Source: Tetrahymena thermophila SB210
Lineage: Eukaryota; Ciliophora; Oligohymenophorea; Hymenostomatida; Tetrahymenidae
Assembly (NCBI RefSeq): GCF_000189635.1
Contig: NW_002476473.1
Span: 1 to 64,000 of the forward strand
Direction: 5' to 3'
DNA length: 64,000 nt
Both the position numbers and the translations under genes were made by a program. A model generated the notes under the pieces. It was not told where the DNA came from. It saw only the letters and a program-made list of their open reading frames with translations, and made no database searches. Numbering within the stretch: the stretch's first letter is position 1; each line of letters starts with the position of its first letter. Shown one piece after another: positions 1 through 64,000 of this stretch.

Positions 1-1740
1 TATTTGTTTTGGATTGTGATATTTTTAATTATAAAAACTAATTAAAAACAATAAAGCTCTTTTTTCTTTTTCTTTTTATCGTGCTTGCTGTTTTGTTTTT
101 TCTTTGTTAATTAAGCTCATCATTTATTTTATTCATTTGCTTTTATTATTAATTAATTTTATTATTTCATATTTTTTCTTCATTTTTTCCTTCTAATTAA
201 CTATATAATGATATATTTTTTCTTCAATATTAAAAAAGGTCTAATTAAATTGGTGCAATGGGTGCATCAGGCTTAGGTTCAGCTTTAGCAAAATGCATTA
301 ATCTCTCAAATTTGACACTTAACCTTCTGTAAAAACACTTTATTTGTTTTGGATTGTGATATTTTTAATTATAAAAACTAATTAAAAACAATAAAGCTCT
401 TTTTTCTTTTTCTTTTTATCGTGCTTGCTGTTTTGTTTTTTCTTTGTTAATTAAGCTCATCATTTATTTTATTCATTTGCTTTTATTATTAATTAATTTT
501 ATTATTTCATATTTTGTCTTCATTTTTTCCTTCTAATTAACTATTTAATGATATATTTTTTCTCCAATATTTAAAAAGTTACAATTAAATTGGTGCAATG
601 GGTGCATCAGGCTTAGGTTCAGCTTTAGAAAAATGCATTAATCTCTCAAATTTGACACTTGACCTTGGGTAAAAACAGTTTATTTGTTTTGGATTGTAAT
701 ATTTTTAATTATAAAAACTAATTAAAAACAATAAAGCTCTTTTTTCTTTTTCTTTTTATCGTACTTGCTTTTTTGTTTTTTCTTTGTTAATTAAGCTCAT
801 CATTTATTTTATTCATTTGCTTTTATTATTAATTAATTTTATTATTTCATATTTTTTCTTCATTTTTTCCTTCTAATTAACTATTTAATGATATATTTTT
901 TCTTCAATATTTAAAAAGTTACAATTAAATTGGTGCAATGGGTGCATCAGGCTTAGGTTCAGCTTTAGAAAAATGCATTAATCTCTCAAATTTGACACTT
1001 GACCTTGGGTAAAAACAGTTTATTTGTTTTGGATTGTGATATTTTTAATTATAAAAACTAATTAAAAACAATAAAGCTCTTTTTTCTTTTTCTTTTTCTT
1101 TTTATCGTGCTTGCTGTTTTGTTTTTTCTTTGTTAAGCTCATCATTTATTTTATTCATTTGCTTTTATTATTAATTAATTTTATTATTTCATATTTTTTC
1201 TTCATTTTTTCCTTCTAATTAACTATATAATGATATATTTTTTCTTCAATATTAAAAAAGGTCTAATTAAATTGGTGCAATGGGTGCATCAGGCTTAGGT
1301 TCAGCTTTAGCAAAATGCATTAATCTCTCAAATTTGACACTTAACCTTCTGTAAAAACACTTTATTTGTTTTGGATTGTGATATTTTTAATTATAAAAAC
1401 TAATTAAAAACAATAAAGCTCTTTTTTCTTCTTTTTCTTTTTATCGTGCTTGCTGTTTTGTTTTTTCTTTGTTAATTAAGCTCATCATTTATTTTATTCA
1501 TTTGCTTTTATTATTAATTAATTTTATTATTTCATATTTTTTCTTCATTTTTTCCTTCTAATTAACTATTTAATGATATATTTTTTCTTCAATATTTAAA
1601 AAGTTACAATTAAATTGGTGATGAAGGTGCATCAGGCTTAGGTTCAGCTTTAAAAAAATGCATTAATCTCTCAAATTTGACACTTGACCTTGGGTAAAAA
1701 CAGTTTATTTGTTTTGAATTGTGATATTTTAAACTATAAA
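1..1740 (+). repeat. Tandem array of ~341-bp exon+intron cassettes
   Basis: Exon starts at 239, 579, 919, 1261 and 1604 give periods of 340, 340, 342 and 343 bp. Intron sequence is as conserved as exon sequence between units; differences are single substitutions and small length changes in a C/T-rich tract (around 420, 1080-1105 and 1430). This points to recent duplication or homogenisation of whole units. Confidence 0.93.
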
Positions 1741-2010
1741 AATGAATATAAAAAAAATTTCTTTGAATTTATTTGATAGCTTTTATTTGATTTATTTTTT
1801 TATCTTTTTTATTGCACTAATATTATTTTATTTATGAATTTAAAGAATAATTTTTAATTTAAAAGTTTATTCTATTTTGATATTTATTTAAAATTTACAC
1901 ATATTTATTTTAAAATTTTTAGCTCAATGAAATTTTCATAAAAATTCAAAGTAAAAGGCAAGTGTCTTAAATCATAAAGATTAGTTGTCTTTAATTTAAA
2001 TTTCTAATGA
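1..2010 (+). CDS. LRR cassette gene A, 3' part (5' end outside window)
   Basis: Five 90-nt exons (239-328, 579-668, 919-1008, 1261-1350, 1604-1693) and a terminal exon (1923-2010, TGA at 2008-2010) are separated by ~250-nt introns starting GTAAAAAC and ending AAAAAG. All introns are phase 2, so each exon encodes one 30-residue ribonuclease-inhibitor-type leucine-rich repeat containing IGAMGASGLGSAL and CINLSNLTL, and the frame stays open through every junction. The terminal exon encodes a basic tail ending with KCLKSQRLVVFNLNFQ. LRRs of this kind are protein-binding scaffolds; the partner is unknown. No signal peptide or membrane segment is visible in this part. The fifth repeat has IGDEGAS instead of IGAMGAS. 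The same gene type recurs on the minus strand at 28-40 kb. LRR identity and splicing are strongly supported; function is not. Confidence 0.85.
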
Positions 2011-2429
2011 TAAACAGCTGGTGAAAAAAGGATGAATCAATATAAAATGTTTGAATAATATGATATATTTTATTATTTAATATTTTTAAAAAGTGTTTTT
2101 AACCTAAAATATAAATAGATTTATAGTTGTTATTATTGATTTTAAATTTATAAATATCATTCATATTTTTGTAAGTAAATAAATTATTTATTAAAAATAA
2201 AAAAATTTAAACTTTAAATTTACTTAAATAAATTAAATCCTCTTAAGCAAACCCTCCGAATTCTCCAAAAACGATAAAATAATTTGGAACTTTTAGTTTA
2301 ATATATCTTATTAAATTAAAAAAATACCAAGCTTTTATATGCCAGTTATATTATTATCTTAAATATTATCCATGAATCATATTTCTATCCTTTTTTTATT
2401 TATCATGATTAATTAATTAGATACCATGA
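2011..2429. other. 3' flank of gene A, no gene
   Basis: AT-rich. The first ~50 bp after the stop match, in inverted orientation, the 3' flank of gene B near 33290-33334, so the shared unit includes the 3' untranslated region. Nothing else was recognised. Confidence 0.6.
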
Positions 2430-3659
2430 TTTAAATAAAACCTTAGGGAGAAACCAAATTTTACTTTTTATTTTAATTTATGTGTTGTGAATCTTCAGGT
2501 AAATGCATTAATTTTGGGTGAATGGGCTATTATTTTAGTAGGATCGGCGATAATTGCGCCTATCTATTATATATTATGTTAAATAAATTTTATTTTCCTA
2601 AAATATAGATATTCTAGTGAGTTGAGTAACCTTATATTTAAGCTAATGTCTTAATGTTAATTAGCTCACAAGACAGACCTGATTGTGATTAACTACTTAA
2701 TCTTCCTATTATAAAGAAAAAAATAGAAGATTTAAATATAAAATAAGAAACCTTTTCAAAAGAAGGCTTTAATGCTCAAGCAATCAACTAAAAACTAAGT
2801 GTACTTGATTAAATAAAGTTTCCTGCTAATAAGAAAAATCTTTAAGAAAGGTTACCTAAACCTTCATACAATACTAATAGCTAATAGGAGATTAAAAAAT
2901 TTACTCCTAATAACTAGATAGGTACTTACTTATCAAACACCAACTTCAGAAGAATTGAAAAATATGAGGAGAGTAAGATCTAATTTTGGAATACTATTGA
3001 AATCTTAAAACTCTCTCTTAGCCTCAGAAATATCAAAGATTTGATTTACTGATTGAATAAAAAATTCAGAGAAGATTGAATAATCTAAATTCAAGAGAAT
3101 AATTATCCTATCAATCATAACAAAATATCTCATCTAGATCTAATTTGGATTTAAGAAAAAGATAAATATCTGAAGACTTCCAAAATTACTAATACAGATA
3201 GATAGATAGCTCTTCTAGGATAATCATTACAATCTAAATTATATTAGCAAACCGACATAATTGGAATGTAAAAGAAGTGATAGACATTCATATTATGAAA
3301 GAAATAAAGACTAAGAGAATGATATCTAATATAGTAATAAAATTATTCCTCATAGAGATATTTATAGCGCTAAGAATCTTTTCATTGGAGATTCTAAAAA
3401 CGCAAATTAATATATCAAAAAACCTTACTCAATTAGAAATGACATTCCTCTTCCATATTCTTCTTTGAATTCTAATAAAGAAGATTTATATTTTGGTGGA
3501 GCAAAAAGAGTATAAACAGAAGTTAGATAGATCTCTTCTAACTAAACAATATAGATGATATAGCAAATCAACTTAATTAATTAAATCTAAGCGTTTATAT
3601 AAAATATTAAAAACCTAAAAATAAATATATCTTTATAAAAATATTTATTAATAATTTGA
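2430..3659 (+). pseudogene. Frameshifted ORF of unknown family
   Basis: Not recognised. Three reading frames in turn look like ciliate coding sequence: a hydrophobic stretch around 2499-2580 (contains VGSAIIAPIYYILC), then a charged, Q/K-rich stretch from about 2663 to 3050, then a second frame from about 3000 to 3220 (contains SSRSNLDLRKRQISED), then a third to TGA at 3657-3659 (contains RDIYSAKNLFIGDSKNA). The last two changes of frame have no GT...AG intron that could explain them, so the simplest reading is a decaying gene with two small indels; assembly errors are possible. The last ~135 bp lie in the first copy of a 151-bp tandem duplication. Base composition is richer in G+C than the flanks, which supports a coding origin. 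Confidence 0.45.
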
Positions 3660-3818
3660 TTTACATACAGAATTTAGATAGATCTCTTCTAATTAAACAA
3701 TATAGATGATATAGCAAATCAACTTAATTAATTAAATCTAAGCGTTTATATAAAATATTAAAAACCTAAAAATAAATATATCTTTATAAAAATATTTATT
3801 AATAATTTGATTTACATA
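3523..3818. repeat. 151-bp tandem duplication, two nearly identical copies
   Basis: Copies 3523-3673 and 3674-3818 start TTAGATAGATCTCTTCTAA and differ at one early base (AACTAAAC against AATTAAAC). Copy 1 holds the end of the frameshifted ORF; copy 2 lies past its stop. Confidence 0.92.
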
Positions 3819-4439
3819 TGTAAATTTGCACTTTTTTTCACTTAAATTATTATTTATTTTTTGTTTAAAAATACTTTTTCATATTAAATATAAAATTTTC
3901 AATTAGCAAAATTTTGTTCGTTCGAATAATATTTATTTGGTAAAAATTATTATTCACATTAATAACATAATATGGCTCTAAGTATTCAAATAATTTTTTT
4001 AAATATTCACCAATCAAAGAAGTTTGTGTATTGTCAAATAAACCTTGCGATACTAAATATTATAAATTTCAAATAGAGAAATCGTATATTTATCTATCTA
4101 TCATAAAGTAAATCAAATAAATTTTATTAAAAGGAAATGTAGTTTTGAAAAATTAAAGTCTTTTTAATAGATAATACAATATTAAAAATATTTATTTTTT
4201 TAATGTTAAAATTAATAAATTTAAAAAGCCTAATTTCATTTGAATTAATTTTGGAAAAGAATATTAAAGAGATGTTAATTGTTTATTAAACTTTTAAAAA
4301 AATCATTAAACGATTACATAAAAGCTAATATAAAAAAATCAAAACCTAAAGTAAAACTAAATAAAAAAAATGGAATATTAATTTGATTCATCAAAATAAT
4401 AATATTATTATTAGGTTTATTTATTTATTTTTAACTTTT
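3819..4439. other. Intergenic, nothing recognised
   Basis: AT-rich spacer with a short ATT microsatellite near 4400. No open frame with coding character on either strand. Confidence 0.6.
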
Positions 4440-5327
4440 TCAGTCAAAGAATGGAACATAGCTAAACATTGCCATAACGGAAGGATCGATGGTTCTTTGA
4501 TTCTTATTAAGGGTTTCTAATTCTTTGAAATCTTCTTCAGAAAGTTTAACATTAATAGAATCGATATTTTCTTTCAATCTGGAAGGTTTATCAGTTTTAG
4601 GGATCACTGAAAGCCCTTAGTTCAATAAGAATCCTAATAGTACTTAGGAAATAGTAATTTTATGCTTTTTAGCAATCTTTTGAAGAATAGGATTTGACTC
4701 AACATCAGTGTATTTTGCTAAGGGTGCATAGGCAGTGACATGAATTCCAAATCTTTAGCAAAATTTAATTAGGTTCTTTTGCTAAATAAAAACACTGACT
4801 TCAACCTAGTTTGAAACAGGTTTTACTTTAGCATAGCTAAGAAGATCGGCAAGAGCCATAACATTAAAGTTTGATACACCAATAGATTTAGCTAAACCTA
4901 ATCTATGAGCTTCTTCAAGCTGAGCCCATGCTACATGGACAGGTAAATGAACGAATTCTTCCTTCTCACTTAGGAAACCAAGAGGGAAATGTAAATAGTA
5001 TAAGTCTACATAGTCAAGTTACAATTCCTTAAGGGATTTTTTAACAGACTCAAGCATGTTGATTCCCTTGTTAGGAAATACCTTGCTGACAATAAAGAGA
5101 TCTTTTCTACTATATTTTCCCTCCTTAAAAATAGTTTTTAGAGATTCTCCTATCATAGCTTCATTTTAGTAATTGACTGCAGTATCAATATGGCGATATC
5201 CTGCATCTAATGCAGTTCTGAGCAAATTAGTCATTTCTTCTTTACTATTAAGTAAATAGGTTCCTAATCCAACTAATGGCATAATTTAGCCATTGTTGAG
5301 TTTACTAGAGTTTGCTGCTTTATTCAT
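4440..5327 (-). CDS. Aldo-keto reductase
   Basis: Single exon, 295 residues, ATG at 5325-5327, TGA at 4440-4442, several in-frame TAA/TAG glutamines. It belongs to the aldo-keto reductase superfamily: NAD(P)H-dependent reduction of aldehydes and ketones, cytosolic, (beta/alpha)8 barrel. The N-terminal hairpin is followed by MPLVGLGTY and then DAGYRHIDTA. The catalytic tetrad is complete: Asp47 (HIDTA), Tyr52 (VNYQNE), Lys81 (IVSKV) and His112 (YYLHFP). SIGVSNF, the AYAPLA region and the cofactor-binding VIPKTDKPSRLKEN are also present. Length is slightly below the usual 300-330 because of a short C-terminal loop, the part that normally sets substrate choice, so the substrate cannot be named. 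No signal peptide. The neighbouring short-chain dehydrogenase remnant is on the same strand 1.7 kb away; no link is implied. Confidence 0.96.
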
Positions 5328-5499
5328 TTTATTATTATTAGGTTATAATTTATTTGTTTTGTTTTAGATTAATACATAATAATAATAATAATAATAAAAT
5401 TTTCATATTTAATTAATAAATAAAGAACAAATCCAGAAATATGAGCTTGTAACATCTGATAAATTATAATAATAAAATAAATAGTTAATAAAAATATAA

Positions 5500-5892
5500 T
5501 TAAAGATTTAATTTATTTTCACAAACTATTATCAAATTGAGTAAATTATAATTTTATTTCCCATTATTAAAATTTTACCTAAAGTCATATCTTTCTTTTT
5601 CTATTCTTAAAAATAAGATTATAACTGTGTTTACAAAACTCAATTTTTTACATAAGCCAAGTTATAATTCTTTTAAATTTAATATCAGGAAATAGATTAT
5701 TAAAGATTTAATTTATTTAAACAAATTATTATAAAATTAAGAACATTATAATTTTATTTCCCATTATTAAAATTTTACCTAAAGTCATATTATTATTATT
5801 ATTCTATTCTTCAAAATAAGATTATAACTATGTTTACATAATTCAAGTTTTTACTTAAGCCAAGTTATAATTCTTTTAAATTTAATATCATG
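5500..5892. repeat. 200-bp direct tandem duplication
   Basis: Copies 5500-5699 and 5700-5892 both start TTAAAGATTTAATTTATT and share CCCATTATTAAAATTTTACC and AAGCCAAGTTATAATTC. They differ by scattered substitutions and an ATT-repeat length change. Non-coding, upstream of the aldo-keto reductase. Confidence 0.88.
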
Positions 5893-6140
5893 AAATAGAT
5901 TTATTTTCACTCTCTTTTTTAAAATATTTAACTTCTATCCATCTTTAATAAACCTAACGCGTATAAAAAGCTTAAGCGAACAAGTTTTGAGGGATAACCA
6001 ACTGGTTCTGTGGTCATAAAATAGATTTATTTTCCCTCTCTTTTTTAAAATATTTAACAATTATCCATTGTTAATAAACCTAACGCGTATAAAAAGCTTA
6101 TGCGAAAAAGTTTTGGGGGGGTTAACAAACTTGTTCTATG
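5893..6140. repeat. 125-bp direct tandem duplication
   Basis: Copies start at 5893 and 6018 with AAATAGATTTATTTTC and share CTAACGCGTATAAAAAGCTTA. The CpG-containing ACGCGT core is unusual for this DNA. It directly follows the 200-bp duplication, so two independent duplications are stacked. Function unknown. Confidence 0.86.
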
Positions 6141-6980
6141 GTAATGGGGGAAGTAGCTAACCAAATAGAATACAAAACTCATAAATAATTAGATAGAAGA
6201 GGAGTTCTTTTTGGTGGCCCCTCCCTCACTAAAATTGTTATGAATGATAAAAATAAAATTTGAATTATGAATTATTCTATTATTATAATCATAAATACAT
6301 TAAATTCAAACTTTTTGCAAGATTTACTACCATTTATTTTAGCTTAATATAAAAAATAGATTTTAATTTTCGATTTAAATTCACAAACTACATTTTAAAA
6401 ATGCGATTAAATGTACCATCAAATATTTTTTAATAATAAAATAAAAATGAGAAGAATTATTCTAATAAGAAGAATCTTATCTTTTTTTATTTATTAATTT
6501 TTAGGTCAAATTACATGAAAGAAATTTGTTTCAATAAATTTTTAATGATATAAAAATATTTAGATTTTTGATTGTTTTAAATTAGCATTTTATACTCAGT
6601 CTTTCAGTCGGCTAATATATTTATTAGTGATATGGTAGAATTTTAAAATAAATTATTTTTAGTATACGTAAAAAATTGTTTTTTCTTATTTAAAGTATTG
6701 AATATTAATTAAGAGAAAACAACTTTTTCCTTTTTCCTTTTTCCTAACACAAATAAATTATAGAGCATCTATCTAATATTAATCAACTTAAAAAACGGTT
6801 GTATATTAATTTTGTAAAATAATCTGAAGAAATAAATTCTATTTTAAAATAAATTAAATTTTTTTTTAAATAAAATGAAATTCAAAATATTCTTTTATAG
6901 AGAGAGTTAAATAAATAATAGCAAATTTTATAATTATTTAATATTCATTTATTGTAAATTTAATTTGTTTGATCAATATA
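6141..6980. other. Intergenic, nothing recognised
   Basis: AT-rich with a short G-rich patch (GGGGGAAG near 6145) and GGTGGCCCCTCCC near 6213. No coding frame found. Confidence 0.55.
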
Positions 6981-7375
6981 TCAAATAAATCCTAAAGTAA
7001 CAGCACTACCGTCCCATAACTATTTAGCTAACTCTTTATTTTCTGATAATTCTGAAGGAGTATTTAACTCACAATCACTATAAATTCACCTTCTTTAAGT
7101 CTCTCATGCTTTTCTAAATCACAATAGAGTATAGTTTAAGCTTCTTAAAATGTGTCTTTGGTAAAGAGCCAGTATATAGGATATATAAGGTAAAATTCAA
7201 GTTTATAAAACTTACTATCATCAATAATGTCATCGATTAAATTACTTCTAACTGTATCAGGATGAACTTCAACTACCTTAGCACCTACTTTTTCTAATTT
7301 TCCTTAAATATCTTCAGTGAATAACAAATTACAAAGTTTTGTCCTGTAATAAGAAACACCAACCAATTCAGCCAT
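6981..7375 (-). pseudogene. Short-chain dehydrogenase (retinol dehydrogenase-like) C-terminal remnant
   Basis: The product matches the C-terminal half of retinol/WW-domain-type short-chain dehydrogenases. It begins just before the catalytic Tyr-x-x-x-Lys motif (SYYRTKLCNLLFT), continues with VEVHPDTVRSNL (family pattern V-x-x-x-HPG-x-V-x-T) and ends with a typical tail (SDCELNTPSE, then LAKQLWDGSA, stop TGA at 6981-6983). The whole N-terminal Rossmann half, with the TGxxxGIG cofactor loop and the NNAG motif, is absent: nothing upstream to 7500 resembles it. One frameshift lies near 7080, between KEGEF and YSDCEL, where the frame slips by one base. Truncation plus frameshift make it a relic unable to bind cofactor. 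The family is confident; the start at 7373-7375 is only the first ATG and may be meaningless. Confidence 0.8.
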
Positions 7376-8142
7376 ACTTTTTAAAACTAATTTATGCTCT
7401 AAAAATTTTTTCCTTAAATTCAAAAAAAATTAACTCTTTTCACTTTCCTTTGTATATCGAATATAAAAACTTAATTAAATAAATACTCTTTAACATATTA
7501 TTTAGAATAATAGAATTAGGTTGATTCGTTGTACCCTGATGTAAGTATATTTTATAAAAAAATCAATAAATAATAAATAAAAATTAAATAAATCAATTAA
7601 TTTATTAAATCAAAGAAAAATTAAGCAACAATCAATCAAGCAAGTAATCATTTTAAAATAGAATCAAAAATAGTCTAGAAAAATAAATAAAACCAGTTAA
7701 TTAGAAATCAAAAGTAATAATAGCCTTAGTGATAACAACGAAAGCTGATGTAACTATTTATTTTTTTTGATTTCTTATCAATAACTAATCTAAATTTAAT
7801 AATAATCTTGTTTGAATAATCAATAAAATCACTTTACTAAATTTAAAATAAATTAAGATAGATAAAATATTAATTTTGGGAAAAATTTTGATTTTTTAAT
7901 AATTTTTGTATTACTTAGATAGAAGTAATTAATGTATATAAAAAGAATAATAAATAAAAAAAGACAAAGATAGCAAACAACAAATATTTCAGAAAAAATG
8001 ATATGGACAATAGTAGTATCTGTCCAACAATTATTTCAATTAGACTTATTTATTAATAAGTATCAGATAGGTTTTCTATCCATAAAGTCATAAATAAATT
8101 CTTGAAACAGCAAAATGTTAAGTAAGAATAATTTTTAAAATT
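7376..8142. other. Intergenic, nothing recognised
   Basis: AT-rich spacer. AGTAGTATCTGTCC near 8012 is reminiscent of the U2 snRNA branch-recognition region, but the rest of U2 is absent. Confidence 0.5.
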
Positions 8143-8267
8143 GTGGAAGCTAGCTCCACGTTTATTGATGAGAATTAAATCTCAAAAGTAGAAGAACTAT
8201 AGTTGCTCATGCGTTTGAAATATCACGCAAGAACCATTAATGTTATCATGGTTTGTGATATTTCAAA
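8143..8267. other. Two adjacent inverted repeats, possible structured RNA
   Basis: A short hairpin at 8143-8159 pairs GTGGA with TCCAC around AGCTAGC. A longer one at 8214-8267 has 13-bp perfect outer arms (TTTGAAATATCAC / GTGATATTTCAAA) and further pairing of GAACCAT with ATGGTT around a ~10-nt loop. Between them is TTGATGAG, close to but not a perfect C box; no matching D box was found. It could be a structured non-coding RNA or a palindrome left by a mobile element. Confidence 0.4.
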
Positions 8268-8603
8268 TAATTTTTATATAAATAATTAATTTTTTTTTCA
8301 AAATCTTAATTTATTTTGTTTATATTTTATTTCAAAATGTTTACAAAAATTAATCAAAATAAATACAGACAAAAACAAACCTTTTTTCAAATTTTGAGAG
8401 TAAAAAAATTTTTTTAAAACTTTTTCGATAAAATTTTAATGAAGTGGTTTTTTTTTATACCTTCCTTATTCAAAGGTGTTAATGTTATTTATTACTATAT
8501 ATAATTGTAGACAATTTTAATTTTCACAAAAAAAATATTTATTTGACTTGTTAACTAACCAACTCAAGAAATATTTGACAAATTAAATTAATATATTTAT
8601 AAT

Positions 8604-9845
8604 TCATTAATGATGAATGAATTTATAGCAACACTGTTTACTCTTTTCATCATTCTATATTTGAATTTATTGGAGATTTAATAGGTTTTAACCATAGAAT
8701 TTTTGAATGAATTACTCAGACTCGACAGAATATTCAACATCTTCAAATAAATATGAATTCTCTCTTCTTATAAAATCAGTATCTATTTAAGAATTAGATT
8801 ATTAAGAGATTCTTTAACGATATTATATTAGCTGTTACAAGCTATCAAGTTCTATATCTATATCTACAACTGTTAAGAGAAAATGGTCTTGTTAATTTTT
8901 ATTTTATGTTTCCTAAAACTAAATGCTACAAACTGTTTTTTTCTTTTGGAAGATTTTGATTGGATATCCATCAAATGTGACAATATTTGATTCAAAAGAT
9001 TCTTAACTAACCAGTTTTTTTTCTGTGGCTACTTTCACAAAATTAAAAATTCCTTCCAAAGCTTACTTAGATATATCTTACAAATTCTAGAAAAGATCTA
9101 TTTTCTTATTTCTCAGAAATATTTGTGAAACAGTGTCTTTATCTAATCCTAATAAATCTAAATATTATTTTGAATATCCCATATGAATGATGTCTTATTC
9201 TTTTTTCTCCATATCAAGTTTAGATATTTAATAAAAAAAAAACAATGATTCATTTTTCTATTTAATTTATTAAACCTTCTAGAAACAAATATCAATAATA
9301 TAATTTAGTTCCTTATCTATTTCCACTTAAAAATTATTAGAATTATATAGTGCATTTTCAATAAATTCATCGATAATAAAGAGGTATTTTTCAATTGTAT
9401 CATTTATTTCGTTTTTACAATAACCATTAACATTATTCATTTAGTTTAAAAAATTTACAACTTAACTATTTTATTTGTTATATTGATAGTTCGATTTCTA
9501 AAAAAAAACATCAACAACATCTAAATCATATTTTTCTTCTATTCTCAACGCTTTTTAATGCTGATAATTAAAACTGAGCTAATTTATGCAAGGTAAAAAT
9601 CTGAAAATCCCATCCGTAACTTACAAGCAACTATCCAGAAAGATTGTATTTGGTAAATACAAAAAATGATTATCCATAGACAGCGCTGTAATGTTTTTCT
9701 TCCACTAATATTTTCTTTTTTAGATAGAAATTGAATTCTTCTAATCTTTCTTCAATATCTTTGAAGATGCTCTTTTTGTTTTTTATTTCTTAATTACTTC
9801 AACACTTTAGAAGCTAGAAATTTCGCTTTAACAATAATCTCCCAT
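8604..9845 (-). CDS. Hypothetical protein, 413 residues, possible PAS-like segment
   Basis: Not recognised as a whole. One uninterrupted frame runs from ATG at 9843-9845 to TGA at 8604-8606 with many TAA/TAG glutamines. Residues 1-55 are basic and Ser/Lys/Gln-rich, like a nuclear-localised N-terminus. The middle (about 110-220) is acidic and helical. Around residue 218 MGYSKQYLDLLGLDKDT precedes an alternating stretch ending VTFDGYPIKIFQKKKTV, loosely like the edge of a PAS fold in transcription regulators, but this is a guess. The C-terminal ~90 residues are acidic and Q-rich. No membrane segment or signal peptide. The frame is sound because a TGA-free frame of 1.2 kb with sensible composition is unlikely by chance. 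Confidence 0.75.
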
Positions 9846-12000
9846 TATATATAAATATTTATATATCCTCTAATTTGAAAATGCTTCTACTTTTATTATA
9901 TTTTGTTTGTTTTTCTTAAATTTAATTATTTAAATGAATATTTATTAATAGTAGCAATTGATCTTATATAGATATTGGTCTTATATTTAAGTTTGTTTTA
10001 TCAATTCCTTTTTGGAATAAATCTAGAAAGAAACAAACGAATAAATTATTGCATTCATTCTAAATTAAATAAATTAATTTATTTATTAAAAAATTAGATT
10101 TGATTTTATCAGATATAATTTGTTATATATCCGTATTACAAATAAATATATGCAAAAAATAATTCTTAATAAGAATTCATTAGTTAATTTATCTATCATA
10201 CATAATTAACTAGCTTTTTAAATGAAAAATTTGCTTTCCTAATTTCTTAGAAATATCAAAATGTAAAACAAATTGCATAAACTTTATAAAATATCTGATT
10301 ACTTAAACAAAATTTATGATTTCCGTTAAATAAAATTATTTCAATAAAATTTAAGATTTCGATTAAATTTATTCAAAAAATTACATTACTGTTCTAAATG
10401 TGAATTAATTCCTCGTATAATAAAAAAATTAGTAATGAACAGTTCTTAAAAGTTTATCAAATTTATCAAAAATAAATAACTAAATTTTAAGATATTAATA
10501 TGATAATAAATAATTTATATATTTTATGAAAAGCATCTAAAATAACCAGAAATATCTTCACAGTTTAGATAACAATTTAAGTATCAAAAATTCTTTTGTA
10601 GAGTCTTTTTTAAAATTAATATATTTCGCCCACCTTTGATTTTGAGATATTTATTCTTTTAGTTTATCATAAAATTACCTGCCTAGAAATCTAAAATTTA
10701 AAAAAAATAATTTTCTCAAAACTTCAAATTAGCTTAAAATTTAAAATGAGAAGTTAAAAAATAAATTTAAATGAAATTAGTAAATTTGCTCTTATTATTT
10801 TTTTTTAATCTTCAGACAGAATTGTTTTTAGCCAATAAATTGCTAATTTTCTTTAGAATAGAAATTAATATTTAATTAAATAAATTCTATTTTTATTTAA
10901 TTTTACATCATTTAAATTTGAAATAAATGTTTTTGTTAAATATTTTATAAAAAAATTAATTTTATTTTCAATAAATTACATAAAAAGCAAATAAAAATTT
11001 GATTAAAATTAAAAATTTTGTATTTAAAAAAAATGAAACTAAAATAAAATACATAAATTTAAAATTAAAAAGTAAACAAAAAACAAATTCTTTCTTTTAA
11101 AATTTTAAATTAATATTTTTTATTTTAATTTTAAAAAGACTTGCTTCTACAAAAAAATAAAACAATAAAACTAGCTTTAAAACATGATGAAATGCTATTT
11201 AAGAGAAAATAAATTAAATAATAAAGTATTAATAAATGTTGAAAAGAAAAAAAAATTATTCTATTTAATATTTCAAGAAACAACTTTTCATCTTATTTTA
11301 TTTTTTATTAATAAATTAAAATCTTTTTAAAAATAATTCAAGCATATTTATTTTCCCTGATTTTTAATATTTTATTAGAATAATAAAAATCTTATTTATC
11401 ATTTATTTAAAATAATTTTTATTGAATAAATTAAAAATAAACTTATGAATTTGTATTTAAAATTATGTTTTTTATGCTTAAACTGGTATGCTTTTTATTG
11501 AAATTATGTTATTTTTTTATTAAAATGAAAGAGTGAGATAAAGAAAATGAAAACATATAAGGAGCTTATTAAGATAATGAAAAATATATTTAAAATTTAA
11601 ATTGACTACTAGTAAAAATCTCTAAAAAAATATATAAATAAATTTGAAATTAGCCGTTGATTAATTGAATTAAAATGAATAGTAGAAGGTATAAGAAATA
11701 TTGATTAAGAGATATATAGATAGATATGAAATTATAGCTTTAATTACTTCAAAAATTGAAATATGCATGCTTATTAAGGATAGATAGATAGATACATCAA
11801 AAGATAAACAAACAATTTTTTAATGTTTTTCGTGAGCAATTGAATATATTATTTAATTAAAACAAAGGAAATCAATAAAAATTTAACGAAAATCAGTAAT
11901 TAATATTTTTTAATACTCTTTTAGCACACAAGCAATTTAATTCAATAAAAAAGGGAGAATAATTATAATTTTCTTCAATTATTATAGGCAGCAATTAATA
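9846..12000. other. 2.1-kb intergenic region, nothing recognised
   Basis: Very AT-rich between a minus gene and a plus gene, so it should hold the promoters of both. Contains short GATA microsatellites (around 11713 and 11782). No coding frame, no RNA gene. Confidence 0.6.
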
Positions 12001-14430
12001 ATGTCTTCGCAAACTGCTTAACCCTAGGTTTAAAATAGTGCACTCGCAGGTTCATCTGCTTCTTCAATTAAGCTCGTTTAGCAGCAGGTACAGGGATTCA
12101 TTTAAGGTTTAAACAATGAAGAGCTGAACAAGTTGATTGAAATTTTTGAAAAATCATTAAGCTCTCCTAGTACAATTTCTAAAAGTTGCAAAATGGTTCA
12201 ATACAAATGCTATGAAAGCAAGATTGATTTAAATGGAAAAGTAGGTTGTGGATTTGGTCGCAGTGAAGAGGATGCGATAGCAATTTCTATAAAAGATTTC
12301 TTTGAAATAATCTTGCAGGAAGAAAAATACCTTTACTAAGTAAAAGAATGCTTCAGACAAATGAAGGGATAGACTTAAAGCATAGCTTAACAAGCATAGA
12401 ATTCTTAGCCAGCTGTTTAGAATCTAAACTAGATTAATGCATAGGACAAGACTCAACCTCAAAATAAAATAGTTTGCAAAAAAGTAGAAAGCGAAACAGA
12501 AAACTCTCCTACTGAGAGAAAAATGCCTAATTAAGTAATTTAAGATATTGATGAATCAGAAATTAATCCTAGTGATAACAATTAAGATTATTAAATGGCA
12601 GATAATCAAATATCTCTTATTGAAATGTAAATTAATGAATCAAATGTGTACGAATTATCAAAAAAGATAGGCAATATTTCTGTAATTAATGGACCTAATG
12701 TTATAGCTAGCACAAATTTTAACAATAACTCTCAACAAGACATCGATGAAATGCTTTTAAAGATAATGTTTGAAGAGGAGAAGAAATTCCAGCAGCAAAA
12801 CTCACAACACAGCTAGCTTCATTCTCACTAATAGGCGAGCAACATCAATTAAATAAATTTTAATTAATACTTAAACAGTCTTCAAAATTCTCAATCAAAT
12901 TAACCTCTCACTTAATTTTAAATATATCAAATGCAATACTTATAATAATAATAATAACAACAATAACAGTTTTAGCTACAAAATAAAAATTAAGGATCCT
13001 AACTTCAACTCCAATAGATTTAGTAATACTTCTAAAGCTAGTAGAATTCTCAAGGAAGTTACTTTCAAACTGCTTTGAATAACCAATAACTAGTTAACAG
13101 CAACACAAATATTATCAACTCCAGCCATATGAAGACAAATGATATGAATAATTTAGAGCAATAGTAATAATAATAAGAAGAGTTGTCACCTTAGAGCTAT
13201 GAAAATGTGTCAACTCCTCCAAATAAAAACAAAAGGAGCTCTCTTTCAATCAACAACAGAGCCTAGCAATCTCATGTTAATTAACAACTTAATGACACAG
13301 CCTTTATGCCAACAAAAAATGTAAATACTTCCAACAACAACACTTCAAATTCCCAAAATAATCAATAAAAGTTATTGCGAAATAACAGCATTTAGAATAA
13401 TAATAATCACTCATGCTCTTAATAAGAGCATTAAAGTTCCCATTTTTCTTCTCAGTAAAATGGAAGTAACTTTTTACAAAATAATATATAAAACATGAAT
13501 AATTATAATGTGAATACATAAAATTCTTAAAGCTTATATGCAAATAAAGAAAATTCATTCTAGAATCAAAATAATTTAAATTTAGTTAACAGTAATAATA
13601 ATCTTAGCAACACACAGTCTAATTTTGGACTTGCTAATAAACCAATCAACTAAATTGCAAGTTAAAGCAATGCTTTTAACCAGACAGCATAAATAAACCA
13701 TTAAAATAGCAAAACTAACTTGCATTTACTTTCTACCAATTCTTCATGCTGCAACCACAAAGAAGAACTAGAAAGAGAGCGCAACAAGGTAGAGAATCTC
13801 GAAAAAAAGATAAAATTGCTAATGGAAGAGAACAAAATTCTAAAATCATTGCTTCTGGATAATTAGTCAGCCACTACCTCTCAAACTATAAAAAATAAAT
13901 TGAACAGCAATTAAACTCCTAGAGGATAATTGCTATCTTAAAATAATACTACTAATACAAATACTAACTAAAATAATAATATCTAAGAATAATAAACTGA
14001 TTTTAAAAATGTAAATAACAATAATAATTCTTAACATTTTTCGAACACCAAAATAGCCTAAAGAACCAGCTAAACAAATATGAGAAGTCAAAGCCAAGAT
14101 CCAACTTCAAAGTATTTAAATAATAACAATAACCAAATTATAACTCACACATAATATTCCTCTGGCTAAAAGAAGACCAACTTTAACACTTCCGATAGTA
14201 AAAATAATTATCTCTATGGCTCTTCAGGCAAATACGCCAATGATGATCTGAATACCAGTCACATCTCACTGAATAATTCAAGCTAACTTAACCATTCTTC
14301 GATGAAAAAAAATGTCCCGAAACTCAACCTCGAAGTTCTTCCAAATTACCATGGAAATTTCAATAAAAGCTAAAATAATAAGCTACTCTAAGAATACAAT
14401 TAAAAATATATGTACAAGAAGAGGTTCTGA
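12001..14430 (+). CDS. Q/N-rich protein with dsRNA-binding-like N-terminal patch and leucine zipper
   Basis: Single exon, 809 residues, ATG 12001-12003, TGA 14428-14430. Residues about 66-105 (from VQYKCYESKIDLNGKVG to SIKDFFEIIL) follow the pattern of the C-terminal part of a double-stranded-RNA-binding domain: two strands, GK, G-x-G-x-G-R-S, then an Ala-containing helix. It is weak, since the first helix is not obvious. From about residue 200 the protein is dominated by Gln and Asn runs (poly-Q around 320, poly-N in several places), a low-complexity, prion-like composition. A heptad-spaced coiled coil with Leu/Ile at zipper positions lies at about 588-622 (KVENLEKKIKLLMEENKILK). No membrane segment. 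A role in an RNA granule or transcription is possible but inferred from composition only. Confidence 0.85.
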
Positions 14431-14729
14431 AAAATTATTTTTTGTTCATCTAAATAATTATATTAACAAAAATTAATTTATAATTACCAACAATAAAATT
14501 CAACTAATTAATATAAAACTATTACAAAAAATTAAATAAAAATAAAATTTATCATCAAATCAAATCAAATCAAGCAAGTTGTAATTGTTAAACAAACAAA
14601 CAAATATTCTTATATGTTAAATATCGACTCTATATTTTATTTATTAACTAAAGTTAAGACTCACTTTTAATTTACAAAGGAGTTCTTGCAATTTATATTT
14701 ATGTTTCTTGTTTTTCTCTTTTAACGAAT
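14431..14729. other. 3' flank, nothing recognised
   Basis: AT-rich spacer leading into the tandem repeats; contains short AATCA and ACAA repeats near 14555-14605. Confidence 0.5.
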
Positions 14730-15690
14730 TATATTTTATCAACATTTTCTATCATTACCAAAATTAATATTTGATTTTCTTTTATTTGAATTAAAGAAAA
14801 TTAATTAATTCTTGTCATTATGAGCCAAAAATTGCTTCAAAGCTACTTTGATGTTAAAGATATTGTGCTTCTTGGTATTCAATTTATTTATTTGATGAAT
14901 TGTAATAATAACAATAATAATATCTTTTTAATTTTTTAATATCATTTTCAAAATTTATATTTTATCAACATTTTTCTATTATTTCCAAAAACAAACTTAA
15001 TATTTTAAATAATATTATTAGAATTAAATAGCATTTATTTATTTAATTAACTAATTAATTATTATCGTTGTATTCCAAAATTTGCTTCAAACCTACTTTT
15101 GGTGTTTAAGATATTGTGTTTCTTAGTATTTAATTTATTTATTTGATGAAAAGTAATAATAATATTAATATCTTTTTTATATCATTTTTCAAAATTTATA
15201 TTTTATCAACATTTACATTTTTCTATTATTTCCAAAAATTTAATATTTTACATAATATTGTTTGAATTAAATAGCATTAGCTAATTAACTAATTAACTAA
15301 TTAACTATTATCATTATTGTGCCAAAATTTGCTTCAAATCTACTTTTGATGTTAAAGATATTACATTTCTTAGTATTTAATTTGCTTATTTGATGAATCC
15401 TAATAATAATAATAATAATATTTTTTTAAAATCATTTTGCAAAATTAATATTTTATCAACATTTTTCTATTATTTTGAAAAACTTAATATTTTACATAAT
15501 ATTATTAGAATTAAATAGCATTATCTAATTAACTAATTAATTATTATCAATATTTGCCAAAATTTGCTTCAAATCTACTCTTGATGTTAAAGATATTGAG
15601 TTTCTTAATATTTAATTTATTTATTTGATGAATAGTAATAATAATAAAATCTTTTTAATTTTTTAAAATAATTTTTCAATTTATTATTTT
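14730..15690. repeat. Four degenerate ~245-bp tandem repeats, non-coding
   Basis: The anchor CCAAAATTTGCTTCAAA recurs at about 14824, 15073, 15321 and 15555 (spacing 249, 248, 234). Each unit continues with TTAAAGATATT, TATTTAATTTATTTATTTGATGAA-type sequence, an AAT microsatellite and ATTTTATCAACATTTTTCT. Copy 1 is most diverged. No frame is conserved between copies, so this is not a coding repeat. Confidence 0.88.
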
Positions 15691-16115
15691 TATTTGAAGT
15701 TTTATTTTTTACCTTAATAATTTTGTTTTATCAAATACATTTTTCACACAACTCAAGTAAAATAATAAAAAAAGTCTAAAAACAAATTAATATTTATAAA
15801 AAATTAATCAAAATATTTTATAAAACTTAGTCAATTAAATATAATAAAGATGGTTTTTTTAGCAACTTCATAAATATAATTGTATTTTATCTGAGCCTTC
15901 TTCAATATGAATAATAAGATTGATTTTGCATTTGCTAACGGATGGATAATTAATTTAAGAATTTAGTAATTTAATTATTGTAAACAAAATACTTCCTTAG
16001 AATTCTAACAATTACTTAGCTTTTATATTCTACTAAAATCAAATTAAGTTTGCAAAATATAACTAAGATTAAAATTATAAAGTAAGCGAGTAAATCAATC
16101 AATAAATCAGCATAG
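15691..16115. other. Upstream region of the coiled-coil gene
   Basis: AT-rich, no gene. Presumed promoter/5' leader of the gene starting at 16116; no recognisable element. Confidence 0.45.
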
Positions 16116-18542
16116 ATGAGCTAAAAATTGTAGCACAGCTCCAGATTTTAAACTCCTAGTAAGACTATAAAAATTTAGGATTTTTACAATCCTGAAGCGA
16201 GTTATTCTTCTAAATTTGAAGAGGGAATGTTTTTGAAGATTTAGATTAAAGATATAGATGAAGAAGGAGGTAGTTATAAAATAAATGGATAATAATATCC
16301 AAAGATCTTAGGACTTTCTTGTGATGTGTTTGTAAATTCAGTGCTAGAATAGAGAGTTAAATATTACAACTAAAGAGTTTTACAATAGTTAGGTCAACAA
16401 AATGCGATTGTCCCTAAAGAAGTTACTCTTTTTTTAGCTAAAGAAGATAAAATTCATTTTAGGATATTTGATTGCATTTAATAATAAAATAATGCTAAAA
16501 GTTCATATGAAGGCGGTTAAATGCAATAAAATTAGGATGCTAATATTCATGATATAGAAAGGTAGTTAGGAGAAAAGACTTTAGACTATTCTTTTTTTCA
16601 ATAATTCTTAAATGATAAATCTTATAAATGGATATCGTTTCCTAGGTTAGTTCCATCTATTGTCTCTTCAGAAAAAAGAAAAATGGGATATATTATTGAC
16701 CCTGAAGAAAAACCTAGTAAAAAGTTACAGCAGTAGAACGGTGAGAGTGTAACTAAAGTTTTATTTGAGTTTGAAAGGATTTCATTAAAGACTCTTTCAC
16801 CGATGAAGGTAAAAATTGAACAAGGATTAGAACATTATCAAGATCCTCTTGATGAAAACCACCCTGCACTATTAAATAGAATAACAGATATCTTGACTGA
16901 TGTCAACTGCTTGAAGGCTTTTAGCAATTACCAATTAATTAGTTGTGAATAGCAAAACTAAAATGAATAGCAACTGAAATACTATCAAAAATGCACTTAA
17001 ATTTAAAGCTATTTGCTTAATTTGCAATAAGCTTTATACAATAAATACTCTCAAATTATCAGTTCAAACAAGAGCTAAAATACTCCGATTAAACCAAACA
17101 CCAAAAATGAAATTGTGCTAGTTTAATAAATCTTTATTTCACCAGAAAAATAAAAAATTTAATCGATTCAAGCAAGTAATAACTTGAACAACAATAATGA
17201 CTCTAGAGAGATAAGAGAGTAATAAGAAATAGATAGATTTTAAAGGTAAAGCAATGAAAATTTTATAAATTAATAAGGCAGATAGGAAATGCGTTTAGAA
17301 AATGATAGTTAACAAAGAAGTAGTAGAAATTTCTACAATTAATAAGCTTCTTCTGGTAAAAAATAGAATCAAATATAATTGAATTTCGATGTTTAAACTC
17401 AAAGCTATTTGTTTTAGAATGGAAATGATAATTCTAGCAAAAAAATAGTCCAACAAGAAGTAAGAAATTAACAAATTTAAAAACCAATTAGTGTGCAATT
17501 AGAAAGAACAAGCTATGATGAAATTTGTGATGATCTTTAAAAAATTTAATCTGATGTTGTTTAAATGTATGACTAACTGCATTAGGCTAAGTATTTAAGG
17601 GATTACATTTAATAATCTCCCAATTTAGAAGCTGAGTTGATAAAGCAAAACATAAATGATAAATAAGAAAAGAATGAAAAATTGCATAAAATAATTAATT
17701 AATACACAGATAGGATAAAGCAAAATAGCATAATTGACAGCAATATTGATGTTAGGATTAATACTTTATAAAGTATTTAAGAAAAATTGCAAGAAGAAGC
17801 TAAAATATGCACAGAAGAGCTTGAAAATCTTCTAAAAAAAGAACAACAACTTGAGAAAAAAGTTAATAGAATAAAATAAAGTAATGAACTGATATAAATT
17901 GATTTAAAAAATATTAATGATGCCAAAGATAATATGAAAAAATTTAATATAAATTTTGAGACATTGCAAAATTTTAAAGATAAATTCAAGAAAACAGATT
18001 TAAAAACTAAGGAAATGTAAACAGTATTTGACAAGATGTATGAGCAAAAACTGGAAAATGTAAAATTAGAAGAATACAGAAATCAACTCAAAAAGCTTAA
18101 AATGATGAAAGAGGAATAGAAAAAGGGATATAAAATATTTTGCGAAGTAGAAAATCCTTAAGATGTTTCAGTAAATTAATATGTAAGAAGATTTATGAAG
18201 GTAAATGGAACAGAGATACCTCACAATTAATGGAAAATAGATAAAGATTTTTAGCAAGAGCAAATAGAAGAAGATGAGGAAAACGAAGATCATATTAATC
18301 ACAGCGATTACAATAATATAAACCAAGACATTAGTATAGAAATTAGAAAGAGAAATATTTCAGAAATAAATCAAGACCTAAATAATAACAACAACAACAA
18401 TAATAATAATGACATTACTTAATTTTCTGTCCTTTAAAATTCACAATAATACAATTTCGAGCAGAACAATTAAATTTATTAGGAAATAAAAGAAAGAAAA
18501 TCTGCTATCAACAATCTCCTCAATACAATTTACAATTTATGA
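16116..18542 (+). CDS. Coiled-coil protein, 808 residues
   Basis: Not assigned to a family. Single exon, ATG 16116-16118, TGA 18540-18542. The N-terminal ~240 residues look globular, with FEEGMFLKIQIKDIDEEGG and ILGLSCDVFVNSVLEQRVKY suggesting beta strands and helices. Residues ~330-500 are Q/N/S-rich linker. Residues about 508-670 form a long charged coiled coil (EKLQEEAKICTEELENLLKK, then repeated K/E heptads), followed by an acidic segment and an N-run near residue 755. No signal peptide or membrane segment. Such a plan is common in cytoskeletal or basal-body scaffold proteins, but nothing here proves that. The ORF is certain. Confidence 0.88.
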
Positions 18543-18925
18543 AAAAAAATACTATTTGAATCTTCTAAATTTAAAATTTTTCATTTGCAATTTCAGCTAA
18601 ATTAAGTTTATTATTTTATCTCTAACTTAAAAATTTTTCTGATATTAATCCATTGAAAAAAAATTATTTTTTATTTTATATTTCATAGTAAAAAATAAAA
18701 AATATATTTAAAACCATTTTTATATAGAAAAATAATAATAAAATAGAATGAATCAAGCAATATCTTCTTTCTATTTCTATATTTCTTTAGCTAGAAACAT
18801 TCCTGATTATTATAAATTTATATCTTGATTAATATTCATGTTTATATTTTAATTAAATGTTACTTAATATTTCATAACATTAAATGATAATTGTCGATAA
18901 TAAAATTTAGATGTAAATTTATTTC
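18543..18925. other. Intergenic, nothing recognised
   Basis: AT-rich 3' flank, no open coding frame. Confidence 0.55.
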
Positions 18926-19375
18926 AATTCATTTACACATTAAAAATTAAATGGGAAAATTTTGAATTATTTTGCACAAAAAGTTTATTAATTTTTCTAT
19001 TCAAAGCTTGAATGATTAAATTACCTCAATTTTTAACACAAAATTTGTCATAAGAATATATTAATAAAGTAAAAAATCATTATTTATCCATTTACTTTAA
19101 CTGTAGTATTTTTTAAGCGAATTTTATTAACACGAACATTTGAAATATATTTTAATTCATTTACACATTAAAAATTAAATGGGAAAATTTTGAATTATTT
19201 TGCACAAAAAGTTTATTAATTTTTCGATTCAGAGCTTGAATGATTATCTTACCTCAATTTTTAACACAAAATTTGTCATAAGAATATATTAATACAGTAA
19301 AAAATCATTATTTATCCATTTACTTTAACTGTATTATTTTTTAAGCGAAATTTATTAACACGAACATTTGAAATT
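18926..19375. repeat. 228-bp tandem duplication
   Basis: Copies 18926-19153 and 19154-19375 start AATTCATTTACACATTAAAA and end AACACGAACATTTGAAAT, with about ten differences. Non-coding. Confidence 0.92.
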
Positions 19376-19919
19376 TTACTACAATTTTCATTATTATAAG
19401 TAAACTAGATAAAAACATGGATTGTTTTTAAATTAGCAATAAGAATTTATTAGAATTTAGAAATTCAATTTTTAGCTTGAATTATTTTTAAAATATAAAA
19501 TAGACAATTTAAATTAAGATATTTAGCATATTTCATCGCCCATGATTTAGAACTAAATAATTAAAAATCTTGGCAAACATAAATCTAAAATAGCTCTATT
19601 ATTAGATAATATGAATGTAAAAAATTTGAATTGCAATCAATATTAAAATAATAAGAAAAGTCTATGAGGATAGTTAACTATTAATAATTAAGTTAATATA
19701 AAAGAAGTAAGTAGAAATAATCTTAATTGATTTGATGATATCTTAGATTTGTGATTTAAATTATAGATAATTAATCAAAAAAGTGTATTAATTAATTAAT
19801 AATTATTCAATTAATTTCTTTAAGAATACTAAATTAATATTTAAGTAAAATTAAAAAAAGACAAATAAAAGAACAAAAGGCACTAAATATTTAATAGAAT
19901 TATTTGATCTCAATAAGTT
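19376..19919. other. Upstream region of tetraspanin-like gene 1
   Basis: AT-rich, no gene or recognisable regulatory element. Confidence 0.5.
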
Positions 19920-20987
19920 ATGGGTTGCTGCGAGGGTTTTGTAAAAATTTATTTATTAATAGGATGCTTCTTTGATGCAGCTTTAGGTATTGCATGTATA
20001 GTCCTCTCTGCTTATGCATCTAAGGTTGATGAAGATCTATTTTACAAGCAAAATTACAAAGATTACAAGAAAGATTTCTGTATTGCTCTATACGTTTTAG
20101 GTGGTGTTACCATAGCAACTGGTATTTTAGGAGCATATGGATTCTTGAAAAAAATGAAATGCCTCTAATCAATATTTATAATATTGAATATCATTTACTG
20201 CGCTGCATTTGCTGCCATTTTTGGTCTATCTATCTATGCCAAAAACTACATCAACGACTAAATGACTGATTCCTAGTGTTTAAGTGGAGATATGGCAGAT
20301 TATAATACTGTTTTTGAGTAGTTATAAGGTGTGTGGTGCAATATCGATTTACTCAATGCAACAGGAAGTGTATCTTGTCCATGCTTGGCCACTAACTTGA
20401 GTTAATGGAGCGATTCAGAATTGTAGTAAATTAGAAACACTAAAAAGGCTTTTAAATAGAACACAAATTGGGTTCCTATACCTACTGAAACAGTTCTTAC
20501 CTGCAACTATTTCATTGAATATATAGCCTAACAAAAGGCTGATGAAATCAAGCTTCTTGAAGCCGTAGAAAGAAACTTTAAATGCACAGGAGTCTGCTCT
20601 GGTGATCTCGTCTACTACTTTAATGACATAAACTCTGGTCGTCCTGACAATGCTGATGGTTGCTATCATTAAATAAGAGATAAACTGATTGACTGGTCTG
20701 GATATATTTACATAATTTCAATTATCATAGCCGTAATCACCTTCCTCAATGTATTCTTAGGTAAAATTAAAGCTTCTTTATTATAAATTTTATTTAAGCT
20801 GAATATGAAAAAATTCAAGCGTTAAAATAAATTTGTCTAAAACTTTTTCCTTATTAAATTAGAATACATTTTATAAATAATTGCAATATATTAAATTTAT
20901 TTATAAATAAAAATAGCTTTTGTCAATTGTTGTATAGGAAATAAGCCATAAAATTACTCTGAAACAAAGCGTGTTGAATAATATTGA
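19920..20987 (+). CDS. Tetraspanin-like membrane protein 1
   Basis: Two exons: 19920-20760 and 20917-20987, intron of 156 nt starting GTAAAATT and ending AAATAG; 303 residues. Four hydrophobic segments: near the N-terminus (LIGCFFDAALGIACIVLSAY), around residues 57-78, around 85-105, and a last one just before the intron (YIYIISIIIAVITFLNVFL). A large cysteine-containing loop of about 160 residues separates segments 3 and 4 (SCPCLATNLS, CTGVCSGDL). This is tetraspanin topology: short loop 1, long extracellular loop 2, short tail (NCCIGNKPQNYSE). The animal CCG signature is missing from the long loop, so it is tetraspanin-like rather than certain. Such proteins organise membrane microdomains. 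A close paralogue follows 1.3 kb downstream with identical exon 1 length and intron position. Confidence 0.87.
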
Positions 20988-22318
20988 ATAAATTTGCTTT
21001 ACTAAATACTAAATATTATTTATATACACTCCTACTTAAATCATAATTATTTTGAATTTTATTAATTAAAACTTAATTAATTATTTGTAACTAAATCAAT
21101 CCTAATTTATAAAAACAAGTATGCTTTAATATATTCTTATCAGCAAATCCTTTAATTATTCCATATATATAAATTTATTTAAAATTAATTTGCCTTTGAA
21201 ATCAATTAATTATGAAACTTTATTTTCAATAAATACTTTTCAACTCATCTGATATCTTTCTAGATATTTCAGTTTTAAGATAAGCAAAGTACATTAATAT
21301 ATTTTTACATAGAATTAAAATGAATTCAATATAAAAAACATATATAAAGGGAGTAAATCAATTATTGGTAAAAAAACAAAATCGCTATTCTCGAATTATT
21401 ATAAAAAAACTTACATAATTATGGGAATACATTTTATATCTATCACCCCTTATAAACAAATAATAATTTTATATTGATTTTGTTAAACTAGAATTAGATT
21501 AAATACAGATAAAAAATGATGGGCGCCATTCAAAAAAAGGAGATTAATGTTTTTAAAAATTGTATTTTTAATTTACACTTTTTACAAAATTTTAATTAGA
21601 TTCATTCTATAGATACTTATTTTTATTATTAATTCAAGTAAATATTAGCCTCAATACTTTGATTGATTTTACAAAAAAATTAGAAATTGGCTCAGGAAAT
21701 TTCCCTTTTTTGTTTGTTTTGTAACTTTTAGAAAAAGAATAATGTAAATTGATGAATCTGAAATTAATTAAAAAGGCGTTATTATTGAAAAATAAAATTT
21801 GATTTGATTAAATTTACATTGATTGCAAAAATTTAGTTACATAAGTATCAGTAACAGTAATGGAATAATATTTTACTTTATTACCAAATATTATTATTTA
21901 AATTCGAGTTGTATTTTTTAATAAATACATATTTCAATAAATTTAATCCTACCTTCTCAAAAACAATGAAATATATTTCAATTTAAATTATTTCTATTAT
22001 AAAAAATTATAAAATTTATTTGTCCTAATAAAATTTTATTATGCTTTACTTCTACTAGAGGCAAAACAACTTATTTCTATTCAAAGGATGAATAAAGCAT
22101 TTCATATTAAAAAAAAAAACTTTTAACAACTAATGAAAAGTTACAAGTAATCTGTGTTTAATAATCAAAAAATAACTATGCTTTACTTTAATATTATCTA
22201 TGTATCGATTCAAATATTTAAATAATAAAAAAAGGTAAAAAGAAATCCAAATAATTAATTTTTTTAATAATAAACTAAAGATTTATTAATCGATTTAAAA
22301 AAAATTAAAGTAAGCTAA
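20988..22318. other. 1.3-kb spacer between the tetraspanin-like paralogues
   Basis: AT-rich; no coding frame, no similarity noticed to the upstream region of gene 1, so non-coding flanks have diverged more than the genes. Confidence 0.55.
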
Positions 22319-23326
22319 ATGCCATCAGTGCAGTTATTCTTGAAATTTTATCTAATATTTGGAAGCTTTTGTAATGTGTTATTAGGAATTGCTTGCATTA
22401 TTTTATCTTCATAAGCAGCTAAAATCGATGAAAATCTATTTCCAGAACAAGACTAAAAAAATTATAAGAAAGATTTCTGTATTGCTTTGTATGTCTTAGG
22501 AGGTGTCACTATCGGAGTTGGAGCCGTAGGATTCTACAGTTTTATTAGGAAATAAAAATGCTTGTAATCTATTTTTATTATATTTAATATTATTTACTGT
22601 GCTGCATTTTCTGCGATTTTCGGGATAACAATTTATGTATAAAATTATATCAATAAATAAATGACTGATTCTTATTGCTAGTAAGGTGAACTCGGCGATT
22701 ACAATACAGTTTTTCAACAACTATAATCGGTTTGGTGTAATATTGACCTAACAAATTTATCAGGTAGTGTGACTTGTCCTTGTTTAGCAACTAACCTTTC
22801 CTAATGGACAACTGAAGAATTAAAGCTAATAAATAGTTCTAAGTAAGCTTTTAGATAAGATTCAAACTGGATTCCTATTCCTACCACAACAATTCTTGAG
22901 TGCAATTTCTTTATCTAATAAATAGCTGAATAAAAAGCTAAGGAAGTTACTCTTTTAAAAGCAATTGAAAGTAACTTTGAGTGCACAGGAATATGCACAG
23001 GAGATTTAGTTTACTACTTCAACAATATCAACTCTGGTCGACCTGCAAATTCAAATGGATGCTATTCATAAATTAGATAAAAGTTGACTGACTGGGCTTA
23101 ATACATTTACATAATTTCTATCATCATAGCTTGCTTTTCATTTCTTAACATATTATTTGGTAAATTATAAATCATTCTTTCAAATACTCGTGGTTTATTT
23201 TAACAAATTTCCCACTTAAAACTAAAACTTTTTTAATTATTAAAAGCTCTTATAAACTGTTGTATTGGAAGCAAGTAAAATCATATTCTAATATCAAATA
23301 ATAATACAGAAGAAGTGAAAAATTGA
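22319..23326 (+). CDS. Tetraspanin-like membrane protein 2
   Basis: Two exons: 22319-23159 and 23247-23326, intron of 87 nt; 306 residues. It is co-linear with the upstream copy: both first exons are exactly 841 nt and both introns fall in phase 1 after the last membrane segment. Shared blocks include KDFCIALYVLGGVTI, IIYCAAF, VWCNIDL, TCPCLATNLSQW and YYFNNINSGRP. Most synonymous sites differ, so the duplication is not recent. All long-loop cysteines seen in copy 1 are kept, suggesting conserved disulphides. The N-terminal CCEG of copy 1 is replaced by PSVQ, so a possible acylation site is lost. Confidence 0.87.
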
Positions 23327-23975
23327 TAAATCCTTAACATGTTCTGGATGATAACGCTTCAATATCTCTAATTTATTATTAGTTTTTTTCTCTTTCTTCT
23401 TTGAGTTTATAATTAAATTATCCAAATATACTTTTAATTTAATTTACTATTTATTGCTATTTATAATCAAAGAATTTATAAAATTTATTGAATTTATATT
23501 TTATACAAATTCGTTTCATTTTTTTAAAAAAAATATCATAAAATATGTGTAAATAAGTAAAAATTTATTTATATTATAGTGAGTACTCATTTTAAGTATC
23601 CATCCTTTATATTTAATTAAATTTTAAGAATTTACAGCAAAAAATTAAAAAAAGTAAATTGAAATATACTGATAAATGAAAATATGTTTATGGATATTTA
23701 AAGGTATGTAAAATAAAAATAATTTAAAAAATATAATTATAAAAATTAGTCAAATATACTGATTTTTGGCTAGTGACAAGATTTGACTATAGTATTAATC
23801 TCTGACAAAGGTATTTATTTCTTTTACGTCTATTCTTGATGTATTTTTGTTTAGAAATATAAATTAAGATTTACAACAAATCTTGTGGATATTTAATTAA
23901 AAGGATTTAATATCAAAGATAAGTAAAATTAACAATAATCAAATATCAACACTTGTTAAGTAGGTTTATAAATTT
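23327..23975. other. Intergenic, nothing recognised
   Basis: AT-rich spacer before the large LRR gene. Confidence 0.55.
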
Positions 23976-26900
23976 ATGGCAGAAGAAAAGATCAAGATTT
24001 TTAGCTCAAGTTAAGATTTTCTATTTTAGCTGAAAAATTATTCTTAAAACAAAATTGAGTTAGAATTTGAATCTGAATGCACAGATAATCTTGAATTTAT
24101 TGAATAAGCTGGTCATAGCATAGGATAATTGAAACATATTTCTGAAATGTCATTAATGTTTAAAAAGAACACAAATCTAAAATAAGAAGGATGGAGATTT
24201 TTGTTCAAAGGATTGGAGTAGCTTAATTAATTGAAATGTTTAGAAGTTCAAGTAGGTGAGTAGTGCTTTTTAGAAGATTAGGGATTAAATCTATTAATTT
24301 ATGCATATTCTTCATTGGTGAATCTAAAAAAATTAAGTTTAATAGTAGAAAATGCTAATTTTATTTCTTCTTCTTGCGTTAAGAATGTTTTTGATTATCT
24401 TAAACATTTTCCTGAGTTAGTTGAATTGAAGGTGTAAATTTTAGAGTTTTAAATTGATATTTTAGAGAATAAAATGAACATTTGGTCAGGTATTTACTCT
24501 TTATAGTAGGTATAAAGTTTAGATCTATCTCTTAATCTTTCATATAATAATGAAGAAGATATTGATGAATTCTTTCTAGCGCTACTTTCTCTCAAAAACT
24601 TAACACAATTAGTTCTAAATCTAGGTTATAACTAACAAGAATTTGACTTTATTGAAAAAATGACATTACATCTGTCGAAATATACTCAGTTAAAAGAACT
24701 TAGCCTTGGTTTAAATGGAAAATTAAATGAATAGCAAGAAGATTTATTGATCTTTACGTTTTTTCAAAAACTGACTAATTTAGAGAAAATTGATTTGAGC
24801 AAATGCTTTGGAAATTTTCTTCTTTTTAGTTTTCCTGACAGATATTATGAATCTCTCTCATATTTACCTCACTTGAGAGATTTAAAAATTGAATTAATCC
24901 CTTAATCAAATTAAAAAAAAGGATCTGCAATGAAAAGAGTTAATTGCCTATGCAATAAATAAAATCTAAGAAGTTTATAATTATTAAGTTCATATACCGA
25001 TCTAAATGATGAATAAAGTCTGATTTTGTATAAAGCACTATAGAATAATAAAAAAATGGAATATTTAAATTTATAATTAAGAATAATACCAAATGAGCAT
25101 TTAAGTGTCCAACTTATTGAATCTTTATGCTGTTTATAGTAACTAAAATAGCTGGAAATACAATTCGCTATCAACAGCAGAAGTATAAATAGCTTAAATT
25201 AGATAATTTCAGCTATTGGAAACATTAAAAGTTTATAAAATTTAAAGATGCATCTAAATTTTCTAGATATTCCCAATCTAAATTAATAATAACTTGTTTT
25301 ATCTAGTTTAAAAAATATCAATTTAAGTAGCTTTGAATTTCAGTTAGATGCTGTGATTTTAGGAAAAGAGTTTCAAGAGTTAGGAAAAATGCTTTAAAAT
25401 TAAAAGCAATTGCAAAAGTTGAAAATTATAATTAGATTTAAACAATACTAAAACTTTTTTTTTTTGGATAATCAATAATAAATTTAATAATAAATATAAA
25501 ATCATTATTAAATAGAATCAATTGAAGATTTTATTGAAGGAATTAAAAGTCTTTAAAACCTGAAAGAGCTTCAGTATGGTATCAACCACTCGACTAATAC
25601 TCAAACATTAGATCCAATTTTTGATTCTCTATCGTATTTAAATAATTTAGAAGTGTTTAAACTCCTAGAAGATAAAGATTATGAAGATTCATAAATAGTT
25701 TTATTAACAAAATCTCTTTGTAATTTAAAAAAACTAAAATAACTAAAATTATAAGAAATTAAATCAGTTGAATAAGAAGTTTTATTATGTTAAATTGAAA
25801 ATATTTCTAATTTGAATACTCTTTAATAGTTAGATTTCTTTAATAAAATTTAAAATATAGATAACATGAAAATTGGAGTAACTAAACTCTTTTTAAATTT
25901 ATCTTAGCTTTAGAGTCTTTAAATGGCTATTTAAATCTCTCAAAACAATGAGCTTTTGTTTGAAGATATCATTACAGGAATTGGAAAATTAAAATAGTTG
26001 TAAAAGCTTAAAATAAAATTTGGTTAATATTAATTCACTGACACTGGTTCATATCATTTTAGTTAGGCATGCTAAGGTTTGGAAAATCTAATAGAGCTAA
26101 TGATAGATAATATTATCATAGATGATGACATGACATAAAATGGTATAAAATTTTTACAAGAGGGATTTTCAAAGCTTTAAAAACTAAAAATCTTTGATAG
26201 TGATTTTTATATCCCAACTGTAGAGTTTTCTTAAATATTAAAAGAATTTTTCACAAAGAAATCTTTGAACGAATTGAACATAAGAGTTGAGACTAAAGAA
26301 AAGCTAAACACAAAAGATGACATGGAAATTAACTAATAAATAGATTAATTAATTGAAACAAAATAAAACATTAATCACAATTTAACAAAAATATTTTTAG
26401 ATTTTGAATATTGCTTAAAACAGTAAGCATTTTAAATTTAGAAATTTTATGAAAACTTGATTAACTTATAAAATCTTAACAATTTATCAATAGTTCATAA
26501 TTGGGATATAAGTTATGACTAAAATTAATAAGTTGATTTTACTTAAATTTTTAAGAATTTAGCTTGTGGATTTTAGCAGTTTAAAAAATTGTAGAAGTTA
26601 AAAATCTAACTTAAAAACTGTTATTTTGACTTAGAACAAATCCCAATTGACAATATGAAATGCTTGAATAATTTGAAGAACTTAGATTTGGTATTAAATT
26701 TTTGTTCTTTATATTCAGAACATAAGCTGTTTGATTCGTTGAAATTTTTAAATCAACTTTAATACCTAAATATTTGTATTGATAAACATAGTAAGTTTGG
26801 TAAAAACGCAGCAATTTCACTTGGAAAAAGTTTAATGCATTTAAAAATGGTTTAAAAATTGATCCTCAATTTAATAGAAGGTTGTTAAATTGAATAAGAA

Positions 26901-27953
26901 GGAGCTGCAGAAATTGGCACAGGACTAGGCTACTTGAAGAATCTTACTTTCCTTAACATTTATTTTATGGAATCTTGTAAAATAAATGAGATTGGAGCAA
27001 TAAAATTAGGAGAAGGGATAAGTAAACTTTTAGCATTAAGGGAATTATACCTTACAATTTGCTCAAATAATAATATTACAAAAAAGGCTGGTGCTTTCTT
27101 AGCATCTTCTTTAAGAAATAAAAAATATTTGAAGAAACTTAATTTTGTTTTATTAAAAGAAAACAATGAGCAAGGCTAAGAGTTTTTAGATGAAATATCT
27201 AAATTTTTTTATGAATCAAAACATCTTAAATAAAGTTATTTAATGGTTAGCTTTGATGAATACCCAAAATATTGCCCAGATTAGTTAAAAAATTTTATCT
27301 CTGAACTCTCTGGATAAGATATTAGTTTGTAAATAAGTAATAGATTACCACAAATTCAAACAAAAATGACCATTTAAAGTGATGAAGGATAAATAAAATT
27401 TATATTTAGCTATGATGAAAAATTAACTGAATATTATCCTAAAATTGAATTAGAATTAATGCAAAAAATTGATAAAAGCAAAAAAATTATCTTAAATTTT
27501 GAAATAAGTGATAACAATATTTCTAGCCATAAGATTACTAGCGTAAAAGAGTTAATTTAACAACTTCAAGTGTAAAATTTAGCAATTTATTTATAATTTT
27601 ATCAGTTTTCATAAATTTACTTAGATGAAATTATTTTTCAGGCATTAAAAAATAAAGAGCTACTCCATTTTAATTTAGCTTTAAGATAGGAAGGAGTCTA
27701 AGAAGTTCAAAATGAAGTTCTTATTTAAATTGGGAAACGTTTTAGCGAATTAAATTTATTAACTCTTGAATTAATATTTAGCGATTCAACATATGAAAAT
27801 TTATTTACAAATAAATATGCGCTTATTTTTAAAGAATTATCTCATTCTAAAACTCTTCGAGCCATATCAATAAGAAGTCCATATTCTAATATGAATAAGC
27901 TTAAGCGCAATATGAAATATATTCAAAGGCTTGTAACATTTTCTTATATTTGA
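23976..27953 (+). CDS. Large ribonuclease-inhibitor-type LRR protein, 1325 residues
   Basis: One uninterrupted frame, ATG 23976-23978 to TGA 27951-27953, no intron. Dozens of repeats with the spacing L-x-x-L-x-x-L-x-L fill the whole protein, for example LKNLTQLVLNLGYN, LTNLEKIDLSKC, LHLKMVQKLILNL. The best-conserved part (26870-27150) has the canonical IEQEGAAEIGTGLGYLKNL and IGAIKLGEGISKLLALREL pattern of ribonuclease-inhibitor LRRs. No signal peptide, kinase or other added domain was seen. It is intronless and its repeats are strongly diverged, unlike the cassette LRR genes in this window, so it represents an old member of the same broad superfamily. Probable role: intracellular protein-binding scaffold; partner unknown. 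It converges on LRR gene C downstream. Confidence 0.92.
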
Positions 27954-28389
27954 CAATTTTTTTATGATGACCAAGATGATTATAATAATAATAATAACAA
28001 CAACAATATATGTACTTTTTATTTCTTTGAGTGTTTTGTAATAAGGTAGTATTGCTTGCTATTCTGAATTTAAAAAAATATCTATTTTTACAGTATAATT
28101 TTTTTCATTTTATTGTATCATAAATTAATTTATCATTATCTTTATATTAAATTTTAACAATTTTTTTACTGTGAGATGTTGTAAGATGTTGTGAGATAGG
28201 TGTAGATATAGCCTCCCCCCTCCTTATAATTTTAAGATTAATTTGGATTAAACAAATAAATAACAATTATTCAAATTCTAAAACTGTTATAACATCTTAC
28301 TTAAAATAAAATAAAAATAAAAATATTAATAATTAAATTTAAATTTTAAGTTGTATTCTGAGTGCATTTATATGTGCGAGTATTTCTAT
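27954..28389. other. Convergent intergenic region
   Basis: Lies between the 3' ends of the large LRR gene (+) and truncated gene C (-). Contains GATGTTGTAAGATGTTGTGA (repeated GATGTTGT) and a C-rich patch CCTCCCCCCTCC near 28212, unusual for this DNA. Confidence 0.5.
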
Positions 28390-31300
28390 TCTATTCTATC
28401 ACCAATTTTATTATTACTTTTAAATATTGAAGAAAGAATGTATAATTAATTAGTTATTTAGAACAAAAAAATATGAAATAATAAGAAAATTATTATTAAA
28501 TAATAAAAAGAAATTGAAAATATTAAAATGAGTTAAATTAAGAAACATAGAAGAAGAAAAAAAAGTAAAATAAAAAAGAAAAAGAAAAATAAATCAAATA
28601 AAAAGCTAATAAATAAATTAAAAGAGTTTTATTATATTAAATTTATTTTTATTAGTAAAAATATCTCAATCAAAAGTGAATAAATTGTTTTTACTTAAGA
28701 CTAAGAGACAAACTTAAGAGATTAATGCAATTTGCTAAAGAAGAACCTAAGTCTGAAGCACCTGTTGCACCAATTTAATTGTGGCTTTTTATATATTAAG
28801 CAATTAATTAGTTATGTTGAAGGAAAAAATGAACAAAAAATATGAAATGAATTAATAAATAATACATGCAAATGTTAAATTTAAAAAAATCGTTTGCTAA
28901 GAAAGACAGAAGAAGAAAAAAACTCAAATATAATAAAAATAAAACAGAAAAGTAAATCAAATAAAAAATAAATAAACAAATTAAATAAGTTAATTATATT
29001 GTTTTAAATTCATTTTTATAAATAAAAATATCATTATTCAAAACAAATAAAACTTTTTTACTTTAATAAAAGTGTCAAATTTAAGAGATTAGTGCAATTT
29101 GCTAAAGCAGAACCTAATCCTGATGCACCTGTTTCACCAATTTAATTTTAACTTTTTAAATATTGAAGAAAAAATATTTAATTAATTAGTTATTTAGAAG
29201 GTAAAATGAAGAAATAATATGAATTAATAAATAATAAAAGTAAATGTTGAAAATAAAAAAATTAATTAGTTAAACTAAAAAAGATAGAAGAAGAAAAAAA
29301 ACACAAATATGATAAAAAAGAAAAAGAAAAGTAAATCAAATAAAAAAATTAAAAGAGTTATATTATTTTAAATTCATTTTTATTAGTAAAAATATCATAA
29401 TCTAAACAAATAAAACATTTTTACCTAAGATCAAATCCTAAATTTTAGATATTAGTGCAATTTGCTAAAGCAGAGCCTAAGCCTGATGGACCTTAATCAC
29501 CAATTTCATTGGATCTTTTTAAATATTGAATAAAAAATATATAATTAAATATAATTAACTAGCTATTTAGAAGGAAAAAGTAAAGAAAAAATAAGATAAG
29601 AATTAATAAATAAATAAATAAAAAATATTGAAAAAAAAATCAATTAAATTAAGAAAGATAGAAGAAAAAAAACACTAATACAATAAAAAAAAGAAAGATA
29701 TCTCAAATAAAAAGCAAATAAAAAAATTAAAAGAGTTTTTTTTTTAAAATTCATTTTTATTAGTAAAAATATCACAATCTAAATTAAATAAACTGTTTTT
29801 ACCTAAGACTAAGTTTAATATTTGAGAGTTTAGTGCAGTTTGCTAAACCAGAACATAACCCTGATAAACCTTAATCACCAATTTTATTGGATCTTTTTAA
29901 ATATAGAAGAAAAAATTTTTAATTAATTTGTTATTTAGAAGGAAAAAATGAAAAAAAATACTAAATAATAAGAAAAGTTAAATTAAGAAAAAACACAAAT
30001 ACAATAAAAAAGAAAAATAAATAAATAGATAATAAACAAATTAAAAGAGTTATATTTTATTAAATTCAATTTTATAAATAAAAATATCACAATCCAAGAC
30101 AAAAAAACTTTTTTTTTTTTTACCTAATATCAAGTATCAAATTTGAGAGATTAGTGCAATTTGCTAAAGCAGAACCTAAGTCTGATGCACCCATTGCACC
30201 AATTTAATTTTTACTTTTTAATTATTGAAGGAAGAATATAAAATTAATTAATTATTTAGAACAAAAAAATATGAAATAATAAAAAATGAGTAAATAAATA
30301 ATAAAAGCAAATGTTGAAAATATTAAAATGAATTAAATTAACAAAGATAAAAAAGAAAAAAAAACAAATACAATAAAAAAAGAAAAGTCAATCAAATTAA
30401 AAACTAAAAAGCAGAATTAAAAGTGTTATATTATTTTAAATTTAAATTTATATTTATAAAGAAAAATATAATAATCCAAAACACATAAACTATTTTTACT
30501 TAAGATCAAGTATCAAATTTGAGAGATTAGTACAATTTGCTAAAGCAGAATCTAAGACTGATACACTTTAATCATCAATTTTATTGGATCTTTTTAAATA
30601 TTGAAGAAAAAATTTATAATTAATTTGTTATTTAGAAGGAAAAAATGAAGAAAAAATATGAAATAATAACAAAAGATTTAATAAAAAAATAATAAAAGCA
30701 AATATTAAATATAAAAAAATGAGCTAAATTAAGAAGGATTGAATAAGAAAAATGGCAAGTACAATAAATTAGAAAAAGAAAAAGAAATAAAAACTAATAT
30801 ACAAATTAAAAGATTTTTATTTTTTTTAATTCAATTTCATAAGTATCACAATCCAAAACAAATAAACTGCTTTTACTAAAGACTAAGTGTCAATTTTGAG
30901 AGATTAATGCAATTTGCTAAAGCATAATCTAGGCCAGATGCACCGATTGCGTCAATTTAATTGTTACTTTTTATATTGAAGATAAAAAAGATTAAATCTT
31001 CAGTAATATACACATGGATGTAAATGCTATAATTATTCACTGTTTTTTTTATTGGTTCTAAAAATGTTTTCAATACACTCACTAATCATTAAATGCGGCA
31101 TTATGCACTATGTTTCCTAAATGAAAAATACTATTCATTTTTTTTTGTTGGAAACCAAGCTGAACCAAATATTTTTTATTACATATTACGAAAGAGTATA
31201 ATTGAAAACATGAAAGCAAAAAAATTTTGAGCAATAAAATTTGAACTCTTTATGGAAAGTTTTTCAAAATATTGATATGTTTTATCTAAAAAATTGAATT

Positions 31301-32150
31301 TTTGAAAAACCCATAATTTTTGATTAAGAAATTGATAATATTTAATGTATTTTTTATAAAAAAATGAATGGAAATTTTATATTTTTAAAGACTTTCTACA
31401 AAAATTTTAATAATTTCAATGTAAATTTTTAAGCTTAATGGCATGTGTATGTTTTTAACTTTTACATCCATGTGTTAATTTATTTTTGGATATTTATTTA
31501 GAAAGAAAAAATTAAGAAAAAATATTAAATAATAAGAAATGAATTAATTAATAAATAAATATTGACAAATAAAAATCTTCTTAACAAATTAATAAAATTT
31601 TATTGTTTTAAATTCATTTTTATAAGTAAAAATAATACAATCCAAAACAAATAAATAAATTGCTTTTACTAAAGATCAAGTGTCAAATTTGAGAGATTAG
31701 TACAATTTGCTAAAGCAGAACCTAAACCTGATGCACGGATTGCACCAATTTAATTGTTACTTTTTAAAAATTTAAATAATAATTTATAATTAATCAATTA
31801 TTTAGTAGGAAAAAATGAAGAAATAAAAAGAAAAGAATAAATAAATAATAAAACAAATATTGAATATTAAAAAAATGAGTTAAATTGAAAAATATAGGAA
31901 AAACACACAAATAAATATAATAAAAAAGAAAAAGAAAATTAAATCAAATAAAAAGCTAATAAACATGTTTAAAGAGTTTTTTGTATTAAATTAATTTTTA
32001 TAAGAAAAATATCATAATCCAAAACAAATAAATTGTTTTTACCTAAGATTAAGCGTCAAATTTGAGAGATTAGTGCAATTTGCTAAAGCAAGACCAAAGC
32101 CTGATGCATCTTAATCATCAATTTAACTCCAACTTTTTAAATATCGAAGA
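28390..32150 (-). repeat. Cassette array of gene C (9 full units and one partial)
   Basis: Exon ends at 28784, 29151, 29514, 29892, 30213, 30589, 30966, 31759 and 32132 give a period of 320-380 bp, apart from 793 bp where an element is inserted. The intron core CACAATCCAAAACAAATAAA (as read on +) recurs in most units with more changes than in gene B. A decayed extra unit without splice sites lies near 32390-32440. Confidence 0.9.
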
Positions 32151-32766
32151 AAAAATAAAAAAATAAATCGTAATTATGGTAAAAATGAAGAAAAAATATG
32201 AAATAATAAGAAATAAATTAATAAATAATAAAATATAAATTAAGTTAAATTAAGAAGATAGAAGTAGAAAAAACACAAGTAAAATAAAGAAGAAAAAGAA
32301 AAGTAAATAAAAAAAAAACTAAAAAACAAATTAAAAGAGTTATTTTACCTTAAATTAATTTTAATAACTAAAAATATCCAAAATAAATAAACTTTTTTTA
32401 TCAAGTAAAAGTTTCGAAAAAAAGAATAAAAATATCAGTAATAAAAAATGGATAATTAATTTAATAATTTAAAGTGACAAAAAGTTAAAATAGATAAAAA
32501 AATATTCGTACAAATAAAATGAGTGAATGAATATAGGTGATAATTTCTATTAAAAAAATCAAACTGAAATTTAAATAGAAAATATTAATAATAATAATAA
32601 TATTTATAAATTAAATATACTTCAGATCAATATCAAGAGCCTAATGAGATTAAAGTGAAGAGTTTATAAACTTTTTATATTAGCAAAAATAAATTTAAAG
32701 TATATAGATAAAAATAATAATTATTACATCTTCTAATTTGTAGTAATAGTTAATCTATTATTTCAT
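28390..32766 (-). CDS. LRR cassette gene C, 3' end broken
   Basis: Minus-strand gene. Exon 1 is 32728-32766 (39 nt, ATG at 32764-32766, MKQQINYYYKLED, then GTAAT). Exon 2 is 32621-32670 (50 nt, ending ALDIDLK). Nine 90-nt LRR exons follow: 32043-32132, 31670-31759, 30877-30966, 30500-30589, 30124-30213, 29803-29892, 29425-29514, 29062-29151, 28695-28784. Intron phases agree throughout (phase 0 after exon 1, phase 2 elsewhere). A tenth LRR exon starts at 28416 but loses similarity after about 25 nt, and no terminal exon like those of genes A and B follows; the frame simply runs on. It is therefore truncated or has a new tail. Its repeats are more diverged than those of gene B (for example IGDQGLSGL). 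The IR element at 31010-31475 sits in one intron. Confidence 0.75.
31010..31475. mobile_element. 466-bp MITE-like element with perfect 15-bp terminal inverted repeats
   Basis: Left end ACACATGGATGTAAA (31010-31024) and right end TTTACATCCATGTGT (31461-31475) are exact inverted complements. The interior shares nothing with the cassette around it, and the cassette sequence resumes on both sides, so it is an insertion into an intron of gene C. TA lies next to both ends, but a base-exact target duplication is not clean (one-base offset). It has no coding capacity, so it would be non-autonomous. It could also be a retained internal eliminated sequence. Confidence 0.72.
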
Positions 32767-33334
32767 TTATTTTTTTTCTCAAAAATATTAAATCGCAATT
32801 TATGAAAATTTAATTAATTATAAGTGGATAAAAGGAACAAATAAATTATATGAATTTATAAATTTGCTTTTAGTTAGTAAGAGAAATCACAAAAAAATAA
32901 GTGTAACATTCAATATTAAATCTTAATATTTTTATTTAAAATGTGTATTTTAAAATATAGTAGAAACTAGAGAACAGATATAAATGATGGATAATAAAGA
33001 TGCGAACTCATTAGAATAAAATAAAATAAAATTTTGATGTATTTAAGCCTATTTTTCTAATTAGATTCATTTTCATATTTTTTTAAATCTTAAATTTTTG
33101 AATTGTCTAAGCTGCTTTTAATTAGCAAGAATTGAAATCTTGCTAGTTTTATACAATTTTGGATTAGCAATATTATATAAATTTATTTAATATTATATAG
33201 ATAAATAATTATAGGTGTAACCTATCACTATTTATCTCTCTAATACAAAAAAAAATCTGCAATTAACAATAATAAAATAATTTATATTATTCAAACATTT
33301 AATATCTATTCATCCTTTTTTCGCCACTTGTTTA
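32767..33334. other. Spacer between genes B and C
   Basis: Contains the upstream region of gene C and, at 33290-33334, the 3' flank of gene B, which matches the flank of gene A in inverted orientation. The upstream part resembles 39947-40160, the corresponding region of gene B. Confidence 0.6.
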
Positions 33335-36300
33335 TCATCCGAATATTTTTTAAAAGACAACTAATCTTTTTGATTTAAGACACTTGTTTATTACTTTGAA
33401 TTTTTATTATTTCTTTAAGCTAAAAATTTTATAATAAATTTGTGTAAATTTTTAATAAATATCAAAATAGAATATACTTTTAAATTAAAAATATTTCTTT
33501 AAATTAATAAATAAAATAGTATTAGTGGAATAAAAAAGATAAAAAAATAAATTAATAAAGCCTTCAAATAAATTCAAAGATATTTTTGTTTTATATTCAT
33601 TTTATAGTTTAAAATATCACAATCTAAAACAAATAAACTGTTTTTACCTAAGTTAAAGTGTTAAATTTAAGAGATTAATACATTTTGCTAAAGCAGAACC
33701 TAAGCCTGATGCACCTTTATCACCAATTTAATTTATACTTTTTAAATATTGAAGAAAAAATATATCATAAATAGTTAACTAGAAGGAAAAAATGAAGAAA
33801 AAATATGAAATAATAAATAAGATTAATTAATAATAAAATCAAAACTTGAAAACAAAATTATGTATTAAATTAACAAAGAAAGAACAAAAAAAAGCAAACA
33901 ATCACAATAAAAAGAAAAAGAAAAAAGAGCTTTATTGTTTTTAATTAGTTTTTATAATTAAAAATATTACAATCCAAAACAAATAAACTGTTTTTACCTA
34001 AGATCAAGTGTCAAATTTGAAAGATTAATGCAATTTGCTAAAGCAGAACCTAAGTTTGATGCACCTTCATCACCAATTTAATTAAAACTTTTTAAATATT
34101 GAAGAAAAAATATATCAATAAATAGTTAATTAGAAGGAAAAAATGAAGAAAAATATGAAATAATAAATAAGATTAATTAATAAATAATAAAAGCAAAAGT
34201 TGAAAATAAAATGATGAGTTAAATTAACAAAGAAAGAACAAAAAAAAGCAAGCAAGCACAATAAAAAGAAAAAGAAAAAAGAGCTTTATTCTTTTTAATT
34301 AGTTTTTATAATTAAAAATATCGCAATTTAAAATAAATAAACTGTTTTTACCAAAGTTAAAGTGTTAAATTTGAGAGATTAATGCAATTTGCTAAAGCAG
34401 AACCTAAGTTTGATGCATTTTCATCACCAATTTTATTACTACTTTTTAAATATTGAAGAAAAAAATTTTCATTAAATAGTTATTTAGAAGGAAAAAATGA
34501 AGAAAAAATATGAAATTATAAATAAGATTAATTAATAATAAAAGCAAAAGTTGAAAATAAAATGATGAGTTAAATTAACAAAAAAAAGCAAGCAAGCACA
34601 ATAAAAAGAAAAAGAAATAAGAGCTTCATTGTTTTTAATTAGTTTTTATAGTTAAAAATATCACAATCCAAAACAAATAAAATGTTTTTACAAAAGCAGA
34701 AGTGTCAAATTTGAAAGATTAATGCAATTTGCTAAAGCAGAACCTAAGCCTGATGCACCCATTACACCAATTTAATTGTTCCTTTTTAAATATTGAAGAA
34801 AAAATATATCAATAAATAGTTAATTAGAAGGAAAAAATGAAGAAATTAATATGAAAAAATAAATAAGATTAATTAATAATAAAAGCAAAAGTTGAAAATA
34901 AAATGATGAATTAAATTAACAAAGAAAGAACAAAAAAAAGCAAGCAAATACAATAAAAAGAAAAAGAAAAAAGAGCTTTATTGTTTTTATTAATTAGTTT
35001 TTATAATTAAAAATAATACAATTCAAAACAAATAAACTATTTTTACGAAAGCTTAAGTGTCAAATTTGAGAGATTAATGCAATTTGCTAAAGCAGAACTT
35101 AAGCCTGATGAACCTTCATCACCAATTTAATTTCCACTTTTTAAATATTGAAGAAATAATATATCATTAAATAGTTAATTAGAAGGAAAAAATGAAGAAA
35201 AATATGATATAATAAATAAGATTAATTAATAATAAAACCAAAAATTGAAAATAAAATAATGAATTAAATTAACAAAGAAAGAACAAAAGCCAAGCAAGCA
35301 AGTACAATAACAAGAAAAAGAAAGAAGAGCTTTATTGTTTTTAATTAGTTTTTATAATTAAAAATATCACAATCCAAAACAAATAAACTGTTTTTACCTA
35401 AGACCAAGTGTTAAATTTAAGAGATTAATGCTTTTAGCTAAAGCAGAACCTAAGCCTGATGTACCTTCATCACCAATTTAATTAAAACTTTTTAAATATT
35501 AAAGAAAAAATATTTAATTAAATAGTTAATTAGAAGGAAAAAATGAAGAAAAATATGATAAAAGCTAAAAATGAAAATAAAATGATGAGTTAAATTAACC
35601 AAAAAAAGCAAGCAAGCACAATAAAAAGAAAAAGAAAAAAGAGCTTTATTGTTTTTAATTAGTTTTTATAATTAAAAAGATCACAATCTAAAACAAATAA
35701 ACTGTTTTTACAAAAGTATAAGTCTCAAATTTGAAAGATTAATGCAATTTGCTAAAGCAGAACCTAAGCCTGATGCACCCATTGCACCAATTTAATTTTC
35801 ACTTTTTAAATATTAAAGAAAAAATATTTCAGTAAATAGTTAATTAGAAGGAAAAAATGTAGAAAAATATGAAATAATAAGATTAATTAATAAATAATAA
35901 AAGCAAAAGTTGAAAATAAAATGATGAGTTAAATTTACAAAGAAAGAACAAAAAAAACAAGCAAGTACAATAAAAAGAAAAACTAAAACGAGCTTTATTG
36001 TTTTTAATTAGTTTTTATAATTAAAAATTTCACAATCCAAAACAAATAAACTGTTTTTACCGAAGGTTAAGTTTCAAATTTGAGAGATTAATGCAATTTG
36101 CTAAAGCAGAACCTAAGCCTGATGTACCCATAGCACCAATTTAATTTCGACTTTTTAAATATTGAAGAAAAAATATATCATTAAATAGTTAATAAGAAGG
36201 AAAAAATGAAGAAAAATATGATATATAAATAAGATTAATTAATAATAAAACCAAAAGTTGAAAATAAAGTGATGAGTTAAATTAACAAAAAAAGAACAAA

Positions 36301-39300
36301 AAAAAGCAAGCAAGCACAATAAAAAGAAAAAGAAAAAAGAGCTTTATTGTTTTTATTAATTAGTTTTTATAATTAAAAAATCACAATTCAAAACAAATAA
36401 ACTGTTTTTACGAAAGCTTAAGTGTCAAATTTGAAAGATTAATGCAATTTGCTAAGGCAGCACATAAGCCTGATGCACCTTTATCACCAATTTAATTTTC
36501 ACTTTTTAAATATTGAAGAAAAAATATATCATTAAATAGTTAATAAGAAGGAAAAAATGAAGAAAAATATAAAATAATATTAAAGATTAATTAATAATAA
36601 AACCAAAAGTTGAAAATAAAATAAATGATGAGTTTAATGAACAAAAAAAAGCAAGCAAGCACAATAAAAAGAAAAAAGAGATAAATTGTTTTTAATTAGT
36701 TTTTATAATTAAAAATATCACAATTCAAAACAAATAAACTGTTTTTACGTAAGTTCAAGTGTCAAATTTAAGAGATTGATGCAATTTGCTAAAGCAGAAC
36801 CTAAGCCTGATGCACCCATTGCACCAATTTAATTGTTCCTTTTTAAATATTGAAGAAAAAATATATCATTAAATAGCTAATTAGAAGGAAAGAATGAAGA
36901 AAAATATGAAATAATAAGATTAATTAATAAATAATAAAAGCAAAAGTTGAAAAAAAATTATGAGTTAAATTAACAAAGAAAGAACAAAAAAAAGCAAGCA
37001 AGCACAATAAAAAAGAAAACAAAAAAGAGTTTGATTGTTTTTAATAAGTTTTTATAATTAAAAATATCACAATCCAAAACAAATAAACTATTTTTACCTA
37101 AGATCAAGTGTTAAATTTAAGAGATTAATGCATTTTGCTAAAGCAGGACCTAAACCTGATGCACCCATTGCACCAATTTAATTTTCACTTTTTAAATATT
37201 AAAGAAAAAATATTTCATTAAATAGTTAATAAGAAGGAAAAAATGAAGAAAAATATGAAATAATATATAAGATTAATTAATAATAAAACCAAAAGTTGAA
37301 AATAAAATGATGAGTTAAATGAACAAAAAAAAACAAGCAAGCACAATAAAAAGAAAAAGAAAAAAGAGATATATTGTTTTTAATTAGTTTTTATAATTAA
37401 AAATATCACAATTCAAAACAAATAAACTGTTTTTACGAAAGCTGAAGTGTCAAATTTGAGAGATTAATGCTATTTGCTAAATCAGAACATAAGCCTGATG
37501 CACCTTCATCGCCAATTTAATTTTAACTTTTTAAATATTCAAGAAAAAATATATCATAAAACAGATAATTAGAAGGAAAAAATGAAGAAAAATATTAAAT
37601 AATAAATAAAATTAATTAATAATAAAAGCAAAAGTTGAAAATAAAATTATGAGTTAAATTAACAAAGAAAGAATAAAAAAAAGCAATCAAGCACAAATAA
37701 AAGAAAAAGAAAAAAGAGCTTTATTGTTTTTAATTAGTTTTTATAATTAAAAATATCACAATCCAAAACAAATAAACTGTTTTTACGAAAGCTGAAGTGT
37801 CAAATTTGAAAGATTAATGCAATTTGCTAAAGCAGAACCTAAGCCTGATGCACCCATTGCACCAATTTAATTGTTCCTTTTTAAATATTGAAGAAAAAAT
37901 ATATCATTAAATAGCTAATTAGAAGGAAAAAATGAAGAAAAATATGAAATAATAAGATTAATTAATAAATAATAAAAGCAAAAGTTGAAAAAAAATTATG
38001 AGTTAAATTAACAAAGAAAGAACAAAAAAAAGCAAAAAATCACAATAAAAAGAAAAAGAAAAGAGAGCTTTGTTGTTTTTAATTAGTTTTTATAATTAAA
38101 AATATCACAATCCAAAACAAATAAACTGTTTTTACCTAAGATCAAGTGTTAAATTAAGAGATTAATGCNNNNNNNNNNNNNNNNNNNNNNNNNNNNNNNN
38201 NNNNNNNNNNNNNNNNNNNNNNNNNNNNNNNNNNNNNNNNNNNNNNNNNNNNNNNNNNNNNNNNNNNNAACTTTTTAATATTTAAGAAAAAATATATCAA
38301 TAAATAGTTAATTAGAAGGAAAAAATGAAGAAAAATATGAAATAGTAAATAAGATTAATTAATAATAAAAGCAAAAGTTGAAAATAAAATAATTAGTTAA
38401 ATTAACAAAGAAAGAACAAAAAAAAAGCACAATAAAAAAGAAAACAAAAAAGAGTTTGATTGTTTTTAATAAGTTTTTATAATTAAAAATATCACAATCC
38501 AAAACAAATAAACTGTTTTTACGAAAGCTGAAGTGTAAAATTTGAAAGATTAATGCAATTTGCTAAAGCAGAACCTAAGCCTGATGCATCTTCATCACCA
38601 ATTTCATTGCTCCTTTTTAAATATTGAAGAAAAAATATATCAATAAATAGTTAATTAGAAGGAAAAAATGAAGAAAAATATGAAATAATATATAAGATTA
38701 ATTAATAATAAAAGCAAAAAAAAATTATGAGTTAAATTAACAAAGTAAGAACTAAAAAAAACTAGCAAGTACAATAAAAAGAAAAAGAAAAAAGAGATTT
38801 ATTGTTTTTAATTAGTTTTTATAATTAAAAATATCACAATCCAAAACAAATAAACATTTTTACTAAAGCTGAAGTATCAAATTTGAGAGATTAATGCAAT
38901 TTGCTAAGGCAGAACTTAAGCCTGATGCACTCATTAAACCAATTTAATTGTAACTTTTAAATATTTAAGAAAAAATATATCATTAAATAGAGTAAGTTGC
39001 CATACAAATTTACAAAAAGCGAGTTTTATATACCAGTTTCTACATTTTATAAAATTAAAATTTAAAATATTTTTTTATCCCAGGGAATTCATTTGTAAAA
39101 TTTTTCAAAATTTATTTTTTTCAAAAAAATGATATGTTATAAGAATATACAATATGTATATATTATTTCAAATTTATATTTTATGAATTTAAAGCTTTCT
39201 AAAAACTCAAAAATAAAGCTATTTTAAGCTAATTTAGCTTTATTTATTATGTTATTAAGCTATGTTAAATTTCGCCTTTTATAAATTAAATAGGCATTTT

Positions 39301-39649
39301 ACTCTAGTTAATTAGAAGGAAAAAATGTAGAAAAAATACGAAATAATAAGATTAATAAATAATTGATAAAATTAACAAAGAATGAAAAAATAAGAAATCA
39401 AAATAAAAAGAAAAAGATAAATAAATAAATTAAAAGAGTTTTAATGTTTTAAATAAACTTTTTTAATTAAAAATATTACAATCCATAAAAAATAAACTGA
39501 TTGCTTTTATTAAGTGTAAGTTTGCTTTAATAGCAAAAAATGAATAAAAAATATCAAATAACAAAAAATTAATAATAAATATATAATTAAAAATTGAAAT
39601 CAATATGAAGTTAAAATAGCTAAAAAATTTTAGTTTGAATAAATATCAA

Positions 39650-39689
<40 letters not shown>

Positions 39690-39946
39690 GATGATAATCA
39701 TTAATTTCTATAATAAAAATTATTTATTTAAATAAATTGAAAGTTAAATATGTAAAAAATATTAATAATAATAAAAATAATCATTTTTAATTAAATATAC
39801 TTCAGATTAATATGGAGAACCTAATGAGATTAAATTGAAGAGCTTAAAAACTTTTTTTATTAATTTATATAAATTTAAAGGATATTAATAAAAAAATTAA
39901 TAATTACTTCTCCTAATCTATTATATTTTTTAATCTATTATATCAT
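33335..39946 (-). CDS. LRR cassette gene B, 16 tandem LRR exons
   Basis: Exon 1 39908-39946 (39 nt, MIQQIKKYNRLGE), exon 2 39801-39850 (50 nt, ending VLHINLK), sixteen 90-nt LRR exons, terminal exon 33335-33419 (ends KCLKSKRLVVFQKIFG, TGA at 33335-33337). LRR exons begin (lower coordinate) at 38864, 38523, 38136 (cut by the N gap), 37787, 37437, 37098, 36749, 36412, 36061, 35712, 35398, 35047, 34692, 34352, 33998, 33648. With the gap filled to 90 nt the total is 1614 nt, 537 residues, and the frame closes, which supports the model. Each exon encodes a consensus ribonuclease-inhibitor-type LRR (NNQIGAMGASGLGSALANCI, then NLSNLTLDLR). Repeats are nearly identical. No signal peptide or membrane segment. 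Exon 38136 lacks one T (AAATTAAG instead of AAATTTAAG) at the gap edge, probably a sequencing error. Confidence 0.83.
33600..38955 (-). repeat. Cassette array of gene B, period ~350 bp, 16 units
   Basis: Lower exon edges step by 314-387 bp, mostly 337-355. Exons and introns are both highly conserved. Recurring landmarks on + are CACAATCCAAAACAAATAAA, GAGATTAATGCAATTTGCTA and TAGAAGGAAAAAATGAAG. Sub-patterns (CACCCATTGCACC against CACCTTCATCACC) recur irregularly among units, which suggests shuffling or gene conversion. Confidence 0.95.
38169..38268. other. Assembly gap of 100 N
   Basis: Exactly 100 N, so a placeholder length. It cuts the LRR exon starting at 38136: 33 nt are visible before and 2 nt after, so about 55 nt are missing if no whole unit is collapsed. 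Unit spacing would then be ~342 bp, as expected. Confidence 0.95.
38990..39304. mobile_element. 315-bp inverted-repeat element flanked by TA on both sides
   Basis: Inserted in the intron between exon 2 and the first LRR exon of gene B. Ends are GAGTAAGTTGCC (38990-39001) and GGCATTTTACTC (39293-39304), inverted repeats matching at 10 of 12. TA at 38988-38989 and 39305-39306 flank it; removing the element and one TA restores AAATAGTTAATTAG, the sequence of neighbouring cassettes. That makes it a precise insertion with TA target duplication, as made by Tc1/mariner-type elements and TA-bounded ciliate eliminated sequences. No ORF, so non-autonomous. Confidence 0.82.
39649..39688. repeat. AATA microsatellite
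   Basis: About ten uninterrupted copies of AATA in an intron of gene B. Confidence 0.95.
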
Positions 39947-40808
39947 TTATTTTTTTTTCAAAAATATTGAATAGCAATTTATGAAATTTAATTAATTTTA
40001 ATTAAATGGATAGAAGAACAAATAAATATAATAATTAATTAATATATTTGGTTTTAAGAAGAGATATCACAGAAAAATTAATTTAATATTCATTCATTAT
40101 TTAATCTTAATATTTGTATTTAAAACATATACTTAAAAATTTATTAGGAATTAGAGATGGTCAGTTATTTATTTAGTCACATTTGATAAAATTCTAGTAA
40201 TTAATTAATGTTCTTAAATTTTATAAAAATAATGTTTATAAGTTGATTTTTCTGTTTTAGCTATGTAATTTTAGGAATATTTGTAATAATGCCATACAAA
40301 AATTTCGTGGTTTGCATGCCACTTATTATGAAATAAATTTTTTATTTATTTATTAAAAAATCTAATTTTTATATTTTATAATAGAATTATAATTAATTAA
40401 TAATTTAATTTATTATAATTTCAAAAATAAATAAATTTTTAATATATTAAAAACTAAAATTAAATAAATAAGTGTTAATTTAGTAGAGTCAGTCTATCAC
40501 AATATTTAAAGATTTTTATGTAAAAATATAATATTATTTTTACAATACTTTTAGGAATAATGTTAAGGTTATTTGAAATTAATACTATTTTTAGAAATAT
40601 AAATAATTATTACTTTTATATATTTTAATAAAATAGATCAAATCAAATTTTTTGTCTGTCACCTTCTATTTTATTTTTCTATTTCCTATTTCAAAATCAA
40701 ATTGAAAATCAAAATTAGATTATAAATTTCAATATCTTGGTAGTTAAAAAAAAATAATTAAAATAAAAAAAAAACAAATAATATAAGCATATAAATATAT
40801 CAATAAAA
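39947..40808. other. Divergent intergenic region
   Basis: Lies between gene B (-) and the zinc-ribbon gene (+). The first ~200 bp resemble 32767-32990 upstream of gene C, so the duplicated unit included the promoter region. Nothing else recognised. Confidence 0.55.
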
Positions 40809-41006
40809 ATGGATTCAGACAAACCTTCTTGCCCAGTTTGCCAATCTAAAGACAAAGTAGTCAAAATTATTTATGGACATCCTGCAGAAAAATTAATTAA
40901 ATAAGCTGAAAGAAAAGAAATATTTTTAGGTGGATGCAAGCTCCCTCCCCGCGATATTAAGCCAGAAGGATGGTATTGCTTTACTTGTACAAAAAAATTC
41001 GATTGA
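40809..41006 (+). CDS. Small zinc-ribbon protein, 65 residues
   Basis: ATG 40809-40811, TGA 41004-41006, single exon. Two cysteine pairs, CPVC near the N-terminus and CFTC near the C-terminus, plus a single Cys in GGCKLPPRD, suit one structural zinc ion. The order CPxC, IIYGHPAEKL, a KQAERKEIFLGGC segment, then W-Y-C-x-x-C resembles a family of small zinc-ribbon proteins common in bacteria (pattern IVYG...LGGC...W-x-C-x-x-C), a link made from memory of the pattern. Function unknown. It is the only clearly G+C-richer stretch in several kilobases, typical of coding DNA here. Confidence 0.85.
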
Positions 41007-42884
41007 CAAATTGAAAAAGAAATTAACTGAATAATGAATTGCGATGATATGAATTTTAATAAAAATAAATATCTTTTTAAGTAAAAAAATAAAATTAATA
41101 ATATGAAATAAATTCAAAAATTTTGTATTAAATATTATATTTTTTTAATTATTTTTAATTAAATTTTAGTCTAATATTAAAGTTATTATTTATCTCAATA
41201 AACTAAACATTTAAAAGATTGTTAATAATAAGTTTTTATTTTTTTTACTTTTAATTTCCTTTAGCAATATTAATAATTCATATTTCATTTTTTTTTTCAT
41301 ATTTGTGTCTATTTTGCTTGAAATAAATTAATGAAAAAATAAATTAAATTAGTTTATATATTAAAGAAAAAAACTAATTAGCTTTTATTTAAATAAAAAA
41401 ATAGTTTCCTTTCTAATCTTAAAATAATTACTATTAGTTTTTAAATTAAATGACTATCTAAAATATAAGTATATAAGTAAGTAAGTAAATAAAAAATGTA
41501 GTTTATAAATAATATATATATATAATAAATTATTGTTCATACAGAGATAAATAATGTTTCATATTTAATTTTTTGTGTTTAATTTATCACTAAATTGTTT
41601 TTTTAAAATCTAAAAGTTACTAAAATACTTAAATAATAATGATGAGACAATTTTAATAATTAATATTTGATAAATTTAATGGCTTTTTTAAAACATAAAA
41701 TTCTAGTCTAATAAAATGAAAATTTCTAAATTAAATAATTTTATAATTTGAGTTTTATTTTTTAATTAAATAATGAAAATAATAATAAATTAAATAAATA
41801 ACTTGCTAATTAATTATCTAAGTTCAAAAAAATGGGCTATAAACAATAAAAATAATGAGCTGTTGAATATTAAAATGCTTTTATCTCTAGCTAGAAATAA
41901 AAATAAAGTAAATTAATTTATAAATATTCTCTTATTCATAATGAATTTAATTAAGTTTTTTTATTTTTAACAATCTAACTTTCATAATACTTACTTTTTA
42001 TTTAATTAACTAAAAATTTATTCCTAATATGACGAAAAATAAATTTTTGATTTGAGTCAAGCATAGCTTAATGTAAAAATCTTTAAGAAACTTATGAATT
42101 TATAGCAAAATACTATTTAAATTTAAAATATCATAATTCTTTCTTTTTTTTCAACCAACCATATAGAATAAAATGGCTAAAAAAATATGCCACTTAGGAA
42201 AATAAATTCATTTTAGATGAAAAAAGTGTTCAGTATTATAAACACGAATTACATTAATCTTAAAATAGTTTATAGTATATAAGGAAAAATTTAAATAAAT
42301 TAGTTATTACTTTCCTCAAAATTCATTTAAAAATTTTTATTTTCTTGTTTATCTGAGATAATTCTGTCTTTTAGTTCTAAACCCTTTTTTCCTCTTTTAT
42401 TTTTTCTTAGGTTAAGCAATATTTCCTTTTGCTTATATTTATCTTAGTTTAGATATTTTAGTAATTTGATTATTCAATTTTCACTTTAATTAGAAAGCAT
42501 TTCCCTACTATTTAAAAACTTCCTTATTGGTTTTATTATATCTTATTTAGTTTTTGTAGATACTTTTTTCTAAATTTTTTTATTTCTAAATGATATGATT
42601 ACTTATTTGAAATATTAGTAAACATTTAATTAAAAAATATTTCTATTTTTAAATTTTTAGTGAAAATGAGTTATCAATAAGCAAATTAATTAATATTCCA
42701 TACAATAAAATCTTCTATTTTAAAATAAAAGATCTTCGAGTTAAAGCTTAACTTTTGTTATCAAAAAAGATATTCTCTATAAAAATCAATTAAAAACAAA
42801 TAGAAAGAAAAAATTGAAAATAATAAATTAATAGTAAAAATCATTTGTTTGTTTTTAAATTAAAAAAAGATTGATTTGCGAAAA
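41007..42884. other. 1.9-kb intergenic region, nothing recognised
   Basis: Very AT-rich, with TA and AAGT microsatellites near 41475-41525. No coding frame. Confidence 0.6.
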
Positions 42885-45800
42885 ATGAAAAACAGAAGTA
42901 AAATATTAAACATAAATCTTATTTTTATAATTTTGATAGCTAAATACTGTAAAAATGATAGTTATTTAGAAATCGCTTAACCAAGAAAAATTAATTCATT
43001 GGGTTGTGATTCAAGTATAATTGATTAGTTGATAAAGTAGAAAATTTAGTTTGTTTGTGAGTAAGACAATATTCAAATTTAAAATTAGGATAAAGTAGAA
43101 TTTGGTCTAATTCTTTCTAATTCATTGATAACCAGTAATGTTAATATATAAAATATAACAATGGCAAAAATAAATTATCTGATTTTAAATGATATTTAAT
43201 TTGATAATAGTAATTTTATCTCTATAAGCAACGTGAATATACTTTAAATAGACTAAATAAATATAAAAGAAATTTAATTAAAGTAAGCAGCTTAAATTAT
43301 TAGTACTAATGACATTAATTAATTTAATATAACTAAGATGATTCTAAGAGACTAAATATAAAAAGAAGATCTTTAAGAATAGTTTATACTTAGTTCTAAA
43401 AATTTATTCATAGAAGATATTCAAATTATAAATCTTTAAGGCTATAAATTCTTGATTGAAGGAGTTGAATTATTGGAGATTAATAATATATTTCTATCTT
43501 ATAGTAATATTATAGACTCAAATATTGAAAATAATATAGATTATGTTTTTTCTTCAAAGAAGCAAATAAATGTTGATACTATTAAGATTTATATTAACGT
43601 ATTAGAATAATAAAGTTTTGAATATTACTTTTAGTTTAAAATTGAAGATTAATAAGATGAAATAGCATAAATAAATGTGTAAAAAATATAATATTAGGAT
43701 GAGTCGTCTTAATTTTAAGGATATGGGCTTTTCAAATTCTTCGCTGAATACGATTAAAGAGAAAGCTTTTCAACTTTAGCGTAAACTTTGAACATAGGAT
43801 TGATTGATTATTAATAATTAAATGATTAATCTTTCTTGCTTATTTAAGCAACTAATATCAAAGACATTTCTATAAATCAAACAATTATTCATAATTTTGC
43901 TAATAATAATGAACAAAGTTTATTTGAGTTTATATATGTAAATAGTTTCTAAATGAAATCTATCTAATTTACTTAGAATTCTAAGATCAGTAACAGTATA
44001 ATTGTAGGAACTGCAGGGTCATTCTATTTAGAAGAAATAAACATCCATCAGTAAAACTAATTTTTAAAAGATTTTCTTGTTTTAAATAATTGCAACTCTA
44101 TTATGATTAGTAATATTGTTATTACCAATACAGAATTTAATGAATGCCTTATTACTGTTTTTAATTCAGATTACTTTTATCTATTTAATACAACAATTCA
44201 TAATATTACTTTTATTTAGAAATCACTCTTCTAAATTGCAAATGTTACTAGCTATAATTTGACTTCAATTAATATTTAACAAATCTAGACTTTCTAATCT
44301 CAGTCTAGCATTTTTAATATTGGTAAAGAATCATCTCAATAATCTGATTCTAGCTAGTTATTACATATAAATAATTTATACTCCGATTTGAAAAATCAGT
44401 AGAATTTATAGCTCCTACTTTCAAATGAAGCAATCAAATTTATAGTTATAGAAAATTCATAGATTATCAATGGATCATCTAGTGATTTTGGAGGTTGCAT
44501 TAGTATGTATCTTAATTCAAAATCAAATCAATTGACACTCATAAATACTACTTTTAATTCTTGTATCAGTAAATATTTAGGAGGTGCAGTTTATGGTGTT
44601 TAAGTAATTAAAACTGATTAGTCATAAATTTTTAATTGTAATAGCTTAATCGGTGGAGGTTTTTACGTATCAAATATTTCAAATGTTAATGAAATAAATA
44701 AAATAAATTTCAAAAACAATAGTGCATTAATAGCAGATGATAATTACAGTCTAGGTATTTAAAGTATTAAAATTAAAGAAATTGTTGAATTAAATTTAAA
44801 TATGGATAAATCGTTTTAGTTTATTCGAGTTCAAAAGTATTTATATCCTGGTATTATGTATCTTATAAGATTATAACTAAAGATAAATAACTAATGGTAT
44901 ACCTAATTCAATGATAAAGATCTGATTTCTAACATGTATTAATTTGTAAATGATCCTACAGAATATTATGTTTCTATTACTCCTAATGAATTAGAATCCA
45001 TTTAATATCCTTATATTCTTTGGTAGGCATTTGAAATTTCTTAATCAATTAATCAAACAACTTAATTTATACTTAATAGTTTGTTTTAAGAAAAATTTTT
45101 AGTAGACTCTAGCTAGTATCAAATTTATAACGGTTGTAATTCATAAGGTATGGAAAAGATATAGTTAACAAGCTATGATAAAAATAGATTTTCTTGTAGA
45201 TACTGTGAATATATGAAATCTGGGTATTAAAACCAATGCTAAACTTGCCAATCTGAATATTTTGAAGAATGTTATGCTAATTATTCAAAATTAAGATCGT
45301 CTTATTGGAGATCTAAATATTCTATAGACTCTTCTGATATTCAGCATTGCTCTATAAATCCCTCTAGTTGCTAAGGAGGTATATATTAAATCTTTAATTA
45401 AATTCTTATTTTAATATCATTTTTAAAAAAATTAATTAATTAGGAAAAGGAATTCGAAATGAGTTATGCTTTGAAGGACATATTGGACCATAATGTTTAG
45501 ATTGTGATACAAATAATACTTATTGGAATGATACTTATGCTCCTTCAGGTATTTTTTAATGCACAAAATGCAGTTCAATTCAGTCTAATACAATTAAGAT
45601 CATACTATCATTTATTGTAGTTTTTTTGAGTTTAGTAATGATAATATTATCTACTATTAAAAGATAATAAAATGAGCTTCATGCTTTATATTTATCAAGA
45701 ATGGGTATTTTTTTTATTGGAAGAACTCTCTACAACAAAAGTCTTACTTCAACTTATATGAAAATTTTTATTTTTCATACATCTATTTACTTAATATCTA

Positions 45801-46903
45801 TTAATCTAAAAAGTATTGATATCATATCTTCTATTATTTCTACATAATTTCTTATTTATAATCCTCTACAATAATCTTTGATTTCTTTGAACTGCTTTTT
45901 GTCATAGTTTAGATCACAATCTTTTAGTATCGGATTTCTGAATGTCCTATTAACTTTCATGATTCCAGTTTCTTTATTCTGTTTTATCATTGTAATCTTA
46001 GGTGTAGCTCTGCTTTTGAAAAAAATAGATTTGAAAAAATCAGCTTATGCAGCTAATCTCTCTCTCATATATATATTTATAACAACATTCTTTTCTATTT
46101 TGCTTGAAAACTCATTATCTAGTTTTATCTGTCTGAATCTTGACAAGGGAAATTCATATTCATTAATTGATCTTAATCTATAATGTGTAAATTCTGAAGA
46201 TTTATAAAAGATTTAGATTTTAAGTTTCTTTATTTTATTAATATTTTAAATACTATTTCCTCTATATACATTTAACAGACTGATATGGTTTAAAAACAAA
46301 TTAAGAAATGTAAAAGTTATGTTTACTTATGGCTTTCTATACAATGAATATAAAATGAAATATTTCTATTGGGAATTAATTAGATTAGTGGTAAAAACTC
46401 TATTAGTTGTATTGAATGTCTCTTTAAAATAATATTCATTAATTGCAGGAGTGATTATATCTTTACTTTTACTATCATATTTATTAGCATTATAAGCATA
46501 TTAGCCTTTTATTTCATTATTCTTGAATAAGTTTGAAAAAATTTCTATAGTAATTTCAATTTTAACTTTAAATTCAACAATTATTTTGAATTAATTCAAT
46601 TAAAGTTAAAATTATTTTAGTTTAATTTTCTTTGTAATAACCTAATTTCTCAATCTGCTATTTTGCTTATATAATATTTGGCTAATATTAACTTCCTTTA
46701 TACAACAAAAAATGTCTTAATGGAAATGCTTTGATATACAATTGCTAAATTGGATAATACCAAAACCTGGATAATTATTTAAGATAAACGATAATATTAA
46801 GAAATTAATCAAATGTGTAAATTATTTAAAATACTATGAATAGTAACAATAATAACAATATGAATATTACTGTCCATTTTACTTTTAAGAAGATAAAGAA
46901 TGA
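42885..46903 (+). CDS. Large surface protein: beta-helix-like ectodomain, Cys-rich stalk, multiple membrane helices
   Basis: Two exons: 42885-45378 and 45444-46903, intron of 65 nt; 1317 residues. An N-terminal signal peptide (INLIFIILIAKYC) is followed by ~700 residues of short, Asn/Ile/Ser-rich repeats with alternating hydrophobic residues, for example FIVIENSQIINGSSSDFGG and SLIGGGFYVSNISN, typical of a parallel beta-helix (pectin-lyase-like) fold. Residues ~740-880 are Cys-rich, with CRYCEYMKSGYQNQCQTC and CLDCDTNN, like EGF/furin-type modules. At least seven hydrophobic helices follow from about residue 880 (IILSFIVVFLSLVMIILSTI) to about 1220, then a Q-rich cytosolic tail. Ciliate genomes carry large families with this plan; role in recognition, adhesion or channel-like function is inferred. 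A related gene begins at 59501. Confidence 0.85.
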
Positions 46904-47397
46904 ATCTTGCTTGATAATATCATAAATAATGTATTATTTTTTAATGTATGTTTTTAAATATAAATTTATATAATTTATTTTCTCAATTATTATTAACATC
47001 CATTTTTCAAACTTAAAGTTCAAAAAAAATTTAATTTTAAATGGCAAACTTAATATAAATTGTGACTAGTTTATACTATTTAGGAGGGGATAGAGTATAT
47101 TTTTTATAAAGGAATGGTTTTTTATTTTTATATTTTGCCTTTAATTATTTTTTCAGTTACTCAAATAATATACATGACAAATCCAATCAAATGAACAAAT
47201 GACAATTAGAAATATCATAAAATAAAAAAATGTATTGCTGTATTAAAAAATAAATATAAACAGAATTGATTTAAATTTCTCAAAACTAAATAAATTTGAT
47301 GTAATTTACTTGATAATAATTTATAAGTTTAAATAAAAAAGAAGATTACTAGATAAAGTCCAAAAGTTATTAATATTATAGATAGATAATTAAAATA
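46904..47397. other. Intergenic, nothing recognised
   Basis: AT-rich spacer upstream of the first CDPK gene. Confidence 0.5.
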
Positions 47398-49256
47398 ATG
47401 GGTTGCACTTCTTCTAATTAAGTATAAAACGCTCAAAAAATATAAAGTAGCAAAGAGAATTAGTTTATAAACCATAGTTACTTTATCAAAGAAAATGAAA
47501 AGCAGATCAAAGATAACTATATTATTAAAAACAAGCTAGGTGAAGGAAATGTTGGAGTAGTGAGGAGGGTCATTGAAAAAAATACAGGTGATGAAAAAGC
47601 AATGAAAATAATACCTAAAAACCTTTAAGATAAGGATTAAGAACTACAGCTTACTATGGAAATCGATATCCTAAAGTAGCTTGACCATCCATCAATAATA
47701 AAAATGTATGAATTCTATCAAGACAAGAAAAACTTTTACATAATCACTGAAATAGTAAAAGGAGGAGAGTTGTTTGATAAGATAGTAGACATTAACTCAT
47801 TTAATGAAATTGATGCTGCTTATATCTTTAATCAAATTATTTCAGTAGTTTAATATATCCATGAAAAAAAAATTATGCATAGAGACCTAAAACCTGAAAA
47901 TGTTCTATTGGAATATGACTCAACTAGTCAAAATCCTACTAAGTACTCCATCAAAGTATATAAATAAATATATGCTTTTATAGCTATTAAATAAATATTT
48001 CTTCTTTAATTTAAAAAAACCGTTTTTTCTAAACAAACTTTAACATTAAAAAAATAATAGGTTATTGATTGGGGAACTGCTACCATATTTGATGAAAAAA
48101 AGCAAACAAAGATAGTAGGCACACCCTATTACATAGGTAAATCAATGGATATATTTAAATTATCTTTTTATTTTAGCTGTAATAAAAAATTATAATCAAA
48201 ACAATCAATTTAATTTGCATTTATATGAAAAGTTTTTAAAAATGTTGATTATAAAATGATTCTTTTCTCTATTTCTTTTGAATTTTTTATGAAAAAATGT
48301 CAAAAAATTGTTTAAATTTTAAAATTTAAACATATAAAATATAATTTATTGCAAAATGGCAATTAAAATAAGACTTTATTTGTATTAAATAAAATATAGC
48401 TCCTGAAGTTTTAAGAAAAAGTTATACAGAGAAGTCAGATATTTGGACATGTGGTATTATTTTGTATATTATGCTGACAGGAGAGCCTCCATTTTTTGGT
48501 AAAGAAAATGAAATCGTGTAAAACATTATGGATTGTAAATTCAGTATGGATTAAGATGTATGGAAAGTCATTAGCGTTGAATGTAAAGATCTTATTAAAT
48601 AGATGATATGTCCTGAAGAAAAAAGATTAAGTGCAGCATAAGTGTAAATGCATCCATGGGTACAGAAACATATTGCTTTATTCAAGGAAAGCTTGAAGGA
48701 TAGTAAAGTAGAATAGAATAAACTTTAATTGAATAAATTAAAGAAATTTACAACAAAGAACCGCTTTCATTAAGCAATTCTAACCTACATATCATCATAA
48801 CTTACTTCAAAAGAAGATCTTCTGCAATTCAAATCTATTTTTGAAAAGATGGACTTAAATAATGATGGATAGCTTACTAAAGACGAAATAGAGAGTGGAT
48901 TTAAATAATTCTAAGAGTTTTTCCATGGAGACTATGACATTGATAAGATATTTACAAATGTCGATTTAGATGGTAATGGAAAAATAAATTATTCAGAGTT
49001 CATAACAGCCTGCATTTAACATGAAAATAGTATGATAGATTCTAAATTGCAAAAAGCTTTTGAAGTTTTCGATTCTGATGGAAACAACTATCTAACTAAA
49101 GATGAACTTATGGATATATTTGACAGCAAATTCAAATAAAGTGATAAAGAAAGTTAAATCAAATAAATCTATTCTCAATTTGACACTAATGGCGATGAAT
49201 AAATTAGCTTTGATGAATTTAAGCTAATGATGAAAAAGTATGCTGAAACTTCTTGA
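47398..49256 (+). CDS. Calcium-dependent protein kinase 1 (DWG type)
   Basis: Three exons: 47398-47955, 48061-48136, 48400-49256; introns 105 and 263 nt; 496 residues. A Ser/Thr kinase fused to a calmodulin-like domain, which phosphorylates targets when Ca2+ releases the junction helix. Gly loop [11 protein letters not shown] lysine Lys70 (EKAMKI), catalytic loop HRDLKPEN (161-168), metal-binding loop DWG (Asp189) in place of [18 protein letters not shown]. Four EF-hands follow: [48 protein letters not shown], all with suitable ligands. MGC at the N-terminus is a likely myristoylation/palmitoylation site, so membrane attachment is probable. Motifs suggest an active enzyme; Trp for Phe in DFG is an unusual variant. 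Two related genes lie at 53-59 kb on the other strand. Confidence 0.95.
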
Positions 49257-50024
49257 GTATTTTTATCAAAACATACATTTTTGAGCACAATATGGTTTCC
49301 TTTTTATCTTTAAAGTTTTATTCTTCTTTTCCTCAAAGGAGCAAATATTTTACTGAATATTATTTGAATTCGCTTCAGATATTTTAATAGAAGATTTATA
49401 TTAAATTAAAAAGCAACAAAATAACATTTCTATTCAAAATATAAATTAAAAATTTCATGTTTTTATATTCTTATCTATTCAATTAAGTAGATTTTTAAAA
49501 TTATAAAATGTTAGGTCTTTTATATTTACATATATATTTTAAAAATTAAATATTTTAAATAAAATATTAATTGTGTAATAAAATAAATCAAATTTTACTT
49601 CAATTTTATTTATTAAATTTCCTTCATTTTTTTTTATTTAAAAAATATAAAAGTTTAAATGAGCAATTTTTGACAATAAATTAAATTTCTAAAACAAATT
49701 TGTGATTGATGATAAAAATGATTGTTGAAATAAAGATAATTAAATCTTTTAAATAATATTTGTTAAGAATTTTAGAATTAATTCCTTATTCAATAGTTTG
49801 TAAATTACTGAACATTTTTTCAGTTTTTAAAATATTATTTAAATTGTATATTAGCAATTATTTTGTAAGCTTTTCCATTTCATGTCTTTAATATTTTTTG
49901 ATATTTATTATAATTTTTTATATCATAGTTTTTCAATTTCAATTAGTTACTTTTTCTTTAGCTAAGAAACAAACAATAGCAATATTATAAAAAATAATCA
50001 AAGCCAACTATTTATAATTGAGAG
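49257..50024. other. Intergenic, nothing recognised
   Basis: AT-rich 3' flank of the kinase gene and upstream region of the next gene. Confidence 0.5.
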
Positions 50025-52008
50025 ATGTCTAAACCAAAAAAGAAAGGAGATAAAAATGAAGAGAATCCTAATAAATTAACAGAGGCATAAGAAAAAGCTT
50101 TGAATGCTTAGTAATATTTGAATTATATTATTTATAAAGCAGCCATCTAGAAAATTATCAAATCTGGATATTTATTGAAATGACGTTATTAATATTGTTA
50201 TTAATTTATAAATTATACAATTAGAGATAAAGGTAAATGGGAGGAAACAATTATTCAGATAAAAGAAGATATTGCGTCGAAGTAATATTCATTTTTTTAT
50301 TTCATTTTAAAAAGAATGTGAGTGTTCTGAATCAATAAAGATGATGAATAGTTTATTTAGTTGAATTCAAAATAATATAAAATTAATTCAATTTTGTTGC
50401 AAAAAAAATTAAGGGTTTAGCTCATATATGAATTGAATGAAACAATAAGAATTAATAATGAAGAAAACGTAATATATTTTGATTATTAGAATAGGCATTC
50501 TAGATATTTTTAAAATATGGAAAGACAATTTTGTACTTTTTATAACTGCAAATTAGTCAAAGAAGATTTTGAAAATATGGAATGACTTTAGTTAGATATA
50601 AATTGATGAATATAAAATTTTATAAAATATAAATAGAAAAAATTGAATTAAAAACTAGAATTCGATAGGGATGATAAACTTTAGCAGTAGTAGTTTTTAT
50701 AAAGTTAGTATGAAAAAGAAAAGAATATTTTTGAAGAGAGGCTTATGAAAAAAGAAGAAATTAAAAAGATAGATTAAGTGAAATTTGATGAAGAAAAACA
50801 ATAAGAACTTAGAGAATTGAGATAAAAATTAGATGAGTTAAATACTGAATTAACACCTCTTAGACCTTATCATGTAATTGAATATATCAATATTTTAGAA
50901 TTTAGCTTATTGTTTTATTAATTAGGAGAAAGAAAAATATTACTAAGATAGAATTGATCAACTTCGTAGAGAGGAAAGAGATTGTGAATTGGCTCATCAT
51001 GATGAACTTTAGAGATAAGAAAAAGAATAGTCATAAAAATTAATTTAAATGGATAACATTTCTTAAGCAAAAATAGATGATAATAAAAAGAGTGCTCCAA
51101 AAGCTGCAGAAAAAGGTAGAAGATTAATTTTTAAGTTGTATTTAGATTTACTTATAAAGTTTATTTATAATCTAAATAGATGCTAGAGATAAAGAAGAAT
51201 TAAAGATTTAAAATAATTAATAGCTGAGACAATAGTTGATTATAAAGTAAAGAGAAGTTTAAGAAATGAGAAGAGAAAGAGATGCAGTATTGAAATAAAA
51301 CAAAAATTTTAAGCTAAACCTTCAAGTAAACAAAGAAGGTATACTCGAATACTAAATTGTTAATTAAAGATAAGAAAATAAGATTAAAACTCTGAAAGAA
51401 GAAGTAGAAACATTAAAATAACAAATTTCAGATGTAATTAAATCATTTTTTAGAAGAACTTTTATTTATATTTTTTATTATGTTATTAAAAAAGGATGTT
51501 ACTAAATAAACAAAAAATTTAGAATTCATGAAGCTTTAAGATAAGTAAAAGAAAGAAGAATTGTAGAAGGAAATAGCTTGTAATTGAATTTATTTTTATA
51601 TATTATAAAAATTAATTTTTAATATATTTAGTCATAAAAAACGAGTTAAAAATCAAAGTTGAAGAGTTAAAAAGAGTAAAAGCAATAGCAGAAATAATTG
51701 TTGATTAGCGCTCTGACATTGAATAATTCTTCTTAGAAGCTTTACAAAAAGTTAAGGAATAGATAAGTTAAAAGTATAAAATTAACAAAAGATCTTATTC
51801 TAATAGTAGTTCTCTAAAGTTACCTGAATTATCAATAAAATCTAATTAATAAGTTGACGATACAAAACAATAAAATAACTCCAAATTCTATTAAGATAAG
51901 GTAGATGTATCCGAATTAGATTTAGAAGAAAAAGAAAAACTTCTTAGAATATTATTCAGAAAAATGAATATAGGAGTCCAACCATTGTCATGGGATGAAA
52001 ATCGATGA
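50025..52008 (+). CDS. BBOF1-like basal-body coiled-coil protein (5' exons uncertain)
   Basis: Well-supported exons: 50341-50468, 50637-50873, 50926-51115, 51180-51433, 51495-51579, 51632-52008 (TGA 52006-52008). Phases agree at each junction and splice sites are GTAA/GTAG...AG. The product is a nearly continuous charged coiled coil with AEIIVDQRSDIEQFFLEAL near the C-terminus, which resembles the conserved part of basal body-orientation factor 1 (BBOF1/CCDC176, DUF4515 family), acting at basal bodies of motile cilia. The start is probably ATG 50025 (MSKPKKKGDKNEENPN, a basic N-terminus as in BBOF1), with an intron from 50111. Joining this exon to 50341 in frame needs an 8-nt exon at 50225-50232, or another arrangement; in-frame TGAs at 50181, 50319 and 50328 rule out simple read-through. 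Family call from pattern memory; the coiled-coil gene is sure. Confidence 0.72.
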
Positions 52009-52179
52009 ATAATATAAAAAATAAAATAAAAAAAACGATAAAAGAGTAAGAAAAAGCCAAATTAAATAATCAACAAAGAACAAAATAAAAAAACAAAAAA
52101 TATTTATCAATAAATTATCAAAAAAATATTGAATTTAATAATTAAGTTTTTTGATTTTAAATCATTAAAGTTTATACTA

Positions 52180-53110
52180 ATAATTAATTAATAAAGTTTG
52201 CTAAAATATTTTTATTAGATTTATTTTAGTTAATTTTATTTTGCTAACAAATTATGTTAGATTTATGTTATTTATAATGTAGAAAGCATCTAAATACATT
52301 TAACTTTAACTAAAATCAATTTTTTATTTTTTCGTAATGTATTCTTTTTCTTTAGAAAAAAATTAAATTGTAATATCAACACTGGGTATAATAAAAAAAT
52401 AAAAAATATTTATTTAGTAATTTCATTTGAATTTAATTTTTAATATTTTTAATTTGGAATTATTAAATTTTATAATTATAATAATTAATTAAAAATTGAA
52501 GTTTACTAAAATATTTAAATTTGATTTATTACAGTTAATTTGAAATTATTAGATTTTATATTATTTTTTAATATCAAAAGTTAATGAATCTAATTAAATT
52601 TAATAATATAATATTGTCAATTTTTCTTATTTGAATATATTTTTATTCACATAATTCATGAAAATAAAAATTTTTAGTAAAAAACTATGATAAAATTTTA
52701 ATGAATTAAATTTTTAATATTTTTTATTTGAAACTAAAATAATATGCACGAACAATTAATAAATGAAGCTATTTTAATTTGATTTATTAGTTAATATGAA
52801 ATTATTCACATTTGTGTTATTTTTAATATCAAAATTTACTGAATTTATTAAAATAATATTGCAAATTTTTTCTTTTTTCAATATATTTTTATCCACATAA
52901 TTCATAAAAAAAAATATTTAGTAAAAAATATCATGAAAACGCATTGAATAATTAATTAAATTTTTAAATGCTTTAATTTAAAACTACAAAGATTTACACT
53001 AAAAATTAATAAATGAGGTTGTTTGCTGATATATTTTAATTTGATTTAAATCTAAAATTACTAATAATTAATTATATTAGATTTATGATATTTTTAATAT
53101 AAAGAGATAA
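52180..53110. repeat. Degenerate ~250-300 bp tandem repeats, non-coding
   Basis: A block like AATTAATAAATGAAGTTTGC followed by TTTAATTTGATTTATTA, a GAAATTATTAGATTT-type block and TTTTTAATATCAAA recurs from about 52183, 52483, 52754 and 53004. Copies are strongly diverged. The interval 52009-53185 holds no gene. Confidence 0.6.
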
Positions 53111-53185
53111 TCAATCCAATTAACTTAAGTTAAATAATAATATCTTTTTTTTAAATATTTTTATTTTTTAAAGAATTAAATGAAT

Positions 53186-55166
53186 TCAAGATAACTATTT
53201 TAACATGTCTATAAATTCTTAGTAAGAAAGTTTACCATCTTTGTTTTTATCACCTTTTTCTAAAATTGTTTACCACATTTTTTCAATGTTCTTATCATCG
53301 TTGAACTGAGATTGTAGACTTTAGAAAAGCTCCTCTTTCGTAATAAACCCGTTTTAATCTTAATCAAAATAAGAAAATGCTTATTTCAACTTAGTATCTT
53401 GTTATAAATTAATTTTATCCATAGCAACAGATATAAATTCATTATAATTGATATATCCGTTCTTATTACAGTCAATTTTTTAGAATAATTCATCTAAAAA
53501 TTAATCTATATCAGTTATCTACTCAATAAAAAAGCCTTCAAAACCACTTCTTATTTCTTCTCTACTAAGTTAGCCATCTTTATTAACATCAATTCTTTAG
53601 AAATCTTCAGTAAGCTTTTACATTTCATCATCCCCAACTAGATAAAAGCCAATAAAATTGACAACTGCTTGGTAGAATTTAGAATGAGAATGGTAACTCA
53701 TCATTTGAATCAAGTCTTTTTACCTTAATTCTTTTTATTTTTATAAATTTTAAATATATTTTTCATCATTTTGATCAAATTCCTAAAAAATATCTTTAAA
53801 ATACTAATGATCTAGTATATCCTAACATTTCATTCTTTAATCTTATGAAACAAATATTTTTTTAAAAATTTCTTAAATTTAGCTGTCATGTTTAATTGAA
53901 AATCCACAACTATATCTCATTTAAATGTTTTAAATAGCTTCTATAGTCTTTTTTCTATTAATCCCATAAAATGGAGGCACACCCATCAAGATTAAAAACC
54001 AAATCACACCAATGCTCCAAACATCTGCTAAATAGTTATAACTTTTATTTATTTCTTCAGGACTTTTGTAAGTTATATTATTTATTTGTTCAGAAAATGT
54101 ATCATTTTCCTCAAAGCTCCTAGAAAAAAACCAATTTATTATCTATATTTTATTGCATAAAAAATAAATATTTTCTTAAATAAAATATAATTTTTTTTAT
54201 TAAAATTTACTAAAAAAAGTAATTTAAGAAAAATAAATATAAAAAATTTGTAAAAATCTACAAAGATATTTCAAATAAAAATGAAGAAATCCAAGCTAAA
54301 ATAAATTTATTGTAAAAATCTATTTGTTAAAAGAAAAATACAATAAATTGCTTTTAAAGTAATTAACTTTTGAAGTTATCTTTGTATTTTTTTATTACTT
54401 TAAATTAACGCTCACTATATTTTTAAAGCTTGAATGGGCTATTTTTTTATTAAGTCTTATACGATTATAACATATTGCTTAAAATAAATAATTTTGTCAT
54501 TTAATTTTATATAAATTAAATATTTTAACAAATCAATAAATGTATTACTTTAATTGATACTTAGTTGGTCTCTTCATCTATGTTTAATAGAATGTTTTAA
54601 GGAGTGATATTTAAGTGAGTTATCTTCTACTAATGACAATAGTTTATCGCAGATAGCAATTGTTAGACTATTGATGCTGATTGAGTTTCTGGCAAATAGC
54701 TTGTTTCCTATATATATTCTATGAGCTAACCTCCAAGCAAAAGTTCAAATATTAAATAATAAGCATATCTATCTTAGTAATATTCATACAGCTTGATAAT
54801 GTTAGGATGATCTAATTTGCTTAAAATTTTTATTTCATTTAAAACTTATTTTTCTTTCACCCCTAACTTATTTTTAGCAACTATCTTTAATGCCCTTGAC
54901 TGTCCAGTTTTTTTATGCTTCACAATTCTTATGTCACCAAATTCTCCCTATGCTAAATGTCTTTCAAAAAAGTAGTCTTCCCTAATGTCTTTCGAGTTTA
55001 TTTCTTTGATATACATTTCTTTCTAAATTAAAATTTATTATTCCTCTTTAGGGATAGGCGAATTTTTTTTATTTCCTTTTTGAGAATTCGCTTAAGTTTA
55101 AGCTGTTTTTTCATCACTTATTTATTTCCTTTCGATATCTCTAACTTAAGAATTTCCGCATCCCAT
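53186..55166 (-). CDS. CDPK-family pseudokinase with four intact EF-hands
   Basis: Three exons on minus: 54549-55166, a 23-nt exon 54416-54438, and 53186-54119; 524 residues. Same plan as the neighbouring CDPKs: MGCGNS acylation motif, Gly loop QGEFGD, ATP lysine kept (Lys94, RALKI), LDHPNIIKLYEYY, SPEEINKSY in place of APE, and DVWSIGV. The catalytic loop reads HLNITPQN (184-191) where HRDLKPEN is expected, so Arg, catalytic Asp and Lys are all replaced. The position of DFG/DWG, encoded by the 23-nt exon, reads IQAL, so the metal-binding Asp is lost too. Loss of both Asp residues predicts no phosphotransfer. All four EF-hands keep their ligands (DVNKDGQLSREE, DCNKNGYINYNE, DQDQNGFITKEE, DKNKDGKLSYQE). 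Likely a Ca2+-responsive scaffold or regulator of active CDPKs; that role is inferred. Confidence 0.9.
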
Positions 55167-56399
55167 TTTAGCAGTATCTATCTCTTATTTAATCACTAAT
55201 TATAGATAGATAGATAATAGATAAAGCTTGGATTAAAGATTATTTGAATCAATATTTTTTAATTAAATAATTAGATTTTTTTTTAGTAAATATTCTTCAC
55301 AATTAATCATAAATAATTAGAAATCAATAGTTGCTTTTATCTAATTGATTTATTCAATATAATTAATAACATTCAACAATAAAGTCAAACAATATACTAT
55401 TTTTATTATTTAACTTGTTTTCTTGAAAGTATTCAAAATTATTAGCAATATATCTATTGAGGTTTCCTACTGATTAAAACGTATTAAACAAAATAAAGTT
55501 AAATAAATTTTATTAAAAGTAAGATGCAAATTATGCTAATAAAATCTTTTCTAAATTAGCATTACATATTAAATAAAAGCTTCTAATCTAAGAGTTTTAA
55601 ATAATTTAGGTTCGGACTTAAAATTATAACTAATTTACTTGAATAAAATTTTTAAAATTTTGCTATTTTTGTTTAGCTAATCTTAATATAGATTTTATTA
55701 ATAATAAAATTAGAGTAAATAAATTATTTTTAAAAGAAAAATTAAAATTATTAAGATATAACTTTTTCTTAAAAATAAATATTTAGTAAATTTTTTTAAA
55801 GTTATGTTTATTTTATTTAGTTTTAATAAATTGAGAAAAAAAAACCATTTCTTTAGCTATTTTAAAGATTAGCATATATTTATTGAGAAATATTTATTTA
55901 TTTTTAATATTAAGAAGAAAAAATTAAAATTATTTACATAAAATTTTTTTTGAATTTAAAAATATTAAGAAAATTATTTTAAATTAAAATAGCTATTTTA
56001 TTTAACAAACTATGTAATGAAAAAAAAGTGTCATTTATTTTGCTATTTTAATACTAAGCTTGCTTATTTTAGTAAAATTTTGAATAAACATTTTTTATTT
56101 ATAGTTATATGAAGAAATTCTTCAAAAATTAAAATTATTTGCATGAAATTTTTTCTTAATTAAAATTAATAATGAGAAAATTATTTTTTTATAAATACTC
56201 TTTATTTTTAATGAAGATAAAATAAATTATTTTGCATTTGAAAGCATTTATTTGAGGAGAATTATAAATAAATGTAAAATTTTTAAATTATTTTTGAATT
56301 AGATTTTATAAAAATAAACTATTTACAATATATAATTTTATATAAAAATTAAAATTTTTGTTATAATATAAATAAACTATAAAAATTTTTATTAATCCT
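55167..56399. other. Spacer between two CDPK genes, with degenerate repeats
   Basis: No gene. From ~55735 to 56200 a block of the type AAATTAAAATTATTTACATA followed by AAATTTTTTCTTAA and GAGAAAATTATTTT recurs about three times at ~190-bp spacing, strongly diverged. A GATA microsatellite lies near 55205. Confidence 0.45.
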
Positions 56400-58519
<2,120 letters not shown>

Positions 58520-59500
58520 TTTTTATCTTTCTTTCTTGAAGTTTACTTAGATAGGATTTATTTATTAGCTTTAAATAAGAATAATTTATTTGTGAATATT
58601 ATTTTTCTTATGGTTTTGTTTATAATTTTTTTAACTTAATTAAATTTTACAGCTTTTAATTATTCATTAGTAAACTAATTTGATTTCTCTTATGTTTTTT
58701 TGATTAGCGGACCAATGATGTCTTAGATTACATTTTGTGGTAACAAGACATATTACACATTAAATATAAATTTTATACTTTGGGATTTAGAATAAAGCTT
58801 TAACTTTCTCATTTATTCACATAACACCAAATTTTTTAAAATAATGATTTTAGATATGCTTTCAATTAAAATTTTTATAAAAGATTTGTTCTAATACAAT
58901 ATTACTATAAAATTTAAAATATTTTTTTATTCAAATATTTTTGTTGGTTATAAAATTCTTAATAAATTCTAAAATAATGGTAGATAATAGTTAAATGATC
59001 AAATAAGAGAATAAAAATTTAGCTTTCAGTTGATTTTGATTTAAAAATGAATATAAAAACCATTTAATTCGTCTTTTAAATTAGTTATTTAAGAAAATAA
59101 AATATTATTTAATGATTTTTTTTTTTTTTAAATATCAATCAACCTTTTAATTAATTATTTAAAAATATTTTTTTAAATATTTTTTTATTTTATTTTAAAT
59201 TTTAATAATAATTAGGCACATTTTTGTTTTCAATTTTTTATTAAAATCTAATTATTTTTTTCAATCAAAGTAGATTTGATATTTTTATGAGTTGGACATA
59301 CAATTTACAATTTTACAACAAATTTTTAAAAAAAGAGAAGATTTTATTGCTTTACATGAAAACTAATTCATTTAATTAAATTTAATATATAAAAAAGTAT
59401 TGCTTTAATATTTTGTTTTTAGGTTTGTTGTTTATATCATTTGTTAGATCAATTTTTAGGAAATTTTTTAACAAAAAATAGATAAAATAGCTCAGCCTCA
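58520..59500. other. Divergent intergenic region, nothing recognised
   Basis: AT-rich, between CDPK 2 (-) and the surface-protein gene (+). Presumed promoters of both; no element identified. Confidence 0.5.
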
Positions 59501-62500
59501 ATGAATTTAATTTATTTTTATATTTTTGTTATCATTTGCTGCTTAAATATTGCTTTGAGTTAATTTAATATCTGCTCATCTTTAGAAGAAATAGCTTGTA
59601 AAACCAACTTTAAAATTATTATTAACTTTTCAATATTTTGTATAAAAAGGGCTGAGATAAGGGTCTCAATAATAAATAAAGGTATTCTTTCCTATACCTG
59701 ATACAAACATTATAATTTTAATGACTACTTAGCAAGATTTAATTAAAAACTAACCTAGCTCATTTATTTATGTCATATAAAAACCTTCTTAGTCTGTTTT
59801 AAACTCTTAATAACGTAATTTAAACTTCTACTTTCATTATTAAAATAAATAAAATTAATATTTTTCATTTTAAGTAAACTAAAATATTTTTTTAATATAA
59901 AGTACCAGTTAAACTAGTTTAATTATCATTTTGTGACGTAACAAAAAAGCTTATAGGATTTAGTTCTACCTTTTATTACACGATAAGCGTTTATTCTTTA
60001 AAAATTGAAAAAATGATATAGATTAATTCACAAATTTATGATGCTTTAATACTAAAAAACACAACTATTTCTGTAATTGCAACTAAATAATCAATTATAG
60101 CACAAGATATTTTATCAGACTTATAAATATCTAAACTTTTACTAAGTAAATATTTTATTAATTATGCATTTTTTATTTGAAATAAGAACCAAAAAGAAAT
60201 AAAGATATATTTTAATTTGATATTTAAATTTAATAAAAAAAATTGTAGATACTTCTATATAATTTATGAGTACATATATGCTACTGAGTAATATTGAGCT
60301 AGTTTCATTTGTTACGTACCCAGTTTAATCTGATTAAATATCATTGTAATTCTGGGAACCTATTAAAAATGTATCATATGGATCGATATAGAGTATTAAT
60401 TAATATTTAATGCATTTGACAAGTTTGAAATTTATAAAATGTTTGAATAAAAAGTGTAGACAAATGTAAATCAAGTGACTTCACTCAGAAATTTGATAGG
60501 AATTAAGAAATATTTTGGTTATGATTATGCCTTCATCTATTTGGTGTCAGAAACTGTTTACTTGTTTGATTTAACTAACTATCAATAATAATAATTTAAA
60601 TTGTTAAGTTCATTTTGTAAATTTATCATCTTTTTATCATTTTAAAAATGTATTATCAATAAAATAATAGCTATTGATTAACTTTATAACTAATATGGAA
60701 TGAGCAATCAAATACAGTAAAAAGAAAAATTCTTCTCTGGGCTATTAATTAGCTATAATAACGATTTACTTAGAGTGACAACTTTTGATACTAATGGAAA
60801 CAATTTTGTATTAAAATTCCCAAAAATATATAATAATAACACCAGTGCATTTGTTATTTCTTATTATTTTAATTAGAGTAACTGGAATTTATTAGCTAAT
60901 AACCCTTAATCATAATATATTTACATTATAAATGAATTAAATTATGCTAAATACTATATTGGAGATAATTAAACTATTCAAAGGAGCTAATAGTTTTTTA
61001 GTAAAATAAAAATATTAGTTTTCAAATAAATAAATTTTGATATTTTTTTTTTATTTTAATCAAACTAGGTTAACAGTAATCAAGCTATATAGCTAGCAAA
61101 CTAGTTAATTTTGATGGTGAAGAAAGTTAAGTCATAATATTTAACTAAATTAATAATGTAAATTAAGTTTAAATTGCAGATAAATTTGGTAATAAAATAG
61201 ATTTTTTTAACTTTGATATTTACACTTAAATTCCATAGATCTCTTTTAGTTTTTAAGAAGTTGTTAACTTAGAAAAAATTTAATTTTGCATTAAAATTAA
61301 TTCAACTTAATTGTTAGTTTTTGATGCAAATTCTAAATAAGTAAAACAAAATTTAATTATAAATTCTTATTTTAATATTTTGTTTTTGTTATCAGATTAG
61401 CTATTTTAATGTCTCTTTAGGTTCTCAATTTAATTGGAATAACTAACCTGAATTTTATTAAGTTATTTATAATCCTTAGACTAATCAAACATATTTTTAT
61501 ATTGTAAATGGTTTAACAAAAAAACTATCTAGAGTTAAACTAGATTCTAATAATATATCTTTTTAAAAAGAAGTGTTTGACTCATCAAAAAATATATTAT
61601 TAAGTCCAGGATTTTCAGTATTTACATAAGAATAAATTGCTGTAGCTTTCTCATCTAACTAAATTATAGAATATGATCTTAATAGCCTCTAATTGAAATC
61701 ATTTAAAAATAGTAATAAATAATTTTTAAACAATTTTATTTTAAATCAATCATCAAAAATCTAAAAATAAAAATGAATAATATTTTTAAAAATACAAATA
61801 GTAAATTGTTTATCTAGTAGTATTGCAACAGCATTTATAAATTTGGGTATAGCCATCTTTTATTGTGATGAAGGGTTTATAATTTCTTATAAAATAAGCA
61901 GCTAAAATATATTTTAATTGTAAATTAGCTCAGATATGGCTTCAATACTATTTAAAGTTGAAGATTTAAATCTTTTATTTGTTAGCTTTAAATATACAAA
62001 TATAATAGAAGGTTACTCTCTTGATCCCTCTACAATAGAATTGAATAGATTTTTAGTATTTTAAAGCAAATATAACGTATTAGGACTTTAATTTACTAAT
62101 TATAATAATTTATTTATAAATACTGATCAGCAAAATATTTAATTTGATGCATTTGGCTGTTTACAAAACAATTAGTGTGCAGTTTGTGAGCTATAGGTTT
62201 ATTTTGATTCTTCATAGTAAAATTAAGGTTTTGTAGATAGTTTTGGATTAGGAGACTTAAATTATTAATTTACAACTTATCAAAATTTTATCTTAGGTTT
62301 TTTATAGGTAATTAATTAATTATTAAATGATTTTATTTATTGATAATTTTTCTTAAATTGTTATTTAATAAAGGCTAATCAATTGTTTTAGTTTGTAAAG
62401 ACAATATAAACTGTTCAGATTCATTACTTTATCAATAACTCTAATGAAATGTAGATTGATTAAAATCAGATTGATTTTCCAATAAAAGAAAAGATTATAT

Positions 62501-64000
62501 TAATCATTGAACCTGTTCAAGTATTTGAAAATAATAGCCTAGCAGTAGTTAATATAAGTGGAGATTTTAGCTTAAGTCTATTCCAGTCAATTATATTTAA
62601 AAATATTATTTTTCAATTTTCAAATTAATACCAAAAATAAGGTAAATCATGTTCTTTAAATCTCATAAACATATAATCGATATCTGTAATCGACAATGTC
62701 ATTATAGCTGGAGGAAGTGAGTAAGATTATATATTTTGCTTCAACTTTAAAATTCAAAAGTCTAATGTAGAGTTTAAAAATTTGAATTTATAAGGTCTAT
62801 ATTTATCAAATAATTCCTCTATGTTTACAGCGTTCAACTAAGAGCAAGTAATTTAAATTAATTTTAAAAAATAAATTTATTTAATTGAGAAAATACTATT
62901 TATTGCTTATAATTATTTTTATATTATAAAAGAATTACATAAAATTTAGCAATTTAACTATTTAAGATTCTATTTTAGATTAGTTTTCTTTATTTGTCTC
63001 TGAAAGCTTCACAAATTTAATTTTGGAAGATATCAATATTATTAACAATAATTCGACAAATATTATTAGCTTAGATTAGCAAACTCCTTTATACTTATTT
63101 TAGTCAAGTAGTATTTCAATTAAAAACATGAGAGTTTCAAACAACATATTTTACAATATAAATATAATAAATATTTAATCTTACATTTAAACTTAAGAAA
63201 TTTAGATGGAAATTTATAATGTTTTTATTTCAGATAATATCTTGAATTAGATTCAATCCAATTTCTTTATGCAGGCTCTATACGATGACATATTAGTACC
63301 TATAGCCACACTTGATATCTAAAATATAATAGTTAGCAACAATTCTTTGCCAAATGATATAAGCGATTAATATTTATTTGATATAAATATGTTTTAAATT
63401 TAAAAATTTTTAAATATTAGCATCTAAAATATATCTTTAATTAATAACCACAACTTTGGTCTTGGATTATTTAGATAAACAGAATTATTGGACATAAATA
63501 ATTTTAATTGCTCTTTTACTAATAATTACTAAAATTTACAAATTCCTTCATCTAGCTGTTTAATGGTTGAAGATGCTTCTTTAGTAAATATTTAGAATTT
63601 TATTGTTGGTCAAAAGATTTTAAATGATAGCTTTGCTCTTTGCATAATTAGTTCTTAAGTAGCATCATAAGTATTAATTGAAAATATTATATTGGAAAAT
63701 ATTTCAATTTTTTAATCAGGAATGCAAGTATTTAGTGAACCAATTTATATAAATCTAAATATTGGCTAAACTGTCTAGATAAATAATTTAAAGGCCTCTA
63801 ACTGTTCTTTATTTGGATTACCATATTCATCTGTATCAACCCCTGTTTTGTACGTACTCAATTTAAGAGGATTTGTTAATATTTATCAAGCTAATTTATA
63901 AGGAATATTTTCAAATTCTATGAATAATGGATTAGTAATTAATGCTAATTCTCTCAATATAAGTAGCAGCATTTTTAAAGGATTCTATTATATTGAAAAT
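59501..64000 (+). CDS. Surface protein with beta-propeller-like and beta-helix-like regions, partial (runs off right edge)
   Basis: ATG 59501-59503 opens a clear signal peptide (MNLIYFYIFVIICCLNIALS, then QFNICSS). Introns supported by phase and open frames: 60146-60248, 61001-61068, 61341-61395, 61712-61801, 62308-62373, 62848-62932. Exon joins between 59640 and 60000, and a one-base frame change near 60400, are unresolved. The first ~700 residues read like beta-propeller blades (DYAFIYLVSETVYLFDLTN, QLLVFDANSK, QIAVAFSSNQIIEYDLNS). After a short Cys-containing link (CLQNNQCAVCELQ) come Asn/Ile-rich beta-helix-type repeats (VIDNVIIAGGS, NISLINNHNFGLGLF) to the window end. Compared with 42885-46903 it has an added propeller region; the Cys-rich stalk and membrane helices would lie beyond 64000. 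Probably a cell-surface protein. Confidence 0.75.

Follow-up and report, generated by a model that had tools for sequence, protein, structure and literature searches.

Leucine-rich repeat genes of Tetrahymena thermophila built from 90-nt exons diverge most at residues of the concave face

Three leucine-rich repeat (LRR) genes, here called A, B and C, are built as arrays of 90-nt exons on a 64,000-nt stretch of the Tetrahymena thermophila SB210 genome (contig NW_002476473.1, positions 1 to 64,000; hereafter the window), and the differences among their units are concentrated at three residues of the concave LRR face. Judged from their sequence, they very probably belong to the young ("group III") 90-bp-exon LRR genes of Tetrahymena and evolve in the manner set out below. 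The arrays as such are already known: Xiong et al. (2019, PMC6564038) described their architecture in ten Tetrahymena species, along with their expansion through unequal exchange, and suggested a role in recognition. The addition made here to that family is that exons diverge more than introns, with an excess at residue 28, the split junction residue (j) and residue 1.

Throughout the window, each of the 29 complete array exons measures 90 nt, lies between AG and GTAAAA, and reads as 1 nt plus 29 codons plus 2 nt without TGA (translation table 6); the introns on both sides of every one are predicted from the sequence to be in phase 2. These observations bear out the initial annotation, which had proposed one LRR per 90-nt exon bounded by phase-2 introns. 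With all array introns in phase 2 and all exons of 90 nt, the frame survives the gain, loss or exchange of whole units, as the annotation had also proposed and as the published explanation holds (PMC6564038). Open AG-N90-GTAAAA patterns number 31 in the window (25 on the minus and 6 on the plus strand), of which 29 are the array exons (24 minus, 5 plus). The unit counts given earlier were likewise confirmed: 15 complete units plus one at an assembly gap in B, nine in C and five in A, B and C being on the minus strand and A on the plus strand (Table 1). B has at least 16 units, because the 3' half of a further exon is readable at the gap; this half-exon lacks one nt, which may be an assembly error. 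The interval first assigned to the arrays, 28390..39946, does contain B and C, and its upper end is the ATG of B, but A lies outside it, at 239-1693, truncated by the contig end (the window begins at contig base 1).

Table 1. Positions of the parts of genes A, B and C, and of associated elements, in the window
Feature	Positions	Strand	Description
A1	239..328	+	90-nt LRR exon
A2	579..668	+	90-nt LRR exon
A3	919..1008	+	90-nt LRR exon
A4	1261..1350	+	90-nt LRR exon
A5	1604..1693	+	90-nt LRR exon
A terminal exon (predicted)	1923..2010	+	SMKFSQKFKVKGKCLKSQRLVVFNLNFQ, stop TGA
B exon 1 (predicted)	39908..39946	-	39 nt, MIQQIKKYNRLGE, ends in phase 0
B exon 2 (predicted)	39801..39850	-	50 nt, FLSSSIQSHQVLHINL + 2 nt, ends in phase 2 with first LRR strand
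Insert in B intron exon 2-B1	38990..39305	.	terminal inverted repeats, TA each side
B1	38864..38953	-	90-nt LRR exon
B2	38523..38612	-	90-nt LRR exon
B unit at gap	38125..38268	-	interrupted by 100-N gap (38169-38268); only 3' half of exon and donor readable
B3	37787..37876	-	90-nt LRR exon
B4	37437..37526	-	90-nt LRR exon
B5	37098..37187	-	90-nt LRR exon
B6	36749..36838	-	90-nt LRR exon
B7	36412..36501	-	90-nt LRR exon
B8	36061..36150	-	90-nt LRR exon
B9	35712..35801	-	90-nt LRR exon
B10	35398..35487	-	90-nt LRR exon
B11	35047..35136	-	90-nt LRR exon
B12	34692..34781	-	90-nt LRR exon
B13	34352..34441	-	90-nt LRR exon
B14	33998..34087	-	90-nt LRR exon
B15	33648..33737	-	90-nt LRR exon
B terminal exon (predicted)	33335..33419	-	entered in phase 2, ...KFKVINKCLKSKRLVVFQKIFG, stop TGA
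C exon 1 (predicted)	32728..32766	-	39 nt, MKQQINYYYKLED
C exon 2 (predicted)	32621..32670	-	50 nt, FINSSLQSHQALDIDL + 2 nt
C1	32043..32132	-	90-nt LRR exon
C2	31670..31759	-	90-nt LRR exon
Insert in C2-C3 intron	31010..31475	.	perfect 15-bp terminal inverted repeats
C3	30877..30966	-	90-nt LRR exon
C4	30500..30589	-	90-nt LRR exon
C5	30124..30213	-	90-nt LRR exon
C6	29803..29892	-	90-nt LRR exon
C7	29425..29514	-	90-nt LRR exon
C8	29062..29151	-	90-nt LRR exon
C9	28695..28784	-	90-nt LRR exon
C tenth exon	28400..28416	-	first 17 nt only, normal acceptor before
Conserved element	28347..28399	-	~54 nt, fused to start of tenth C exon

Units of this kind are abundant in the genome, where one 20-mer taken from them has 1270 exact copies and its reversed control none; all of these data come from one assembly of one genome. 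Among 231 sampled units with splice borders, 10 were not 90 nt long, and all 221 sampled 90-nt exons, the 29 of the window counted in, were open, the sampling script favouring splice pairs closest to 90 nt. TGA was found in 1 of 69 exons of a further sample. Window introns free of gap or insert span 224-288 nt, and the intron median is 258 nt (n=190). Leucine occupies codons 12, 16, 22, 25, 27 and 29 in 22-24 of the 24 B and C exons at each position. The group III genes (PMC6564038) have the same 90-nt exons in arrays of at least three, the same phase-2 introns on both sides, leucines at the same six positions (exon positions 36, 48, 66, 75, 81 and 87 in the legend to S15 Fig), an intron length peak of ~257 nt, unit repeats recognizable at the nucleotide level, variable unit number and scrambled units; in architecture, we found no difference between the genes described there and those of the window. 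The published genes are also associated with a REP tail, whose description fits an element in C (below), and further marks of the group are a pericentromeric or subtelomeric germline location and masking by a CRS consensus.

The ends of the genes are also recurrent. One 5'-end pattern matches 29 such starts in 28 of the 43 sources searched, B and C among them, and the terminal-exon motif of B is present in 9 of 20 stretches examined and after A. The usual terminal exon is absent from C, which may be a damaged gene; the fusion of a truncated exon to the ~54-nt element is found in C and at 8 other loci among those examined, and the element is plausibly a retained REP retrotransposon tail, matched to the published 54-bp tail by description only. 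For the insert in B, the genome gave 222 candidate places, of which 40 were scored, the insert itself and 39 others; that in C has 11 partial matches. In the predicted B and C proteins, two conserved exons would supply a short N-terminal cap, followed by a solenoid to which each 90-nt exon adds one 30-residue repeat, with a short conserved exon probably forming the C-terminal end in A and B. A Pfam scan of spliced C, and of spliced B minus its gap unit and terminal exon, gave LRR families above cut-off and neither NB-ARC nor NACHT; its sole non-LRR match was DUF6180, over 43 residues within the repeats of B (30.1 bits, cut-off 26.9), and Pfam assigns no partner domain of known function.

In 19 of the 20 arrays compared, divergence is greater in exons than in introns. 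Mean pairwise identities for exon and intron, respectively, are 0.927 and 0.983 in A, 0.842 and 0.922 in B, and 0.775 and 0.790 in C, computed over aligned columns only, with indels uncounted and introns longer than 300 nt excluded. The annotation had described introns as nearly as conserved as exons; introns are conserved, but the statement was too modest. The excess divergence peaks at residues 28, j and 1, which occupy the x positions of the concave-face motif LxLxxN. These are the three most variable residues in the three window arrays plus 17 others, and all 13 further groups gave the same result. Across the 20 arrays, mismatch per base is 0.508 at codons 1, 28 and j (bootstrap 0.460-0.553), 0.080 at four-fold sites elsewhere (0.055-0.108) and 0.089 in introns (0.064-0.119), a ratio to four-fold sites of 6.4 (4.7-9.2) with an excess in every array. 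In six unit pairs from five arrays whose introns differ at 1-3 bases, a mean of 2.3 of the four codons 1, 26, 28 and j differ. The third base of the leucine codon 29, although flanked by the variable codons 28 and j, stands at 0.033 (0.000-0.090), arguing against a local hot spot of mutation. Off-strand residues 7, 3 and 6 were also variable in the first sample, and residue 11 reached 0.81 in the second sample versus 0.26 in the first. In an alignment to PDB 5irl, L27, L29 and N2 fall on the LxLxxN columns; the database labels this entry "Uncharacterized protein", and we take it to be NOD2.

These rates suggest from sequence that the binding face has diversified much faster than introns or surrounding silent sites. 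The silent sites within the variable codons complicate the dN/dS comparison at surface positions that had been recommended: the 6.4-fold excess agrees with selection there, but pN is 0.420 and pS 0.335 at codons 1, 26 and 28 (on 1.9 silent sites per unit), 0.333 and 0.418 at codons 6 and 7 (0.9 silent sites per unit), and pooled whole-exon dN/dS is ~1 (A 1.14, B 0.95, C 1.29). Raised silent change inside variable codons would fit repeated whole-codon replacement and codon-targeted mutability alike. Differences at the binding face are, moreover, expected among the units of one solenoid; the pattern is one of fast change between otherwise alike units, not of an arms race as such. The site pattern points to diversifying selection, as opposed to the purifying selection indicated by gene-wide Ka/Ks < 1 in PMC6564038, whose main text does not use the terms "positive selection", "diversifying", "concave" or "hypervariable"; our literature search found no earlier report of diversifying selection at these residues.

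Unit order is scrambled. In B and C, adjacent units are no more similar than shuffled units, which counts against simple recent local duplication, and in A the same residues are encoded by exons 1 and 4 and likewise by exons 2 and 3, in keeping with the earlier remark that unit variants recur irregularly. The nearest exon neighbour lies in a different array for ~66% of units. This, together with the scrambled order in B and C, argues for exchange within and between genes, as the annotation had supposed, although no unequal crossover was observed as such. Unequal exchange and conversion, the main growth mechanism in PMC6564038, probably take place in the ~250-nt introns, which resemble one another both within a gene and from gene to gene.

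Three other explanations were weighed against diversifying selection. The arrays could be mostly decaying satellite-like DNA, their units spread by REP retrotransposon or unequal exchange, their exons incidentally open and their concave residues unconstrained. Units are indeed repetitive and dispersed, some depart from 90 nt, the last exon of C breaks off after its start and runs into the REP-tail-like element, inserts with terminal inverted repeats lie within introns of B and C, and axenic cultures show no or very weak expression of most species-specific genes (PMC6564038). We nonetheless consider such decay improbable, because the exons are open almost without exception, the leucines are nearly fixed, and lack of constraint should take sites no higher than the neutral rate, which codons 1, 28 and j exceed several-fold. 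No more credence is due to targeted mutation or template switching (like that of diversity-generating retroelements, or cDNA-templated exon conversion) as the source of concave diversity in place of selection on ordinary mutations. It would accommodate the raised silent sites in variable codons, the 20 intron bases beside each splice site, which fall below the intron average, and the poor agreement of exon and intron nearest neighbours (28 of 126 units, ~16 by chance). In one array (L040), four 250-nt introns are identical and successive exons differ at 16-20 of 90 nt, a pattern that may be an assembly effect; introns may in places have been homogenised by the repetitive assembly. Against targeted mutation, the silent base of leucine 29, flanked by variable codons, changes little, no reverse transcriptase was found among 10 long frames scanned, and the adenines of the AAT codons 2, 21 and 24 stand at 0.041, against adenine-directed mutagenesis; on the same figure, the adenine-directed variability of diversity-generating retroelements is not seen here.

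Alternatively, frequent gene conversion may have homogenised the introns while balancing selection kept old exon diversity, with no recent rapid substitution, a proposal that we regard as unlikely but worth serious thought. Nearest neighbours lie in the same array far more often for introns (0.69) than for exons (0.34), and near-identical introns sometimes stand beside very different exons. Conversion that spared exons would not, however, leave four-fold exon sites as similar as introns, and selection on the concave face is needed there too, the difference from our preferred explanation being mainly one of tempo. That preferred explanation is diversifying selection on a recognition surface whose repertoire would be constantly reshuffled by exchange: amino-acid change between units is greatest at 28, j and 1, with leucines, most silent sites and introns remaining alike. 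The hypervariable junction residue takes two bases from one exon and one from the next, and since its codon is split in this way, intron exchange could also remake j.

Among known systems, plant NBS-LRR proteins such as SH3-CNL in coffee show positive selection at xxLxLxx (PMC3113787); there too, the LRR strand diversifies at its exposed x residues, an effect missed when larger regions are averaged, and duplication and gene conversion occur among paralogues. B and C differ in lacking an NB-ARC match, in having one exon per repeat with phase-2 introns, and in having no known ligand or immune role, and the common x-residue excess is a shared way of working, not membership. Ribonuclease-inhibitor-like LRR proteins (5irl, the ribonuclease inhibitor 1dfj, DRC5) share the repeat type LxLxxNxIGDEGAxxL; the window genes are distinguished by 30-residue repeats one per exon, no assigned partner domain and very large copy number. 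They are among 13 sequences matched in a PDB search, the best being the LRR protein 9y6s chain 8O. In lamprey variable lymphocyte receptors, LRR-module diversity on the concave face constitutes a recognition repertoire, assembled somatically from germline cassettes. The window arrays resemble these receptors in concave-face module diversity and differ in having ordinary predicted introns.

A putative role as a recognition scaffold, as in the initial description, gains strength from hypervariability that is centred on the concave LRR face. Over a thousand LRR genes were counted in most species, and the describers of the family proposed a function in sensing bacteria (PMC6564038). The odds seem to us about even that the 90-nt-exon genes make up, in the germline, a repertoire of hypervariable recognition proteins like the LRRs of plant NLRs and lamprey VLRs, in which a phase-2 intron lies inside the concave patch, each intron exchange can remake j, and diversifying selection drives residues 28, j and 1 at several times the rate of silent sites, hidden from gene-wide Ka/Ks. 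The architecture itself confirms the published family. With the residues to examine (28, the junction and 1) named, the question of what these genes are for is now testable, and if their binding faces are under diversifying selection, a single-celled grazer with these genes would provide a strong candidate for a large protist recognition system.

The window, the first 64,000 bases of a contig of 124,937 bases in a genome of 101 Mb and 445 contigs, is AT-rich. With TAA and TAG read as Q it contains 49 stop-to-stop frames of at least 250 aa; with the bacterial code and common start codons, no frame of at least 150 aa was found in it. A profile search located 25 units on the minus strand within 28,685-38,951, one of them cut by a gap. 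A further 5 lie on the plus strand within 242-1,704; all remaining matches in the window are weak (E >3). These units form three LRR genes: B, with 15 complete exons and one cut by a 100-N gap, and C, with 9, both on the minus strand, and A, with 5, which is truncated by the contig end. Profile search and exon borders thus agree with the unit counts of the initial annotation (B 16, C 9, A at least 5), and the range it gave encloses B and C; A lies outside. Each of the 29 complete exons measures exactly 90 nt between an AG and a GTAAAA, is in phase 2 at both ends and is open in table 6. Across both strands the window contains just 31 open AG-N90-GTAAAA patterns, and the array exons are 29 of these. 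The architecture, counts, open frames and family features, as well as the site pattern described below, are those of one assembly; the exons of A, B and C are presumably spliced and their proteins made. Several contigs (C1, C2, C5, C7, C17 and C85 of G000) start or stop inside or beside arrays of 90-nt exons. The assembly seems to break on such arrays, and unit counts near contig ends are therefore minimal.

The initial annotation was a good independent rediscovery of a published family. The available sections of Xiong et al. 2019 (PMC6564038) cover Tetrahymena LRR genes built on exons of exactly 90 bp; more than 96% of these exons lie between two phase-2 introns, and T. thermophila genes carry 1 to 51 each. 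They also report exon scrambling, unequal crossing over, spread linked to the retrotransposon REP and, in the youngest gene group, an intron peak of ~257 bp; the six conserved leucine positions given there match those of the window exons. We compared the window with 20 further stretches, chosen from the first 100 places listed for a 20-base exon pattern and holding most, not all, of those places. In the combined set, 231 of 234 profile hits had splice borders; 221 of the 231 were 90 nt, as placed by a border script that favours the splice pair closest to 90 nt, and all 221 were open, 211 with the donor GTAAAA. With introns restricted to 200-300 nt (163 of 190 kept) and arrays to at least 4 units, 151 units remained. 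A second sample comprised 21 loci selected by 5' flank, on contigs differing from those of the first; 69 of its 76 units were 90 nt, and 1 carried a TGA. From this sample L032, which overlaps L038, was dropped, as were locus-strand groups with fewer than 2 unit-plus-intron pairs (18 to 13).

Variation within the arrays is concentrated at residues 28, j (the junction residue, its codon split by the phase-2 intron) and 1. These had the highest within-array mismatch of the 30 residues in the window's three arrays (1, 0.81; 28, 0.79; j, 0.77) and also led in the 17 other arrays (1, 0.84; j, 0.77; 28, 0.76), followed by 7, 3, 6 and 26. The x side chains of the LxLxxN strand line the concave LRR face, and in the register set by alignment to PDB 5irl, the x positions of L27-x-L29-x-x-N2 are occupied by residues 28, j and 1. 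Base mismatch was 0.508 in codons 28, j and 1 (bootstrap over arrays 0.460-0.553), 0.080 at four-fold sites elsewhere, where only codon pairs agreeing at the first two bases were used (0.055-0.108), and 0.089 in introns (0.064-0.119); the three codons were above both in 20/20 arrays. In 6 unit pairs from 5 arrays the introns have only 1-3 mismatched bases, and a mean of 2.3 of the 4 codons 1, 26, 28 and j differ. The 13 groups of the second sample ranked j, 28 and 1 highest, then 11 and 7, with a mismatch of 0.529 in codons j, 28 and 1, exceeding the 0.071 of four-fold sites and the 0.120 of introns (13/13 groups for both). Residue 11, at 0.81 in the second sample and 0.26 in the first, is not accounted for by the concave face.

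Diversifying selection on the concave face is the simplest account of this pattern. Relaxed constraint is insufficient, since it would bring change up to the silent rate only and these codons change at about six times that rate. A local mutation hot spot at the exon ends is disfavoured: Leu codon 29, amid the variable codons, has a mismatch of only 0.033 at its silent base, and the intron bases adjoining the splice sites are not raised. Adenine-directed (DGR-like) mutagenesis is disfavoured as well, adenines being conserved. One observation goes the other way from selection, namely that the few silent sites inside the variable codons are raised too, both in codons 1, 26 and 28 (pN 0.420, pS 0.335) and in codons 6 and 7 (pN 0.333, pS 0.418). 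Repeated whole-codon replacement can raise such sites, and codon-targeted mutability could do so. Such selection on the concave face would be hidden in whole-exon averages, the pooled dN/dS being 1.14 in A, 0.95 in B and 1.29 in C. The coffee SH3-CNL genes are alike in that averages over larger regions mask a site-level signal, with Ka/Ks >1 only for xxLxLxx residues in the available text of PMC3113787.

Exons diverge more than introns in 19/20 arrays (at least 4 units, introns 200-300 nt), the sole exception being locus L048 (exon 0.241 vs intron 0.268). In the window, mean within-gene identities for exon and intron are 0.927 and 0.983 in A, 0.842 and 0.922 in B, and 0.775 and 0.790 in C. Base composition as the cause of this exon/intron contrast is partly borne out, as G/C consensus sites vary equally (exon 0.189, intron 0.186; 19 arrays, B and C lumped), but A/T consensus sites of the same arrays differ (0.123 vs 0.068), so composition alone is no full explanation. 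The nearest neighbour of an intron belongs to its own array in 69% of cases and that of an exon in 34% (chance 5%), the exon figure being the same for concave and for other sites. The exon and the intron of a unit share their nearest neighbour in 28/126 units, vs ~16 by chance. Simple local tandem duplication is not supported in B and C, where adjacent units are no more alike than shuffled ones; a neighbour effect at 0.05 was seen for introns in 3/14 arrays and for exons in 1/14. Near-identical exons (at most 2 differences) form 5 pairs within arrays and none between arrays in the sample, so the cross-gene clusters described in the available text of PMC6564038 are not reproduced here. Unequal exchange between units probably contributed to these arrays. 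At locus L040 (G000:C6:1-3500, 216-1485), four introns in succession, each of 250 nt, have exactly the same sequence, and the exons they separate differ at 16-20 of 90 nt from one unit to the next, a striking pattern for which homogenisation by the assembly is a candidate cause.

At the 5' end, a pattern of two predicted exons of 39 and 50 nt, parted by a short intron and ending before GTATAT, occurs 29 times, in 28/43 sources searched; two of the occurrences, L032 and L038, are one gene. The pair typically reads MIQQIKKYYKLEE + FLSSSLLSHQVLHIDL, and the second exon closes in phase 2 on an LRR strand. Behind A and B lies a predicted terminal exon (...KCLKSKRLVVF...) with a TGA stop, which is also present in 9/20 fetched stretches; it was sought for C and not found. 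Downstream of C9, behind a normal acceptor, a tenth exon starts and after 17 nt runs into a ~54-nt element. Such a fusion is present at 8 other loci examined (the window and L059 being the same place), with a few additional bases at the joint in two of them (L045, L037), and L061 has a degenerate form. The repeat containing this element has 143 candidate places, of which 40 were scored; 39 of these are matches elsewhere. According to the available text of PMC6564038, a 54-bp REP tail persists in the macronucleus and is associated with these LRR genes, and from that description we infer that the element at the end of C is the REP tail. The 3' end of C (28170-28420, 251 nt) has a 98% identity copy at C41:65021-65270 that extends past the truncated exon. 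The upstream flanks of C and B are dispersed too (40/1,194 and 40/862 candidates scored, respectively), with 68-83% identity over matches >500 nt among those scored.

Predicted gene starts, inserts and neighbouring features in the window
Feature	Position	Strand	Remarks
Predicted 5' start of B	ATG at 39,946	minus	39-nt/50-nt exon pattern, once before B
Predicted 5' start of C	ATG at 32,766	minus	39-nt/50-nt exon pattern, once before C
TIR element, 316 nt	38990-39305		GAGTAA.../...TTACTC, TA both sides; first array intron of B
Insert, 466 nt	31010-31475		perfect 15-bp TIRs; C intron 2
Open frame, 1388 aa	23787-27953	+	adjoins C; end (~26860-27240) resembles irregular LRRs, lacking 90-nt exons
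Zinc-ribbon-like frame, 65 aa	40810-41007	opposite to B	CPVC and CFTC pairs; upstream of B
Tetraspanin-domain frame	21803-23326	+
Protein kinase-domain frame	54111-56030	-
Tandem duplication, 2 x 151 nt	3516-3818		98% matches
Tandem duplication, 3.5 x 247 nt	14802-15647		82%
Tandem duplication, 2 x 228 nt	18915-19374		96%

For the TIR element of B, 40 of 222 candidates were scored, giving 39 other places; the insert of C has 11 partial matches elsewhere. The frame adjoining C had no Pfam match and its last 650 aa no PDB match; the zinc-ribbon-like frame matched neither Pfam nor PDB. A PDB search with the kinase frame matched many kinases, and three flanking frames searched against PDB gave no match. 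Elsewhere in the genome, an NADH dehydrogenase exon shows 66-residue identity to PDB 7tgh chain V1, which we take to be from a T. thermophila complex. Taken with the LRR gene family, this assigns the genome to the genus Tetrahymena.

No earlier report of diversifying selection on the concave face in Tetrahymena was found in a literature search thin on subscription journals, which is not proof of novelty, and a term search within the available text of PMC6564038 found no report of the concave-face site pattern. That text suggests bacteria-recognition-like processes for these LRR genes. Selection on the concave face is the probable cause of the site pattern, and the A, B and C proteins may serve in recognition.
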